Source: Terriglobia bacterium (GTDB taxonomy: Bacteria; Acidobacteriota; Terriglobia; JAIQFV01). From it: 64,000 bases of DNA. Every line of letters starts with the position of its first letter. The stretch's first letter is position 1. The stretch is taken from contig JAIQFY010000021.1 of NCBI GenBank assembly GCA_020072965.1, positions 1 to 64,000 of the forward strand, written 5' to 3'. This document shows, piece after piece, positions 1 to 64,000 of the stretch. Both the position numbers and the translations under genes were made by a program. The notes under the pieces were generated by a model. That model was not told the DNA's origin, did not search any database, and saw only the letters and a program-made list of their open reading frames with translations.

Positions 1-216
1 ATGACGCCTCCGAGGAAATCCACAAAGAGCGTGGATTCCCTCCTCGGCTTGGAAAAGTCTCGCCCCAAGGCGGCTCGACTTTCCCACATTTCCCACAGGC
101 CTCATCATCCGCACCTGTCAAGAACCAGCACGTCCGGAGGTCAATTCAACCCCGCAGCAGACTAGCTTAACTTTCCTGTTTTTTGGTCTAGACAATGGGG
201 TACACCTTAGACCACC
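1..216. other. Gene-free edge with hairpins
   Basis: No convincing coding region. An imperfect inverted repeat at about 10-47 pairs aaatccac with gtggattccctc, flanked by ccgagg/cctcgg. A second imperfect hairpin lies around 53-84 (aagtctcgcc/ggcggctcgactt). They could terminate a neighbouring transcript, but no clear T-run supports this. An 11-bp tandem duplication (accttagacc type) spans about 203-225, right at the stop codon of the next ORF. Confidence 0.3.
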
Positions 217-450
217 TTAGACCACCGCCCGCATCTTCGAACTCGAAACTGTTAGGTCGCCATTGGGCAGCTCGTCAATCGTCCCTTCGGTCACCTGGAA
301 TCGTGCAAGAGGCACCCTCTTGATCTGTGGAGGATCAGGGCTTTTTGCGCCCGTCCATCCTGGTTCAAATGTCGTGAATAAGATCATCGCCATGGCGACC
401 AGCAGTTGCTTTGGATGCCGTGTCCGTGACATGCAAGTAAGCGCAATCAT
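217..450 (-). CDS. Small secreted hypothetical protein (77 aa), possibly truncated
   Basis: The ATG at 448-450 is preceded by a good Shine-Dalgarno (gaggac, about 5 nt spacing). The N-terminus has a basic stretch followed by a hydrophobic segment (LLVAMAMILFTTF), consistent with a signal peptide. The rest is a short polar segment ending in DLTVSSSKMRAVV. I do not recognise a family. The stop falls inside an 11-bp tandem duplication, so the protein may once have been longer. It lies downstream of, and co-directional with, the ADOP permease gap region. Real gene likely because of the ribosome-binding site and signal peptide; function unknown. Confidence 0.4.
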   Translation of the reverse strand: MIALTCMSRTRHPKQLLVAMAMILFTTFEPGWTGAKSPDPPQIKRVPLARFQVTEGTIDELPNGDLTVSSSKMRAVV

Positions 451-540
451 TTTTGTCCTCTAGGCGATTTACGTTCCCACCCCAGCCTTTCCACAATCCG
501 CAATCATATCTTCCGCATTCCGCAATCGATAGATCCCAAA

Positions 541-2979
541 TCACTCGTACTTTAGGGCCACCATTGGATCGACCCGAGTCGCGCGTCGCGCGGGAAGGTA
601 GCAGGCCAGCAGCGCGACGACCGCCAGCAAGGCAGAGACGCCGGCATAGGTAAGCGGGTCTGCGGCGCTCGTGGCGAACAGCAAGTGGGAGAGCATTCGA
701 GTGAGAGCGAGCGCGACCAGAATCCCAATCCCCAATCCTCCCATGACGAGACGCATTCCCTGCCTCACGACGAGCCTTAAGATATCGTTCGGCCGCGCCC
801 CCAATGCCATGCGGAGCCCCATTTCGTGAGTGCGTCGCGACACCGAATAAGCCATCACGCCGTAAATCCCTACTGCGGCCAGGGCCAGCGCGAAGGCCGC
901 GAAGATGCCGACAAGCCCCGCGATGAGCCGCGGCTGGGAAACAGACGCCGAGATCACTTCCTCCATGCTCTGGGCGCGGCCCACTGATATGCCAGAATCC
1001 AGATCAAGGATTTGGCGGCGGACCGCAGACACCAGCGGCTCCGGGTTCGAATCCGAATGCACCACCAAAGTCATACGGGGCCATGGGCTTTGCCCGCTGG
1101 GGAGGTACATCTCTTCAAATCCCGGGGCATCCAAGCCGCGGAACTTCACATCGCCTACGACTCCTACAATCTGCCGCTGGATCTTCTCCTGGGAGTTGGA
1201 AATATGTTTTCCAATGGGGTCCTGGCCGGGCCAAAACCGGTCCGCTGTCATTTGGTTGATGATGGCGACCGGCAAGGCTTCCGTGGTGTCCTGGTCGGTG
1301 AATCCACGCCCCTTGAGCAACGGGATATGCAGGGCGCGGAAATAGTCCGGACTCACCTGGCGATGGGCGATGAGGGGGTCTTTCCCAATCCCCTCGCACA
1401 CGCGCCCTTCTGGACAAAAGAAGACGTACCGGCCACCGCCCTCGAGGGGCAGAGAGCTGCCCACGCCGGCCGCATCTACCCCGGGAAGGCGTTCGACTCG
1501 CTCAACGAGGCGACGGAAGAACTCCGCCTGCTGTGCGCTCTGTGAATAACGGTGGAGTGGAAGGGAGACAGGAAAAGTGAGCACATTTTGCGGGTCGAAA
1601 CCCGGATTGACGCGAAGCAAATGCACCAGGCTCTGAATGAGCAACCCCGCCCCGGTGATGAGCACCAGGGCCACGGCCACTTCGGCGATCACCAGGATCT
1701 GCCGAAAATGTCCCCCTCGCGCCCCTCCCGAAGTTCCTCGGCCGCCTTCTTTGAGCGCGTCCTGTAAATTTGTGCGTGCCGCCTGTAAAGCAGGAGCCAA
1801 ACCAAATGCGAGACCTGTCACCACGCACATCACCAGGACGAAGGCCAATACGATGCCATTCACGCCAATCTCATCCATTCGTGGAATCGTGCCGGGACTA
1901 ATCTTTCGCAGGACTGGGAGAGTCCATGTGGCGAGGAGAACCCCCAGCCCGCCGCCCAACAATGCCAACAGCACGCTTTCGCTCAAGAGCTGCCGCAGCA
2001 GTCGCCGCCGCGATGCACCCAACGTGCGTCGAATGGCGATTTCTTTTTCACGTGTCGTCGCCCGGGTTAAGAGCAGGCCAGCCACGTTGGCACAGGCAAT
2101 CAAAAGCACAAAGCCCACCGCCGCCATCAGGGTCAGTAAAGATCGCCGAGAGTTAGCGACCAGGCTCTCTTCGAGCGAGCTCACTTTAAGGCCGTAGAGT
2201 GTGGCGTCAACGAAGCCGGGGAATGCCAAGCGATAGCGGCTGTTCAGTGTGTCGAGCTCTGTCTGGGCTCCGGCGAGCGATCCCCCGGACCGGAGCCGGC
2301 CGACCCAACTCAGATATCCGGCCCCGCGCCTCACCTGTTCGCGTGTCAGACTGGCGATTTCGAACACGCGCGGGAGCCAGAGGTCCGGCTCCGGGGACTG
2401 AAAAGGAAATTTGAAATTTGGGGGAAGGACGCCAACCAACCTTACGCTACGGCCCTCAAGAGTCAGTGATTTTCCCAGGATCCCTGCATCGCCACCGAAA
2501 TGGCTGTGCCAGAAGGAATCGGTGATCAACGCGACATCATCGCCGCCCGGTTGATCCTCCTGTGCCAGGAAATCGCGGCCCAGCGCCGGGGAGACCTTGA
2601 GGACATGAAAGAAACCCTGCGAGGCCAGACCGGCGGGAATCTGCTCCGGCTCGCTTCGATCTGTCAGCGTCATGTTCTGGGTGAAATAGGCCGCCACCTC
2701 TTCCAAAGAACGGTTTTGGTCTCGAACCAGGGCAAGTTTGGTGTATGAGAGCGGAATTCCCGGGCGGAGTGTTCTCAGCTCAAGCCCCTGAATGGAAACG
2801 AGCCGCCCTGAATCTTCATAGGGCAGCGGACGCAACAAGACCGTATCAATGACTGAGAAAATAGCAGTGTTCGCCCCGATTCCGAGCGCCAACGTCAATA
2901 TCGCAACGGCCGTAAAGCCGGGGGCCTTCCAAAGCATTCGAAAGCCGTACCGCAGGTCACTTCCGAAATCTTCGATCAT
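541..2979 (-). CDS. ADOP-family ABC transporter permease (MacB-like)
   Basis: About 812-aa inner-membrane permease. The N-terminus has the ADOP signature ([16 protein letters not shown], then [25 protein letters not shown]). A periplasmic MacB-type domain follows, then an FtsX domain with transmembrane segments near [17 protein letters not shown], a second periplasmic domain, and a C-terminal FtsX domain ([33 protein letters not shown]). This double-FtsX form is typical of Acidobacteria. Such proteins are presumed to couple a separate ATPase to efflux or mechanotransmission across the envelope; no ATPase gene is adjacent. I prefer the start at 2979 ([12 protein letters not shown]) because gggagg lies just upstream; an in-frame extension to 3057 has no such site. 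Substrate unknown. Confidence 0.9.
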
Positions 2980-3563
2980 GCTGCCCTCCCGTTCCCACCT
3001 GGCGATGTGTCCATGGCGAGAGCGCTGCCTGTCGTCTGTGTAGGCGCATGATATCACATCACTGCATAGGGGGTTCTGCGGGTGGGACGGGCTGGGTCAC
3101 CGTCTCCTGCGCCCTCCGCCGGTTCGAAGAGTGGATGCAATCCACGCCAGGCAGACGGGACGTCTGCCCCACATGATAATGGCCAGCTCCTGAAGGTGCC
3201 TTGATCGTGCCCGTAAGGAGGTGCTTCCTCGTAAAAGAATCCAGCCCTGGATCTGCCAGGTCTGCATTTCCCTCAAAAACTGTGCAGCCTCTTGAATACC
3301 CAAACCGGCTCTCAGATCCAAACAAAGAGATTTCCGTTGATTCAATCTTCCTGCTCGCCTTACAATGCCGTCACAGCGCCGCGAAAGAAGGGACCAGTTT
3401 GTCACTTTCTTTTGTGCGCTCAGGCCCGGCATAAAGAACACCCTGTGTCGATCAGCGGGGGAATCCCAAAAGGGTAAATGCCCCCACCCTCAGGGCGGTC
3501 ATGGTTTCCGGAAGGATGGAATAAGCTCCGTCAGTCGGTTCAGACCCCATTCGCAGCGTCAAC
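2980..3563. other. Intergenic region with a palindromic repeat
   Basis: Divergent region between the permease and the histidine kinase. Two short minus-strand ORFs (3059-3325, 3097-3441) overlap in different frames and have no recognisable domain or good ribosome-binding site, so I do not call them. A palindrome at 3151-3168 (gcagacgggacgtctgcc) recurs at 23951-23974 and in variant form near 55584. Confidence 0.4.
3151..3168. repeat. Dispersed palindrome, copy 1
   Basis: gcagacgggacgtctgcc is nearly self-complementary. Related copies occur at 23951-23974 and 55584-55604, all intergenic. This suggests a short REP-like or MITE-like repeat family; function unknown. Confidence 0.5.
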
Positions 3564-5336
3564 ATGGACAAAAGTCCAGCCCCAAAAAAATCAAGCGTCG
3601 ACCTTGCGCAGGCCCTGGGCGAAGTCAGCCGCGTGGTGCTGACCACGCTCGATTTCGACAGCATCTTCCGGATTACCGCCGATAGTCTGCGTTTCGCCCT
3701 CGGCTACCTGCACGTCGCGCTGTTTATCGTGGATTCCCGACAGAAGATGATCTTTCTGCGGGCGCAATCCGGCGATGCCGTGACCCCGATTCCCCGGAAT
3801 TACCAGACCGGATTCAGCCAGGGCGTCCTGGGAATGGTGGTTCGGACCAAGCAGCCCAAGATTGTTATTGCCGAGGAACGCCATCCCAAAGCTTCCCTGC
3901 TGCACACCAGCGCGATGGAGATCACCGTTCCGATTCTCGTCGGAGGGAACGTTGACGCCCTTCTGCTCTTGGCCGCTCCTCCCGGGGTGGTTCCTTCGGA
4001 CCCCGAGATCGAGGCCCTTCGACGATTCGGCGAACACGTCGGAGTGGCCCTGGGGAACGCCAGGATTCATTCCTCGTTACGTTCCCACGACCGCGCCCTG
4101 ACAACGCTGCTCCACGCCAACCGGGATCTGTTTAACGTGATGGACCGCGAGGAGATATTGCGCCGCTTGGTGGGCTATCTTTTCGATGCCATTCCGGACA
4201 GCAGGATCGCTCTGGTGGAACTACAGCATCGCTCCTCGACAACGGAAATCGAAGACAAAGAGACCGCCCGGATCCGGCGGTTCTTTTCCCCGGAAGCGTT
4301 GAAACGAAACCAGTCGGAAGAGGAAATCCTGGCGACTCGCGACCTGGTGGAGCTGAAGGAAGCTGTACGGACCCAGCATGTCTGTGTACTTTCCTCGTCC
4401 TCGAGTCGCGTCCTTCCCCGTCACGTCGCCGAAGAAATACACGCCGCCGGATCGTCCCCTTATTTGATCGCTCCGCTTATTCCCCAGGATCAGGCACTCG
4501 CCTTTGTGGTGGTCCACCGGATGGGACTGAACGCTCAATTTGCAGCGCACGAGGTGGAACTGGCCGAAGCCCTATCCAACTTGATTTCCCTGTGGCTGCG
4601 CAACGCCCTGTTGATTGAGGAACTCAAGAACGTGAACCAGGAACTGGCCAAGAGCAACGAGTTGAAAACGAACCTGATGTCGATCCTGTCTCACGACGTG
4701 AAATCACCCCTGCATGGGATCCACGGATTCGCGGAGCTCATGCAGGAGGCAGCCCCCACGGATCCGACCCTGATGCAGGCGACTCAAATCATCATGGGGA
4801 ACGTCCGCCGCATTGTTGCCATTATCGATGACACCATGGCCGTGTCACGGATTGAAGGGGGGGAAATCACGCTGAAAGTTGGCCCCCTTGCCATTGAGAC
4901 CCTCATCGACGAACAAATCGCCGCCCATGCACACCAGTGCCCCATCGAACGGCAGGTCGCTCCCAATCTGCCTCCGGTCATGGGCGATAAGCTGCGCGTG
5001 ATGGAGATCCTCGAAAACTTCGTCAGCAACGCCATCAAATACACCCGCGAGGGAAACTCCATTACCCTGGCGGCGCAGCCCGCCGAGGGAGGAAACGAGG
5101 TCCAGATTACGGTGACGGATCGGGGAATGGGCATCTCGGCGGAGGAAGTGCCCAAATTGTTCTCCCGTTATTACCGGGTTCGGACCGAACAAACACGGAC
5201 CATCGAAGGAACCGGGCTGGGATTATATATCGTTAAGTTGCTGGTCGAAGCGCATGGAGGGCGGGTTTGGCTGGACAGCACACTCGGCGAGGGCAGCCGG
5301 TTCCATTTCACGCTCCCCGCAGTGAAGGCGGCGTAA
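3564..5336 (+). CDS. GAF-domain sensor histidine kinase
   Basis: 590-aa soluble sensor kinase with no transmembrane segments. A GAF-type domain covers about residues 15-170 and a second GAF-like region about 175-350. A short coiled linker (LIEELKNVNQELAKSNELK) leads into the HisKA domain, with phosphoacceptor His377 in SILSHDVKSPLHG. The HATPase_c domain has the N box (ENFVSNAIKYT), G1 (VTDRGMGIS), F box (LFSRYYR) and G2 (GTGLGLYIVK). It should autophosphorylate in response to a cytoplasmic signal and pass phosphate to a response regulator. No receiver-domain gene lies nearby, so it is an orphan kinase. The ribosome-binding site at 3564 is weak, so the start is approximate. Confidence 0.93.
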   Translation: MDKSPAPKKSSVDLAQALGEVSRVVLTTLDFDSIFRITADSLRFALGYLHVALFIVDSRQKMIFLRAQSGDAVTPIPRNYQTGFSQGVLGMVVRTKQPKIVIAEERHPKASLLHTSAMEITVPILVGGNVDALLLLAAPPGVVPSDPEIEALRRFGEHVGVALGNARIHSSLRSHDRALTTLLHANRDLFNVMDREEILRRLVGYLFDAIPDSRIALVELQHRSSTTEIEDKETARIRRFFSPEALKRNQSEEEILATRDLVELKEAVRTQHVCVLSSSSSRVLPRHVAEEIHAAGSSPYLIAPLIPQDQALAFVVVHRMGLNAQFAAHEVELAEALSNLISLWLRNALLIEELKNVNQELAKSNELKTNLMSILSHDVKSPLHGIHGFAELMQEAAPTDPTLMQATQIIMGNVRRIVAIIDDTMAVSRIEGGEITLKVGPLAIETLIDEQIAAHAHQCPIERQVAPNLPPVMGDKLRVMEILENFVSNAIKYTREGNSITLAAQPAEGGNEVQITVTDRGMGISAEEVPKLFSRYYRVRTEQTRTIEGTGLGLYIVKLLVEAHGGRVWLDSTLGEGSRFHFTLPAVKAA

Positions 5337-5458
5337 CCCACCGCATGGTGGCCTTCATGCTCAACTCCCGACTGTGAGTGGCTTGATCAAGGGACCTCGC
5401 GCCGAGATGCAGGTCTTGGGATCCCCAACTTCAGTTGATCCTCAATCCCGGCAGAAGG

Positions 5459-6463
5459 CTATGTCTTGACGGCTTCAATCATCCGCATCCCATCCCTTTG
5501 AATCCATCGAACAAGCGAACGATCGTCCAGAAAATCGACGTGTGCAAACACTTCGGAAAGGGCGAGGAACCTTCCGTCATCGCGCACGCCCGGAAAAAGT
5601 TCACTGACGAGCGTCCACAGAGGCTTTGGCTGACCCTGAAGCAGTGCGAGGACTCTTCCTTGTCGCTCCTCGTGATGTCGCATCATCTTCGCGAATAGAG
5701 GCGGAAACTCGTCCACATCGTCCCCATGTCCGGAGCACACCAGTTCCGGGCCAAGAAGACGGAGCTTTTCCAATGAGGCCAGATAGTTTTTCAGGCTGGG
5801 GTAGCGCTTGCCCGGCCTCAAGGGATCCTCATTGAGTACCGGATTGGGCGTAATTCGTTTGATCACCGTGTCCGCGGCAATCAGCAATCTCCGCTCTCTT
5901 GAGTAAAAACAGACGCTGCCCGGGGTGTGCCCGGGGGTGGAGAGCACTTCGAACTCCAGGTCACCGCACAGGAGAGGGTCACCTTCCTGGATCGGTGTGT
6001 ACTCGGTGAGAGGTTCTGCCACTTGCTGGATGAAATGAAACTCCTCCACAAACTGATTGACGACTTGCGGGGGAACCCCCGCTTCTTCGTACATGCGAAG
6101 ATAAAAATCCTGATTGATCCGGTGTTGAAAATCGGGGCTGTCAAATGTCGGGGCGTGCAGAATAGCATCCGTCTCGCGAGCCAGCACGGCCGCCTGCCCA
6201 TAGTGATCCGGATGCCCGTGCGTGATCAGGATCTTCCGTACATCGCGCAGGCTCAGGGATCGCTCGCCGAGGCCCTGCCTCACGGCGGCATAAGCCTCCG
6301 GCGTATGGGGGCCGGCGTCGATCAGTGAAACTTCGGGCTCCGTGATGAGATAGACATTAACTGGTCCCACATGGAATGGCGTGGGGACCACGATTTTGTA
6401 TAGCGGGAGGTTCAGCAATTGCATTCTAAAAATTAAAAGGCGGACCCCGTCCTGATCCGCCAT
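5459..6463 (-). CDS. MBL-fold metallo-hydrolase
   Basis: 334-aa metallo-beta-lactamase-fold hydrolase with a full set of metal ligands. These are THGHPDH (His82, His84, Asp86, His87), the downstream HTPGSVCF histidine, AADTV with the bridging Asp, and a late SGHGD histidine. The C-terminal helical region contains EFPPLFAKMMRHHEERQ, as in glyoxalase II-like and lactonase or thioesterase-like members. It lies immediately downstream of fadE on the same strand and may be co-transcribed, so an acyl-thioester or lactone substrate is plausible but unproven. The ATG at 6463 has gagagg directly abutting it; an internal ATG at 6424 is an alternative start. Confidence 0.88.
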   Translation of the reverse strand: MADQDGVRLLIFRMQLLNLPLYKIVVPTPFHVGPVNVYLITEPEVSLIDAGPHTPEAYAAVRQGLGERSLSLRDVRKILITHGHPDHYGQAAVLARETDAILHAPTFDSPDFQHRINQDFYLRMYEEAGVPPQVVNQFVEEFHFIQQVAEPLTEYTPIQEGDPLLCGDLEFEVLSTPGHTPGSVCFYSRERRLLIAADTVIKRITPNPVLNEDPLRPGKRYPSLKNYLASLEKLRLLGPELVCSGHGDDVDEFPPLFAKMMRHHEERQGRVLALLQGQPKPLWTLVSELFPGVRDDGRFLALSEVFAHVDFLDDRSLVRWIQRDGMRMIEAVKT

Positions 6464-6536
6464 CCTCTCAGCCCCGTCCGATTACAATTTCATTGCGCGT
6501 ATGCCCGTCACCTGTAGCAGGAGCGTTGGATCGTCC

Positions 6537-8202
6537 TCAGTGCGTTTTGAGGGGCCAGCCACTGGCTTCCAGGGCGGCCTGTGCAATCAACCGGCCGGTT
6601 GCCGCGGTATCGACGGGCACATACTTGCTGAACCGCTTGAGCGCCGCAAGCTGGGTCCGCAGCAGGTCCCCTTCGGCGATTGTCGCCAGGGCCGCCTTGG
6701 CTTCCGCTTCCACCCGTGCCGCAGCGCCACTGATGTATTGCTGAGTCATGGCAACATGCAATCGCGCCTTGTCGCCCCCTTGCGTCTCCACCACCTTCAA
6801 TGTACGGAGCAGCGAAGATTCGCAGGCGTAAACCTCCATGATGATGTTTGAGACGTGACCCATCACCTCCTGCTGGTCCCCGACCTTGTCCCGACGCTGA
6901 GATCAACGGCAATTCCCCCTTCATGGCCCGACGGAGTAGCATCCCGGGAATGAGCAACCGGTTGATCTCGTTGGTCCCCTCAAAAATTCGATTGATGCGG
7001 GCGTCGCGATAGAACCGCTCTACGGGGTAGTCCTTGCTGTAGCCGTAGCCCCCATAAATCTGGACAGCCTCATCGCACACATAGTCGAGATACTCGCTCC
7101 CCATCACTTTCATGATGGAGCACTCCGTCGCATATTCCTCAATCCCCTTTAACGCCTGCTCCGCGCCCTCCGGGGAGTCCTTCGAGACCCCCGACAAGAG
7201 GGCGTCGATCAGGGCGGCCGTCCGGTAGGTCATCGATTCAGCGGCAAATATCCGGGCGCAACTCTCCGCGATCTTCTGTTGAATCAGACCAAACTCTGCA
7301 ATGGCCTTGCCAAAGGCAGTGCGTTCCTTGGCGTACCGGATGGCATGCGCCATACAGAACTTGGAGCCGCCCACGGCGCCGGCGCCCAGCTTGAGCCGGC
7401 CCATATTCAGGCAATTGAAGGCGATCTTGTGACCTTTGCCGATTTCTCCCAGGACGTTCTCGACTGGAACCCTGGCTTCTTCGAGAATGAGCGTTCGGGT
7501 GGAGGAACCCATGATCCCCATCTTATGTTCTTCGGCGCCCGTCGTCACTCCGGGAAAGCTCTTTTCCACAATGAAGCACGTGATTCTTTCTCCGCCGATT
7601 TTCGCAAAGGTGATGAACAGGTCGGCAAAGCCGGCATTGGTGATGAACATCTTCGTCCCGTTCAGCGTGTAGGTCATGCCATCCGGGCTCAAGTCGGCAC
7701 GCGTCGTGAGGGCCATGGCATCGGAGCCACAATGAGGCTCGGTCAGCGCGTAAGAAGAGATCAATTCGCCGCTGCAAACACGGGGAAGATACTTCCGTTT
7801 CTGTGCTTCGGAGCCATAGAAGACAATCGGCCAGGAGCCGATGCCGGTATGGCTGCCATGGGAACAGGCAAATGAACCTTCGTGGGCAAGTTTTTCAGCC
7901 AGGATCATCCCCGTCACCTTGTCAATCTCCATGCCGCCAAATTTCTCAGGAACATCGATGCCCAGCAGGCCGAGCGGCGCCATTCGCTTCAGCAACTCAA
8001 CATTTGTCTCAATCTTCTTTTCTTCCAGGTCCCGGGCGCGCGGCACCACCTCCTGATCCATGAACTGCTCGGCGGTTTGTGCCATCAATTTTTGTTCGTC
8101 AGAAAAATCTTCTGGAGCAAAAATTTCCCCGGGTGAAGTTTCTCCGAGCAACCAGCTTCCCCCCTTCACATAGGTCAATGTGGAATGTGCTGCGGTACTC
8201 AT
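6537..8202 (-). CDS. fadE: Acyl-CoA dehydrogenase, FadE-type, with a frameshift near the C-terminus
   Basis: FAD-dependent acyl-CoA dehydrogenase, first step of beta-oxidation. It carries the signatures [13 protein letters not shown] and [19 protein letters not shown], and IFEGTNEI with the catalytic-base Glu. The start at 8202 has gagagg upstream. After [10 protein letters not shown] (near 6890-6898) the frame breaks. The original frame runs to 6508 as low-complexity Gly/Arg/His-rich sequence, while a +1 shifted frame resumes with acyl-CoA-dehydrogenase-like helices ([26 protein letters not shown]) and ends at 6537. Skipping one base restores a protein of about 554 aa, near the family length. 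Either a sequencing error or a real lesion of the C-terminal domain. Third gene of the fadN-fadA-fadE run. Confidence 0.9.
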
Positions 8203-8272
8203 GGGCTCCTCTCTTTCATGTCAAAAAGACAACGCGAATCAGGTGGCCGGGCGGTGCGCCCGCCAATTTCCC

Positions 8273-9466
8273 CTATCGCTGCAAGTTCTCGAAAATCCCC
8301 GCTGCCCCCATCCCGCCGCCAACGCACATCGTGACCATTCCGTAGTGCGAGCGGCGGCGCTTCATTTCATACAACAGCGTGGCCGTCAACTTCGCCCCCG
8401 TGCATCCGAGCGGATGGCCGAGGGCGATGGCCCCACCGTTGACGTTTACGCGCGCCGGGTCCAGTCCGGCCTCCCGGATCACGGCCAGCGCCTGAACCGC
8501 AAAGGCCTCGTTGAGTTCAATCAAATCGATGTCGGCAAGTTTCAGTCCAGCCAGCGCAAGCGCCTTCGGAATGGCCGTGACCGGTCCAATGCCCATCCGC
8601 TCCGGATCCACTCCCGCCGTTGCAAACGCCACAAAACGGGCCAGGGGCAGAAGTCCCATTAGGGCGGCCTTGTCACCGGACATGATCACCACCGCCGCCG
8701 CCCCATCACTCATCTGCGACGAGTTTCCGGCGGTCACTGTCCCGTGGGTGTGGAATGCCGGCTTGAGCTTGGCCAGGGATTCCAGCGAGGTGTCGTGACG
8801 GGGCCCCTCGTCGGTCTCAAATTTGATTTCCCGGACCACCTTCTTCATCGTCCCGTTGGATGGCAAGGCCGTCACCAGGGTAACCGTCAGAGGAACAATC
8901 TCTTCCTTGAATTTCCCTTCTTCGATGGCCTTGAGGGCCTTCATGTGGCTGTGGTAGGAATACTGGTCTGCCGCCTCCCGCGAGATGGCGTACTGCCGCG
9001 CCAGGTTTTCCGCCGTCAGACCCATGGAGAGATAGACGCCGGGACGTGTATCCACCAGGGTCGGATTGGGGACGATCTTATGCCCGCCCATCGGGATCAT
9101 CGACATGGTTTCTGTTCCCCCCGCGATCATCACCTGCGCCGCGCCGGTCCGGACCCGGTCTGCGCCCAAAGCGATCGACTGCAGGCCGGAGGAACAGAAT
9201 CGATTGATCGTCATGGCAGGCACTGAATCAGGAAGACCTGCGAGGAATGAAGCGACACGGGAAACGTTCATCCCCTGCTCTGCCTCGGGCATGGCGCATC
9301 CGAGAATGACGTCATCGACTTCCTCGGCAGAAAATCCCGGCACGCGTGCCATCGCCTCGCGCATCACGGCGCCTGCCATGTCGTCCGGCCGTGTGTCCTT
9401 CAGGGTTCCACGCGGGGCCTTGCCGACGGCCGTCCGCACCGCTGAAACAATCACTGCTTCGTTCAT
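8273..9466 (-). CDS. fadA: Acetyl-CoA C-acyltransferase (3-ketoacyl-CoA thiolase)
   Basis: 397-aa thiolase, last step of beta-oxidation: cleaves 3-ketoacyl-CoA with CoA to acetyl-CoA and a shortened acyl-CoA. The nucleophile is Cys91 in [10 protein letters not shown]. His351 lies in [11 protein letters not shown] and the acid-base residue Cys381 in [10 protein letters not shown]. Length is standard for the family. The ATG has tggag about 9 nt upstream. It sits between fadN (256 bp upstream) and fadE (70 bp downstream) on the same strand, the same order as the Bacillus subtilis fadN-fadA-fadE operon. Confidence 0.95.
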
Positions 9467-9722
9467 AGGTTTTTCTCCAGCTTTCTAACCCGCCAAATGA
9501 TCGCCGACTCCCAAAAACGGTTTGGCCGTTTCCTTCAAAAAAAATCCATCCAAGGCGCTCCCGGAGAAGGTCCTTTTCGCCGGGGACCATTTCTACATTT
9601 CTCTCGACCCCCGTTGGATTCCGCCGCGGCTGGTCGCCAGGGCTACCAAAGCAGCTCATCGGCTGCACCCCGCGGCTTGCGGTCATTCCCCGCGCTCGGT
9701 GTGCTTGATTCCTGCAATCCTG
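9467..9722. other. fadN-fadA spacer
   Basis: 256 bp between fadN and fadA. It holds no convincing gene on either strand and no clear terminator. The gap is longer than expected within an operon, so an internal promoter for fadA cannot be excluded. Confidence 0.3.
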
Positions 9723-12131
9723 TCAATTGCGCAGCGGCTTGCCGGTCTTGAGCGTGTGCTGTATGCGTTCGAGGGTCTTCCGCTCGCTGCATAGACTCAA
9801 AAAGGCTTCACGTTCCAGGTCAAGCAGATATTGTTCGCTCACCCTTTGCTTTGAACTGAGGGCGCCCCCGCAAAGGATCGTGGCCAACCGGGTTGCGACC
9901 TTCACATCGTGCTCGCTGATATATCCCGACTGGTGCATCAGATAAAGTCCCAGTTTCAGAGTGGCGAGTGCGGAGCTGCCCGGCACAGGAACATCGGTTC
10001 GCGGCTTGGAAGGAATGTAACCCTCCCTGGCCATTTCAAGAACGGCTAGCTTGGCTTCGGCGATCACCCGGTCGCGGTTCATGACGATGCGGTCACTCGG
10101 CCTCAAAAAACCCATCTGCCGGGCCTCGCCCGCGCTGGTCGCCACCTTGGCCATCCCGATGGTCTCGAACGCCTGTTTCACAAAAGGAAACAAGTCGACG
10201 TCCTCGCTTCGTCCGGCGCGATCGACATGCCGGATCAAAAACTCTTTTGCCCCGCCGCCTGCCGGCACCAAGCCCACTCCGACCTCCACCAGGCCGATGT
10301 AGGTTTCCGCTGAAGCGCAGACGTGGTCGGCATGGAGCGTCACCTCGCATCCGCCGCCCAGCGTCATCCCGAACGGGGCCACCACAACAGGCTTCGACGA
10401 ATAGCGAAGCGACATATTGGCATTCTGGAAGGCACGCACCATCAGATCTATCTCATCCCACTCGGCCTCCTGGGCGGCCAGCAGGAGCATCATGAGGTTG
10501 GCACCGACCGAAAAATTCTCTCCCTGATTTCCAATCACCAGGCCCGTGAAGTTCTTCTCCACCTCGAGAAGCGCCCGCTGGATCATCTGTACCGTGTCCC
10601 CGCCAATCGCGTTCATCTTGGAGTGGAATTCCACACAGGCTACGCCCTCTCCCAGGTCGATGAGACTGGCGCCGGGATTGGTGTGGATTACTTTGGAATG
10701 CTCTTTCAGGGAACGAAGAAGGAGAATGCCGGGCTTTTCGGGGATGGGTTTCTGCTTTTGTGAGGCGAGGTCAAAATAGAACCGTTGCCCCTGGCGGACT
10801 TCATAGAAGCGTCGCTGGCCGGAGGAGAGCAGCGATTCCACAAGCGGGGGGATTTGCTTCCCCTCTGTCTTCATTCGGGACGTCGATTCTTCAACCCCGA
10901 TGGCGTCCCAGACCTCGAACGGCCCCAGCTCCCAGTTGAATCCCCAGCGCATGGCATTGTCAACCGAGACGATATCGTCGGTTATTTCGGGAATTCGCCG
11001 GGCGGTATAGAGCAGGGTGTCGCTCAGGGTCTTCCAGATGAATGCCCCGGCGCGGTCTCTGGCGGAAACGATGGACCGCAGGCGCTCTCCCACATCCTCG
11101 ATAGTCTTGCTCGCTTCAAGGGAGTCAAACCTCGCCTTCACACGCGGAACATATTGCATCGTTTTGTAGTCCAGCGCCAACACCTCGTCGCCTTCGGAAG
11201 ATTTTTTCTTCTTATAAAAGCCCTGTTTGGCCTTGTCGCCAAACCACCGGTTCGTCAGCATCTGCTGCACAAACCGGGGGAGAACAAACGTTTCCCGGGC
11301 CTCGTCCTCGGTCGCATTGATGAACATGTTCTGGGCCACGTGGGCAAAGACATCGAGTCCGACCAGGTCCAAGGTGCGGAAGGAGGCACTTTTGGGCCGT
11401 CCCAAAGCGGCCCCGGTCATGGCATCGACCTCTTCAATCCGGTACCCTTCCTCGAGCATGACCTGGATGGTGCGCATCATTCCGTAGGTCCCAATCCGGT
11501 TGGCGATAAAGGCAGGTGTGTCGTGGCACAGGACGACCCCTTTGCCAAGGACCCGGTCGCAAAATGCCGTGAGGGTCTCGACGACCTCCGGCTTGGTTTC
11601 CGGAGTGGGGATAAGTTCCATGAGTTTCATGTATCGAGGCGGGTTGAAGAAATGGGTTCCCGACCAGTGCTGACGGAAATCTTCTGAAAAGGGCGCCGCG
11701 ATTTTCGCTACGGACAGGCCCGAAGTGTTCGAACTGATCAGCGCCCCCGGCCGGCGGACTGCTTCCACTCGCCTCAGCAGCTGTTGCTTGATGTCCAGAT
11801 TTTCGGCGACCGCCTCGATGATCCAGTCCGCTTCCGCGCACCAAGCCAAATCATCTTCAAAATTCCCCGTGCGCACCCGGGCCGCGTTTTCGGGGAGGAA
11901 AAAGGCTGCGGGTTTCATTTTCAGCGCCATCTCGAGTCCCCGTCGCGCCAGGCGGTTCCGCACCCCGGGATCCTCCCGCGTCAGACCGCGGGACTTTTCG
12001 TCAGCCTCCAGTTCAACCGGAATCATATCGAGCAACACGCTTTCTATCCCGGCGTTCGCCAGATGGGCCGCGATCTGCGATCCCATCGTGCCCGCTCCCA
12101 GGACCGCTACCTTAAGTATTCGACGATGCAT
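9723..12131 (-). CDS. fadN: 3-hydroxyacyl-CoA dehydrogenase/enoyl-CoA hydratase (FadN type)
   Basis: 802-aa bifunctional beta-oxidation enzyme. The N-terminal NAD-binding Rossmann motif is VAVLGAGTMGSQIAAHLANAG, followed by the dehydrogenase region (SNTSGLSVAKIAAPF, HFFNPPRYMKLMELIPT, HDTPAFIANRIGTYG). A crotonase-type domain occupies about residues 465-700 (VIGNQGENFSVGANLMMLL, PFGMTLGGGCEVTLHADHVCA). Dehydrogenase first and hydratase second is the FadN order, the reverse of E. coli FadB. It hydrates enoyl-CoA and oxidises the 3-hydroxyacyl product. The start has agagga upstream. A perfect FadR-type operator lies about 50-70 bp upstream, so this is probably the regulated promoter of the fadN-A-E unit. 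Confidence 0.95.
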   Translation of the reverse strand: MHRRILKVAVLGAGTMGSQIAAHLANAGIESVLLDMIPVELEADEKSRGLTREDPGVRNRLARRGLEMALKMKPAAFFLPENAARVRTGNFEDDLAWCAEADWIIEAVAENLDIKQQLLRRVEAVRRPGALISSNTSGLSVAKIAAPFSEDFRQHWSGTHFFNPPRYMKLMELIPTPETKPEVVETLTAFCDRVLGKGVVLCHDTPAFIANRIGTYGMMRTIQVMLEEGYRIEEVDAMTGAALGRPKSASFRTLDLVGLDVFAHVAQNMFINATEDEARETFVLPRFVQQMLTNRWFGDKAKQGFYKKKKSSEGDEVLALDYKTMQYVPRVKARFDSLEASKTIEDVGERLRSIVSARDRAGAFIWKTLSDTLLYTARRIPEITDDIVSVDNAMRWGFNWELGPFEVWDAIGVEESTSRMKTEGKQIPPLVESLLSSGQRRFYEVRQGQRFYFDLASQKQKPIPEKPGILLLRSLKEHSKVIHTNPGASLIDLGEGVACVEFHSKMNAIGGDTVQMIQRALLEVEKNFTGLVIGNQGENFSVGANLMMLLLAAQEAEWDEIDLMVRAFQNANMSLRYSSKPVVVAPFGMTLGGGCEVTLHADHVCASAETYIGLVEVGVGLVPAGGGAKEFLIRHVDRAGRSEDVDLFPFVKQAFETIGMAKVATSAGEARQMGFLRPSDRIVMNRDRVIAEAKLAVLEMAREGYIPSKPRTDVPVPGSSALATLKLGLYLMHQSGYISEHDVKVATRLATILCGGALSSKQRVSEQYLLDLEREAFLSLCSERKTLERIQHTLKTGKPLRN

Positions 12132-12182
12132 GGGGGTTCCTCTTCCACGTCCTTATTGTCCCAGCCGACAATCCTGCCCAAA

Positions 12183-12200
12183 TGAATGAATGCTCATTCA
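12183..12200. promoter_or_regulatory. FadR-type operator upstream of fadN
   Basis: TGAATGA-ATGC-TCATTCA, a perfect inverted repeat of 7-bp half sites with a 4-bp spacer. Longer arms (gaatgaatg/cattcattc, 12184-12203) are also perfect. Half sites and spacing match the Bacillus subtilis TetR-family FadR consensus as I recall it (TGAATGAMTARTCATTCA). It lies between the acyl-CoA ligase stop and the fadN start, close enough to block a fadN promoter. Acyl-CoA release of a TetR repressor is the likely mode. Confidence 0.8.
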
Positions 12201-12266
12201 TTCTCTCATAAGACCTCACAAATCGCCAGACCCCGCCCCCGCAGAGGGCGGACCTTCCCTTCCGAC

Positions 12267-14051
12267 CTACCCATACAGGCGGTCGATCTGCTCCTTGTAA
12301 CGCACCTCTACCACATTCCTCTTGACCTTCATCGTGGGGGTCAACTCTCCGGACTCGATAGTGAAATCGCTGGGCAACAGCGCGATTTTCTTGATGCGTT
12401 CAAAACTGGCCAGTTCGGGGGTGGCGGCATTAATCTCTTTAAACACAAAATCCACAATTTCGGGATTCTTGACCAGATCTTCCCGTGACTGGAACGGGAT
12501 TCCCGCCGTCCGGGCAAAGGCCTCAATCATCTCAAAATTGGGCACCACAAGGGCGCTGATGTAATTCCTCCGATTTCCGACGACCACGATGTTCTGGACC
12601 GCACTGCAGGTCTTCAGCTGGTTTTCTATATTCTGCGGAGCGACATTCTTTCCGCCGGACGTGACAATCAAATCCTTTTTGCGATCGGTGACACGGAGGA
12701 AACCTTCATCATCCAAGAATCCGATATCGCCCGTGTGAAACCAGCCGTCCGTCATCGCCTCGGCTGTTGCCTCGGGGTGGTGATAATACCCCATCATGAC
12801 GGAATCACTGCGGGTCAGGATCTCCCCATCTTCGGCGGTTCTTACCTCAACTCCCGGAATTGCTTGTCCCACCGTTCCAAACTTGAATCGGTCAATCCGA
12901 TTGAACGTGATGACCGGTGAGGTTTCTGTCAAGCCATAACCTTCAAGGATAAGCAGCCCGGCGGCATAAAAGAATTCGCCCAGCTCGCGCGGGAGTGGAG
13001 CACCTCCGGAAAGAAAGAACCGGATGCGACCGCCCGTGCGCGCACGGAATTTGGAGAAAACGAGGCGGTCCGCCAAACGATGCTTCATTTCTAGCCATCT
13101 CCCCACGGGTTTCTTTGCCAGCTTCTGCTTGGCACACGCCCGTCCGGTGGCGACCGCCCAATCAAAGATCTTCCGCTGGATCCCCGAACCGGCGGCCGCC
13201 CGCTCCTGGAGGCGCATATACATTTTCTCGTAGAGCCGCGGCACACTTGCCATGAACGTCGGACGGACTTCCATCAAGTTCGTGGCCACGGCGTCGATGG
13301 ATTCAGCATAGGCAATTGTCACGCCATTGAAAAAGACCAGGTAGTCAATCATCCGCTCGTAGATATGACACAGGGGCAAAAGGCACAGCGCCACATCGTC
13401 AGGTCCCATGTCGATGTGGCCGGCGCACGCCTTGACATTCGAAACAATATTCTTGTGGGAAAGCATGACTCCCTTGGGACTACCTGTCGTCCCGGAGGTA
13501 TAAATCAAGGTTGCCATGTCCTCCGGCCTTGCCTCCCCACAAAACTTCACAAAGAGATCCGGCTCCTGCCGGAGCTTGTCTCTCCCGAGGGTACACACCG
13601 ACGAATAGGTTCGAATAGGCTCGTCTCGCCCGGCAACCTCGTCCAAGGGAATGATCCATTGGAGGGATGGGACGGTGTTGAGGATGGACTTGACCTTCTC
13701 CAACTGGGCCGCGGTGGATACAATGATGGCTTTGGATTCACTGTCCTCGAGAATATACTGAATTTGCCTGGGAGGAAGGGTCGGATAGATCGGCACGCCG
13801 ACAGCGCCGATCCCGAGGATTGCATAATCAGAAATCGCCCACCCCGGCCGATTTTCACTGAGCAGGGCAACCCGGTCGCCTCGCGAAATGCCCAGGGCGG
13901 CCAGCCCGCAGGCCAGTTCTTCCACCGCCTGGCGAACTTCCTGTGTCGACAGCGGGGTGTATACTCCCCCCACTTTGTGCTTCAGCAGGTTTGACTTGGG
14001 GATCGTGGACGTGGTGTGAAGAAAGAGATCATTGAGAGTGCTGATGGGCAT
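12267..14051 (-). CDS. fadD: Long-chain fatty-acid-CoA ligase (AMP-binding)
   Basis: 594-aa ATP-dependent acyl-CoA synthetase of the ANL superfamily. The P-loop-like motif is TLIYTSGTTGSPKGVMLSH. Later motifs are YGLTETSP, the adenylate-binding TGDIGFLDDEGFLRVTDR and the hinge/linker DRKKDLIVTSGGKNVAPQ. It activates imported fatty acids to acyl-CoA at the inner membrane or cytosol and feeds fadE. The gene starts 13 bp after the TetR gene on the same strand, and ligase plus TetR pairing echoes the Bacillus lcfA-fadR arrangement. Length fits the FadD15-like subgroup. The start is plausible; substrate chain length is not readable from sequence. Confidence 0.93.
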   Translation of the reverse strand: MPISTLNDLFLHTTSTIPKSNLLKHKVGGVYTPLSTQEVRQAVEELACGLAALGISRGDRVALLSENRPGWAISDYAILGIGAVGVPIYPTLPPRQIQYILEDSESKAIIVSTAAQLEKVKSILNTVPSLQWIIPLDEVAGRDEPIRTYSSVCTLGRDKLRQEPDLFVKFCGEARPEDMATLIYTSGTTGSPKGVMLSHKNIVSNVKACAGHIDMGPDDVALCLLPLCHIYERMIDYLVFFNGVTIAYAESIDAVATNLMEVRPTFMASVPRLYEKMYMRLQERAAAGSGIQRKIFDWAVATGRACAKQKLAKKPVGRWLEMKHRLADRLVFSKFRARTGGRIRFFLSGGAPLPRELGEFFYAAGLLILEGYGLTETSPVITFNRIDRFKFGTVGQAIPGVEVRTAEDGEILTRSDSVMMGYYHHPEATAEAMTDGWFHTGDIGFLDDEGFLRVTDRKKDLIVTSGGKNVAPQNIENQLKTCSAVQNIVVVGNRRNYISALVVPNFEMIEAFARTAGIPFQSREDLVKNPEIVDFVFKEINAATPELASFERIKKIALLPSDFTIESGELTPTMKVKRNVVEVRYKEQIDRLYG

Positions 14052-14064
14052 TGATCCCTCCGCC

Positions 14065-14748
14065 TCAAGCTGACCGAGGCTTATTGCCGTGAGCCTTTCG
14101 ATTAGGTGACACCTTGCGCCCGCCTGCCGGTGCGCGATTCATCATGGCATGTGCGGAAGAGCCCGGTCTCTCCAGACCGCAGACAAACAAGTCGACGACC
14201 AGATCCGATAACGCGCCGAGATTGTATGAACGGGGACTGAGAATCCAATTCGTCACCATTTCGTCCAGCGCCCCAAAGAAGCATTTCGTGACGATCTTTT
14301 CGTTGAGTTCCCTTCGAAAGCGGCCGTCGCGCTGACCTTCCCGCACGACATTCCGGATGAGATCAAAGTAATCCGCCAGCCGGGTTCTGGAGAACCGGGA
14401 CATGAACTTGGAGCTGTGACGAAGCTCAATTTGAAACACGATCGCCAGCTCTCGATTCCGCCCCAGACTGTTCAGATGCAGGGCCGCCAGCCGGCGCAGT
14501 TTTTCGACCACATCGCGGGTCGTCGCCAGGGTCTCAATGGCCCGAGTCACGAACTCCGACATGATTTGGTCGAACAGGGAGATCAGCAGATCGTCCTTGT
14601 TTCGAAAATAAAGGTAAATGGTTCCGTCCGCCACTCCGGCCCGTTTGGCCACGTCGGAAACCTTAGAATTGAAGAAGCCGCTCCGGGCAAAAACCGGCAC
14701 GGCTGCCCGGAGAATCTCCCTTCGCTTATCGTTTTCTTTGCGCGGCAT
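14065..14748 (-). CDS. fadR: TetR-family transcriptional regulator, probable FadR
   Basis: About 227-aa repressor. The N-terminal TetR helix-turn-helix covers about residues 10-50 (ILRAAVPVFARSGF, VSDVAKRAGVADGTIYLYFRNKDDLL). A TetR_C-type ligand-binding domain follows (LAIVFQIELRHSSKFM). I place the start at 14748 because ggag lies about 7 nt upstream; the open frame continues to 14823 without a site. It is immediately upstream of the acyl-CoA ligase. Two palindromes in this locus match the operator of Bacillus FadR, a TetR protein released by long-chain acyl-CoA, so I infer the same role. No operator is visible upstream of its own start, so autoregulation is not evident. The Lys/Arg-rich tail beyond the usual TetR length looks disordered. 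Confidence 0.88.
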   Translation of the reverse strand: MPRKENDKRREILRAAVPVFARSGFFNSKVSDVAKRAGVADGTIYLYFRNKDDLLISLFDQIMSEFVTRAIETLATTRDVVEKLRRLAALHLNSLGRNRELAIVFQIELRHSSKFMSRFSRTRLADYFDLIRNVVREGQRDGRFRRELNEKIVTKCFFGALDEMVTNWILSPRSYNLGALSDLVVDLFVCGLERPGSSAHAMMNRAPAGGRKVSPNRKAHGNKPRSA

Positions 14749-14891
14749 TCTCACTCCGCAGTCACTGGAACCCGCCCTTCCCGTGGATGCCAGAGTAGAC
14801 AAGCACTGATCGGTTTCCTCCACGCACAGGGCACGCCTCTGTAACCTGCTCTCCCGGGTTGCCCAAGGCGGGGTAGGCAGACCCGGGGCTA

Positions 14892-15659
14892 CTATTTCTT
14901 GAAGTTCTTATCGAGGAGCTTCTTTGCCTCCTGGATGTTTTCCTTATGTTCCACATCCCAGCGGGGGTCGGGTTGCATGGTCAGGATCTCATTGAGCTGG
15001 GCCTTGGCGTCGTCCTTTCTGCCGGTGTCCAGATAGGTTTCCGCCAGATACAATTTTGTCAACGAATTCCCCGGGGCGATTTTGAGGGCCTTTTCCAACT
15101 CCTCCACGGACCGTTTCTTGTCCCCTCCCATCAAGCCGGGTACCCGGTAATCCCATCGACCGAGCCCGCGCCAGGGTCCTCCTCCGTAATAGGTCCCATC
15201 GAGTTGAGCCGCTTTTTCAAAGTTGGCGCGAATTTCCTTCCTCATCCCCATGCTGGAGAATAGGCCTTTCGTTTCCCCGTACATCCCTTGATTGGTGGCT
15301 AACCAGAAAAAACCCGCAGCATCATTCGGCTTCAGTTCCACGGTTTTTTTTGCGAAGTCGATCCCCCGCTGAAACAGGTCCAACTGCTGGCTCTGGGGAG
15401 AGCGCTTTCCTAGAAAATAGTAATACTCCGCCAATCGAGATGCGGCCTCGAAGCTTTGGGGATCGCTCTTAATAACGTCACTCGCCAGGCCGATGGCAAA
15501 TTTGACCTTGGTGAGGTCCCCCCGCTCAGTGTAAAGCTTGTCGGCCTGCACCAGCCGGGGATCGAGCGCCCCGTGAGTGGTGTCGGGCATCTGTCCGAAG
15601 GCAAGGCAGGCCACGCACATCATCATCCCAAAGACCAAAAGCCCGATTTGCTTACGCAT
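14892..15659 (-). CDS. Secreted TPR protein, TatT-like
   Basis: About 255-aa protein with a signal peptide (MRKQIGLLVFGMMMCVACLAFG). TPR-like helical repeats follow (AIGLASDVIKSDPQSFEAASRLAEYYYFLG; NFEKAAQLD; SVEELEKALKIAPGNSLTKLYLAETYLDTGR). The segment GGPWRGLGRWDYRVPGLMGGDKK resembles the TRAP-transporter T-component (TatT) family; that assignment is from memory and moderate. The start at 15659 has ttggagga upstream. A FadR-like operator lies about 40-60 bp upstream, and the next gene upstream encodes a FadL-type porin. The context therefore suggests a periplasmic role in fatty-acid or lipid uptake, under the same regulator. Function inferred. Confidence 0.8.
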   Translation of the reverse strand: MRKQIGLLVFGMMMCVACLAFGQMPDTTHGALDPRLVQADKLYTERGDLTKVKFAIGLASDVIKSDPQSFEAASRLAEYYYFLGKRSPQSQQLDLFQRGIDFAKKTVELKPNDAAGFFWLATNQGMYGETKGLFSSMGMRKEIRANFEKAAQLDGTYYGGGPWRGLGRWDYRVPGLMGGDKKRSVEELEKALKIAPGNSLTKLYLAETYLDTGRKDDAKAQLNEILTMQPDPRWDVEHKENIQEAKKLLDKNFKK

Positions 15660-15701
15660 CGTTTGTCCTCCAAGGAGTTTTCGTGCGGGGAGGAATCGGA
15701 G

Positions 15702-15719
15702 TGAGTGAACATTCATTCA
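15702..15719. promoter_or_regulatory. FadR-type operator upstream of the TPR gene
   Basis: TGAGTGA-ACAT-TCATTCA has the same 7-4-7 layout as the site upstream of fadN, with one mismatch in the left half. Outer bases extend the symmetry to gagtga/tcactc (15699-15722). It sits just upstream of the 15659 start. This second site is what makes a shared regulator credible rather than a chance palindrome. Confidence 0.72.
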
Positions 15720-15774
15720 CTCCCCGGTTAGGATTCCCTTCATATCCGATGTCATGGGTCGATACTTCAAAAGT

Positions 15775-15805
15775 AAAAACGGCCCCGATTTCGGAATCGG
15801 GGCCG
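15775..15805 (-). terminator. Rho-independent terminator of the FadL-fusion gene
   Basis: An 11-bp perfect stem (cggccccgatt 15780-15790 with aatcggggccg 15795-15805) and a 4-nt loop. Read on the minus strand it is followed by a T-rich run (gtttttacttttg). It lies about 60 bp past the stop of the FadL-type gene and separates it from the TPR gene promoter. Confidence 0.8.
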
Positions 15806-15865
15806 CCAGGGTGACTCAGTGACGAGGGGGTCGACCAGAAGAATCCATGTCAGGAACGATGGGAC

Positions 15866-18304
15866 TCATTTCGGCTTCGTTCCCTCGGGATAGAACATAA
15901 TCTCGATGCGCCGGTTTTTCTTCTTTTCATCATCCGTGGTCCCTTTCACCGGCGGCGCCGCCACAGCCTCGATTCGGTTGGCATCGAGCTTCTTTTCCTT
16001 GACCAGGTAGGCCTTGGTCGCCTCGGAACGCCTTTTCGCAAGCGCCTTGGCTGCCGTCTCCGAAAGATCTGAGAAGCCAGTAATGGTTAACGAGGAACCC
16101 GGATCATTCTGCATCTTCAGGGTCACATCGTCAAGGCATGCCTTGTCGACGTTGTTGATTCGCGACGAATTGCCGGGGAACCCTGCACTCAAGCAGGAGA
16201 CCGGCTCCGGCTTCGGTTTGGGCGCGGCGTTGATTTGAATTGCCGTGGAGCAGCGTGCGGTCCCTCCGCGGCCGTCACTCACTTCGGCCGTGACCGTCGC
16301 CGTAGAGCCGGCCGGCGCACCCGCAGAATCGTACGTAACGTCGGCCCCGCTCCCCACGATGCGGCCGGCGCTGGCCGACCACGCATAGGTGAGGGGATCC
16401 CCATCCGGATCACTGGCGCTCGCATGCACTTTCGTCGACTCACCTTCGATCAAGGTCGTCCGGTCAGCGCTGCAGGAAACCGTCGGGTTCTGGTTCTGCT
16501 TGGGTGGGGCTTCCACCGTCACGTTGGCCGAACACATCGCCTGATTCCCTTTCTTGTCGGTCACCTTCGCCGTCACCACATACGTTCCCGGGGCGGCATC
16601 GGTGGAATCAAACACCACGTTCGAACCGGTCCCGCTGACCTTGCCCCCATTAGAGGACCAGTCATAACTGACTGAATCGAGATCAAAATCGGAAATCAGG
16701 GCGGTCACCTGGGTCGTCTTTCCCTGCATGATCGAAGAGGACTGCACCGTGCACGTCGCCGCCGGATGGTAGACCACCGGCGCCACCTTTTCCTTCGCCG
16801 GGTTAATGTTAAATCCCACGCCAAAGACGTTTGCAAATCCATCCCATCGGCCGGCCAATCCGAGGGCCACATTGGTCGCCGTGGTCACCGTCCGCTTAGT
16901 GAAGAACACAGCCAGATAATTCAGATCCAGCGTCGTGTGTCCCGGGAGAAGACTGGGCATGGGCAGCGAAACGCCCGCGGTCAACCCATGACGATTGGAG
17001 TCCGGTTGCAGGATCCCCACGTCCTTCGCCGGCAGGGGGGAGAGATCGTAGTAGTAACCAAGCCGATAGGTCAGGGAATCGCTGTGTTTGTGTTCCAAGC
17101 CGAAACGGTACTGGAGCGATGGCCGATTGTTAATGGGAATGATGCGGTCTTGTAACGCCAGGGTGTGCGTCCCGAAATTGATTGGAAAATTCTTTACAGT
17201 GCGATAGTCCTGCATCACAAAGTCGAAAGCCAACTCCGTGTTCTTAAATGAATGATTGGAAATTCCGAAGATGTACGTTGGTGGAAGCTTCAAAACAGCC
17301 TTCGCTGCGACCTCTGCTGGAAACAGCTGAGTCAGGGTTCCACCGACGAAAGGAGTAATGGGGGTCGCGGGTGCAAAAGCAAAATTGGATTTTCCATCAA
17401 TGTGCAGAGTAATAGGGGAGCGATAACTGAAGGCGAGATTGGTGTTATGACTTGGAATCTTGACCAGGATGCCCGCGTTGCCGCCGACGTTGGTCGCTTC
17501 GCCTGACAACCTCGCACGGCCCTCTGGAAGGAGCGCGACTACTGCCCGCGCGGCAGCGGCAGGATTCGTCGCAAAATCCTGCGGAAACAATTGTCTCGCA
17601 AAAGCCGCTCCCAGAGCTAGCGTCCCGGGATCGTCCGGTTGAAGAAAGCTCTGCTCGAGGGTGACATCCGCATGCGCGACGTCAAAACCAAATCCCAAGT
17701 AGACATTTGGGGTGACCTCGATCCCCATGGTGGGGTTGTGCATGGTGACATTGAGAATGGCGCGAGTGCTCGCAAAACGGCCCGGATACCGGTAACTGAA
17801 TTTCTGCCCGTTTTGAATCAGCACCACAGGCTGAGCATCGTTCCGGAAATTGGTGAAGTCGGTCTGAAGGGCGAATGGAAAATAGAGGCCATAGCCGATC
17901 GTCACACGATCCTTGATGGACTGCGTCAGATACATGGCGGCAGGAAAAAAGAAGTTGTTGGAAATCTCGCCATCAAATCCACGATCCGGAGTCAGCAGCG
18001 TAGTATTGTTAAACCGCTCGGTGGGACCAGGCAGCGCCGGGTTGGGGTGGAAACGCACCAGGGCCGGTTGGATCACGCTCAAGCCGGACGAGAAATGCGT
18101 GCCCTTTAACTGCCCGATTCCCGCGGGGTTGTAGAAAATCGCGGTGGCATCGTCCGCAGTCGCCGCGAAAGCACCGCCGCGGCCGATGGCACGAACACTT
18201 TGTTCGTAGATGGTGAAACCCGACGCAAAAACCATTGAAACACTTGAAAATAAAAGAATCGCAGCCATGAATAAATACAACATCCTTCGCGTCCTGCCGG
18301 TCAT
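15866..18304 (-). CDS. FadL-type outer-membrane transporter fused to PKD-like and OmpA-like domains
   Basis: About 812-aa protein. A signal peptide (MTGRTRRMLYLFMAAILLF...SMVFA) precedes an OMPP1/FadL/TodX barrel at about residues 28-505, with the N-terminal FadL hallmark SGFTIYEQSVRAIGRGGAF and ATAIFYNPAGIG. Two PKD/Ig-like beta domains follow (about 510-598 and 605-695; DWSSNGGKVSGTGSNVVFD and YAWSASAGRIVGSGADVTYD). The OmpA-like domain covers about 705-812, with ITGFSDLSE and KKNRRIEIMF keeping the Asp and Arg expected for peptidoglycan binding. Ordinary FadL proteins end after the barrel. Fatty-acid uptake is expected from the family and the neighbouring catabolic genes; cell-wall anchoring is inferred from the tail. 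The start has a strong taggagga. Confidence 0.92.
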   Translation of the reverse strand: MTGRTRRMLYLFMAAILLFSSVSMVFASGFTIYEQSVRAIGRGGAFAATADDATAIFYNPAGIGQLKGTHFSSGLSVIQPALVRFHPNPALPGPTERFNNTTLLTPDRGFDGEISNNFFFPAAMYLTQSIKDRVTIGYGLYFPFALQTDFTNFRNDAQPVVLIQNGQKFSYRYPGRFASTRAILNVTMHNPTMGIEVTPNVYLGFGFDVAHADVTLEQSFLQPDDPGTLALGAAFARQLFPQDFATNPAAAARAVVALLPEGRARLSGEATNVGGNAGILVKIPSHNTNLAFSYRSPITLHIDGKSNFAFAPATPITPFVGGTLTQLFPAEVAAKAVLKLPPTYIFGISNHSFKNTELAFDFVMQDYRTVKNFPINFGTHTLALQDRIIPINNRPSLQYRFGLEHKHSDSLTYRLGYYYDLSPLPAKDVGILQPDSNRHGLTAGVSLPMPSLLPGHTTLDLNYLAVFFTKRTVTTATNVALGLAGRWDGFANVFGVGFNINPAKEKVAPVVYHPAATCTVQSSSIMQGKTTQVTALISDFDLDSVSYDWSSNGGKVSGTGSNVVFDSTDAAPGTYVVTAKVTDKKGNQAMCSANVTVEAPPKQNQNPTVSCSADRTTLIEGESTKVHASASDPDGDPLTYAWSASAGRIVGSGADVTYDSAGAPAGSTATVTAEVSDGRGGTARCSTAIQINAAPKPKPEPVSCLSAGFPGNSSRINNVDKACLDDVTLKMQNDPGSSLTITGFSDLSETAAKALAKRRSEATKAYLVKEKKLDANRIEAVAAPPVKGTTDDEKKKNRRIEIMFYPEGTKPK

Positions 18305-18838
18305 AAAATTTCCTCCTAGAAGAGAATCCAAGTGGTTACCAGAGGCGGGAATGAGATGGGAGCAACCCCAATAGTGGCTCTTGGGTTCCAGAACCACCTG
18401 CCAGAGCAACTCCGCCTGCAATGCCCGGAAAAATCTGCAGGGAAACAAACCATCTAAAGCCTCCGAGGATGTTTTCAGGACCTACCGTGAGCAATGCCTG
18501 ATCAGGTCATTTTGAGCGGGAACATGACAGCGCTTGGAACTCACGGTCTCAGGCCGTCCGGGGCGGCAGGTTGCGGAGCGATGAAAACTTTGTGCCGGCT
18601 CTTTGTCGGAGCCATTTTTCTGGTGGAGCGACAAATGTTGCAGCCTCAATATATTGAATCATTTAGGCCAGTGTCAAGAGTTTTTCTGGTCCGTCCGTAA
18701 TTGAGAGTTACCGCACTTTTTGACGCATCCAAATCGCCTCCAGTAGTATGGGTTTTTCAATTGCGGTTTTTGTTTATTTAGATCCTCCATTCTCGAATCG
18801 GGAGTCCTCGTTCAAGGGCATCACCGGAACGTTCAACC
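18305..18838. other. Divergent promoter region, gene-free
   Basis: Region between the FadL-fusion gene (minus) and the Gluconate_2-dh3 gene (plus). A short plus-strand ORF at 18494-18700 has no recognisable features. A perfect 10-bp palindrome cctgatcagg is at 18497-18506. No FadR-type site was found here. The AT-rich stretch around 18700-18780 is a likely promoter zone. Confidence 0.35.
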
Positions 18839-19390
18839 ATGATCCCAAACGGATGTGAAAATCCATTTCTTATATCCGATGATCTCTCGCGCCGCAGATT
18901 CTTGAAAAAGACAACGCTGGGTTTAGTGGCCCTGAGTTTTGCTCGCGTTGCTTTCTCCAACTCCCTTCGAGCCAACGGGGTATCCTCCGCCAAGGCTGGC
19001 CTTTGGTTCTTAACCCCAAAACAAATCCGGGTCCTGGAAGCAATTTGCGACCGGATGGTTCCTGCGGGTGAGGGTGTGCCTGGAGCAGCGGACCTCAAGG
19101 TGGCCGCTCATCTCGATGTGTATCTCTCCACGATGGATCGGGGCATTGCAGAACAGGTCGCGCAGTTGCTCGATGTGTTTGAGTGGTCACCCCTGGTGTT
19201 CGATTTCAAACCGGCGCGTTTTACCTCTCTCACCCCGGCTCAACGCGATGAAGTCCTGCGCGCCTGGGCAACGAGCCGCTTCGAGTTCAGGCGCACCGGG
19301 TTTCAAGCGCTCCGGCGGCTTTCCATGGCGGGGTATTATGGACAGGAGGGGTCATGGAAGACAATTGGGTATGATGGACCCTATGGATGA
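18839..19390 (+). CDS. Gluconate 2-dehydrogenase subunit 3-like protein (Tat signal)
   Basis: 183-aa protein with a twin-arginine signal (SRRRFLKKTTLGLVALSFARVAFS). A Gluconate_2-dh3-type domain follows (LTPKQIRVLEAICDRMVPAGEGVPGAADLKVAAHLD, then SLTPAQRDEVLRAW). In characterised three-subunit membrane dehydrogenases this small subunit helps export and mature the GMC flavoprotein subunit, which is encoded just downstream. No cytochrome c subunit is present nearby. The start lies upstream of the Tat motif as expected. Confident family call; the oxidised substrate is unknown. Confidence 0.88.
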   Translation: MIPNGCENPFLISDDLSRRRFLKKTTLGLVALSFARVAFSNSLRANGVSSAKAGLWFLTPKQIRVLEAICDRMVPAGEGVPGAADLKVAAHLDVYLSTMDRGIAEQVAQLLDVFEWSPLVFDFKPARFTSLTPAQRDEVLRAWATSRFEFRRTGFQALRRLSMAGYYGQEGSWKTIGYDGPYG

Positions 19391-19592
19391 AAATTCCAAA
19401 ATCCAAATTCCAAAGTCCAAATAAAACCCAAAGTCCAAAATCCAAAAAATGAACAATTCCCAAATGGAGGCCCGCGATCGATGAGGAATGGGAACTGCCG
19501 TCTTAACATTATGGCTCTCGAGATAGTTTGGAATTTGCTTCTTGAGATTTGGAGTTTATTTGGAATTTGGATTTTGGAATTTGCTTAACATT
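19391..19592. repeat. CCAAATTCC-type repeats in inverted clusters
   Basis: Just after the subunit-3 stop, 19389-19450 contains many copies of a heptamer-like ccaaa(a/t)t/ccaaagt motif. The reverse complement cluster (tttggaatttggattttgg type) occupies about 19530-19587, directly before the GMC start. The two clusters can pair as an imperfect stem about 35 bp long with an 80-100 bp loop. Translational or transcript-stability control between the two subunits is conceivable but unproven. Confidence 0.6.
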
Positions 19593-21179
19593 ATGTATCT
19601 TGATCCCCAAACCGTAAGAGATGGCTTCATCGACAGCGCCGATGTGTGCCTCATCGGCAGTGGCGCTGGAGGGAGTGTCCTCGCCAAGAATCTGGTCGAA
19701 GCCGGATTGAGTGTCATCGTCCTTGAAGAAGGTGGAAATTTTTCTTCCAAGGATTTCAACCAGCGCGAAGCGGACATGATGCCCATGCTCTACCAGGAGG
19801 CAGGCGGCCGCGCGACGAAGGACCTTTCCATCACGGTGCTCCATGCCAAATGTGTGGGCGGCACAACGGTCGTGAATAATTGCATCTGTTTTCGGACTCC
19901 CGAGGATGTCCTAGGACACTGGCACCGGGAGTTCGGCGTTAATCAGATCGACGCGCGTTCCCTCGAGCCCCACTTCGAGCGTGTGGAGAAGGCCATGTCG
20001 GTGAGTCCGATCCAGGACTATGAAATCAATGACAACAACCGCAAATTGTTGCGGGGCGCCGAAAAACTGGGGTGGAGACACGGCGTCATCCACCACAACC
20101 GAGTCAACTGTTCCCAGTGTGGTTGCTGTATGCTGGGATGTCCTTTTGATGCCAAGCGGAATTCCATGACCGTCTGGATCCCGCAGGCCTCGGCGCTCGG
20201 GGCGCGAATTTACCCGCAATTCCGGGTGGAGAGAATCCGTGCGGCCGGAATGGGGCGTGGCCGGGTTTCCTCCGTGACGGGAACCGTGGTCGAAAACCCC
20301 CGGCTCCCGCAGTCGATGTCTCCGTCGGTCTACCTGGAAGGCAGCGATGCCCGCGGCGTGGAACCGCCGCGACGTTTCACCATTCATGCCAAACTTTTCA
20401 TTCTGGCGGGAGGCGCCGTCAATTCACCTCAGCTTCTCCTGAACAGCCGCGTTGCTAATTCCAACGGCCAGGTCGGGAAGAACCTTGCTCTTCATCCCCT
20501 CTTTGCAGCCTTCGGTCTGTTTGAAGAGGAACTCAAGTCTTACCGCGGCATCCCTCAATCGATTTATGTCGATCAATTCCGCGATGAAGGGTTTGTTCTG
20601 GAGGGAATCTTTGCCCATCCCACGGTCGCTGCGGCTTCAATGGCTTCATTCGGGGTCAATCACCAGTCGTTAATGCGTCAGTACTCTCATTATGCCGCGG
20701 CCTATACACAAGTGAAGGACGGGTCCAACGGCCAGGTGACTGTGGACCGATGGGGCCACGTGGTCCTGGACTACAAAATAAGTGATAACGATTTGCAGGC
20801 GGGACTCAAGGGCCTGGGCAGAATTGCGGAAGCCTTCTTTGCCGCCGGAGCCAAGTCCGTAATGACCACTCACAATCCCTCCTTGATTCTCCAGAACGCA
20901 GATGAGGTCAAAAAGATTCTCAATACGCCCACTCGCGGAAATGATCTCGCCCTTTTCTCCGCCCACCCGCAAGGGAGCTGCCGCATGGCAGCCGATCCGG
21001 CCCGTGGCGTGGTCGACAGTTTCTGCCGCTCCCACGACCTTCAGAATCTCTTCATTTGTGATGCCTCGGTCTTCCCTACCTCCATTGGTGTGAACCCGAT
21101 GATCACCATCATGGCCCTGGCCGACCGCTGTGCCGCTTACATCATCGAAAACAAGCAGAAGCTGCTGAACGCTCCCTAG
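19593..21179 (+). CDS. GMC-family oxidoreductase
   Basis: About 528-aa flavoprotein. The FAD-binding Rossmann motif CLIGSGAGGSVLAKNLVEAG is near the N-terminus. A ferredoxin-like cysteine cluster (CSQCGCCMLGCPFDAKRN) sits mid-protein, as in the cholesterol-oxidase/gluconate-dehydrogenase-like subgroup. The GMC C-terminal domain has FSAHPQGSCRMAADP and FICDASVFPTSIGVNPMI, supplying the His and Asn of the active site. It is expected to oxidise an alcohol or sugar and pass electrons to a membrane partner, with the subunit-3 protein upstream. I place the start at 19593 (MYLDPQTVRDG); the upstream open frame is made of repeat DNA. No obvious Shine-Dalgarno. Confidence 0.9.
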   Translation: MYLDPQTVRDGFIDSADVCLIGSGAGGSVLAKNLVEAGLSVIVLEEGGNFSSKDFNQREADMMPMLYQEAGGRATKDLSITVLHAKCVGGTTVVNNCICFRTPEDVLGHWHREFGVNQIDARSLEPHFERVEKAMSVSPIQDYEINDNNRKLLRGAEKLGWRHGVIHHNRVNCSQCGCCMLGCPFDAKRNSMTVWIPQASALGARIYPQFRVERIRAAGMGRGRVSSVTGTVVENPRLPQSMSPSVYLEGSDARGVEPPRRFTIHAKLFILAGGAVNSPQLLLNSRVANSNGQVGKNLALHPLFAAFGLFEEELKSYRGIPQSIYVDQFRDEGFVLEGIFAHPTVAAASMASFGVNHQSLMRQYSHYAAAYTQVKDGSNGQVTVDRWGHVVLDYKISDNDLQAGLKGLGRIAEAFFAAGAKSVMTTHNPSLILQNADEVKKILNTPTRGNDLALFSAHPQGSCRMAADPARGVVDSFCRSHDLQNLFICDASVFPTSIGVNPMITIMALADRCAAYIIENKQKLLNAP

Positions 21180-21531
21180 TAGAACGAGTCGGAACAAAAC
21201 CCAAATATTATTAGGAAGCCAGGAAATCGGCGGACAGGCTGTGGATCGACTCCTCTGCGGAGGGATCACCAGACTCTCTTGCAATTGAAAATTTCTCACC
21301 TCCTCTATTCCTGGCCTCCTAATGATGAATTTCCTTGCTCTTGTCGGTACAAATTCTGTTGATGAGTTACCACTCACAGAAGGCCTCTGCTCTTCCCTGG
21401 CACCTGACACCCGGCACCCGACACCTGCTCCTTCACGCTACCTATAACCTAAGACCCATCACCTAAATCCTTTGTCACTCTTCACGTCTTCGTGTTAAAA
21501 AGGCGATCATCGAATCGCAAGGGAGATCGCA
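21180..21531. other. Intergenic region with an inverted repeat
   Basis: No convincing gene. An inverted repeat pairs ttaggaagccaggaa (21211-21225) with ttcctggcctcctaa (21308-21322), one mismatch, 82-nt loop. The string cccatcacctaaatcct (21455-21471) recurs exactly at 24222-24238. Both features look like dispersed intergenic repeats. Confidence 0.45.
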
Positions 21532-22734
21532 ATGAAAATCCTGGTACTCGGCGCAGGAATGATGGGGACCGCGGCGGCATGGGATTTGGCTCGCTCGCAG
21601 GGTGTGGAGCGGGTGGGCATCGCCGACGCTGATGGCGCGGTACTGGCGAGGGCGGTGAAGCGGATTGGAAAGAGTAAGGTCCGAACGCATCGGCTCGACA
21701 TCACCCATTGGCCAAAGGTCACCGCCCTGATGCACCGTTACGACGCCGCCATTGGAGCGGTTTCCTACCATCACAATTTCCAACTGGCACAATGCGCCAT
21801 CGAAGCGGGATGTCATTTCTGTGATCTGGGCGGAAATGACCGGATTGTGGCGAAGGAGTTCTCGCTTCATGCGTCGGCGCAGAAGAAGGGCGTCCGGATC
21901 GTTCCCGACTGTGGCCTTGCCCCCGGCATGGTGTCGATTGTCGTCGCCGAGGGGCTCCGGCATTTTACCCGCGTCGACTACATCCAAATCCGGGTTGGAG
22001 GGCTGCCGTTGCATCCGAAGCCCCCGCTCAACTACCAACTTGTATTTTCAGTGGGGGGACTCATTAATGAGTATGTCGAGGAGGCGCGGGTTTTGGAGAA
22101 TGGAAAGATTACATTGGTAGAACCGATGACGGGTCTTGAAACTCTGGTCTTTCCACCCCCTTTTGGAAACCTGGAGGCTTTTTATACTTCGGGCGGGGCT
22201 TCAACCTTGCCCCTCACCTTGAAAGGCCGCGTCCGAGAACTCAATTACAAGACCATCCGCTATCCGGGCCACTGCGAAAAATTCAAGACCCTGATCGACC
22301 TGGGATTAACCTCAAGCAATTCCATCCGGATCGAAGAACGGACCATCGCTCCCAGACAGATTCTGGAGCGCCTGCTCGTTCGAAGACTCCCCGCAGGAGA
22401 GCCGGATTGCGTTCTGATTCGGGTGACCTTGCGGGGAACACCCATTCGACTGACTGCACCGAGGGGGGGGAGAAAGGCGCGCGTGACCCGATCGGGGGGT
22501 CCCCTGCACGAGATCTCCTACCAGCTCATCGATTATTATGATCCCAAGACCAAGTTGACTGCCATGATGCGCACCACGGCATTCCCCGTCTCCATCGTCG
22601 CCCAAATGCTATGCCGCGGCGATGTCAACAACGGCCGCTACGGCGTCCTACGGCAGGAGAATTCCCTGCCGCCCGCGGTTTTTCTCAATGAACTCAAGGC
22701 GCGGGGGATTTGCTTTGAGCGGCATGCAAAATAG
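21532..22734 (+). CDS. Saccharopine dehydrogenase-like NAD(P)-binding oxidoreductase
   Basis: 400-aa enzyme. It begins with a Rossmann motif (MKILVLGAGMMGTAAAWDLA), followed by the saccharopine dehydrogenase pattern (IEAGCHFCDLGG, VPDCGLAPGMVSIVVAEGL) and a C-terminal catalytic-like domain. Ribosome-binding site aagggag precedes the ATG. Relatives include saccharopine reductases, lysine 2-oxoglutarate reductases and carboxynorspermidine synthase-like enzymes. Residues do not settle which reaction it performs. It is a single gene with no lysine or polyamine pathway neighbours. Confidence 0.82.
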   Translation: MKILVLGAGMMGTAAAWDLARSQGVERVGIADADGAVLARAVKRIGKSKVRTHRLDITHWPKVTALMHRYDAAIGAVSYHHNFQLAQCAIEAGCHFCDLGGNDRIVAKEFSLHASAQKKGVRIVPDCGLAPGMVSIVVAEGLRHFTRVDYIQIRVGGLPLHPKPPLNYQLVFSVGGLINEYVEEARVLENGKITLVEPMTGLETLVFPPPFGNLEAFYTSGGASTLPLTLKGRVRELNYKTIRYPGHCEKFKTLIDLGLTSSNSIRIEERTIAPRQILERLLVRRLPAGEPDCVLIRVTLRGTPIRLTAPRGGRKARVTRSGGPLHEISYQLIDYYDPKTKLTAMMRTTAFPVSIVAQMLCRGDVNNGRYGVLRQENSLPPAVFLNELKARGICFERHAK

Positions 22735-23171
22735 GGTGACGGCCGCATCCAGCCGTGGCGGCAGGGCGTCTGGGGGAACTGAAGAGACTCATGATTCACT
22801 GGCCTGTCTCTCCGTTTGAACGATTGATGATGATAGAGTATCGGGACGTTGTCCAGAGATCCGGAGAGAGTCAGCGGCTATGCCGCTCATTATTGCGGTA
22901 AGCCTTCGGCTTACCGTCACTGGACCTTATTTTTCTTTTTTGAATGGGGCGCTGGGGCCCGCCGTCCCGCGAGGCGGGACGGCGGGCCCCAGCGTAGAAT
23001 AATTAGGGGAAGATCAAGCTCCCTCGGCAAGGCCAAGCTTTTCGGCCCGGCAAGGTGGGAGGGGCCAAGCCGCAAAGTGTGCTGATTTCCCATTCGACAG
23101 GCTTTTCTGTCACTATACTTCCTTGTCCTCACTAATAAAAATTCGAAGGATCGGAGTCCAAACTGACTCTC
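22735..23171. other. Intergenic region with strong hairpins
   Basis: No gene is called. Contains a 9-bp hairpin (cggtaagcc/ggcttaccg, 22896-22916) and a perfect 21-bp stem at 22950-22994 (separate entry). A smaller stem agcggc/gccgct is at 22873-22887. Confidence 0.5.
22950..22994. repeat. Perfect 21-bp stem-loop
   Basis: Arms at 22950-22970 and 22974-22994 are fully complementary with a 3-nt loop (gag); both arms are very GC-rich. There is no T-run on either side, so a simple intrinsic terminator is unlikely. It is 216 bp past the saccharopine-dehydrogenase-like gene. It could be a REP-like element or a transcript-stabilising hairpin. Confidence 0.75.
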
Positions 23172-23942
23172 ATGCATCTATGGCAACCGCCTATCATTTT
23201 TGCTGCTGCCTTTGCCGCGGGAATGGTGAATTCCGTCGCGGGCGGAGGCACCCTCATCTCCTTTCCGACGCTGGTATGGCTGGGGCGCAATCCCATTCTT
23301 GCGGATGCCACGAACGCCGTCGCGCTCTGGCCCGGTTCCTTTGCCGGGATGGTCGGGTTTCGCCGCGAGTTGAAGGGAAGCCGCCGCTGGTTCCTTTTGC
23401 TTATTGCACCCTCCCTTGTGGGCGGCGTTTTCGGGGCCATTCTTCTCCTGCACACTCCTTCTAAGAGTTTCTCGAAGGTTGTGCCTTACCTGATCCTGCT
23501 GGCGACTTTGATTCTGGCGACTCAGGAATTGATCACCCGGAGGCTGTACCGCGAGGCCAACGCAGGGGGGAAGCCATCCCGCCACGGCACGATCGGAGCG
23601 GTCCTCTTTCAATTTCTTGTGGGGGTATACGGGGGCTACTTTGGCGCGGGGATGGGGATCCTCATGTTGGCGGCGCTGGGACTGCTCGGTCTGACCGACA
23701 TTCACCAGATGAACGGAGTGAAAAACTTTCTCGCCTTCTCCATCAACGGGATTGCGTCCGTTTACTTTATCGCCTCAGGAGCCGTCCTCTGGACCGATGC
23801 CATCCTGATGATGATCGCCGCCACGCTGGGCGGTTATTCCGGCGCCGGCCTCGCCCGCCGCGTCGGCCGCCCCGCCGTCCGCTACTTCGTCGTCACCGTT
23901 GGATTAGTAATGACGCTCTCCATGTTGGTGTTCCGGCGATAG
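23172..23942 (+). CDS. TSUP-family (TauE/SafE) membrane permease
   Basis: 256-aa polytopic inner-membrane protein of the sulfite exporter TauE/SafE family. The opening AAAFAAGMVNSVAGGGTLIS and the second-half repeat FLVGVYGGYFGAGMGILML are the paired family signatures. About 7-8 hydrophobic segments are visible. Members move organosulfur or other small anions; the substrate here is unknown. The ribosome-binding site is weak. It stands alone, with palindromic repeats on both sides. Confidence 0.88.
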   Translation: MHLWQPPIIFAAAFAAGMVNSVAGGGTLISFPTLVWLGRNPILADATNAVALWPGSFAGMVGFRRELKGSRRWFLLLIAPSLVGGVFGAILLLHTPSKSFSKVVPYLILLATLILATQELITRRLYREANAGGKPSRHGTIGAVLFQFLVGVYGGYFGAGMGILMLAALGLLGLTDIHQMNGVKNFLAFSINGIASVYFIASGAVLWTDAILMMIAATLGGYSGAGLARRVGRPAVRYFVVTVGLVMTLSMLVFRR

Positions 23943-23950
23943 CGGTCCGC

Positions 23951-23974
23951 GGTGGGGCAGACGTCCCGTCTGCC
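23951..23974. repeat. Dispersed palindrome, copy 2
   Basis: gcagacgtcccgtctgcc core, preceded by ggtgg. This is the inverse form of the copy at 3151-3168 and is directly downstream of the TSUP gene. Confidence 0.5.
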
Positions 23975-24350
23975 CTTGTCATATCACTCGTGCTTTCATA
24001 ATTTGGCGCATCCGTAAATGGTGTGGGTTCGTGAGATTTTAGAAGACGCGATTAACTGCAAAGACCGGGAAGGAGGCGCAAAGGCCGCAAGAAACCACGC
24101 ATCTCTCACCGGACATCCCTTCTTCTTGCGCTCTCCGCGCCTGCTTGGCGGACTTTGCGGTTTGCTTTTACCCACAACAAGCTCTGGAGCTCCGAATATT
24201 AGACTTTGAACTTCCCTGTTCCCCATCACCTAAATCCTACGACCTCTGCGTCCTTCACGCCCCTGCGATGTGTCAGTAATTGTCGAGTGTCGTTGCCTGA
24301 CCCCAGAGCAGTCCTCATCTGCAATCCCGCGTATTAGGATCCCGGGGTGC

Positions 24351-24379
24351 CGCAGGCATGCGTTCTTTGCATGCCTGCG
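24351..24379. repeat. Perfect 11-bp hairpin
   Basis: cgcaggcatgc (24351-24361) and gcatgcctgcg (24369-24379) with a 7-nt loop gttcttt. No T-run follows. Confidence 0.55.
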
Positions 24380-25054
24380 ATCAGATGGAGAGAGGAGAGC
24401 CACAACACCACCCCCCCAGAGATTCAACCGAGTTCATTCCGGATTGAGCATAGCCGACTTGCCGATTCGTTTTCCCCGAATCCGTCTGCGTAATCCGCGA
24501 AATCTGTGGATAAAACAAATGTCGAATGTCGGTGCCTGAAGAATGACAAGCGAAAGGCTGGCAGTGGGTAGCCCCGTTTATGTCGAAGCCGTTCGGTAGC
24601 AGTTGGAACCGAGAGCAAAAGGAAGGGACGTGATGTCCGCCTAGGCGGGTTGCCAGTTGCGGGAGGACGAAGCGGCTTATTGGGATAATCTTGAGGGCGA
24701 AAAGTAGCGTTTAAGCCTCAAAAATACCCGGTTTGGGGATTTGTTCTCTTATTCTAATGCAACTTAGAGTGGTCCGACCCGATGATGTGGTCACCAATCT
24801 CCCATCGCCGGTTTGGACCAAAATCCGCGACTGTTCCTATTTGTCCTTGTCACCTTTCTGTGAATCCATCTGAAGAATGGGTTGTTTGGGGGCTTTTCTC
24901 GTTGCGATACCAAATCTACGGTGTATAATCCATATGTGTTGAATTTCAATGCATTTTCTCGCATTGAAGTAACAACAGGACCATTCCCCGAGGCTCCGCA
25001 TTCTGCACCTTTTGATTCTCTCAGAACGAAGTAGGCAAGGAATTCATTTTTCTG

Positions 25055-28000
25055 ATGAGCGATACTTCCCCCGTACACGTGGGCCAAGTCATTAAAGGCG
25101 CGCTGTTCAACGAACCGATGCGGGTGGAGACCGTTCGCCCAGGTGGAAACGATAGCTGGACATTGGGGCTCGTTGGGACGCATTCAGATCGCTTCCGGAA
25201 TGTGACTCTCACCCACAAAGATATTCAAACCCTGACAATTCTCGATAAATCTGCAACCTACAACGGGGATGCTTCCCTCCTCCGCTTGGGACTCCAGGCT
25301 TACGCGCTGGGAATCGCTTTTGAGTTCGATCCCTACTTCGGCCTTTCCATTTCTCGCGTTGACCCTCTACCGCACCAGCTCGAAGCCGTATACGACTACC
25401 TTCTCAAACTTCCTCGTGTACGGTTCTTGCTGGCTGACGATGCAGGTGCCGGCAAGACGATCATGGCAGGCTTGCTTATCCGCGAGCTTAAGCTTCGCGG
25501 GTTGGCCGATCGCATCCTAGTTGTTTGTCCCTCAAACCTCACCTTCCAATGGCAACGTGAGCTTAGAGAAAAGTTCGACGAGAAATTCCAGGTCCTGAAG
25601 GGCGACTCCATCCGCGATCAATTTGGGGTCAATCAGTGGATTGAACAAAAGCACGTGATCACTTCCCTGGACCTGGCCAAGCGTACCGACATTTTACCTG
25701 GTCTGCGCCAAGTCCACTGGGACCTGGCGATTGTCGACGAAGCTCATCGGATGTCGTGGACTCCGCCGGCCCGAAAAACTGCCCGTTATGGCTTGGGTGA
25801 GTTGCTTCGTGAGACAACGGATCATCTGCTGCTGATGACAGCAACACCCCATAAAGGGGACCCAACCAACTTTTCATTGTTCCTTCAGTTGTTAGATTAC
25901 GATGCCTACGCCGATGTGAAATCGATTCACGAAGCGATGGAGCGTCGACGCGCGCCTTTTTATCTGCGACGAACGAAAGAAGCAATGGTCTATTTTCCAG
26001 AACGACAGAGCGACGGCACCTGGGTGGCGAGGAAGATTTTCACTAAACGCATCCCTAAGACCGTCGACTTTCAGATCGATGGTGTGGAGTTCGAGCTCTA
26101 TCGCAAAGTCACCCGATTCGTGAAGCAACAGAGTGCCAAGGCCGCGGCTCATGGAGACGATCCTCGCGCCCGCGCTGTTGGATTTCTGATGTCTCTTTAT
26201 CAGCGACGTCTCGCTTCGAGCACCCATGCAATGTGGCACTCCCTGGAGAATCGCGCCCGAAGACTCCAAACCGGTTTGCAAAAGGCCCAAGAATTAGCCC
26301 GCCTCGCGCCGCCTGACCTTCCGTCGCCCGAAGAACTGGAAGAAATGGAAGAAACTGAGCGTGACCGCCTTGAGGAGATGCTGGAGGCAATCACTTTAGC
26401 CGGCAATCCCGAACAGGTTCATGAAGAGATTCAGCAATTGAAAACCCTTGCGCAGGACGCCAAGAATGTGGAGGAGTCAGCGACCGAAGCGAAACTCTCT
26501 CGCCTCAAAGGGCTTTTGCAGGAAGAGGGATTCTTCGATCATCCCGAAAAGCGTCTTCTCCTCTTCACGGAATTCCGAGACACGTTGGACTACCTCATGG
26601 ATTGCCTCAAAGAGTGGGGTTTCCGCGTAGGCTGCATCCACGGCGGAATGAAATCCGGTTCACGCGACGAACCGAACACACGGCTTTATTCAGAACAGCA
26701 ATTCAAGGATAGTGAAATCCAGATCCTCGTGGCAACAGAAGCGGCTGGTGAAGGGATCAATCTTCAATGCTGTCATATCCTCTTCAATTACGACATCCCC
26801 TGGAATCCCAATCGTCTGGAACAGCGAATGGGGCGGATTCACCGTTATGGCCAGCAGTTTGATTGTCTGATCTTTAATTTTGTTGCGACCAACACCATCG
26901 AGGGTCGCGTTCTGCAGCGGTTACTGGAAAAGCTCCAGGAAATCCGCAATGCCCTTGAAGACGATGCGGTTTTCAATGTGGTCGGAGAAGTTTTGCCCGC
27001 CGCTCACATTGAGCGCGTTCTTCGTGATTACTATGCCGGAAAGCTGGGAGACGATGACCTCGAAGACCGGTTGTTGAAGAACGTGGATACCAACCAATTC
27101 CGTGCCATCTGCCAGAACGCGCTTGAAGGCCTGGCCACCAAAAAGCTCAACTTGGAAATGCTCATTGAGCGCCGAGCCCGGGCACAGGAACGCCGGGTAG
27201 TTCCCGAAACCATCGCGCGTTTTATTCGAGATTCAGCAGAACAAGTGCCTCTCGCCTTGAAACCGGTTTCTGCCATGCCTCACACCTTTGAGCCTGCGAA
27301 GACCCCGTCGGTTTTGCATAACTATGAGGTTCAGCCAGATTGGAAGCTGTCGGCACTCGCTACGCGCTACCCACGCTTTTCAACCGATCGTGAAACAGCG
27401 GAGAAAAACAACCTCGAATGGGTGACGCCGGGGCACCCCCTTTTTGAAGCACTACGCAGGCACAGCCTTGGTCTTGCCCAAGAAGCTTTTTCCAAGGGGG
27501 CCTGTTTCTACTCCCTGCAACATTCTTCCCCCGCTCGGCTTGATTACTATCGAGCGCGGGTGATTGACGGCTTGGCACAAGTGGTTCATGAGCGGCTTTT
27601 CGCAGTCGAACTGGCTGATGGGCAAATTCGGCTTCAAGAGCCGAATATCATTGGAAATTACACACCCGCTTCTGCTGATGCCGATCTCCCACCGGTTGTT
27701 TCACTGCCCGAGGACATCGATTGGCTGAATGTGAACGCGTTGAACCCGTTCTTGGAAGAGGTTCGTTCAGAGCGAGTTGCCGAAGTGGACCGAATTGGTC
27801 AACACATTGAACTCTCTTTGACGGAACTCTTGCAAAAAGCTGATGAAGAAATCGGTAAAGCTGCGGGCGATGTGGAACAGAAATTACAAGGCTCAGAAGG
27901 CCGTCTCGCGCAAGCCGAGACGCGCCACGCGGAACTGTTGACGCGGCGAGAAAAGCGGCGACAGGAATTGGCCAGTCAACGCGCCCTATCACTACAGGCG

Positions 28001-28489
28001 GTCGAACGCATCGCAAGCGTGCTCGTCCTTCCGCATCCCGACCGCGATGCTCCGGAGATTCGACGCCTGCAACCCGATTACGAGACTGAAGCTACAGCTA
28101 TGCGGGTGGCTATCGAACACGAGCAATCCCTCGGGCGGCAAGTCAGTGATGTTCATGAGAAGAATTTGGGATACGACATCACAAGTTTGGATATGAGTTC
28201 TGGAGAGTTACGACTTATTGAGGTCAAAGGTATCGGTGAAGCCACGGGGACAGTGCTCTTGACTCCAAACGAACGGCGAGTCGCTGAAGATCGGCGTGAT
28301 TGCTACTGGTTGTACGTCGTCACCAACTGCAATACAAAGCCTCAACTTCAGGAACCGATTGGCGACCCTGCCCGCTTTAAATGGCACGAAGTGAAGAAGG
28401 TCGATCACTATTGGTTGGAGGTTGATGCCATCACCAGGCCAATGAAAATTCGAGAGGGGTCCCCGCCCTTTGGGGGTGCGCAGAAATGA
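25055..28489 (+). CDS. SNF2-type helicase with C-terminal DUF3883 nuclease-like domain
   Basis: 1144-aa superfamily 2 helicase or translocase. Walker A is DDAGAGKTIMAG (Lys134) and motif II is DEAH at 228-231. Other motifs are LLLMTATPHKGD, LLLFTEFRDTLDYL and the motif VI arginine segment EQRMGRIHRYGQ. A long charged helical insert (about 400-490) sits between the two RecA lobes. The C-terminus matches DUF3883: NLGYDIT (Asp1041) and LIEVKGIG (Glu1056, Lys1058), a PD-(D/E)XK-like arrangement. The overall form resembles the DrmD helicase of class 1 DISARM. First gene of the island; a weak aagga precedes the ATG, and its stop overlaps the Fic start by 4 bp. Confidence 0.9.
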   Translation: MSDTSPVHVGQVIKGALFNEPMRVETVRPGGNDSWTLGLVGTHSDRFRNVTLTHKDIQTLTILDKSATYNGDASLLRLGLQAYALGIAFEFDPYFGLSISRVDPLPHQLEAVYDYLLKLPRVRFLLADDAGAGKTIMAGLLIRELKLRGLADRILVVCPSNLTFQWQRELREKFDEKFQVLKGDSIRDQFGVNQWIEQKHVITSLDLAKRTDILPGLRQVHWDLAIVDEAHRMSWTPPARKTARYGLGELLRETTDHLLLMTATPHKGDPTNFSLFLQLLDYDAYADVKSIHEAMERRRAPFYLRRTKEAMVYFPERQSDGTWVARKIFTKRIPKTVDFQIDGVEFELYRKVTRFVKQQSAKAAAHGDDPRARAVGFLMSLYQRRLASSTHAMWHSLENRARRLQTGLQKAQELARLAPPDLPSPEELEEMEETERDRLEEMLEAITLAGNPEQVHEEIQQLKTLAQDAKNVEESATEAKLSRLKGLLQEEGFFDHPEKRLLLFTEFRDTLDYLMDCLKEWGFRVGCIHGGMKSGSRDEPNTRLYSEQQFKDSEIQILVATEAAGEGINLQCCHILFNYDIPWNPNRLEQRMGRIHRYGQQFDCLIFNFVATNTIEGRVLQRLLEKLQEIRNALEDDAVFNVVGEVLPAAHIERVLRDYYAGKLGDDDLEDRLLKNVDTNQFRAICQNALEGLATKKLNLEMLIERRARAQERRVVPETIARFIRDSAEQVPLALKPVSAMPHTFEPAKTPSVLHNYEVQPDWKLSALATRYPRFSTDRETAEKNNLEWVTPGHPLFEALRRHSLGLAQEAFSKGACFYSLQHSSPARLDYYRARVIDGLAQVVHERLFAVELADGQIRLQEPNIIGNYTPASADADLPPVVSLPEDIDWLNVNALNPFLEEVRSERVAEVDRIGQHIELSLTELLQKADEEIGKAAGDVEQKLQGSEGRLAQAETRHAELLTRREKRRQELASQRALSLQAVERIASVLVLPHPDRDAPEIRRLQPDYETEATAMRVAIEHEQSLGRQVSDVHEKNLGYDITSLDMSSGELRLIEVKGIGEATGTVLLTPNERRVAEDRRDCYWLYVVTNCNTKPQLQEPIGDPARFKWHEVKKVDHYWLEVDAITRPMKIREGSPPFGGAQK

Positions 28490-29550
28490 TGACACTTCGA
28501 AAACTGACGCAGGGGCTCGATTCAATTCCTGCAACGACCGCTTGGTATCTGGCGGACCTTGGAGAAGCCCGCGGAAAGCAGGAGTTGTTCGTCAAACAGT
28601 CCCCACAAAAACTGAAAATCTTGCGCGAGCATGCTCTTATCGAAAGTGCCATTTCTTCGAACCGCATTGAAGGGGTGGAGGTGGACCAGAAGCGCATCGG
28701 CACAATTCTTTTTGGAAAGTCACATCTGCGAGACCGCGATGAGCAGGAGGTTCGCGGATATCGAGATGCGCTCGCGCTCATACATGAAAAAGGCGCAAAG
28801 CTATCCATTTCCGAAAAGACAATCCTGCGGCTCCACGCCCTTGCTCGCGGAAGCATTGGGGACGCAGGAAAGTACAAAGAGAAAGATGGTGACATTAGTG
28901 AGAAGTATCCCGATGGCCGTGTGCGTATCCGTTTCAAGACGGTCTCCGCCGCAAAAGCGCCTTCTTTCGTGCAAGAGCTCATTGAAAACTGGGACGAATG
29001 TCTGGTGGCGCGATCGGCTCACCCTCTCATCGCCCTAGCCGCCATGAACCTCGATTTTTTGTGCATTCACCCTTTTCGCGACGGGAACGGCCGTGTCTCC
29101 CGGTTATTGCTTCTGCTGCAATGCTACCATCTGGGTTACGAAGTGGGCCGTTACATCAGCTTGGAGCGTCTCATCGAGCAGAACAAGGAGCGTTATTACG
29201 AGACCTTGGAGCAAAGTTCCCACGGCTGGCACGAGGGAAAGCACGATCCCTGGATTTACATCAATTACATCCTCTTCATTCTCAAGAACGCCTACCGGGA
29301 ATTTGAAGAACGCGTTGGACAGATCAAGAGCCCTCGCGGTGCAAAAACAGCCCTTGTCGAAGCGGCTATTGAGAGCTTCACCGATAGTTTCAGTTTATCG
29401 CAACTGGAATGCGCTTGCCCGGGCGTGAGTCGTGACATGGTGAGAAGGGTATTGCGGAATCTTCAGAAGGTGGGGAAGGTCGAGTGTCTTGGGTTTGGCC
29501 CCGGGGCCTCTTGGAGGAGGAAAGAGGGTATTACTCCTAAATGGGGGTAA
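28486..29550 (+). CDS. Fic-family AMP-transferase
   Basis: 354-aa protein. The catalytic Fic motif is HPFRDGNGRVSR (His195). An N-terminal inhibitory helix motif S-x-x-x-E-G is present at Ser58-Gly63 (SNRIEG), which in class II Fic proteins holds the enzyme in an autoinhibited state. The C-terminal region looks winged-helix-like (SLSQLECACPGVSRDMVRRVLRNLQKVG). It probably modifies a protein with AMP, or possibly another nucleotide. The ATG overlaps the helicase stop (ATGA), so the two are translationally coupled. Presence inside a DNA-defence operon suggests toxin-like or regulatory use, but no separate antitoxin is encoded. Confidence 0.92.
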   Translation: MMTLRKLTQGLDSIPATTAWYLADLGEARGKQELFVKQSPQKLKILREHALIESAISSNRIEGVEVDQKRIGTILFGKSHLRDRDEQEVRGYRDALALIHEKGAKLSISEKTILRLHALARGSIGDAGKYKEKDGDISEKYPDGRVRIRFKTVSAAKAPSFVQELIENWDECLVARSAHPLIALAAMNLDFLCIHPFRDGNGRVSRLLLLLQCYHLGYEVGRYISLERLIEQNKERYYETLEQSSHGWHEGKHDPWIYINYILFILKNAYREFEERVGQIKSPRGAKTALVEAAIESFTDSFSLSQLECACPGVSRDMVRRVLRNLQKVGKVECLGFGPGASWRRKEGITPKWG

Positions 29551-29581
29551 TAATGAGGGTAATACTAGATGAATGAACGGT

Positions 29582-29654
29582 TGGTTGTAGGCCGGGTCCC
29601 CCGACCCGGTGCTGTTGAAAACTGGCAAGATCGCGCCGAGGCGGACGGCCTACA
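29582..29654. repeat. Palindromic element between Fic and PIN-like genes
   Basis: Outer arms gttgtaggcc (29582-29591) and ggcctacaac (29645-29654) are perfectly complementary. A nested hairpin ccgggtc/gacccgg lies at about 29590-29607. The whole lies in the only sizeable gap of the island (182 bp). It could attenuate or separate transcription of the two halves, or be a mobile repeat. Confidence 0.6.
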
Positions 29655-29732
29655 ACTGGCGCACACGAGATCCTGAATCGCCAGAAAAATCAGTGTCACG
29701 GACTCACCGAAGGTCAGAAGGAGGCTTGCTTT

Positions 29733-31889
29733 ATGTCCATTACCTCAGAATCGAAGATCTCAATTCCCTTGCCGGGCAGATCCCTGCAGCAGATGACCAA
29801 CTTTGTCGCCATTGCCGAGACGAGCAATCAGCCAGAAGTCCTTCGAAAATTGATCCTTCATACGCTGTTCACATTCGAACAGGAGAAAGCATCAACTATT
29901 CAGGAGGTTGCCGCTATCCTGGAGACAATTTTCGGTTTAGCAATACCTAATCATCAGGTTCAGGAAGCCTTTGATAATCTGAAATTCACAGGACAGATTC
30001 AAGAACCCTTTGGCACAACTTACGTCCTTTCGCAAGACGTTCGAAAAGAAGTGAAGGAACGAATTGATCGAGCGTCTCAACTGCAGGAACAGGTTAAGAT
30101 GCAGTGGCTGGCCGAAATTGTTGGCCAATTCCCTGGTCTAGACTTAGACATGGCATGGGAAGCTCTGAGGGACTACCTTGCAACGGCATTTCTCCGGCAT
30201 GGAATTCAAGTTGCAGCATTTCTCGATCCCTCTGTTGGGATTCCAGAAGAATACGCAACGAGCTTATCAACTCTTCTTGCTGATGCCGTGCGATCTAAAT
30301 TTGATCTGATTCACCATCAAGGCGCGACGCATGCGCTATCGAATTTCTTGGCGAACGCTGGAAAGAATTTGGAAAGGGCTCTGTTCATATCAGAATGCGC
30401 CGATGGTGCGGCCAACTTTTTTTCGTTAGCCGTATCGCCGGAAGTTGCGACGCGATTCCGGGAGAAACTCAACGCAATTACGCTGTTTTGCGATACAAAC
30501 TTCCTTTTTGGTATTCTCGACCTCCACGTGCATCCTCTTGTACAGGTTTCAAATGAGTTATTGGGCGCAATTGCTAAACATTCACTTCCCCTTACACTGC
30601 AATATCACACAGAGACGTTTCACGAGCTCCTCTCTTCGATATCACATTATGGAGACATCCTCCGCCGACACAAGTGGTCAAGAGCACTCAGCCGGGCAGC
30701 CACAACATCTCACTTTATGTCAGGTGTTGAACTTAAATACCACCAGAAGAACGTGGAAACAGGGATTGATGTTGACGATTTTCTACGGCCCTATCAACAC
30801 GTAGATGAGCTTCTGAGGGAGCGGAGCATTAATGTATACAATCCGCGAACAAATAGACTGATGGAACGTGCCACCCTCGAAGCTGAGTACAAGGAATTCT
30901 TACATCGACTGCGCAAGGACAAGCCTTATATATTGATAGCTCACGATGTTGCTGTGTTGGACTGCGTCCGTTCTCTACGGAATACTCTTCAGTCGACCCT
31001 CGAAGCTGGCACACTGCTCGTGACCTGCGACTATGTATTATACCGATTCGACAGCGAGTCGAGTCGCAATGCAAAGACTTCGGCATCCGTTGTCTTGCCG
31101 AATGTCTTGTGGCAAGTCCTTCGGCCTTTTATCCCAGCCAGTCAAGATTTCGACCGGTCTTTTGCTGAAACTTTCGCCATTCCAGAATTCAGAACTATTG
31201 GGAGTGACGCATCCAAAGCCTGCTCGAAAATGTTAGGCCTCCTTGCTGCATACAAAGACTTTCCCGAGGAAACAGCGGCAAGGTTACTATCGAATGATAT
31301 GTTGATAAATTCGCTGCGTACTGTCGAAGATGATGAGCAGTTCCGAGAACAGGTGGAGTCTGCCATCGCAGCCGAGAATCAAGTTCTTCTCGAGGAGCGG
31401 GCGGCCTTGGCAAAGCAAGTCGAGTCCTTGAAGGCCGAAAAGGAACGAGCCGAGCTCGAGGTCGGAGAGGAGAAGCATTTGCGTACCGATGCGGAGACAC
31501 GACTTGCAGGAGTCGAAATGCGCAGCATCGAAGTGTCCAAACAACTCGAGATTGAGCACAACAACCTTGCGGAAGCTAATTCGTGTATTCAGAAGCTTGA
31601 GCAGTCAGCGAGAGACTGGGAAAAAATGGAGGCGCACAAGCGGCTCGTTAGGTCTGCGATTGGAAGGGCAGCCTTAGCATTTGTTATCTTGGTTGTTATC
31701 GAGGCAGTCATCGGATTGCTTGTATGGCGTTATGGAGAAGGTCACAACCTGTTTCAAAAGCTCACCAGTGCTTGGCCTTGGCTGGCCCTTGGCTTCACTT
31801 CAGTGGCAGTTCTGTATCCCTTTCTCATGGGTAGGGATCGTATGCGGATGCTCAAGTGGTGGAAGGGAGAGATCGACTCTTGGAGATGA
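29733..31889 (+). CDS. Membrane-anchored PIN-like domain protein
   Basis: 718-aa protein. An N-terminal helical region (about 1-240) is followed by a PIN-like core with spaced acidic residues: LFCDTNFLFG (Asp254), AHDVAVLDCV (Asp405, Asp410) and VTCDYVLYRF (Asp433). A long coiled coil spans about 525-640 (Glu/Lys/Ala-rich). Two C-terminal transmembrane segments follow (FVILVVIEAVIGLLVW, about 645-667; WLALGFTSVAVLYPFLM, about 685-705). A strong aaggagg precedes the ATG. I do not recognise an exact family. A PIN fold would imply RNase activity tethered to the inner membrane, fitting an effector in an antiviral system. The gene looks more AT-rich than the catabolic genes. Domain call moderate. 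Confidence 0.78.
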   Translation: MSITSESKISIPLPGRSLQQMTNFVAIAETSNQPEVLRKLILHTLFTFEQEKASTIQEVAAILETIFGLAIPNHQVQEAFDNLKFTGQIQEPFGTTYVLSQDVRKEVKERIDRASQLQEQVKMQWLAEIVGQFPGLDLDMAWEALRDYLATAFLRHGIQVAAFLDPSVGIPEEYATSLSTLLADAVRSKFDLIHHQGATHALSNFLANAGKNLERALFISECADGAANFFSLAVSPEVATRFREKLNAITLFCDTNFLFGILDLHVHPLVQVSNELLGAIAKHSLPLTLQYHTETFHELLSSISHYGDILRRHKWSRALSRAATTSHFMSGVELKYHQKNVETGIDVDDFLRPYQHVDELLRERSINVYNPRTNRLMERATLEAEYKEFLHRLRKDKPYILIAHDVAVLDCVRSLRNTLQSTLEAGTLLVTCDYVLYRFDSESSRNAKTSASVVLPNVLWQVLRPFIPASQDFDRSFAETFAIPEFRTIGSDASKACSKMLGLLAAYKDFPEETAARLLSNDMLINSLRTVEDDEQFREQVESAIAAENQVLLEERAALAKQVESLKAEKERAELEVGEEKHLRTDAETRLAGVEMRSIEVSKQLEIEHNNLAEANSCIQKLEQSARDWEKMEAHKRLVRSAIGRAALAFVILVVIEAVIGLLVWRYGEGHNLFQKLTSAWPWLALGFTSVAVLYPFLMGRDRMRMLKWWKGEIDSWR

Positions 31890-31890
31890 A

Positions 31891-34800
31891 ATGCGGATGA
31901 TCCCAAGGGAATGTAAGCGCCTTGCCGAAGTTGACTTTCCCATAGCAGTGGTCTCGAAACATTCTGCTCGAGAGAAGTCGATTCGGCATGGGCATCCGTC
32001 GACGCTTCATTTGTGGTGGGCGCGGCGGCCGTTGGCAGCGTGTCGGGCGATGCTCCTCGCTTTGCTGTTGCCAGATCCATGTGACGATCACTGCCCGCAG
32101 GATTTTAAGGAGAAGGCACGAAAGCTGCTGCGACCACCAGTCCATCCGAAGGTTGGTCCTGACGAGAAAGAGTTGCGGGTGGCGCTTCTCAAGTTCATCG
32201 GTGATTTCTCCAATTGGGATCTTGCCTCCGATCCGACTTACCTTGATGTTTCGCGGAGCTTGGTCAAAGCCGCTCATGAAGAGATGCCGTTGGTAGTCGA
32301 TCCCTTTGCCGGAGGGGGTTCGATTCCACTTGAGGCGTTGCGCTTGGGCTGCGAGGCTTTTGCAAGTGATCTAAATCCCGTCGCGTGTCTCATTCTCAAA
32401 GTCATGTTGGAGGACATCCCACGGCATGGGCCTGAACTCGCTGAAGATCTCCGTCGGATCGGGATGGAAATCAAGAAAAAAGCAGAGAAGGAGCTGGCCG
32501 AGTTCTATCCCAAGGATCTGGATGGTGCCGCTCCTATTGCTTATCTTTGGGCGCGAACCGTGAAGTGCGAGGCACCGAATTGCGGAGCAGAAACCCCCCT
32601 TGTAAGGTCATTCTGGTTATGCAAGAAGGAAGATCGCAAGCGAGCCCTCCGGTACAAGATCTTTCGGTCGGGAGGGCGTTCCATCAGAATAGATTTTGAA
32701 ATTTTCGAACCACATGGAGAGGGCGACGTTCCTCCGAGAACTGTTCAGCAAGGTCACGCAACCTGCTTAGCATGTGGCAGTATCCTGTCCAGAGATCGAG
32801 TACGTGCACAGTTGGCCGCTCAACGCGGCGGCGCTGATGTCGTGTTTAATGACAAGGGTCAAAGGGTAGGGGGTGCGATTCTCTTGGCTGTCGTCGGCAT
32901 GAAGCCGGGAGAGCAAGGACGTCAATACCGCTTGGCCCGGAATTTCGATTACCAATGTATTCAAGACGCTTGTATAAAGATAAAAAAGATTCTTGGCACA
33001 GTGACAGACCAGGGTAACTCCCTTTTGCCCACAGAAAACCTGCCTTCGCCCGCAAATAATAAGTATTCAGTGGATGGGCTTTACTACAATTTCTTCCCGC
33101 AAGTTAGGTACGGCCTTGAAACATGGGGTGACTTCTTTAATGTTCGACAAAAACTGTCCCTCGCAGTTTTTGCAAATCTCATCAGAGAGCATTCTGAGAC
33201 CATTCCGTCTCTTGTTTTGGCTTTAGGCAAACTTGTTGATCTGGCGAATACCGTCTGCCCATGGGAGCCTATTGCCGAGTGTCCACGGAATGTGCTGTCA
33301 AATGGTCGGATTAAGCCCTCTTGGAGTTATGCGGAGGGAGTACCGATTAGTTCTTCGAGTGCTAGTTTTGAAAAATGTATCGAGAATCTTGTCGCCGGAT
33401 TGACTGCCACGATTGTCAATGTGCATCCCGGGAGTGTTGAACAAACCACTGCCCAGCACTCTCCCCTCCCAGACCACTCCGCTGATATATGGTTCACGGA
33501 CCCGCCTTACTATGATGCCATTCCGTATGCAGCTCTTTCGGATGCCTTTTGGGTTTGGATAAAGCGTGCTTTGCCAAAACCTGGATTACTCCAACTCAAG
33601 ACGGAGGGCGAAGAAGGATTGACACCAAAGTCTTTAGAGATCATCGACAACCTTGAGTTGTTACGTGGCATAAGGAAGGACAAAGCCAAAGCCGCTGGGA
33701 TTCCAGTCAAGGATCGTGAATTCTTCGAAGTCAACATGGCTTCAGCCTTCAAAGAAGGGTGCCGCATTCTAATGAAAAACGGTATTGGATGTGTTGTCTT
33801 TGCACACCAGACGACTGAAGGGTGGGAGGCCTTGTTGTCTGGGATGATTCGGGGTGGGTGGGTGATCAAATCTTCGTGGCCTATTGCCACTGAAATGGCG
33901 CACCGTCTGCGAGCGAGGGATTCTGCCGCGCTTGCTACAAGCGTGCACCTCGTCTGCCGTCAGCGCCAAGATGACTCGCCGGTTGGGGACTGGGCCGATG
34001 TGTTGAGCGAGTTACCGAAGCGTGTTAGCGATTGGATGGAGCGCCTAGAATCCGAACACATTCGCGGTGCAGATTTGGTTTTTGCCTGTATCGGACCAGC
34101 ACTAGAGATCTATAGTCGCTATTCGAAGGTCGTGGATGCCGAAGAACGAGAGATCCCGCTGGGTGGAGACCCAGAGGCTCGTGAGCCTCATCGCAGGGGT
34201 TTCTTAGCTTATGTGTGGGAAGCGGTCGGGCGTGCTGCTCTCGAGCAAATCTTAGGTACTGCTGAAGCGCGGGCGCGGAATAGTGCTGCGGGCTCACTTG
34301 AGGAAGATGCACGCCTAACGGCACTGTTTCTTTGGGCGCTTCAGAGCACTGAGACAGAATCCGGAAATGGGAATGCGGACGAACCTGACGAGGAAGTGTC
34401 AGACGACGAAGAGAGCGAGGAGAGTCCCCAAAAGCCCAAGAAGGGTTTCAGCTTGATCTTCGATGTGGTGCGCCGATTTGCCCAACCGTTGGGAATTCAC
34501 TTGCCTGAATGGGAAGGGCGAATTATTGAAACGAAGAAGGGCGTGGTCCGCCTTTTCCCGGTAATTGAACGAGCCCGGCAATTGTTTGGTGAGGAGGGCG
34601 CTCAAGCGGTGGCGGATCGAATTGAGTTGGAACCGCGTCTTCCATTAACAGCTTGGTTGCCAGGATTGGAGCCGACCGCCGGTGCTCCCGAGATTAGACC
34701 CCGTAGAGGCGGGCGTCGGGCGGGAATTCGAGTTCCCGATGAGGCACTGCAAAGCCATCGGGGGGCAACAACACTGGATCGTGTTCATGCAGCAATGATC

Positions 34801-34965
34801 CTCCAAGCCAGTGGACGAGCCAATGCTTTGCGGGCGCTTCTGAAAGCTGAGCAGGAACGGGGTCCGGATTTTTTGAGGCTGGCCAATGCCCTGTCAGCTC
34901 TTTATCCACGTGAGAGTGAGGAAAAACGACTTCTGGACGCAATGCTTGTAGCTATTCCAAGGTGA
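31891..34965 (+). CDS. DUF1156 DNA methyltransferase
   Basis: About 1024-aa methylase. The N-terminal DUF1156 segment is FPIAVVSKHSAREKSI followed by HPSTLHLWWARRPLA. SAM-binding motif I is DPFAGGGSIPLEAL (Asp137). Catalytic motif IV is DPPY at about 537-540 (WFTDPPYYDAIPYA), so amino-methylation of adenine or cytosine is expected. A cysteine-rich segment between them (CEAPNCG ... CLACG) resembles a zinc ribbon. The C-terminal region is acidic and helical. I place the start at 31891, one base after the PIN-like stop, with ttggag upstream; the longer open frame overlaps the previous gene. It probably marks host DNA for the neighbouring helicase/nuclease genes. Its stop overlaps the next start. 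Confidence 0.9.
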   Translation: MRMIPRECKRLAEVDFPIAVVSKHSAREKSIRHGHPSTLHLWWARRPLAACRAMLLALLLPDPCDDHCPQDFKEKARKLLRPPVHPKVGPDEKELRVALLKFIGDFSNWDLASDPTYLDVSRSLVKAAHEEMPLVVDPFAGGGSIPLEALRLGCEAFASDLNPVACLILKVMLEDIPRHGPELAEDLRRIGMEIKKKAEKELAEFYPKDLDGAAPIAYLWARTVKCEAPNCGAETPLVRSFWLCKKEDRKRALRYKIFRSGGRSIRIDFEIFEPHGEGDVPPRTVQQGHATCLACGSILSRDRVRAQLAAQRGGADVVFNDKGQRVGGAILLAVVGMKPGEQGRQYRLARNFDYQCIQDACIKIKKILGTVTDQGNSLLPTENLPSPANNKYSVDGLYYNFFPQVRYGLETWGDFFNVRQKLSLAVFANLIREHSETIPSLVLALGKLVDLANTVCPWEPIAECPRNVLSNGRIKPSWSYAEGVPISSSSASFEKCIENLVAGLTATIVNVHPGSVEQTTAQHSPLPDHSADIWFTDPPYYDAIPYAALSDAFWVWIKRALPKPGLLQLKTEGEEGLTPKSLEIIDNLELLRGIRKDKAKAAGIPVKDREFFEVNMASAFKEGCRILMKNGIGCVVFAHQTTEGWEALLSGMIRGGWVIKSSWPIATEMAHRLRARDSAALATSVHLVCRQRQDDSPVGDWADVLSELPKRVSDWMERLESEHIRGADLVFACIGPALEIYSRYSKVVDAEEREIPLGGDPEAREPHRRGFLAYVWEAVGRAALEQILGTAEARARNSAAGSLEEDARLTALFLWALQSTETESGNGNADEPDEEVSDDEESEESPQKPKKGFSLIFDVVRRFAQPLGIHLPEWEGRIIETKKGVVRLFPVIERARQLFGEEGAQAVADRIELEPRLPLTAWLPGLEPTAGAPEIRPRRGGRRAGIRVPDEALQSHRGATTLDRVHAAMILQASGRANALRALLKAEQERGPDFLRLANALSALYPRESEEKRLLDAMLVAIPR

Positions 34966-35936
34966 AATCCTTGCCTGACCAAGAGATTCCTCTCAACATT
35001 TGGCAAGTGTCCGGTGGGCCGAAAAATCGATCCTATTCAGATGTTTTTCTTCGGTTCGGCGTGGGGCTGATCGGATCGGGGGATCCCGGGCCATGGCGTC
35101 CAGACCGGCCCGATAAAGAGTTCGGAGGTAGTTACGTTCGCCGGTTTGCCACATTGCCTCAGATAGGTGATGTAATTCTCCTCAGAACAGGTGTCTCTGT
35201 GGTTAAAGCAATTGGGCTTGTTGCTAGTCCATATCAGTATCTTCCTCAATTCGACGATGTGAACGGTTGGGATCTGCAGCATGCACTTCGCATCCGTTGG
35301 AGTGTTCTGCCTGAAGAGTACAACTTCGGCGTGAGTGTGTTTGGTAGCTACCCATCGCGATTTTCACGGGTAAATCATTTGGGTGTCGAAGACTATGCCA
35401 AACGCTACGTCAAGTCCCCGCCAACGCGATGGCAAACAGCTGACTTGCCCACCCTGCCCCAGGAAGAACCGTTTATCGAATGTGTCCCTGATTTCTTGCA
35501 AGGCCTCGTTGCCCAAGTTCAGGACCTTTCCAGCTTGTACTGGGACCGAAGACGTTTTGGAGAACATCCTGGAGAAGACGAGTTTGTTGCCCATTACGTT
35601 GTGCCATTTTTGCGTGCGTTGAACTGGCCAGTCGAGTGCATCGCCGTCAAATGGCGACACATTGATGTTTGTGTTTTTCAATCTTTGCCGCGTACAGCGG
35701 AGAACAGCGTCTTTATTATAGAAGCCAAGCGAATGGGCCAAGGGATCGAAGGGGCGCTCGCACAAGCTAAACGCTACCTCAAAGAGATTGGAGTGTCGCG
35801 AGATGTCGTAGTCACCGATGGAATTCGATACCGCATGTATGACGCACTCCACGGTTTTATCCCTATCGCTTATGCTAACCTGACCTATTTGAAGTCGTCG
35901 GCACTGAGGCTATTTGAGCGGATGAAGAGATCTTAG
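34962..35936 (+). CDS. Probable PD-(D/E)XK nuclease
   Basis: 324-aa protein starting with GTG inside the methylase stop (GTGA overlap). The C-terminal half resembles the HsdR N-terminal nuclease fold: EFVAHYVVPFLRALNW, HIDVCVF (Asp235), FIIEAKRMG (Glu254-x-Lys256) and then ALAQAKRYLKEIG and VVTDGIRYRMYD. The N-terminal half has IWQVSGGPKNRSYSDVFLRFGVGLIG and GDVILLRTGVSVVKAIGLVAS, which looks like a small beta-rich recognition domain, possibly EVE/PUA-like; that part is tentative. Likely the DNA-cutting partner of the methylase next door, with the N-terminal domain sensing a DNA feature. Family name not recognised. Confidence 0.72.
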   Translation: MKSLPDQEIPLNIWQVSGGPKNRSYSDVFLRFGVGLIGSGDPGPWRPDRPDKEFGGSYVRRFATLPQIGDVILLRTGVSVVKAIGLVASPYQYLPQFDDVNGWDLQHALRIRWSVLPEEYNFGVSVFGSYPSRFSRVNHLGVEDYAKRYVKSPPTRWQTADLPTLPQEEPFIECVPDFLQGLVAQVQDLSSLYWDRRRFGEHPGEDEFVAHYVVPFLRALNWPVECIAVKWRHIDVCVFQSLPRTAENSVFIIEAKRMGQGIEGALAQAKRYLKEIGVSRDVVVTDGIRYRMYDALHGFIPIAYANLTYLKSSALRLFERMKRS

Positions 35937-35948
35937 AGGAGGACGCAC

Positions 35949-38729
35949 ATGAGCGCTGAACCATGGTACAAAGTGGTGACACCGCGTAAGGAAGTCCGAG
36001 AAGGCCGGTCATTCGATCCGAACGAATTTGCCATCCATCTTGAACAAGTGCTGGCCGGGACGGCGCCGGAAGACTATAGGAATCCCGAAAAATTCTTTTC
36101 TCGGACATGTTTCACACGAGCCCTCACTGAACACACAGGCATGGTGCTCCGCCGACTCTCCGGAGAAACCGCTAACACGGCTGCTGTTCTGACATTAATT
36201 ACTCAATTTGGTGGTGGCAAAACGCACACCTTAACCACTCTCTACCACCTGGCTAATAGTGGCGCAAAGGCTACAGATTATCAGGGAGTTTCAGGCCTCC
36301 TCCAAGCCGCCGGTTTGTCCTCTGTCCCTAAGGCGAAAGTGGGAGTGTTCGTCGGCAATGCATGGGACCCACAGGAAGGGCGCGAAACCCCTTGGATTGA
36401 TCTCGCCAGACAGCTTGCCGGGAATGATGGGGTCGCTGCGCTGGGTCCGATTGCCAAGACTGTCCCACCCGGGACTGAATCCCTGAGCAAAGTCTTCGCT
36501 CTGGCAGGAGGATCTGTACTCATCCTGTGTGATGAGGTTTTAAATTTCTTGAATCGTCACCGGAACATGGCAGAACATTTTCACTCCTTTATACAAAACC
36601 TTACTGTTGCAACGACCGGAACTTCCCACAGCGCGGCAATCGTGAGTCTTCCCCGCAGCCAAGTGGAAATGACTGATTGGGACATTCAGTGGCAGGAGAA
36701 AATCACTAAGGTAGTTCGGCGTGTCGCCAGAGATCTGATCGCTAATGATGAAGCTGAAATCAGCGAAGTTGTTCGACGTCGGTTGTTTGAGGACTTGGGG
36801 GGTGAGCGAATCCGCAAGAACGTGGCTAAAGCCTATGCCGATTGGTGCTTTGAACGGCGCGCGCAGCTGCCGCCTGAGTGGACCGCCGTGGACACGGCAA
36901 CAACTGAATCGAAATCCAGGGAATTCCTGCAAAGTCGCTTCGAAGTTTGTTATCCCTTCCATCCCGCAACGCTTTCAGTGTTTCAACGAAAGTGGCAGGC
37001 GCTGCCACAGTATCAGCAAACGCGTGGAACATTGGCCATGCTGGCCCAATGGATTTCTTGGGCCTACCGCGAGGGATATCAGCGGGCGCGCAGGGAGCCA
37101 TTGATCACCTTGGGTTCTGCTCCACTAGATGTGATGGAGTTTCGCAGTGGTGTCCTTGGGCAACTCGGGGAGCCGAAATTGCAGGCAGCGATCGAAGCTG
37201 ATATTTCCGGAGCACAATCACACGCACGAGCGATCGATGCGGATACGAGCGGGCCGTTACGGGACATCCATCGCCGCGTGGGGACAACAATTTTGTTCGA
37301 ATCCTCAGGTGGTCAAGTGGACAAAGTGGCTCATCTTCCCGAACTGCGATTTGCGCTTGGTGAGGTCGAGCTCGATACCACCTCAATCGATAACGCCGCC
37401 ATGGCCCTGGAGTCGAAATCATTCTTCATACGTCGGGTGGGTTCCGACGGATTTCTGATCCGCCATCAGCCAACCTTGAAAAAGGTTGTCAGCGACCGTC
37501 GCGCCTCACTTGATGAAGATGGCGAGATCAAACCGGCAATGCGCACTCTCGTGGAAAAAGAATTTCAACAGGGAGCAACTCTGCCCATGGTCCGATTTCC
37601 AAATGATAGTTCCTCAATTCAAGATTCGCCCAAACTGACTCTTGTCCTGATGGATCCGGAACTGGAATGGGCTGGAAACGGTGCCTTGCGACTGAAGATC
37701 GCGGAATGGAGCAAAGAACGAGGAAAATCACCAAGGCTTTATCCTGGTGCACTGGTCTTTTGTCTTAAGAAGCCGGGACGGGAACTTCGAGACAAAGTGG
37801 AATTGTGGCTCGCGTGGAAGCGGGTAGCCAGGGAAGTCGCTGAGGGTACTTTGGGAGGAGAGTTTGATCGCGCGGAGCGGTCTGACATTCAGTCGAAAGT
37901 GAGTGATGCGGAAGACGATGCTATCGATGAAGTGTGGGCCGGTTATCGCTATGTTGTTTTGACTGACAGCAACGAACCCGACGGGTTAAAAACAATCGAC
38001 CTGGGCGCCGGCCATGCGAGCGCTGCTGAAAGTTTGTGCGGAAGGGTTATCGGCGCCATGAAATCGAGTTCGCTGCTTAACGAATCGGTCGGTGCAGGAT
38101 TTATCGACCGCCACTGGCCTCCAGCCTTGAAAGAGTCGGGCGCATGGCCATTGAGCAGCCTTAGGCAAAGTTTTTTGAACGGTTCGCTGACCCGCTTGTT
38201 GGATCCAGACACCGTACTACGTTCCAAGATTGTTGAATTCGTCGGCCATGGAGACTTCGGATTGGTCTCCGGACTCAAACCCGACGGTTCGTACGACCGC
38301 CTGTGGTTCAACGAACTCATTGCCCCCGAAGAGGTGATGTTCGAGTCCGGAATCTTTCTGTTGAAGAAATCAAAGGCTCAAGAGATGAGGAGTGGAATCC
38401 AAAAACCGTCCTCTCCCCCCACGGCGATCGCGGGCGACATGAAACATCCCTCGCAAGAGCCGCTGGTGCTCGAGCCAACGGCCGCGCCCAATGCGCGGAT
38501 CGCCGTCCTGCCAAAGACACTGCGCATTACTGGGACAGTTCCACCCGAGATCTGGAATCGACTCGGAACGAAGATCATCCCCAAACTCAGATCCGGGACA
38601 GATCTGAAAGTTGGCATCGAATTTACAGTTACCTTAGCCCCAGATGTGGCGCAATCGGTGATCACGGAACTTCGTCAGGCTTTGCAGGATTTAGGGGTAG
38701 CGAACAACGTAAAGATTGATCTTACCTGA
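35949..38729 (+). CDS. DUF499-domain ATPase
   Basis: 926-aa protein of the DUF499 family. Walker A is FGGGKTHTLTTLYHL (Lys91), preceded by the family-typical FAIHLEQVLAGTAPEDYRN and FFSRTCFTRAL. A probable Walker B is SVLILCDEVLNF. The rest is a large helical region of the kind seen in these P-loop proteins. DUF499 ATPases are repeatedly found beside DUF1156 methylases and helicases in defence islands; their biochemical role is not settled. It starts 12 bp after the nuclease gene with a strong gaggagg. Last gene of the island, followed at once by a palindromic element. Confidence 0.9.
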   Translation: MSAEPWYKVVTPRKEVREGRSFDPNEFAIHLEQVLAGTAPEDYRNPEKFFSRTCFTRALTEHTGMVLRRLSGETANTAAVLTLITQFGGGKTHTLTTLYHLANSGAKATDYQGVSGLLQAAGLSSVPKAKVGVFVGNAWDPQEGRETPWIDLARQLAGNDGVAALGPIAKTVPPGTESLSKVFALAGGSVLILCDEVLNFLNRHRNMAEHFHSFIQNLTVATTGTSHSAAIVSLPRSQVEMTDWDIQWQEKITKVVRRVARDLIANDEAEISEVVRRRLFEDLGGERIRKNVAKAYADWCFERRAQLPPEWTAVDTATTESKSREFLQSRFEVCYPFHPATLSVFQRKWQALPQYQQTRGTLAMLAQWISWAYREGYQRARREPLITLGSAPLDVMEFRSGVLGQLGEPKLQAAIEADISGAQSHARAIDADTSGPLRDIHRRVGTTILFESSGGQVDKVAHLPELRFALGEVELDTTSIDNAAMALESKSFFIRRVGSDGFLIRHQPTLKKVVSDRRASLDEDGEIKPAMRTLVEKEFQQGATLPMVRFPNDSSSIQDSPKLTLVLMDPELEWAGNGALRLKIAEWSKERGKSPRLYPGALVFCLKKPGRELRDKVELWLAWKRVAREVAEGTLGGEFDRAERSDIQSKVSDAEDDAIDEVWAGYRYVVLTDSNEPDGLKTIDLGAGHASAAESLCGRVIGAMKSSSLLNESVGAGFIDRHWPPALKESGAWPLSSLRQSFLNGSLTRLLDPDTVLRSKIVEFVGHGDFGLVSGLKPDGSYDRLWFNELIAPEEVMFESGIFLLKKSKAQEMRSGIQKPSSPPTAIAGDMKHPSQEPLVLEPTAAPNARIAVLPKTLRITGTVPPEIWNRLGTKIIPKLRSGTDLKVGIEFTVTLAPDVAQSVITELRQALQDLGVANNVKIDLT

Positions 38730-38730
38730 G

Positions 38731-38891
38731 TATAGAAAAGATCACGGAGGACCAAAAGGGGTCGGGCTGCGACAATCGACAAAACCGGACGAGGATGATC
38801 GGGCGGGATTGTTCTCTGTACGATTGGTCATCCAATTGTCGAATGTCGCAGCCCGGCCCCTTTTGTCCTCTATATTTTATCATTTTCTATA
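38731..38891. repeat. 161-bp palindromic element closing the defence island
   Basis: Terminal arms tatagaaaa/ttttctata and a long inner pair (38747-38782 with 38836-38870, about 35 bp with few mismatches and one gap) form a large stem-loop. A further ggatgatc/ggtcatcc pair lies inside. It starts directly after the DUF499 stop and lies between two convergent genes. It could be a bidirectional terminator or a MITE-like repeat. The inner aattgtcgaatgtcg part recurs at 24279 and 24519. Confidence 0.75.
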
Positions 38892-39063
38892 GTTGCGCCC
38901 GTACGGATCTGTGCAGGGGGTGCCCGGCGATGGGTATCGCTACCGCCACCCTTCTCTCTTTTGCAACCCTGGATGGGGCAATCCAACAGATTGGCTCCCA
39001 ATTGAAGAATAGGCACACCCAGACCCGGGTTGTGTCCTCGATTTCTTTACGTGATCCCGACAA
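38892..39063. other. Spacer downstream of the Rhs gene
   Basis: No gene seen on the minus strand immediately after the Rhs protein, hence no visible immunity gene. Confidence 0.4.
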
Positions 39064-42000
39064 TTATTCAGTTCCGAAGATATAGTGATTTATGAATCGG
39101 TTCACCTTATCTAGAATTCTCAGTTGTGCAGCAACTGTTTCCGAAGGAGGATTAAAGAACGAAGGTTCCATCAGAATATTGATATCAGATCTGGTCTGAG
39201 GATCTTTTACAAAAATGTTGATCGCGATGGACTGGGCCTTATCTTCGAGTAGATTTTCGACGCACCCCGCAGGAATACCTGTAATTACTAAACCGATGAT
39301 ACAACTGAATGCGTTTTTGGCCGCCTCCTGCCCCGGCGTTTCGCCCGTGGCAGGACTTGTAGTAGGCAATGGACGGGGAACCGTGGGGGACCACAGAAAA
39401 GCAACTTGTGGGCTATTGCTGTCAGGGGCAAGACCTGAATGGTCAGCAAGAAGGACAGGATTGTTATGCGCGTACAGGAAGCGATGCTGGGTTAAGGGAA
39501 GGATGACTAAGCCGCGGAAGGGGTCTTTCGAAGTCAGTCGGCCGACATTCGGGTCGTAAAACCTCGTCCTCAAGAAGTAGAGCCCCGTCCCCGGATCGAG
39601 CGCCTCGCCGGTGAAGCGGAACTTGTTTCTCGTGCCGAGCTGCGGGCCGGGAGCGGACAATTCCGGTTGACCCCACGCGTCGTACACATATCTTCCCGCG
39701 AGTTTCCCGGCGGGATCGGTTAGCCCGACAACGCTTCCGAGCCCGTCGTAGTGATAGAAGAAGTCGAACGCGGGACCCGATTCAGAAATGAGCCCAAGGC
39801 CGTAAGCATAGGAGATATCGCCATCAGGCCCGGATTCCTGCAAAACCACGGGCAAGGCCGTCGCCACGTCGTTCAAGTAGCTGTATGTGCCGGTGCCGAC
39901 CGACTGGGTAATCCGGTTTCCCTCCCCGTCATAAGCAAACGCGCTGCTTACCGCTCCACCGGTTACCGAAGTGAGCCGGTTGGCCGCGTCATAGCTGTAA
40001 ATCAAAGAATTCCCCGTGCCCGTCTGTGTCTTTGAAGTCTGGTTTCCGTTTGCGTCGTAAGTGAAGAGGGCAGTGCCGGCGGTCAGAAGCCGGTCTGCTG
40101 CATCATAAGTGTAATTGATCGAGGTGCCCGGCGCTGTGAGACTCAGCCGGTTCCCCACAGAGTCATAAGTGAAGCGAGTCACTTTAGTATCCACGGCAAC
40201 TGAGGTCAGCTGATAGAGCGGGTCGTATCCGTAAGACGTAGTTTTTCCGCTGCCATCGGTGACTTGGAGCCGATTACCTACGGGGTCTAACGCATAAGTG
40301 AAACTCGTGACTGGGTTATCCACACTTCCGCGATAGCTATTTCGGACTTGGACCAAGCGATTGGCCGCATCATAGGCAAATGCCAAAGCTGCCTGGTTTG
40401 GATAGGATGTGCGTGTCAGATTATTTGCCGCATCGTAGCTGTATGTCGTGGCCCGCCCCAGCCAGTCCGTGACGCCAGCGATCCTGTTTGCGGGGTCGAA
40501 TGAATAGCTCACCACTTTTCCGTCTGGATAGGTTACCGATTGCCGATTCCCGACGCCGTCGTACGCGTAAGTAACCACCTTACCTCCCCGATAGGTTGCA
40601 GAGATCAGCCGGTCGAGAGCATCGTAGTTGTAGAGGGTATAGCCGTGGACATCAAGCATTTTCGTGGGCTTGCCATTGGCGTCAATGAAGTACGTCACGT
40701 AGTTTGCGTCAGCGTATGCGATATTCACTAACCGATTGAGGGCATTATAGTGGAAACGATTGGTCTGTCCCTTCGCGTCAGTGACGGCAACCACGTTCCC
40801 GACCGCATCGTAGACGTACGAGGTCACAAAGGAGAGTGGATCGGTAACGCTCATGAGCCGGTTGAGCGCGTCGTAGGCGTACGAGGTTGTGTCGCCTTTG
40901 GCGTTCGTGAAGGTCTCCCGATTGTTGTTCGCATCGTAGCCGTACTGCGTGACGTGCCCCAGCGCATCAGTGACGCTCACGAGATTATTGTTGGCGTCAT
41001 ATGCGTAATTCGTCGCATTCCCATTGGCATCAGTAATTGTCAGGAGATTTCCCACGGCATCGTAGACGATTCGCGTCTGACTGGAGAGCGGATCGGTGAT
41101 TTTTTCCAAACGACTCAGCGCGTCGTAAGTCGCGGTTGCCTTGTGCCCGTTCGGATCGGTGATCGAAAGCAGCCGACCGATGCCGTCGCAGGCCAGAGTG
41201 GTGCTGTGATTAAGGGCATCGGTAATCTGAGAGAGGTTCCCGAAGGAATCGTAAGAGAAAGTCGTGACGTTGCCCCTCGCGTCAGTCTTGGAAGTGAGTT
41301 GGCCGACGCCGTCGTAGGCGAAGGCGGTCGTGTTGCTCAGGGCGTCTTGGATAGTTTTCAGGTTTCCATTTACATCGTAAGTGAATGAGGTGGTTTTCCC
41401 TTTGGCGTTTGTGGCGGTGAAGAGGTTATTTTTCGCGTCGTAAGTGAAAGAGGTCGTTCTCCCGTAGGGGTCCGTAATGCTTGTGACGTTCCCCAGAGGA
41501 TCATTGGTGAAGTTCGTCGTCGATCCGTTCTGGTTCGTTGCGCTCGTGCGGTTGTTGTTCGCGTCATAGGTGAAACCGGTTGTTCCACCGAGGGCGTCTG
41601 TGATCTGGAGTAGTCTCAGCAGACTGTCATGCGTGTGAATGGTGTTGCCACCGCGAGGATCGGTAATTGTCGTCTGTCCAGACCCGGGTGTGTCGTAGGC
41701 AAAGGTCGTCACAAACGCCCGCCCGTTGGTTTGTGAGACAACACGGCTCGCACTGTCGTAAGTGTTTTGGAGGAGGAGTTTGCCGTTCGGCAGGGTGATT
41801 GAAGTTACGCGGTGACTTGCATCATAGGCGTAGGATGTGATTCCTCCGTCAGGATCAGTGGACGAGATAAGATCCCCGGCAGAGTCATATCCGAACCCGA
41901 CCACTCGCCCGACCGGATCGGTGAGCAACACGATGTGGTTTGAAGAATCGTAGCCAAACCTGTTCACACGACCCGCAGTGTCGGTGATCTGCGAGAGATT

Positions 42001-45000
42001 TCCAACACCATCGTAGCTAAGGACAAGGGAGTTTCCATTCTTGTCCGTGATGGTAGAAAGTTTTCCGGCGGGAGTGAAAATCAGCTGGGTCTGATTTTTC
42101 TGGGTGAGCGTGAAAGAGCCGTCCGCATTCTGTACGAGCGTATCGAATGTTCCTCCAAGGCTTGGGGTGAAAGTGCCGTCACTATTCCGCACATAGAAGA
42201 TATCGTGACCATCGGACCACTCGACTGTCGTAAGACCATCTGGCCTTGTCGAGAGGGAGATGTCGTACGAGTGTGTCCAGCCCGCGCCCAGCGGACCAGA
42301 ATTGGAGTTTAGTGCGTTATAGGTGCGCTGGAAGACAAACGGCAGGCCGCGAGAAGGGATCATCAAGTCCGTATGCTGGTAGAAATAATTCCCTGTGGCG
42401 GTGTTGACCGGGTCAGACGCTTTTGCGGAATTGCCGCTCGGACCCATATTCGTTAATAGTGGCACAGTCCCAGTCCCCGAGAGACTGACGTTAGTGGAGG
42501 GAGTGGGCGCGTTACTACTTATCGTGAGCGTGCCGTTAGCGGCTCCGCCAAACAGGGCGTTGAACGTAACAGAAAGCTGCACGCTGTTTCCCGGTGAAAT
42601 CGGGGCAAATGCTTGAGGCGAGACTGTAAAGGGTCCGCTTAAAGTTGTTATTCCAGTGATGTTCAAATCTGCCGTACCCGTATTCTGGATCGTGATTGGC
42701 AGTGATTTTGTTCCACCCACTGCCACGCTGCCAAAATCAACCGAGAGCGAAGCGGGAGTGATGCTAATCTGAGGTTGAGGTGCCGTGGAGGTCCCGCCCT
42801 TGGCGACGAAGGCGTCCACCCCGCCACCTCCAATGTCTATAATGCCGGTGGGCATCGTGAGTGTTCCGGTCGGTGATCCCAACGTACCGACAACCGACGC
42901 GACTGTGGCACTCTGTGAGCTAAAAATTCCCCCTTCGGTGGCAGACGAACCGGTCGTGTCCTGCCAGCCACCAACATTGTTTGGACCGGACCCCGCGATG
43001 AAGATATTTCCCGATTGATCCAATCCCAATGATGAACTGTTCACGCCGACATTTCCGCCCCAACTCTTGCTGGAAAGTAGATTGCCGTTGGGGTCGTACC
43101 GCAGGAACATCGCAGTGGAGAAAGAACTACTCATATCAACCACACCGGAGACAACCAGATTGCCGTTTCCCTCAAATGCAAGGCCTGTGGCGGTGTCGTA
43201 TCCTGACGAGCCCCTCCAGGTTTTGTTCCACAGCAGGTTTCCATCTGCACTAAGTTTGAGCAGAAGAGCGTCAAAGTCGCAGGCACCGTGGTCGCCGAGG
43301 CAGTGGCTGGACATCCGCCCCGCAACATAGACGTTGCCAGCACCGTCGACCTTGATTGATTTCGGATTCCCTGCCTCATCTTGGCCGGGGCCCGCCCAAT
43401 TGCGATTCCAAACTAAATTGCCGGCACTGTCAAACTTGAGCACAAGGATGGTATTGTGGTACGGAGAGACCCAGTAATCCCAGCTTATCCCCGCAAGATA
43501 AACGTTCCCATTCCCATCCACGTCCAATGAGTATGCGGTATCATACGTAGCTGGCCCTTTCCACGCCTTGCTCAGCAGAAGGTCGCCATTCGGGCTGTAC
43601 TTCAACAGAACGGCAGCATCTCCGACGCTATAGCTCTCCGCCGCTACATATACGTTGCCGCTGGAATCGAAACCAATCGAGTAAGCCTGTTCAAAACTGC
43701 CTCCACCCCACGTTCTGCTCCAGAGGAGGTTTCCGGAGCTATCGAACTTCAATAAGAGGGCATCGTACCATCCAGCGCCGAAACTTGCCGTGCCCCCAGC
43801 AACATACACGTTGCCCGCGTTATCAACGGCAACAGCATAACCATAATCCTCGCCCGGTCCGCCCCATGTCCGGCTCCACAATAAAATCCCCGAACTGCCA
43901 TATTTCAAAAGCAGAACGTCAGATCCTCCTGCACCGAAGCTGCTTGTTGAACCAGCTAAATAAATACTGCCGCCGGCATCAATGGCCATGGAAGACGCCG
44001 AATCGCTTGCGCTTCCGCCCCACGTATGCGCCCAGCTTGGTTCCTGCGATGCGTTCTCAGCCAGGGTTGCGAACCCGCCCACGAGCGTGGTTCGCTGGGA
44101 GTCGGGGTTGGTGACAATCACATTGTGGGACCCGATAGGAGAGTCGGGTAAGATATTGATATTGGCAACGATCTGAGCGCTCGTCCGCAAGCTGTACGAA
44201 TCTACAGTGATCCCTGTCCAACTGAAGGAGAGCATGGCATTAGTATCAAAATTGCTACCGGTGACAGTGAAGTTAGGGATGGTTTGTCCCTGGGCACCTG
44301 AGGTTGGCGAGATCGATGCAATTGATGGAACTGGGTTTGCGGATGCGGTTATTGTGTAAAGGTATCCGTGCCCAGTGTTTCCTGAGATGCCGCCGTTGCT
44401 AATAATCTTGTTGCCAGAGATGCCTATTGGATATGGCCAGTTCACCCCGGGAAATTCAGTCAGGGTGGTCCAAGTTGTCCCATCGTATAGAAATCCCTGG
44501 TCATGTCCGGAGGCGTCAATGTAATAACCAACGATATTATTGCCATCTATGGCTACTGGGGATGTACTCATCACCCCGGGCATGGTAAGAGCAGTCCAGA
44601 TTCCAGTCGTGATATCGTAAAGAAAACCACTGCTCCCGGCCCAACCAACAATGCTGTTGCCTGAGATACCTTGTGGTTGCGTCCCACTCGCTCCAGGCTT
44701 ATCAAGGGTGATCCAATTTCCAGTCGTTATGTTGTAGAGGAATCCATGAAATTGCCAATTGAGGAAGCTGCCGGTAATGTAGTAACCAACAATGTTATTG
44801 CCGGAAATAGCATTTGGTGTTCCAGGCAGATTGCTCAGGGGGGTTAAAAGGTTCGTTGCTATATTGTATATATTGTAAAGAGAGCCACCTGCAACAAGAA
44901 TATTGTTGCCGTCGATGCTTCGCGGGGCTCCAGGTAGATTATTCAACGTTGTCCACGTTGCCCCATTGAAGAGGAAATTACCCGCGGAGCAAATGCCAAC

Positions 45001-45159
45001 AATGTTGTTGCCGGAAATAGCTGATGGTGATGTCCATGTCGCTCCAGGCATATCAAGGGCAGTCCATGTACCAGTAGATGCTCGCGTGGGTTCTGCAAGC
45101 ATTATAAAGCTCACTGCTAGAACGACTAAGCCCTGAATGACCCTGTTTTTATTGTTCAT
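39064..45159 (-). CDS. Giant secreted Rhs-repeat protein
   Basis: About 2031 aa. A signal peptide (MNNKNRVIQGLVVLAVSFIMLAEPTRA) precedes repeats of ISGNNIVGYY type (about 23-270, HAF-like). A TIG/IPT-like domain (about 276-361; SIASISPTSGAQGQTI) follows, then SBBP-type beta-propeller repeats (about 370-735; DNAGNVYVAG). An ASH/choice-of-anchor domain (about 790-903) comes next, then Rhs/YD repeats (about 926-1855; YDAVGNL-like) and the Rhs core (RFYDPNVGRLTSKDPFRG). A variable tail of about 120 aa follows LADHSGLAPDSN. Rhs shells usually enclose a C-terminal toxin; this tail is not recognised. I place the start at 45159, after gaggg. It shares direction with the sigma/anti-sigma/CHAT genes upstream. 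Confidence 0.9.
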   Translation of the reverse strand: MNNKNRVIQGLVVLAVSFIMLAEPTRASTGTWTALDMPGATWTSPSAISGNNIVGICSAGNFLFNGATWTTLNNLPGAPRSIDGNNILVAGGSLYNIYNIATNLLTPLSNLPGTPNAISGNNIVGYYITGSFLNWQFHGFLYNITTGNWITLDKPGASGTQPQGISGNSIVGWAGSSGFLYDITTGIWTALTMPGVMSTSPVAIDGNNIVGYYIDASGHDQGFLYDGTTWTTLTEFPGVNWPYPIGISGNKIISNGGISGNTGHGYLYTITASANPVPSIASISPTSGAQGQTIPNFTVTGSNFDTNAMLSFSWTGITVDSYSLRTSAQIVANINILPDSPIGSHNVIVTNPDSQRTTLVGGFATLAENASQEPSWAHTWGGSASDSASSMAIDAGGSIYLAGSTSSFGAGGSDVLLLKYGSSGILLWSRTWGGPGEDYGYAVAVDNAGNVYVAGGTASFGAGWYDALLLKFDSSGNLLWSRTWGGGSFEQAYSIGFDSSGNVYVAAESYSVGDAAVLLKYSPNGDLLLSKAWKGPATYDTAYSLDVDGNGNVYLAGISWDYWVSPYHNTILVLKFDSAGNLVWNRNWAGPGQDEAGNPKSIKVDGAGNVYVAGRMSSHCLGDHGACDFDALLLKLSADGNLLWNKTWRGSSGYDTATGLAFEGNGNLVVSGVVDMSSSFSTAMFLRYDPNGNLLSSKSWGGNVGVNSSSLGLDQSGNIFIAGSGPNNVGGWQDTTGSSATEGGIFSSQSATVASVVGTLGSPTGTLTMPTGIIDIGGGGVDAFVAKGGTSTAPQPQISITPASLSVDFGSVAVGGTKSLPITIQNTGTADLNITGITTLSGPFTVSPQAFAPISPGNSVQLSVTFNALFGGAANGTLTISSNAPTPSTNVSLSGTGTVPLLTNMGPSGNSAKASDPVNTATGNYFYQHTDLMIPSRGLPFVFQRTYNALNSNSGPLGAGWTHSYDISLSTRPDGLTTVEWSDGHDIFYVRNSDGTFTPSLGGTFDTLVQNADGSFTLTQKNQTQLIFTPAGKLSTITDKNGNSLVLSYDGVGNLSQITDTAGRVNRFGYDSSNHIVLLTDPVGRVVGFGYDSAGDLISSTDPDGGITSYAYDASHRVTSITLPNGKLLLQNTYDSASRVVSQTNGRAFVTTFAYDTPGSGQTTITDPRGGNTIHTHDSLLRLLQITDALGGTTGFTYDANNNRTSATNQNGSTTNFTNDPLGNVTSITDPYGRTTSFTYDAKNNLFTATNAKGKTTSFTYDVNGNLKTIQDALSNTTAFAYDGVGQLTSKTDARGNVTTFSYDSFGNLSQITDALNHSTTLACDGIGRLLSITDPNGHKATATYDALSRLEKITDPLSSQTRIVYDAVGNLLTITDANGNATNYAYDANNNLVSVTDALGHVTQYGYDANNNRETFTNAKGDTTSYAYDALNRLMSVTDPLSFVTSYVYDAVGNVVAVTDAKGQTNRFHYNALNRLVNIAYADANYVTYFIDANGKPTKMLDVHGYTLYNYDALDRLISATYRGGKVVTYAYDGVGNRQSVTYPDGKVVSYSFDPANRIAGVTDWLGRATTYSYDAANNLTRTSYPNQAALAFAYDAANRLVQVRNSYRGSVDNPVTSFTYALDPVGNRLQVTDGSGKTTSYGYDPLYQLTSVAVDTKVTRFTYDSVGNRLSLTAPGTSINYTYDAADRLLTAGTALFTYDANGNQTSKTQTGTGNSLIYSYDAANRLTSVTGGAVSSAFAYDGEGNRITQSVGTGTYSYLNDVATALPVVLQESGPDGDISYAYGLGLISESGPAFDFFYHYDGLGSVVGLTDPAGKLAGRYVYDAWGQPELSAPGPQLGTRNKFRFTGEALDPGTGLYFLRTRFYDPNVGRLTSKDPFRGLVILPLTQHRFLYAHNNPVLLADHSGLAPDSNSPQVAFLWSPTVPRPLPTTSPATGETPGQEAAKNAFSCIIGLVITGIPAGCVENLLEDKAQSIAINIFVKDPQTRSDINILMEPSFFNPPSETVAAQLRILDKVNRFINHYIFGTE

Positions 45160-45172
45160 GATGTTTAAACCC

Positions 45173-45454
45173 TCAGGAGTAGAGAAATTTGCTGCCATAC
45201 TTAAACAAGGCACAGATGTATCTGTCGGTCGGATTTTGATAGCGGATGTTCAGTTGTGAGCCCGCTGGCGTGTAGCTATTTAATGGCTTGACATCGCCTT
45301 CAGCGCTGTAGTCGCTCCAGGGGAGCTTGGGTGTTTTGATGCGGTAATTCAGAATGGTCCGGCTCAACTCGCCATTACTCTGTGGGTCGTGATGATAGGC
45401 CCAGACCAGAACGCAGATAGAAAGCCTCCACTTCCTAATGGTGGCTTTCCTCAA
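45173..45454 (-). CDS. Small hypothetical protein or gene fragment (93 aa)
   Basis: Ends 13 bp before the Rhs start, on the same strand. The only available start is TTG. The tail (SYTPAGSQLNIRYQNPTDRYICALFKYG) looks protein-like, somewhat reminiscent of DUF3592-type proteins, but that is a weak impression. The N-terminus lacks a clear signal peptide. It may be the 3' remnant of a longer gene. Confidence 0.35.
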   Translation of the reverse strand: MRKATIRKWRLSICVLVWAYHHDPQSNGELSRTILNYRIKTPKLPWSDYSAEGDVKPLNSYTPAGSQLNIRYQNPTDRYICALFKYGSKFLYS

Positions 45455-45546
45455 AACATTTCCAAGAAATTCTCTGAATATTTGGGGGAAGACAATTCAA
45501 CCACGTTGATTCGATACGCCACCTACGACCAAAACTGACGGGGAAG

Positions 45547-46542
45547 TCACTTTTTCAGGATGCTAAATACATAATCAGCAAGTTCTCGACGCTCACCGGT
45601 AGAAAGGGTCCCACTCAACATGAGAATGGAGTCACCTTCAGGCAACTGGGCCGGACGTAATTGAACGACAATCACCCTGCCACGCCTGGATGCAATCGGC
45701 CTCAACTCATTTTGGCTCCAAAGACCTTTTCCTTCAACTGTCTGGAGCGCAACGCTGTAAGTCTCAAACCTGCTTTCCTCTTCCAGGGCAAGCCGAAATC
45801 GAACCCATTCAGCGCTTTTGGGGACGATAAGCCTTCTCGACTCACCGATGTCCCTGCTGAGGCCGGGGAACAGATCAAACGACACGATCGAAGCGCTCAT
45901 CGGGGTCGAGCGGTTCTGCTCTTTTTCCAGTTGAAGCCGACGACTCCGTTCACGTTCCAGTTCAACCTTCATTTGGTTGCTCTGCGTTTGCTGCTCGATG
46001 AATTTCTCCCGTTCTGATTGTGCCTGTCGTTTCAATGCTTCTTGATCGATTTGCAGATTGTTTAACCGAGAGTGAAGGCGAATGGTTTCATCAATAAGCA
46101 ATGACGTTCCGACCACGACGATCAACCCCCCCGCGATCACTGCAAATCGAACCAACGGCCCTTGGGCCCGGAAGAAGCCGAGAAGCGAATTCTGGCCCCA
46201 AGAAGATCGAGCGGCACTTGAAGATCCCTCCGGGTTCAACGCGCGGGTACCGGGACCAAGAGCTTTAATCAATCCTTTGGCAATTTCCACTTTTTCCCGT
46301 CTTTGAGGCACCGTGAGATAGGCTTTCTCAAAGAGAGCACGGTCCTCGGCAGAGAGCGCGCCAAGGACGTAGTCGTCGATGAGTTCGTCTTCCACCATCA
46401 ACAGGTCTTCAAAGCGACGATCATCGGCAAAGTATCCCTCCTCCAGTGCAGCCTTCTCTTCCTCAGGGATTTGTCCGAGCAGGTACTCTTTCATTCTTTG
46501 TTCGTCTGCTTTCCGCGGGATGCCGTGTTTTTCTCTCTCCAT
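45547..46542 (-). CDS. Anti-sigma-factor-like membrane protein
   Basis: About 331-aa protein. The cytoplasmic N-terminal region (about 15-95; MKEYLLGQIPEEEKAALEE, DRRFEDLLMVEDELIDDYV) matches the zinc-finger-less anti-sigma-type domain common in Acidobacteria. One transmembrane segment (FAVIAGGLIVVVGTSLLI, about 133-150) follows. Then come a coiled coil (about 155-215) and a beta-rich extracytoplasmic domain (VRFRLALEEESRFETYSVALQTV). It lies downstream of, and close to, an ECF sigma gene, so it probably holds that sigma factor at the membrane. I use the ATG at 46542; the longer frame starts with TTG. A related but soluble copy of the N-terminal domain is encoded at 56464-57030. Confidence 0.8.
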   Translation of the reverse strand: MEREKHGIPRKADEQRMKEYLLGQIPEEEKAALEEGYFADDRRFEDLLMVEDELIDDYVLGALSAEDRALFEKAYLTVPQRREKVEIAKGLIKALGPGTRALNPEGSSSAARSSWGQNSLLGFFRAQGPLVRFAVIAGGLIVVVGTSLLIDETIRLHSRLNNLQIDQEALKRQAQSEREKFIEQQTQSNQMKVELERERSRRLQLEKEQNRSTPMSASIVSFDLFPGLSRDIGESRRLIVPKSAEWVRFRLALEEESRFETYSVALQTVEGKGLWSQNELRPIASRRGRVIVVQLRPAQLPEGDSILMLSGTLSTGERRELADYVFSILKK

Positions 46543-46631
46543 ATAGTTGTGGCCCAAAAATAAAATACATTTCGCCGGATTTCTATTGCAAATCGCAAAA
46601 AAGCATTAGCATAGAAAGTCCGGCCCATTCA

Positions 46632-47255
46632 TTACGTGCTTGAATCCACTACCATTTTCGCCTTCCGGCGAAGACAATCTTCGATACACTCCTTCAATTT
46701 CCTCCGAATGCGGAGAGCTCGAATGCGCAGGGCGTTCGAGGAAATATTTTCGGTGCCTGTCATTTCTTTTCGCCTCTTTATCTTTTCAGCCTTTTCTACC
46801 TGATGATACCGCAGGATCAATTCGCGGCTCTTCAACGGCAACTTGGTCACACATTCGGACAAGCATTCCTCTAGATGCTCTAAAGCCAGCCTTCCTCCCC
46901 CATGATCATCCAAGGTGTTTGTGTCCGGCAGGGCACTCTCCTCGCACACCACTGTGACTTGACTTTCTTTCCAGTACTCCATGAGAACATTGGAAGCGAC
47001 GCCCCGAATGTATCTCTGAATTTCCTCAATGACGACCCCATCCATAATTCTCCTGGCTAGGCGATCCAGTGTCTTGTCGGTGCATTCTCCCGGATGCATA
47101 CATCCGTTCCACTCAAAGTACTTCATTATTTTTTTGCGAGTACTCTCATAGACTTTTGCCGCGCGGTCCGGATCCGGATCGAGCCTCCGGAGAAGGCCAT
47201 CAAAGGCCTTTTGGTCGAGAATCCAAGTCTTTCTCTGCACCAATTTCTCAGTCAA
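46632..47255 (-). CDS. ECF-type RNA polymerase sigma factor
   Basis: 207-aa sigma-70 family protein. The sigma-2-like region is RAAKVYESTRKKIMKYFEWNGC with RLARRIMD and IQRYIRGVASNVLMEYWKE. The sigma-4-like helix-turn-helix region is LPLKSRELILRYHQVEKAEKIKRRKEMT and ALRIRALRIRRKL. It is probably controlled by the anti-sigma-like protein encoded next (about 90 bp downstream). The start appears to be TTG with gagg upstream. Likely targets are its own neighbours (CHAT and Rhs genes), but no promoter motif was identified. Confidence 0.85.
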   Translation of the reverse strand: MTEKLVQRKTWILDQKAFDGLLRRLDPDPDRAAKVYESTRKKIMKYFEWNGCMHPGECTDKTLDRLARRIMDGVVIEEIQRYIRGVASNVLMEYWKESQVTVVCEESALPDTNTLDDHGGGRLALEHLEECLSECVTKLPLKSRELILRYHQVEKAEKIKRRKEMTGTENISSNALRIRALRIRRKLKECIEDCLRRKAKMVVDSST

Positions 47256-47343
47256 AAGATTGTCCTCGTTGAGATCACAGTTGGGGGAGCCATTTGAAAG
47301 CCTTGATGCCCTTTCGTCAGTCTAGTGCCTTCCGGAGCCGCAT

Positions 47344-50300
47344 TTACTTCCATTCACCCTGAAGAGTGAACGCCGCCCAGTAATAGGGGGATGCCCATTG
47401 CTTTTCTTTCCACAAGGACATCTGCGCTTTCCGTAAGGCTGCGGCGGGCGTCAGGTGCTGCTCTCCGAGCATGGCGTCGTAGAAGCGCGCCATCAGCTCC
47501 CCGGTGGCGCGGTCGTCGACCTTCCACAGGCTTGCCATGACGCGAGCCGCTCCCGCATACATAAATCCACGGGTCAGGCCAATCAACCCTTCTCCTTTGA
47601 TCTCCTTCCCCAGCCCGGTTTGACAGGCGCTGAGGACCACAAGATCAGCCGGAAGATCCAAATTGTAAATTTCATTCAACCGCAGAAAGCCATCTTGCGG
47701 TTGCCCCTGCCGGTTGACCAGGGACAACACGAGGCCGGAGAGTTCGGGATGCACACTGTTCAACAATCCATGCGTGGCGAAATGGACAATTCGATACCGG
47801 GACAATTCCGGGCCTTTTGCGGCGGCCAAATTGGCTTCGAAATCGAGGTCGGCCTTGCGCTGGTCCTTTGGAACACGATCCAGAATGGCCTCCGCTTCAC
47901 GGCGGGCAAAAGGCAAACGAGGAATGTGCGCCCCACCTTGTGTCACGCCCGATTCAACGGCCGAGCGTTCAACTTCGTTTTCTATTGCAGAGTTTGAGGC
48001 GTTCGACTTGCCCAATGTAGATCCCGCTTGCGACCTTCGGGCACCTTTGACCCGGGGATCATCCTTCTCAAACACCGGGTCAGCGAGGACTGCCACCAAT
48101 TTTCCTGCTGGTTTACGCGAAGTCATCTCACGACGCAAAACCTCAAGAGTCGACGCCGAAGGAAGATTGACAATCTCATGGTTTGATACAAGAGGTGTCC
48201 AACCGCCATGGCGTCCATCGGATGGATCGTCGAATTGCGAGTGCAGAGTCGCAGGGTCAGGGAGTGCCGCAAAAGGAATGTACTGTAGGGCTCCATCTGC
48301 AACAATCAAAAGTCGTTTGTTGCCGAGAAGATGGGAGGCCGGACCGAGAACCATCCTCCCCAAAACGGCCGCAGCTACAGGATATTCATCTTCTGCCTGC
48401 TTCAACCGTCTTCCCCGGTGTTCGATCGATTCATCCTTGTCCCGGGAGTTGCGTGCGACCAATAGATCATAAACGCGTCGAGACGCTGCCTCGATCTCGG
48501 CTCGTTTGGGAAGCCCAAAACTCGCAAGGGATGTCGGTGACACTACCCAAAGGTAGCTATGCTCTTCTCCCAGTGCATACTCAAGAAGTACTGTGTCAGT
48601 ATCAATTAGACCCTGCTGAATCTCCGTCAAGCGAAGCGGCTGGGACTGTGTCAATGCGGCATAATTTGGATTGGAGGACCGGATGCGATGCTGGACGATC
48701 TGATATTCCTTTGATAGCCCCTCAATCTCCTTTTCAAGTCCCTTGGTTTCCTCATGACTCACCTTGCTGAGAGTCAATTGCCTGTAATATTCCGTCTTGG
48801 CGTTCAATCGCCGTCGCAGGCTGCGCTCTTGTTCAACCCATAACGGATCCATGCCACGCCTGATCTTGGCCCGGGCCTGGGCCAGGGTATCGAGAAGACT
48901 TCGGGCGCGGGCTCGCTCGTTTATCTGTAACGCCTTGGAGCTGTATCCGCCTAAAGGCTTCCTCTCGTCAAGCTTCATCAACAGATCAACATAGAATTCG
49001 TAATAGTCATGAACTGAAGCCAGATAAGTGGCTCGAACCTCCTGAATTCCAAGATTGCCGCGAATGGATTCAGCAATCTCAATGACCCGTTTCATTTTCT
49101 CGCACGCCGCGATTATCTCGCCCCGGTCTCGGTCGATTCGAGCCAGGTCATAGAGGCTCACGGCTTCACCGTCCACGTCACTGACGGCCTTGCGGATTGG
49201 AAGGGCTTGATTCAAGTATTCAAGAGCTCGCTTCTGATCGTCCCTGGCGTAATAGAGCTCGCCGATGTAGGTGAGCGTAGACGCCTCACCCGGGCGGTCA
49301 CCCACCTGCCGCCAGAGCGATAACGCCTCGTCATAGTATTCGAGCTCCTTTCGGTCATCCTTCAACCTCTGATAAACAAGGCCCAGAGAAGTGAGAGTGG
49401 ATGCTTCACCGCGACGCTCGCCCATCTCCCTCCGAAGTTGAAGTGCTTTTTGCAGGTTTTCTGCGGCCGCCAGAAGTTCATTGGATGAAATCAGGAGCGT
49501 GCCGAGGCTGTGGAGAGCCAGGGCTTCACCATAGCGGTACCCAACCTGGTGATTCAATGAAAAGGACTGGTTGTAATAGTCCAAAGCCCTGTGGTTCTCT
49601 CCTAAGGACGCGTAAACTTCGCCAATCTGATGCAGGGCACGTGCCTCCCCCATGAGGTCCTTGGCGGCCCGCCAATACGGCAGGGCGAGTTCAAAGTAAT
49701 CAAGTGCTTTCTGTTTTTCGCCGACAGATGCATAGATCCTCCCAATCGCAGTGTTTGCAATGGCACGCCCCCGAACAAGATCACCTGGATAATCTGAGGA
49801 CTCATAGGTCCGCAGGGACTGGAAGGCGAAGTCCAACGCTTTCTCTTTCTCGCCTATGGCGCTGTACACCGAGGCGATATCGTTTAGGGCCCACCCTTGG
49901 CCACCCATGCTGTTTTTAAGTTGCCGATAAAGATCCAAGCCCTGATCGAGATAGATGAGAGACTGACGATATTCACTCAGAAACCAATACTCCTCACCAA
50001 TCGAAGTAAGCATGACCGCTTCCATGTACTGGCCTCCGACCGATCGGAAAATGGGAAGCGCTTGGGAAAAGTAATCGAGTGCTCTCTGGTATTCTCCCTG
50101 GGAATGATAAACATTCCCAAAGTGATGAAGGACCATGGCTTCTTTGAACCGATCACCAATGGCGCGCCAGCGTGCCAGCGACTCCTCAAACTTTTGAATA
50201 ATCTTCGGAAAAAGCTCCGCGTCATTTCGGCGATCCAATACAAAAGCTTCATCCAGGAGTTTCTCCGCTTCACTGCTATCGGCGTCCCGTGTTGTAGCCC

Positions 50301-50799
50301 CGCGGAGCTCATCCATTTCTATCCAGTAATCTCCAGCGGACTTATTTCTTCGTGCGCACACTTCCAGTCGATAAGTCCTGGGCTCCCTTGCAATGACGGC
50401 AATTGGGTATTCAGGCTCGTAAGAATCGAAGCTCCCCGCGGCATAGAGCACTCCATTTGTAAGTTCAGAAAGGCGAACGCCAATGTTCATGGCGCGACTA
50501 TGAACGCGCACATGCGCAAACTCACCCGCTGACAGCGTGAATTGAAAGGAATCACACTCGTCGTTTGAAAGCCTGCTTTCGATTCTTTTTCCAACCTGCA
50601 ATGCACGTGCGGCCATTTGCGTTGCGGGATCGGTTGAAGACGCGGATTCATGCTGAGTAGTTGAACGAACACCCATTGCGGGAGCCTGCAGGCTGAAGCC
50701 AAGCGAGACGGTCAGACAAACCAATACAACTGTGGCAATCGCTATTCTTCTGCCAAGTGGTATTTTGAGAGTCTGGAATGGAGTCCCCAAGGGTGGCAT
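47344..50799 (-). CDS. CHAT-domain (caspase-like) TPR protein
   Basis: About 1151-aa protein. An N-terminal hydrophobic segment (IAIATVVLVCLTVSLGFSL) is a signal peptide or anchor. A beta-rich region (about 50-160) resembles the PPC-like domains of such proteins. Roughly ten TPR units follow (about 226-545; HFGNVYHSQGEYQRALDYFSQAL type), then a helical stretch and the C-terminal CHAT protease domain (about 870-1150). The catalytic dyad is HFATHG (His1010) and LSACQTGLG (Cys1059), numbered from the ATG at 50799. A GTG at 50814 is an alternative start. TPRs likely bind a partner that controls or is cleaved by the protease. First gene of the CHAT, sigma, anti-sigma, Rhs series. Confidence 0.92.
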   Translation of the reverse strand: MPPLGTPFQTLKIPLGRRIAIATVVLVCLTVSLGFSLQAPAMGVRSTTQHESASSTDPATQMAARALQVGKRIESRLSNDECDSFQFTLSAGEFAHVRVHSRAMNIGVRLSELTNGVLYAAGSFDSYEPEYPIAVIAREPRTYRLEVCARRNKSAGDYWIEMDELRGATTRDADSSEAEKLLDEAFVLDRRNDAELFPKIIQKFEESLARWRAIGDRFKEAMVLHHFGNVYHSQGEYQRALDYFSQALPIFRSVGGQYMEAVMLTSIGEEYWFLSEYRQSLIYLDQGLDLYRQLKNSMGGQGWALNDIASVYSAIGEKEKALDFAFQSLRTYESSDYPGDLVRGRAIANTAIGRIYASVGEKQKALDYFELALPYWRAAKDLMGEARALHQIGEVYASLGENHRALDYYNQSFSLNHQVGYRYGEALALHSLGTLLISSNELLAAAENLQKALQLRREMGERRGEASTLTSLGLVYQRLKDDRKELEYYDEALSLWRQVGDRPGEASTLTYIGELYYARDDQKRALEYLNQALPIRKAVSDVDGEAVSLYDLARIDRDRGEIIAACEKMKRVIEIAESIRGNLGIQEVRATYLASVHDYYEFYVDLLMKLDERKPLGGYSSKALQINERARARSLLDTLAQARAKIRRGMDPLWVEQERSLRRRLNAKTEYYRQLTLSKVSHEETKGLEKEIEGLSKEYQIVQHRIRSSNPNYAALTQSQPLRLTEIQQGLIDTDTVLLEYALGEEHSYLWVVSPTSLASFGLPKRAEIEAASRRVYDLLVARNSRDKDESIEHRGRRLKQAEDEYPVAAAVLGRMVLGPASHLLGNKRLLIVADGALQYIPFAALPDPATLHSQFDDPSDGRHGGWTPLVSNHEIVNLPSASTLEVLRREMTSRKPAGKLVAVLADPVFEKDDPRVKGARRSQAGSTLGKSNASNSAIENEVERSAVESGVTQGGAHIPRLPFARREAEAILDRVPKDQRKADLDFEANLAAAKGPELSRYRIVHFATHGLLNSVHPELSGLVLSLVNRQGQPQDGFLRLNEIYNLDLPADLVVLSACQTGLGKEIKGEGLIGLTRGFMYAGAARVMASLWKVDDRATGELMARFYDAMLGEQHLTPAAALRKAQMSLWKEKQWASPYYWAAFTLQGEWK

Positions 50800-51066
50800 C
50801 GTTATATCCCACACATAGGAGAAAGCCGATCTAAGTGAAGATGACTCTGGTAAAAGACGAGTCTGTGAATTGAATTTTACTTCCGGGATGGGCCGAGAAA
50901 TCCAGTCAAAGTAATTATCGTTCCCTTGCTTGGCATAGATTATTCGTCGGTCTATGGAAAGTCAAGCAAGTAAGGACGAAAGGGGCCTTTCCAATAGTAA
51001 TAGTGCGTCCTTTACCATGCCATTGAATCGTATTCAATTCCTGTGGAAGAGTGATAATCGTATTTT

Positions 51067-51672
51067 CTAATCTTTGGGGGCGGCCTCCATCGCTCGCGCA
51101 ATATGCCGCTCGTAGTCCTGGGGGGTATCGATGTCGACAAGAATGCCGGGGTCATCGACTTCGACTTCGAGGGTTTCTTCGAGGTTCTCCAAGCGGATGG
51201 CCTTGGCGTTGCGATCAGGAGGAGCCTCCAGGATCTCGGCGAACACCTCGCGCGAGTAGAGCACGGGATGGCCGCGTTTTCCTGAATGGGTGGGAATGAT
51301 GATGCGTTTCTTGCTTTGATAAAAGGTTTCGATGAGCTTCAAAACGACGGAAGTCGAGATCAGCGGATGATCAACCAGGGCAATGATGACGCCATCACAG
51401 TTCTCATACTGGACCTTGTCAATCGCGGTCCTGAGCGAAGAAATCTGGCCTTCCTTGAAGTTCGGATTGTGAATGACGGTGATGTTGCGGGCAAGGACGG
51501 GTTGAATGACGTCTGCATTCTCGCCGAGCACGGCGTAAATGAGATCGAGCTGCGAAGCCTCCAGCTGGTTGGCAATATGGTTAATGAAGGGGTGCTCGCC
51601 AATCTTCAGGAGGGCCTTCGGCGTCCCCATGCGCTTGGACTCCCCGGCGGCGAGGATGATGCCAATGATCAT
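51067..51672 (-). CDS. mocA: MocA-like molybdenum cofactor cytidylyltransferase
   Basis: 201-aa nucleotidyltransferase. The N-terminal signature is GIILAAGESKRMGTPKALL, and the later LVDHPLIS and GKRGHPVLYSREVF are typical of MocA/MobA-like enzymes. It probably transfers CMP to molybdopterin for insertion into the xanthine-dehydrogenase-family enzyme encoded upstream. It is the last gene of that operon, 51 bp after the FAD-subunit gene. No strong ribosome-binding site, but the start matches the family N-terminus exactly. Confidence 0.88.
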   Translation of the reverse strand: MIIGIILAAGESKRMGTPKALLKIGEHPFINHIANQLEASQLDLIYAVLGENADVIQPVLARNITVIHNPNFKEGQISSLRTAIDKVQYENCDGVIIALVDHPLISTSVVLKLIETFYQSKKRIIIPTHSGKRGHPVLYSREVFAEILEAPPDRNAKAIRLENLEETLEVEVDDPGILVDIDTPQDYERHIARAMEAAPKD

Positions 51673-51723
51673 GGAGAGATTTTAGCACGTCGTTGCAAGA
51701 TTTGAGGCAAGTTCAAAGGGAAA

Positions 51724-52737
51724 TCACCGCGGAGACGCTGAGGACGCCGAACACATAAGCAACGCGCGCTTGATCAGGTTGGCGGCCATTTCCACTTTGT
51801 AATCGTTTTTGCCCAATGGAACAGCCTGGGCCAGCGAAGCCTTTCCCGCTTCAGCGGCAAGCGCTTCGTCGATCTGTTTTCCCATACAAGTCTTCTCAGC
51901 TTGTGGACAGCGCCAAGGAATCGGCGCTACTCCTCCCAGCACGACACGGACCGACCTGCACATCCCCGCATTTGTTTCCATGCTCACCGCGGCACTCGCC
52001 AACGCAAAATCCCATGCACCCCGCTCCTTCACCTTCAAGTAAACGCTGCGATGGGCCGAGGAGGAGGAACCCGCATCATGGAATGGAGGAACATGAACCT
52101 CCGTCACCACCTCCCCCGCTTGAAGGCGGTTTTCCCGAAGCGGATTCTCGGTCGGCAGGATGAAGAACTTTTCCAGGGGCATGGACCGCTTTCCCCGGGG
52201 TCCCGCCACGGTGACCTCGGCGCCCAGGGATATCAAGGCCGGTGCACAGTCCGAGGGATGGACAATAAAAACCGGGCCGCCTCCCAGGATGGCGTTGTAT
52301 TTGTTTTCGCCGGAGACTGAGAAACATTCCTTGCCGCCCTTCTTCAAACAATGGAATGCCGGATTGCGGTAATACCAGCAACGCGGACGCTGACACAGAT
52401 TTCCTCCGAGAGTTCCGACATTGCGAATCTGCGGTGTTGCGACGGAGTGGGCGGCCTGCGACAACACAGTAAAATGTTTTCGTATATCCGGATGTGCTTC
52501 GATCTTCGCCAGCGTGGCCATGGCCCCGATGCGCAGGCCATCGCTCTCGCTGAATTTGATGTAATCGAGATTCGGAAGCGTCTTCAGATTTACCAGCGTT
52601 CCGGGTTGAATGATCCCGTTCTTCATTTCTCCCAGCAGATCGATCCCACCGGCGATCACCCAGGCATCCGGTTTTGAAGAAAGCGTCGTCGTGGCTTGGG
52701 CCAACGAAGCCGGATTGAAGTGTTGAAAGTTTCTCAT
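51724..52737 (-). CDS. Molybdenum hydroxylase FAD-binding subunit (CoxM/XdhB type)
   Basis: About 337-aa FAD-binding protein. The motif AGGIDLLGEMKNG is near the N-terminus and GTLGGNLCQRPRCWYYR in the middle; a CO_deh_flav_C-like region is at the C-terminus (GGVAPIPWRC). It passes electrons from the Fe-S subunit to an acceptor. The start at 52737 has agggagg upstream, and the longer frame to 52770 has none. It lies between the molybdopterin subunit and mocA. Confidence 0.92.
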   Translation of the reverse strand: MRNFQHFNPASLAQATTTLSSKPDAWVIAGGIDLLGEMKNGIIQPGTLVNLKTLPNLDYIKFSESDGLRIGAMATLAKIEAHPDIRKHFTVLSQAAHSVATPQIRNVGTLGGNLCQRPRCWYYRNPAFHCLKKGGKECFSVSGENKYNAILGGGPVFIVHPSDCAPALISLGAEVTVAGPRGKRSMPLEKFFILPTENPLRENRLQAGEVVTEVHVPPFHDAGSSSSAHRSVYLKVKERGAWDFALASAAVSMETNAGMCRSVRVVLGGVAPIPWRCPQAEKTCMGKQIDEALAAEAGKASLAQAVPLGKNDYKVEMAANLIKRALLMCSASSASPR

Positions 52738-53032
52738 TGAATCCTCCCTGATACTGCGGATCGGGCTCAAATGTCTCTACGAATGGTAAAGAATCGTGGG
52801 AGATAGGATTCCTTGAGCAATCCCATCTGTCGCCCCTCCGGGGCTCGGTCGATTCTTCACCTTCCTGACCCCGGGCTCCGCTGCGCTTCACCCGGGGCTA
52901 CATTCTGGCGCCCCTCCGGGGCTTCTGTAGATCGGGCTCTCATCGCGAAACAAAAGGGACAGACACCGGCCTTGGTGTCGATCCTGCGAACTCTTTTAAG
53001 AGAAGGTGTCTGTCCCTAACTTTCCACATCGT
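52738..53032. repeat. Spacer with cccctccggggct and agggacagacacc repeats
   Basis: Gene-free gap between the Moco and FAD subunits. Palindromic cccctccggggct occurs twice (about 52839 and 52911). A perfect 13-bp inverted pair agggacagacacc (52955-52967) and ggtgtctgtccct (53005-53017) follows. Similar cgccccgccggggct is found at about 55436. Such elements inside an operon suggest dispersed repeats rather than promoters. Confidence 0.6.
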
Positions 53033-55351
53033 CTACACCTTATGACTTGGCACCGAGGACTTGAGCGCCGCCAGTACTTTGTCCGGCGTGATCGGCAGTT
53101 CTCTGATGCGAATGCCAATGGCATCGGCGACCGCGTTGGCGATTGCCGCGGCAGCCGGAATCCGGGGCGGCTCGCCAATCCCCTTTCCACCCAGGGTATT
53201 GCAGTGCTCATCGACCTGGGTCAGCAGGATGGGCTCAATCGTCGGGACATCCAGAGCCGTCATCGGTTTGTAGTTCTCCATATTCATGTTCAAAGGAATG
53301 CCGCTGGCCGGATCGATGACCCGTTGTTCGGAGAGCGCGTAGCCCATCGACTGGATCACACCCCCTTCGATTTGGCTGGTCATGGTCAAGGGATTAAACG
53401 GACGTCCGCTGTGATGCGCTGCCACGTGGCGCAGGACGGTCACTCTTCCTGTTTCCATGTCGACTTCGACTTCCGCAAAGTGCGCGCCGAAGGTATTGAG
53501 CGAATAGCCGTCGGGATTAGGCCCTCGAAAACCCTTTCCGATGATCATATTGTTCCCCGCTTTTCGTGCCGCTTCTTTAAAAGGAAGAGACTTCTGCGGA
53601 TCACTTTTCACAAAAATCTTTCCACGGCGAGAGGAGAGTTCCTCCGGTTTTACCTTGAGTTCCAGTGCGGCATATTCAAACAACTGGAGGCGTGCATCGG
53701 CGGCTGCAGTTCGAACCGCTGGACCCACGGAGGCTGCTGTCGTCGAACCGCCGCTCGACCCGGAAAAAGGACAGGTCTCGGTGTCACCCAAGTCGACGGC
53801 CACATCGGCAAGGGCGATCCCCAATTCTTCGGCAGCAATTTGTGAAATGATGGTTTTCGTCCCTGTTCCCAAGTCCTGCGTTCCCGAAAGAACGTTCACC
53901 GAACCATCCCGATTGATTTTGACAAGTGCGTAGGCCGGTGGTCCTCCGCCACCCCCCCAAATCTGGCTTGCCATCCCCACCCCACGCTTTCTCGAGTGGA
54001 AATCGCCGGAATTTCTACTCTTGTCTCTATTCCACCAATCGATCTTCTTCGCGCCCGCTTCGTAAAGTTGGTCGAGGAGTTTCGCCGAATACGGTTTCGG
54101 ATTCGTTTGGGCTTGATTGACCGTGGCGTAGTTTTTCTTTCGAAACTCCAGCGGATCCATGCCGATCTTCCTTGAAACGACATCCATCATCGACTCCAGG
54201 CCAAAGGTCCCTTGGACGTGGCCCGGCGCACGCGCCGGCCGGCTTCGCCCCGTGTTGACGTACACCGCATACTCCTCAGTGCGCACGTTGGCGCACAAGT
54301 ACATCTCCCGGTAAGGCGCACCGCACCCAGCGCCTCCCAGGTAAGCGCCGTTGGCGTTGACGGACTTCAACTCAATCGCCGTGAGCGTTCCGTCCTTCTT
54401 GACGCCGACCTTGACGTGCTGGAGGGTCGCGGGACGATTGCCGGTATTCATCTGGTCTTCTTCGCGCGTCAGCATCAGCCGCACGGGGCGATTGGTCCTC
54501 CGTGCCAGCAACGCTGCAATCACGGTGTACTTTCCCAGTTCGAGTTTGCTCCCGAATCCGCCGCCCATGTATTGCTTGATGACCCGCACGTGGTTGGAGG
54601 GAATGTTCAAGGCGGCGGCCAGGGCATCGCGGACGTTGAACACGGCCTGGGTGGAGTCCCATACCGTCAGCTTGTCTCCCTCCCAGAAAGCCACACTCCC
54701 GTGAGTCTCCAGGCAGGTGTGCAGCTCGGTCTGGGTTCGGAAGGTCTCTTCAATAACCAGGTCGGCCTCGGCAAACCCTTTCGACACGCTCCCCCGTTCA
54801 TAAATGGATGGCTTCCCTCCCACCACGTTCCCGTTGGGCCAAAGCTTGGGCGCGGTGTCCTTCATTGCCTCTTCCATGTCGGTGACAAAGGGAAGGGTCT
54901 CGTAGTCCACTTTGATCAACTCGAGTGCATCTGCGGCGGTTTCTTCGTCGACAGCAGCGACGGCGGCGACCTCATCCCCCACCAGACGCGCCGTTTTGTC
55001 GAACAAGGAACTTGACCCATGCCATCGAATCGGATCCGTGTTAAACGCAGAAATGACGGCCTTGACGCCCGGCAACTTCTCGGCCTCTGATGAATTGACA
55101 CTCTTCACAACGGCGTGAGGATGGGCGCTGCGCAGGATGCGCCCGTACAGCATGTGGGGAAGCAGAATATCCGAAGTGTATTTGGCGGCGCCCGTCACTC
55201 TCTTATCCCCATCGACCCGGGGGATAGGATGACCCACGATATCCAATTCGGCATCGTTGCCCCAGAGGGGTGTCTCAATATCGGGAATGTCGACGAGGAT
55301 TTCGCTGACGCGCCCCTCGAACTCGACCGTGGTCTTGACTTTCTTTGGCAT
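53033..55351 (-). CDS. Xanthine/aldehyde dehydrogenase-family molybdopterin subunit
   Basis: 772-aa large subunit of a molybdenum hydroxylase. The N-terminal substrate-channel domain begins IPRVDGDKRVTGAAKYTSDI. The molybdopterin-binding domains carry MGGGFGSKLELGKY, RSRPARAPGHVQGTFGLE and SGSSGGSTTAASVGPAV. The catalytic Glu motif GGKGIGEPPRIPAAAA is near the C-terminus. The CO-dehydrogenase AYRCSFR loop is absent, so an aldehyde or N-heterocycle substrate is more likely than CO. The ribosome-binding site ggaga precedes the ATG. Operon order is Fe-S, Moco, FAD, mocA. Confidence 0.93.
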   Translation of the reverse strand: MPKKVKTTVEFEGRVSEILVDIPDIETPLWGNDAELDIVGHPIPRVDGDKRVTGAAKYTSDILLPHMLYGRILRSAHPHAVVKSVNSSEAEKLPGVKAVISAFNTDPIRWHGSSSLFDKTARLVGDEVAAVAAVDEETAADALELIKVDYETLPFVTDMEEAMKDTAPKLWPNGNVVGGKPSIYERGSVSKGFAEADLVIEETFRTQTELHTCLETHGSVAFWEGDKLTVWDSTQAVFNVRDALAAALNIPSNHVRVIKQYMGGGFGSKLELGKYTVIAALLARRTNRPVRLMLTREEDQMNTGNRPATLQHVKVGVKKDGTLTAIELKSVNANGAYLGGAGCGAPYREMYLCANVRTEEYAVYVNTGRSRPARAPGHVQGTFGLESMMDVVSRKIGMDPLEFRKKNYATVNQAQTNPKPYSAKLLDQLYEAGAKKIDWWNRDKSRNSGDFHSRKRGVGMASQIWGGGGGPPAYALVKINRDGSVNVLSGTQDLGTGTKTIISQIAAEELGIALADVAVDLGDTETCPFSGSSGGSTTAASVGPAVRTAAADARLQLFEYAALELKVKPEELSSRRGKIFVKSDPQKSLPFKEAARKAGNNMIIGKGFRGPNPDGYSLNTFGAHFAEVEVDMETGRVTVLRHVAAHHSGRPFNPLTMTSQIEGGVIQSMGYALSEQRVIDPASGIPLNMNMENYKPMTALDVPTIEPILLTQVDEHCNTLGGKGIGEPPRIPAAAAIANAVADAIGIRIRELPITPDKVLAALKSSVPSHKV

Positions 55352-55625
55352 GTGAGTTTCTCCGTAGGAATCTGTGGCCTAATATCCTCAGCGGGGATCG
55401 CAGACTCCTCCTCATTCAACCGAACGATCTCTGTCGCCCCGCCGGGGCTCTGACCTTCTCTCTTATGCTGACCCCGCCCTCGCCCCGCAAAAAGAAGAAG
55501 CGCGGCGCTCCCGCCACGGCGGATCTTCGACAGACGGGGCTACAATCTGGCAGCCCTCCGGGCCTAAACGGTCCAAACCCCGGTGGGCAGACGAGACGTC
55601 TGCTCCACGTCTCAGAACTTTACGC
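55352..55625. other. Spacer with GC-rich repeats
   Basis: 274 bp between the Fe-S and Moco subunit genes. It contains cgccccgccggggct-type sequence and a variant of the dispersed palindrome (gcagacgagacgtctgct, about 55588-55604). No gene. Confidence 0.4.
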
Positions 55626-56264
55626 CTACCTCATCTTCTGTGCAGCTTCCAGCGCGGCCTTAAAAACATTTGGGTATGTTCCACACCGACAGAGATTGCC
55701 GGCGCAGGCTTCCTTTACATCGTCAAGTGCGGGACGGGGCTGGTGATCCAGCAAATGCTTCAAGGCCATCACCATCCCTGGAGTACAGTAACCGCATTGC
55801 AGCGCATCGTTGTCGATAAACGCCTGTTGGAGAGGATGCAGTTTTTCTTTAAGGGCAACGCCCTCGATGGTTTCAATCCGGGAACGGTCGCAATCCACCG
55901 CCAGTGTCATACAGGAATAAATCAACTGATCATTGCGGATAACGGTGCACGCGCCACATTCCCCCCGGTCGCAGACGATCTTGGTGCCCGTCATGCCCAG
56001 CTCCCGCCGAAGGACCGTCGCCAACGTCCATCGGGGCTCCACCCCAATCTCGTATTGGGTCCCATTGACCCACAATGAAATCGGAACATGGTGAGCACTG
56101 CCCTCGGTGGGCTCGTGGGCGAGGGTTTCTGCCGCAGGCTCAGCTTCCATTACCCCCGTGGTAAGTACTGTCGCTGATGCAACACCGACGCCCACCGTCG
56201 CAATGAATTCACGGCGCGACACCGGAGGTATGAGGGCTTCCTGGGAACTCTTAATCTCACTCAT
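55626..56264 (-). CDS. Molybdenum hydroxylase 2Fe-2S subunit with Tat signal
   Basis: About 212-aa small subunit. A twin-arginine signal (SRREFIATVGVGVASATVLTTG) indicates export of the folded complex to the periplasm. The plant-type ferredoxin motif is CDRGECGACTV followed by a later Cys. The second cluster motif is CGYCTPGMV ... CAGNLCRCG. The start at 56264 has aaggag upstream; the longer frame to 56315 is unlikely. It leads the molybdenum hydroxylase gene series. The other subunits lack signals and would ride along. Confidence 0.93.
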   Translation of the reverse strand: MSEIKSSQEALIPPVSRREFIATVGVGVASATVLTTGVMEAEPAAETLAHEPTEGSAHHVPISLWVNGTQYEIGVEPRWTLATVLRRELGMTGTKIVCDRGECGACTVIRNDQLIYSCMTLAVDCDRSRIETIEGVALKEKLHPLQQAFIDNDALQCGYCTPGMVMALKHLLDHQPRPALDDVKEACAGNLCRCGTYPNVFKAALEAAQKMR

Positions 56265-56463
56265 GGCTGAGGACTCCTTCAAGCGCGGGATATCCCGGAT
56301 GGGGATGAATAACAATGCTCATTCAAACCAGGATTGAATTTCCTGATTCGCTCGTGTGGGCGTTTACAGAGATCGATCTGCGAAGGGATACATTTTGACG
56401 CAGTAGAATTTCTTTTTCAACCTCAAATATGAGGATGAGGAGGAGGGAGCTGACAGAGGAGGG

Positions 56464-57030
56464 TCACTGCTTCCCCGATTCACCGCGAGGGGGGTCAATC
56501 TGGGGTCGTCCTTGAGCAAACGCATGAAGGGCCTGCGCGAGCCACACTTTCTTCCTACCCCGTTCGGTGGCCAGGTAGATTCTTTCGAACCGGATCAACT
56601 CGCCCGGAGGAAGTTCCTTGTGGATGTACTTGCGGACCATCGAATCCTCTAAGACCTCGAGGTCTTCCAGAATTCGATCGTCTTTGAAAACCCGCTCTTC
56701 CATCTTCTTGTGCTCATCTTCCGGGAGCTGGCTCAGGAGGTACTGGGATATCTTCTGTTTTTCAATCGTTCCCCCTGAGCCCAGATCGCACACACCCTGC
56801 AGCTCCGGGAGTGAGGAAAGCCATTGTTTAAACTCCGCGAAAACCCTTTCGGCTGATTCTCCGAGGGGCATATCCAGATCCATTTGTTCCGAAATACACT
56901 CATTGACGATGCATTCGCCCAGCTTCGACAGCCAGGCGGAATACTGACGTCTGAATTCCTCGTTATAGCCAAAAAACTCGACGAGTCGAGAAACCTCGGA
57001 GTTCAATCTCAAAAGTTTTCCTACGGTCAT
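56464..57030 (-). CDS. Soluble anti-sigma-like domain protein
   Basis: 188-aa protein with no transmembrane segment. Its C-terminal half (ISQYLLSQLPEDEHKKMEE, RILEDLEVLEDSMVRKYIHKE, RGRKKVWLAQAL) matches the N-terminal domain of the anti-sigma-like membrane protein at 45547-46542. The N-terminal half is helical and unrecognised. It may be an anti-sigma factor or adaptor acting in trans; no sigma gene is adjacent. Start ATG at 57030 seems reasonable. Confidence 0.7.
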   Translation of the reverse strand: MTVGKLLRLNSEVSRLVEFFGYNEEFRRQYSAWLSKLGECIVNECISEQMDLDMPLGESAERVFAEFKQWLSSLPELQGVCDLGSGGTIEKQKISQYLLSQLPEDEHKKMEERVFKDDRILEDLEVLEDSMVRKYIHKELPPGELIRFERIYLATERGRKKVWLAQALHAFAQGRPQIDPPRGESGKQ

Positions 57031-57167
57031 TGGTTTGCTCCCTCAGAAATTTTGCCAGCCCAAGGTGCCTCATTCTGCATTGATATCCGTGCCATAGGTC
57101 AACTCATGAGATATTTTCGAATCAGCTATACAATCACGATGCCTTTTCATCGCGGCCATGGAGGTTT

Positions 57168-57380
57168 TCAATCTCGCCCTTGGAGTCCGATCATGGCGCT
57201 GAATCGTCCAGCGCCCGAGTGGTTCCGGGAGAGGGGGCGGCGATTCTCAAGTGGAGTCGCTTTGCCGACAAACTTTTTCCTTTGAACAAACTCCTTGAAC
57301 ATCGTTCCAGCCAGCAACAAGGAAGCGACTCCGCATGCCCAATAGAGCGCAGCAAGCCTTATCAGGGTCTTTTCCCACAT
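57168..57380 (-). CDS. Small single-pass membrane protein (70 aa)
   Basis: The ATG at 57380 has an excellent gaggagg about 6 nt upstream. The N-terminus is MWEKTLIRLAALYWACGVAS, giving one transmembrane helix, followed by a basic tail. No recognised family. The good ribosome-binding site is the main reason to believe it; a longer frame to 57443 lacks one. It lies upstream of the anti-sigma-like gene on the same strand. Confidence 0.5.
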   Translation of the reverse strand: MWEKTLIRLAALYWACGVASLLLAGTMFKEFVQRKKFVGKATPLENRRPLSRNHSGAGRFSAMIGLQGRD

Positions 57381-57723
57381 CGTCAGCCTCCTCACCGATT
57401 CCAAGCCGGCCAGGCTCGCTTTCGCCGGGTTGTCTCCAAACAACTCAAAATCTGCAGTGCAACTTCCGATTCCTGTCTCGCCAGACTCTTCTCCCCTCGT
57501 TCTCAGCTATCCCGTCGTCCATGTGAAGGAATCGATGGGGGTCGAGTCAGGTCCTTCCTTCATTGTTTATAGGGTGAGTGGGAGGACTGAAAGATATACC
57601 CTCAACAAAGGATTATGCGATGGCTTCCAGGAGGTTGCATGCCCTTGAACCAAAGCTAAGGCGAGAGATCGGACCTTCGCCCACAATCGCGGCGGACCGG
57701 TAAAGTGATGTGGTGCTTCCGCC
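57381..57723. other. Intergenic, nothing recognised
   Basis: About 340 bp between the CysQ-like gene and the small membrane protein. Short ORFs on both strands lack domains or ribosome-binding sites. Confidence 0.3.
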
Positions 57724-58611
57724 TCATAGGCCATTCCTGCCCTCGTTTGTGGGGTCCTGTTGGGTTGGGATGGCCGACCAGGGATCGTCGCTCTTCCGGC
57801 AGACGCCGCCGCATTCATCCCACATAGCTGGGGAGAGGTTGCGCACTCTTTCGATCAACAGGGAATGCAAAGGGGAACCGGCCGCCACCATTCCGAGTGG
57901 CTGCCGGAGATTAAACCGGTTGAAGGCGATCCTGCGTCCATCCAGCAGGCTTGCTTGCCCACCTGCTGCCTGGACCAGGGCCACCCCCGCGCACGTCCCC
58001 CACTCCTTCCGAGGGGTTAACGAAAACATGCCATCATCCATGCCCGCGGCGACACGCGCGAGCTTGTACGCCATGCTGGACATAGGCTCGATCCGCAGGG
58101 TAGTCGATAGCATGACGATGCCACGGCGCCATTCTTTTCTCGAAACCGTGATGCGCGCCTTTTCCACATCACTGACCTCACTGGTCTCGACGGGAGAACC
58201 ATTGAGCATCACGCCGCGACCGGAAAATCCCGTGAACAATTCATCCCGGGCGGGATTGTATATCACACCCAGTACGGCCTGGCCCTGGATTGAAAGGCCA
58301 ATCGAAACACAATACTCGTCGCCCAGTTCCACAAAATTGCTGGTACTATCGAGTGGATCGACAACCCAAACACGCGAGCAGGAAAGTCTGGATTGGGAAT
58401 CTGCCGACTCCTCTGAAAATACGGCGTCGTTGGGAAAGGCGGCATTGAGTCCCGCGCGGATGATACTGTCAGCCTGGATGTCGGCCATCGTGACCGGTTC
58501 CCCCTTCGCCTTGTACTCCACTTTGGGATGCCGTGATTGATGGCGCCAGAGGACCTCTCCGGCCTGCATAGCCAGACTTGTGGCGACTTGGATTTCCCGC
58601 TCAAGCTTCAT
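57724..58611 (-). CDS. cysQ: 3'(2'),5'-bisphosphate nucleotidase/inositol monophosphatase family protein
   Basis: About 295-aa Mg-dependent phosphatase. The metal-binding motifs are KGEPVTMADIQAD, VFSEES, VWVVDPLDSTSNF (DPLDST) and KEWGTCAGVALVQAAGG. CysQ-type enzymes recycle PAP from sulfate assimilation; other members act on inositol phosphates, and the sequence alone does not fully separate them. The start at 58611 uses ATG with ttggag upstream; the longer frame starts with TTG. The extended C-terminal tail (CRKSDDPWSAIPTQQDP) appears disordered. Confidence 0.85.
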   Translation of the reverse strand: MKLEREIQVATSLAMQAGEVLWRHQSRHPKVEYKAKGEPVTMADIQADSIIRAGLNAAFPNDAVFSEESADSQSRLSCSRVWVVDPLDSTSNFVELGDEYCVSIGLSIQGQAVLGVIYNPARDELFTGFSGRGVMLNGSPVETSEVSDVEKARITVSRKEWRRGIVMLSTTLRIEPMSSMAYKLARVAAGMDDGMFSLTPRKEWGTCAGVALVQAAGGQASLLDGRRIAFNRFNLRQPLGMVAAGSPLHSLLIERVRNLSPAMWDECGGVCRKSDDPWSAIPTQQDPTNEGRNGL

Positions 58612-60129
58612 AGATTTCTCCAAACGTGCTGAGAATCAAAATATTGAAAAAACCAAAAGCCGCCAGCACCCCGCTTTCCAAGAACCCCAATCGATAGTGA
58701 AGGGGTTCTCCCTCCCTGTTCTACAACCGTCGTCCTCACAAACCTCGTATGCACCGCTTTTCTCCATCCCTTGCCCATAATTGAACTACAGCTCAAGGGC
58801 GGTTTAATTACCCTGGAGTTTATATAGGGTTCCAAGCGCACCAATAGATATAGGGTTTTCAGGGAATTACCTGAAATGGGGTCCAATGGACTCAACTTCT
58901 GTTGCGGATTTCAAGGAAGGTGATGGTTTCATCCGTCTTGCTGAACCATGGGGCCGGGAAAGCGGCCCGTGCTGAAATCTTGCCCCATCACTCGGGAGCA
59001 GCTTCAGGGAGGGACAACCTGTCGTTTCTATATCATTATCCATATCCATGCTATCAACCACATCATCTTCTAATTCTAATCCGGTTAAATCCACCCTGGG
59101 CATCAAATGAGAGTATTTTGTGAAGGAGGACCTTCCTGGCAAGAATCTGTCCAGAGTTGCGCGATTAACGCATTTTTTCGAATGCATCACCATGACTTGC
59201 CCAGGAGAATCCCCCTCCTCCACGAATTGGCAGAGCATTGATGCCCTGCTCGTTTGATCAAACTTCATCCTTTGTTGCGACACTATATTTTTTAGGCGCG
59301 GACGCACCCTATTTAATCTGACAGGGATCCGAAATTCATGAGAGCGCTGAGGATTAGGTTCCCTCTCACCCGGAAGACAAACTGACGAGTTGTGGAGGCA
59401 TGAGGTCTCCGGATTCAACGGGATGGAAGACAGGTAGAGCTTTAGGAGGAAAGTAAGAACCGCTTGTCATTCAAAATTGATTTCCTTCGATGACGGGCGA
59501 AGAAGAGTTCAGGGACCTGACTGACACCGGTGGACCCGGCCAGAGGGATGGTCCGAACCCGAGGTTGAGGGGGACACTCCCTTCAGATCCGGGGTGAGTA
59601 CAAAGGGTTTCCTGATTGAGTAACAGTGGGGAGAGCACGCTGCACTGCTCTCCCACACCTGGTTCTGCCCGCGAGGATCTCCTTTTGATCCATCCTCTCC
59701 CGCGGTGCAGAAAGGTGGCGGCGAGTGGCGCTACCCCCACTTGCCGCCACACCCCAAGGCAGAGTCCGCTCACCTCTAATCCTCTCTGCCTCTGTATTCG
59801 ATTCCTGCAATTATCCCGCCAATAGCCCAGCCCCGCTCCCTATTCAAGTGTGTTTCTGCAAGCGCATCGTCAATTAAGGATCAAGTGCTCGCTGCAATGG
59901 AACTAAAGAGAGGCCTCTGTTGGAAAGGGGGAATGAATGCACTGTCATTACAGAATTCCGGGGGCAAAGCAGAAAAGCGGGGAGATTAAAGACCGAGGAA
60001 AGCTGGCACCGGCACCCGAGTCATCAACCTCCCCAATTCACATCAGCTAACGGCTGGGACTCAAGTATCCCTGAGAATGAAACTGCCTCCCTGAGATTCG
60101 GCAGGTATCTGCCAACGAATCAGTGTCGT
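58612..60129. other. Gene-poor region of about 1.5 kb
   Basis: No ORF here is convincing. The longest (58867-59418, minus) has no domain and unnatural composition. Hairpins are present: gtgggg-gagagca/tgctctccc-cac around 59626-59656, and ggcggcgagtgg/ccacttgccgcc at about 59716-59748. It may hold promoter sequences or decayed genes. Confidence 0.35.
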
Positions 60130-61485
60130 TCAATCCTTCAGGAGATAATTTAAAGCCATATAGAGATCCAGTCTCCCAAATCCAAGATCGCTGGTCAGTT
60201 GTTTAGCATGGGAGAGCGTGTTCATGCTGTTGTTGTAATTGGTATTCGAATAGATTTGTTGGATCAGGGCTGGAGCGCCGGACACAAAGGGCGCGCTAAA
60301 GGAAGTGCCCCAGACCGCAGCGTAGTGGTTGCCTGGAAAAGTGGTGATGATGGCTTCGCCGGGTGCCGCCAGGGCCACCAGGCTTGAGCCATAATTGGAG
60401 AACGTACTGCGCGCATCGTTCCAGGCAGTGGATGCAACCCCGATTACATTCCTTAAGGCGGCAGGAAAGCTAAGATTGTCGGATCCTGCATTTCCCGCCG
60501 ATGCCACGCAAATCACCCCGTGATCCGCGGCATAATTGATAGCCCGCACAAGCTCCGCGGAGGGACTTGCCATACTGAAACTCATGTTGATGACATCAGC
60601 GCCATTGTCCACGGCATAGTAGATGGCACGAATAATGTCAAAGCTATTTGAGGTTCCATCCGCCCGGAAGGCCTTCAATGGCATGATCTTCGCAGTGGGT
60701 GCAACCAGGTGGATAATGCCAGCCACCATAGTGCCATGTCCAAAAGCGACTGGGAGATTGTTTGTGTCGAGAAATGCGACCGTAGACTGGTCCAGGAAAG
60801 CGACTGTGGATTGATTGAGGATGGCTTGGTTGCTGCCATCCAGAAACGCCACTGTGGATTGATCGAGAAATGCAACCGTGGACTGGTTCAGGTCGACCCA
60901 CTCCGAAGCGGACCCCAGAACATTGTTTACGAAATCATAGCCCGGCGTAATCCATCGCTTGAGCACCGGATGATTGGGATCAATTCCCGTATCAATGACA
61001 GCAACTATCCCTTTACCGGTCGCGTATTGATGGGCGCCCGAGAGATTGATGATAGAAGCTGCCGGCTGGTTGAGATAACTGTTCCAGACGGAATCACCCG
61101 CATAGGAGACAAACGCCTGACTGGAAGCAAGGGTGGAAAGTGAACTCGTTGATGGAGTCATGCTCCCGGCTTGGAGAGTTGCCGGGTTTTCGGGAATCAC
61201 CGCCGGGATAAGTTCTTCAAAATTTTGGACTGCCGGGTCAGCCTTGACTATCGCGTCCATCGTCCCGGGATCAGCGGTCGCCGGCTCCTGTACCAGGTAG
61301 AGACCGTGGGTTCCGTCCACCGAGCCCAGGAGTTGCAAGTTGTACTTGTCCAGAACGCCCTGCAACGAAGCAGCGCTTGTCCGCAGAATGCAAATATCAG
61401 GAGTTGCGGCCTGAAGTTGAAGTGCGAAAAGAAAAATTGCCAAAATAAGTGCAACCTGAAAATGCCGCCTTACATTTTGTCTCAT
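60130..61485 (-). CDS. Secreted subtilisin-like protease with QSTVAFLD repeats (paralogue 1)
   Basis: 451-aa S8 peptidase. The signal peptide is MRQNVRRHFQVALILAIFLF, followed by an I9-like propeptide region to about residue 125. The catalytic triad is Asp165 (AVIDTGIDPNHP), His250 (GHGTMVAG) and Ser395 (WGTSFSAPF); the oxyanion Asn332 lies in SAGNAG. Between Asp and His sits an insert with four copies of QSTVAFLD at 201-208, 209-216, 225-232 and 233-240. The insert is not standard for subtilisins. It shares the design of the gene at 62007, so these are tandem duplicates. Extracellular or periplasmic proteolysis is expected; the repeat's role is unknown. Confidence 0.92.
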   Translation of the reverse strand: MRQNVRRHFQVALILAIFLFALQLQAATPDICILRTSAASLQGVLDKYNLQLLGSVDGTHGLYLVQEPATADPGTMDAIVKADPAVQNFEELIPAVIPENPATLQAGSMTPSTSSLSTLASSQAFVSYAGDSVWNSYLNQPAASIINLSGAHQYATGKGIVAVIDTGIDPNHPVLKRWITPGYDFVNNVLGSASEWVDLNQSTVAFLDQSTVAFLDGSNQAILNQSTVAFLDQSTVAFLDTNNLPVAFGHGTMVAGIIHLVAPTAKIMPLKAFRADGTSNSFDIIRAIYYAVDNGADVINMSFSMASPSAELVRAINYAADHGVICVASAGNAGSDNLSFPAALRNVIGVASTAWNDARSTFSNYGSSLVALAAPGEAIITTFPGNHYAAVWGTSFSAPFVSGAPALIQQIYSNTNYNNSMNTLSHAKQLTSDLGFGRLDLYMALNYLLKD

Positions 61486-62006
61486 GACACCTTCTCCACG
61501 TTAAGATTAACCACAAAGATCAAAGCAATTGTTAATCCAAAAACATTACCCTGTTTCGAACCCAACTTTTCTCTTCCGGCCGACATCTCAATTCAAAGTT
61601 AAACCTTTATCCAATAACGCGTTGCGTTCGATCGCCTCGCCTTTATCCCTAGGAGCAATTCCTTCGGGAATCACCCGTTGTATTCCAAGTCGTGATTCAA
61701 TCTAGAACAGTCCCTAGAAACTATGGAAAGATTTGTAATTGCACATTCTCACCTGCTCGGCGGTCAAATGTGCAATTGTTGAGTCAGGTCAGACCCGAGC
61801 AATCTTGGTTCCAGTGTTAAACGTCGCGAAGAATTTCGCACGAAAGAATGTCCTTTCTATGGTAAATCCTCATTAAACAACTGAATCGATGTTGCTTGAA
61901 AAATGTTGTGGAAAAGATCCACGGGAGACGCCCCTCTGGTGCGCCTCCTTGAAGGCAATGGGTGGTGGTTCAAAAGTGAACACAACCCCGAAATTCGTGA
62001 ATGAAA
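61486..62006. other. Spacer between protease paralogues with an inverted repeat
   Basis: About 520 bp without a clear gene. A perfect 11-bp inverted repeat aattgcacatt (61737-61747) and aatgtgcaatt (61767-61777) could be an operator or stem-loop in the leader of paralogue 1. No riboswitch was recognised. Confidence 0.45.
61737..61777. promoter_or_regulatory. Perfect 11-bp inverted repeat upstream of protease 1
   Basis: Arms of 11 bp with a 19-bp spacer, about 250 bp upstream of the start. Symmetry suits a dimeric regulator or an RNA hairpin. No known consensus assigned. Confidence 0.35.
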
Positions 62007-63431
62007 TTAGAACTTTGCCTGGCGAAGAGCTTTGAGTCTGGAGGTCAGGGCCTGGTAGAGATCAAGTCTTCCATACCCTAAATCACTGGTGAGTTCTTTG
62101 GCGTGTGAGAGTGCATCGACACCCCCGAAGAAATCTGTTTTGGGATCAAATTGGAGCAACAGACCAGGAGCCCCTGCCACAAATGGAGCGCTGAAGGAGG
62201 TACCCCAGGCAGCCGCGTAATGACCGCCAGGATAAGTCGTGATGATTCCCTCCCCGGGGGCAGCCAGGGTGATCAGACCCGATCCAAAATTCGAGAACGT
62301 GCTGCGGACGTCGAGATTGGAAGTGGATGCCACCCCAATGACGTTTCGCAAAGCCGCAGGATACCTCAAATCATCCGTCCCGTTATTCCCGGCCGAGGCG
62401 ATGCAGATAACCCCATGATCAGTGGCGTAATTAATCGCTCGAACGAATTCCTGGGAAGAACCCGCCAGGCTGAAGCTCATATTAATCACGTTAGCGCCAT
62501 TATCGACCGCATAGTAAATGGCGCGAATGATGTCAAACGTATTTGAGCTGCCATCGGCTTGAAAGGCCTTCAGAGGCATGATCTTGGCGGTGGGGGCCAC
62601 CAGATGTACGATCCCAGCCACCATGGTGCCATGACCAAAAGCCGCAGGAAGCTTGTTGGCATCCAGAAAGGCGACAGTGGATTGATCCAGGAAAGCCACC
62701 GTCGATTGATTCAAAACCGCAGAGTTCGTTTGATCAAGGAAAGCCACGGTGGACTGATCCAGAAAGGCCACAGTCGATTGTGCGAGGTCGCTCCACTCGG
62801 AGGCGACTCCTGCAACATTGTGGACGAAATCAAAACCCGGCACCAGCCATCGCCTCAGCGCCGGATGATTGGGATCAACCCCCGTGTCAATAATGGCGAT
62901 CGTCCCTGAACCGCTTGCCATGCCTTGAGCGCTTGTCAGGTTGATGATCGTGGCTGCTGCCTGATTGACATAACTGGTCCTGACGATGTCTCCCGAAAAT
63001 GAGGTAGTGCTTGTGTTACTCAGGGCATCAAGGAAAGCCACTGTCGACTGACTCAGACTTGCTCCTGCTAATGCCTCGGGAACGAATACGCCACCTACCT
63101 GCTCGAAGCTTTGAACTGAATCATCAGCCTTAACATGGTCTTCCAAAGTCGCCGGATCCGATCCGGCCGGTCCACTCACCAGGAAGACGTCGTGGCCCGG
63201 GGTGTCCACACCCCGGATAACTTGCAGGCCGTTCTTATCGCATACAGTATCGCGAGTTGCAGCCGGAGTCCTGAGAATAAATAAATTGCTGGCAACTGCC
63301 TGAAATTGAGCGGTTGTGGCTGGGGAGGCGCTACGACCGAAGAATCCCTGCGGAAAAACAATCCAGCAGAGTAGCATGAACAAGGGAAGCCAGACGTACC
63401 GTTTTGCATTAAATCTCATGATGGACTTCAT
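62007..63431 (-). CDS. Secreted subtilisin-like protease with QSTVAFLD repeats (paralogue 2)
   Basis: 474-aa S8 peptidase with an N-terminal signal (FMLLCWIVFPQGFFG) and a propeptide-like region. The catalytic triad is Asp182 (AIIDTGVDPNHP), His267 (GHGTMVAG) and Ser412 (WGTSFSAPF); Asn349 lies in SAGNNG. QSTVAFLD occurs five times: once at 128-135 in the propeptide/catalytic junction, and four times at 218-225, 226-233, 242-249 and 250-257 between Asp and His. The fifth copy outside the insert argues for a motif with its own function. Same direction and design as the gene at 60130. Confidence 0.92.
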   Translation of the reverse strand: MKSIMRFNAKRYVWLPLFMLLCWIVFPQGFFGRSASPATTAQFQAVASNLFILRTPAATRDTVCDKNGLQVIRGVDTPGHDVFLVSGPAGSDPATLEDHVKADDSVQSFEQVGGVFVPEALAGASLSQSTVAFLDALSNTSTTSFSGDIVRTSYVNQAAATIINLTSAQGMASGSGTIAIIDTGVDPNHPALRRWLVPGFDFVHNVAGVASEWSDLAQSTVAFLDQSTVAFLDQTNSAVLNQSTVAFLDQSTVAFLDANKLPAAFGHGTMVAGIVHLVAPTAKIMPLKAFQADGSSNTFDIIRAIYYAVDNGANVINMSFSLAGSSQEFVRAINYATDHGVICIASAGNNGTDDLRYPAALRNVIGVASTSNLDVRSTFSNFGSGLITLAAPGEGIITTYPGGHYAAAWGTSFSAPFVAGAPGLLLQFDPKTDFFGGVDALSHAKELTSDLGYGRLDLYQALTSRLKALRQAKF

Positions 63432-63496
63432 CCCCTAACCCCATATCGGAAAAACCTGCGTATGAGCACTCCGCTATTCTTTGATAACCCTTGGAC

Positions 63497-63661
63497 CTAA
63501 CCCCGATCATCTTCGGGTGGAACGCTCAAGGGTCGTGAGAGCATTCTCTCAGGAGAACCTTCCCCCAAGAGTTGCCTGAGTGATATATCCATCATCCTGG
63601 CAACCCCAACGATGGCAAGGCACAGACCAACTCCCAAACACTCTCGTATCGCTTGTTCCAT
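63497..63661 (-). CDS. Small 54-aa protein
   Basis: Begins MEQAIRECLGVGLCLAIVG and has one short hydrophobic stretch, then a polar tail ending PPEDDRG. A good ttggagg lies about 6 nt upstream of the ATG. It is placed between the terminal CDS and protease paralogue 2, all on the minus strand. Family unknown. The ribosome-binding site and position favour a real gene, but its shortness keeps confidence modest. Confidence 0.5.
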   Translation of the reverse strand: MEQAIRECLGVGLCLAIVGVARMMDISLRQLLGEGSPERMLSRPLSVPPEDDRG

Positions 63662-63721
63662 GCTACCCTCCAACCCGGTGAAATGGCCGGGCCGAAATGT
63701 ACACCGGCCCGGGCGCTTCCA

Positions 63722-64000
63722 TTATTTCTTGTCCTTCTTGTTCACCCGCTTCGGCTTCAAATCCGAATGTTCCATGTGATGCCCCTTCACGAGCTGATTC
63801 AGGGAAATCTCCATCAGCCGGGTGATTTCCATATCATTGACAGGCACACACAATCGCAAGCGCTTTCTCGCCTCGCATTCCAACTGGAACTCGCCCAGTT
63901 GGTTGCTCACAGTCCGAGCTACAATGTCCTTTCCCGCCAGGAGGAAAACCGGCACATGCGAGTGCCGCTTGGAAGGTTCCTTGAAATTGGCAATTTGACC
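63722..64000 (-). CDS. C-terminal part of a hypothetical protein (5' end beyond the window)
   Basis: The frame is open to the window edge (GQIANFKEPSKRHSH, then VPVFLLAGKDIVARTVSNQLGEF), so the apparent GTG start at 63955 is only internal. The segment VPVFLLAGKDIVARTVSNQLGEFQLE looks like a carboxypeptidase-regulatory-type beta domain, the kind found at the end of Acidobacterial anti-sigma-associated proteins. The Lys-rich tail ends KRVNKKDKK. Function not determined; 60 bp upstream of the 54-aa gene. Confidence 0.65.
   Translation of the reverse strand, partial: GQIANFKEPSKRHSHVPVFLLAGKDIVARTVSNQLGEFQLECEARKRLRLCVPVNDMEITRLMEISLNQLVKGHHMEHSDLKPKRVNKKDKK

What the first reader, a model, noticed from the sequence alone, without database searches (positions are those of the whole stretch)
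60130..63431. QSTVAFLD repeat inserted between catalytic Asp and His in two protease paralogues
The octapeptide occurs four times in each insert, at matching places, and a fifth time in paralogue 2 near the propeptide junction. Copies are near-identical in protein while DNA codons vary, which suggests selection for the peptide. This could be a self-cleavage, binding or beta-strand stacking motif.
Basis: seen in the sequence. Interest (0 to 1): 0.75.

Follow-up and report, generated by a model that had tools for sequence, protein, structure and literature searches.

The report
Octapeptide signal repeats inside a protease
Two secreted bacterial proteases each carry many exact copies of one eight-residue peptide in the middle of their catalytic domain, and the evidence suggests this peptide is a lineage-specific chemical message that is taken back up and read by a partner protein encoded next door, a peptide-signalling logic not known in these bacteria.

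Summary
It is not a local duplication. Relatives across Acidobacteriota carry octads at the same place, but each protein has its own octapeptide (35 kinds in 89 proteins). Copies match within a protein (81% identical pairs versus 8% between proteins) although synonymous codons are nearly randomised. Ancient tandem paralogues change octad together in each genome.

The proteases sit in a conserved cluster: oligopeptide importer (Opp), ECF sigma factor, TPR-CHAT protease, zf-HC2 anti-sigma-like protein, S8 protease. Octad divergence tracks divergence of the TPR groove of the neighbouring TPR-CHAT (residues ~105-304), but not of its catalytic domain or the protease core. This held in held-out sister pairs (p=0.006).

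Best reading: the octapeptide is a multi-copy signal carried by a secreted protease, re-imported by Opp and read by TPR-CHAT, which frees a sigma factor by cleaving its inhibitor. Matching octads and TPR covariation are shown; release, import and cleavage are inferred. The logic resembles RRNPP quorum sensing plus the Csx29/Csx30 sigma switch, but it is a member of neither family.

The parts
60130..61485 (-). P1: secreted S8 (subtilisin-like) protease, 451 aa, signal peptide + I9-like propeptide + catalytic domain
   Evidence: PF00082 E 1e-40; D165/H250 and GTS motif intact
62007..63431 (-). P2: secreted S8 protease paralogue, 474 aa, 65% identical to P1
   Evidence: AF2 model pLDDT 89, matches pro-Tk-subtilisin and pro-subtilisin E at Z 42-43
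60862..60885 (-). P1 octad copy 1 QSTVAFLD
60838..60861 (-). P1 octad copy 2 QSTVAFLD
60814..60837 (-). P1 degenerate middle octad GSNQAILN
   Evidence: a variable middle octad is seen in most relatives
60790..60813 (-). P1 octad copy 3 QSTVAFLD
60766..60789 (-). P1 octad copy 4 QSTVAFLD
63027..63050 (-). P2 junction octad QSTVAFLD, in the linker between propeptide and catalytic core
   Evidence: model residues 83-90; mature core starts about model residue 97
62757..62780 (-). P2 insert octad 1 QSTVAFLD
62733..62756 (-). P2 insert octad 2 QSTVAFLD
62709..62732 (-). P2 degenerate middle octad QTNSAVLN
62685..62708 (-). P2 insert octad 3 QSTVAFLD
62661..62684 (-). P2 insert octad 4 QSTVAFLD
63722..64000 (-). 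3' part of the zf-HC2-like (putative anti-sigma) gene directly upstream of P2; continues outside the window to about contig C27:64414. Upstream of it on the contig: DUF5666 gene, TPR-CHAT 1 (66756-69656), then S8 no. 3 (QSTVSLLN), a second zf-HC2-like gene, TPR-CHAT 2, ECF sigma factor and an OppA-like binding protein
   Evidence: HxxxCxxC motif in 38 of 44 relatives

Best explanation
The octapeptide is a peptide signal embedded in several identical copies in a secreted subtilase, which is both its precursor and probably its maturase. The protease is exported, processes itself or its neighbours and releases the peptide. The neighbouring Opp importer brings it into the cytoplasm, where the N-terminal TPR groove of the TPR-CHAT protein binds it. 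The CHAT cysteine-protease domain is thereby switched on and cleaves the zf-HC2 anti-sigma-like protein, freeing the ECF sigma factor. Shown here: selection for identical copies, lock-step change of octads in paralogues, the conserved gene cluster, and covariation of the octad with the TPR groove. Inferred: secretion (signal peptides read by eye), release, import, CHAT activation and anti-sigma cleavage.
For: (1) Copies within a protein are identical in 81% of pairs versus 8% between proteins; at position 4 it is 0.96 versus 0.29, at position 6 0.99 versus 0.39. Codon identity of the copies is 0.43, against 0.38 for random synonymous choice. This is the pattern expected of a multi-copy peptide precursor. 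(2) In five genomes with ancient tandem paralogues A and B (separate clades, supports 95 and 100) all exact copies in both genes share the genome's octad: AGILD, TSILD or STVLE types. (3) Conserved cluster Opp(D,F,B,C,A) > ECF sigma > TPR-CHAT > zf-HC2 > S8 > HD-GYP. (4) Number of cluster CHAT genes equals number of octad kinds: G000 2/2, G001 2/2, G093 3/3 (one CHAT truncated), and 1/1 in genus-g7 genomes although those have 3-7 S8 genes. (5) Octad distance tracks TPR distance beyond S8 core and CHAT catalytic domain: partial r 0.32, 0 of 999 permutations, versus 0.06 and 0.02 for those controls. The signal is confined to residues ~105-304. (6) Sister pairs: TPR/rest divergence 0.68 (same octad, n=10) versus 0.91 (different, n=10), p=0.007. 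Held-out pairs 0.44-0.68 versus 0.78-1.55, p=0.006. TPR distance rises steadily with the number of octad mismatches. (7) That TPR segment matches LGN/PINS, which by general knowledge binds linear peptides.
Against: No release, import or binding was measured. The P1/P2 copy of the cluster has no Opp genes of its own next to it (the adjacent system does), and the family-f3 loci show no OppA nearby. The sigma factor also covaries with the octad (partial r 0.24 given all others), so part of the signal may be shared history. The partial-Mantel permutations do not correct fully for phylogeny, and region 105-304 was first chosen on the data later used. The joints between tandem copies vary (D, N, E, G, H at position 8), so a single cleavage rule is not obvious. 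Cutting the insert might inactivate the protease.
Confidence: 0.55

Rival explanations
1. The TPR-CHAT protein reads the octads inside the cell before export: it binds (or cleaves) the S8 precursor at its octads as a chaperone, quality-control or secretion-coupled sensor, so no peptide is released or re-imported.
For: The same octad-TPR covariation and the same cluster; TPR-CHAT has no evident signal peptide; f3 loci lack an adjacent importer.
Against: Does not explain the full Opp operon at the head of the cluster in many loci, nor why up to 15 copies are kept.
Confidence: 0.2
2. Self-recognition within the protease: the octads are autoprocessing sites or substrate-like decoy loops for the S8 active site, with octad and cleft co-evolving.
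For: One copy lies in the propeptide-core linker in P2 and in other relatives (25 of 89 have an exact copy upstream of the catalytic Asp); the insert leaves the fold right before the catalytic His, next to the cleft.
Against: Octad distance does not track the S8 core beyond shared history (partial r 0.02 and 0.00). Paralogues A and B share octads although the residue after the S1-pocket Ser-Phe differs (S versus E). Most relatives have no exact junction copy (64 of 89).
Confidence: 0.13
3. The octads are a self-assembling element (beta-strand or amyloid-like stacking) that joins proteases to each other, so that copies and co-expressed paralogues must match.
For: Matching within and between paralogues; hydrophobic 8-residue period; octads are known to build 16-residue solenoid coils in other proteins (general knowledge).
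Against: Insert is low-confidence and of mixed helix/strand in two AF2 models. Interspersed octads keep the period without identity. Does not predict covariation with a TPR groove of another protein.
Confidence: 0.07
4. Neutral concerted evolution: gene conversion or slippage keeps the copies alike without function.
For: Arrays do expand (10-15 copies in the third paralogue and in L118).
Against: Synonymous codons nearly randomised within arrays; Ser codon class (AGY versus TCN) preserved copy by copy across genomes while letters match; 0 non-synonymous versus 30 synonymous changes; matching extends to genes on different contigs.
Confidence: 0.03

Closest known systems
RRNPPA quorum sensing (Rap-Phr, NprR, PlcR, ComR) of Bacillota, including Phr propeptides with tandem identical pheromones (PMC11343458)
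   Same: Short peptide in several identical copies in a secreted precursor; Opp importer; intracellular TPR protein as candidate receptor; extracellular subtilases mature the peptide in Bacillus (reference cited in PMC11343458)
   Different: Acidobacteriota, Gram-negative; the precursor is itself an active-looking subtilase with the copies inside its catalytic domain; the receptor is fused to a CHAT protease, not to HTH or a Rap domain; the output is probably an ECF sigma factor
Type III-E CRISPR TPR-CHAT protease Csx29 with Csx30 and CASP-sigma (PMC10028731)
   Same: TPR-CHAT protease next to an ECF sigma factor and a putative sigma inhibitor; Csx29 is the best NCBIfam hit and the only CHAT one (E 8e-15)
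   Different: Far below the family cut-off (54.8 versus 300 bits); no Cas7-11 in the cluster; the trigger would be a peptide, not RNA; an S8 protease with octads and an Opp importer instead
Subtilisin/thermitase-type S8 peptidases with I9 propeptide (pro-Tk-subtilisin, pro-subtilisin E)
   Same: Fold, catalytic triad, propeptide
   Different: About 40-residue octad array inserted just before the catalytic His
Multi-copy peptide precursors such as yeast alpha-factor (general knowledge)
   Same: Identical peptides, variable codons, lineage-specific sequence
   Different: Stand-alone precursor there; here inside an enzyme

Membership tests
Peptidase family S8 (PF00082) | Subtilisin fold with Asp-His-Ser triad | tested here: met
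Peptidase family S8 (PF00082) | N-terminal inhibitor-like propeptide | tested here: met
   AF2 model from residue 2 on aligns with pro-Tk-subtilisin including its propeptide
RRNPPA peptide-signalling receptors | TPR peptide-binding domain | tested here: met
   TPR repeats in TPR-CHAT, match to LGN/PINS TPR; binding itself not tested
RRNPPA peptide-signalling receptors | HTH DNA-binding or Rap three-helix output domain | tested here: not met
   Pfam finds TPR + CHAT, no HTH domain above its cut-off
RRNPPA peptide-signalling receptors | Signal peptide secreted, matured and re-imported through Opp | not testable with these tools
   Opp genes are in the cluster, transport not measured
Csx29/CASP systems | CHAT His/Cys dyad | tested here: met
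   HIATHG and SGCATG motifs in L008 TPR-CHAT
Csx29/CASP systems | Score above NCBIfam NF041237 cut-off and association with Cas7-11 | tested here: not met
   54.8 bits versus 300; no Cas gene among the identified recurrent neighbours
Csx29/CASP systems | Cleaves an inhibitor of an ECF sigma factor | not testable with these tools
   ECF sigma (TIGR02937) and zf-HC2-like protein are adjacent
ZAS-type anti-sigma factors | HxxxCxxC zinc motif next to an ECF sigma gene | tested here: met
   38 of 44; Pfam zf-HC2 only sub-threshold
Amyloid or beta-solenoid repeats | Stacked strand structure | tested here: inconclusive
   AF2 insert confidence 26-78, mixed helix/strand

The most novel reading that the evidence does not exclude
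A new class of bacterial peptide communication in Acidobacteriota. A secreted subtilase carries multiple copies of its own pherotype peptide inside its catalytic domain. Opp re-imports it, a TPR-CHAT protease is the peptide receptor, and cleavage of a zinc anti-sigma factor releases an ECF sigma factor. Several soil genomes carry many parallel pherotypes, each with its own receptor.
Probability: 0.5. Interest if true: 0.95.

Novelty: new variant of a known kind. Interest (0 to 1): 0.86.

Why it matters
RRNPP-type peptide signalling with a TPR receptor is described in the literature as a Bacillota system (PMC11343458). A TPR-based, pherotype-specific system in abundant, poorly understood soil bacteria would open their social behaviour to direct test with synthetic octapeptides. 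It would also give TPR-CHAT proteases, for which the papers found here describe only the type III-E CRISPR case, a ligand class outside CRISPR. And it provides dozens of matched peptide-receptor pairs for reading a TPR recognition code. A peptide signal embedded in the catalytic domain of a protease was not found in the open-access literature searched.

Tried and rejected
Literature searches for the octapeptide strings, for octapeptide repeats in acidobacterial subtilisins and for RRNPP in Acidobacteria found nothing relevant. A third protein carrying the same octad as partner was rejected: no other site in G000 or G001, and no clear excess of near-matches in 356 neighbouring ORFs (1 seen, 0.4 expected at 2 mismatches). 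Gene conversion as the cause of matching was rejected on codons. A defined solenoid fold of the insert is not supported by two AF2 models. Fold searches only returned the subtilisin part; they do not test the insert. Covariation was checked for OppA (0.04 given all others), S8 core (0.00) and sigma (0.24) as controls; sigma remains partly unexplained. The single pattern hit outside the class (G567, L141) was not examined.
Full report
OBSERVATION. P1 (60130-61485, minus, 451 aa) and P2 (62007-63431, minus, 474 aa) are S8 peptidases (PF00082 E 1e-40 and 3e-40). Their signal peptides were read by eye. QSTVAFLD occurs 4 and 5 times at the coordinates listed under parts. The insert consists of five octads, of which the middle one is degenerate (GSNQAILN / QTNSAVLN). 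A degenerate-codon scan finds exactly nine sites in the 5.9 Mb genome, all here, and nine in the sister species. Between the two species the 72 octad codons show 30 synonymous and 0 amino-acid changes; the rest of the two proteins shows 265 synonymous and 120 amino-acid changes in 849 codons.

NOT A LOCAL DUPLICATION. Homologues across Acidobacteriota have an octad array at the same place, just before the catalytic His. In a set of 94 distinct family members, 89 have an exactly repeated octad and there are 35 different octads. An independent tandem-pattern scan for QSTxxxL(D/N) pairs hit 43 of 399 genomes of the class, with none for the reversed pattern, but only one genome outside the class in a phylum-wide sample. 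The ORFs read from those class hits were S8 proteases or fragments consistent with one.

COPIES MATCH EACH OTHER, NOT THE FAMILY. Within a protein 81% of copy pairs are identical; between proteins 8%. At position 4 identity is 0.96 within and 0.29 between, at position 6 0.99 and 0.39. Yet codon identity between copies is 0.43 against 0.38 expected from random synonymous choice, also for the junction copy against the insert copies (0.44 versus 0.38). The matching is therefore kept by selection on the peptide, not by recent duplication. Intervening octads keep the spacing and hydrophobic pattern but are free in sequence, so fold alone does not force identity.

LOCK-STEP CHANGE. Five genomes carry ancient tandem paralogues A and B, which form separate clades (support 95 and 100). 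Nevertheless the exact copies in both genes of a genome all carry that genome's octad: QSTAGILD (L041), QSTTSILD (L044, L045, L130) or QSTSTVLE (L053). Serine codon classes (AGY versus TCN) stay copy-specific across genomes, which argues against conversion since those splits. In the third paralogue of the window's genus, copies in the junction and the array shift between Ser and Ala at position 5 together, by point changes within otherwise copy-specific codons where this can be read.

THE CLUSTER. The neighbourhood is conserved: TPR-CHAT protease in 43, zf-HC2-like protein in 42, sigma factor in 28, SBP5 in 25 and HD-GYP in 24 of about 56 loci with short flanks. Longer flanks show a full oligopeptide ABC importer ahead of the sigma gene: OppD/F ATPases (oligo_HPY), OppB/OppC permeases (OppC_N) and an OppA-type binding protein. 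The order is Opp > ECF sigma > TPR-CHAT > zf-HC2 > S8 (> S8) > HD-GYP. In the window's genome the zf-HC2-like gene (63722 onward) directly precedes P2. TPR-CHAT 1 lies at contig C27:66756-69656. A second set with S8 no. 3 (QSTVSLLN), including sigma and OppA-like genes, follows.

ONE READER PER OCTAD. Cluster-type CHAT genes and octad kinds agree in number: 2/2 in G000 and G001. They are 3/3 in G093 (QSTASILD, QSTAAVLD, QSTAAILE; one CHAT is truncated at a contig end and not linked to its octad). They are 1/1 in eight genomes of one genus although these have 3-7 S8 genes each; the copies read there are QSTAAVLD with a few near-variants. Family-f3 genomes have many CHAT genes and many different octads, most beside their own CHAT. 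Those genomes are fragmented, so the count there is only approximate, and in the genus with one octad common descent alone could explain the match.

THE TPR GROOVE COVARIES WITH THE OCTAD. Over 44 systems, octad distance correlates with distance of the TPR half of CHAT after correcting for S8 core and CHAT catalytic domain (partial r 0.32, 0 of 999 permutations), whereas the CHAT catalytic domain, the middle segment and the S8 core show nothing of their own (0.06, 0.005, 0.02). A sliding window places the signal mainly in residues ~105-304. In independent sister pairs that segment diverges 0.68 times as fast as the rest when the octad is the same and 0.91 times when it differs (p=0.007), and the ten best-associated columns of the whole protein all lie in it. 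With the region fixed, held-out pairs gave 0.44-0.68 (3 same) and 0.78-1.55 (8 different), p=0.006. At matched divergence, mean TPR distance rises steadily with the number of octad mismatches (0.36 at 0 to 0.57 at 6), and distant systems that share QSTVAFLD (L128 and the window) have unusually similar TPR segments (3rd-4th percentile). In one natural control, the same two genomes show ratio 1.36 for the CHAT whose octad changed and 0.69 for the one whose octad did not. Given all other proteins, TPR keeps 0.35, sigma 0.24, OppA 0.04 and S8 core 0.00. The same TPR segment matches the LGN/PINS TPR in solved structures, which by general knowledge binds linear peptides.

MECHANISM. These facts fit a peptide signal. 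A secreted subtilase carries many copies of one octapeptide, Opp imports it, the TPR groove of TPR-CHAT reads it, and CHAT proteolysis of the zf-HC2 anti-sigma-like protein frees the sigma factor. In this the system works like RRNPP signalling (including tandem identical pheromones in Phr precursors, PMC11343458) joined to the Csx29-Csx30-sigma switch (PMC10028731). It is not a member of either: no HTH or Rap output domain, and 54.8 of 300 bits required for Csx29. The matching of copies, the cluster and the TPR covariation are results. Release, import, activation and cleavage are inference.

STRUCTURE. The P2 model (pLDDT 89) is a pro-subtilisin (Z 42-43 to pro-Tk-subtilisin and pro-subtilisin E). 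The junction octad lies in the linker between propeptide and core. The insert next to the catalytic His is low-confidence in both models, with mixed helix and strand, as expected for an exposed, cuttable array; this does not prove disorder.

CAVEATS. Permutation tests do not remove all phylogeny. Some named loci and G-handle genomes are the same assembly (duplicates were dropped by sequence where recognised). The sigma factor also covaries somewhat. Not all systems have an adjacent importer. The literature searched is open-access PubMed Central only.

Noticed in passing
window 47344-50814 (-): A further, larger TPR-CHAT protein (1156 aa, PF12770 E 8e-71) lies about 10 kb from P1 in the same window, without an S8 gene next to it.
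   Followed up: no
window 39064-45213 (-): 2049-aa RHS-repeat protein with SBBP and ASPM/HYDIN-type Ig domains.
   Followed up: no
window 25055-38729 (+): Block with a SNF2-type helicase carrying a NO VEIN C-terminal domain and a DUF1156 protein; looks like a DISARM-type anti-phage defence island (type not tested).
   Followed up: no
L118 (G118:C43:4000-18000): One S8 protein carries 15 copies of QSTGAILD plus one QSTGVILD, mostly upstream of the catalytic Asp by the script's count.
   Followed up: partly
L039-L073, L118-L137 (listing): An HD-GYP/HD_5 gene follows the S8 gene in about 24 loci, hinting at a c-di-GMP link.
   Followed up: no
L193-L219 (genomes G019, G060, G033): Single genomes carry many parallel systems with different octads (QSEAGFLD, QSDAGFLD, ESAGGFLD, QADASFLD, QAETGFLD and others), like the large peptide-receptor repertoires reported for Paenibacillus.
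   Followed up: partly
clusters: The ECF sigma factor covaries with the octad more than OppA or the S8 core do (partial r 0.24 given all others); reason unknown.
   Followed up: partly
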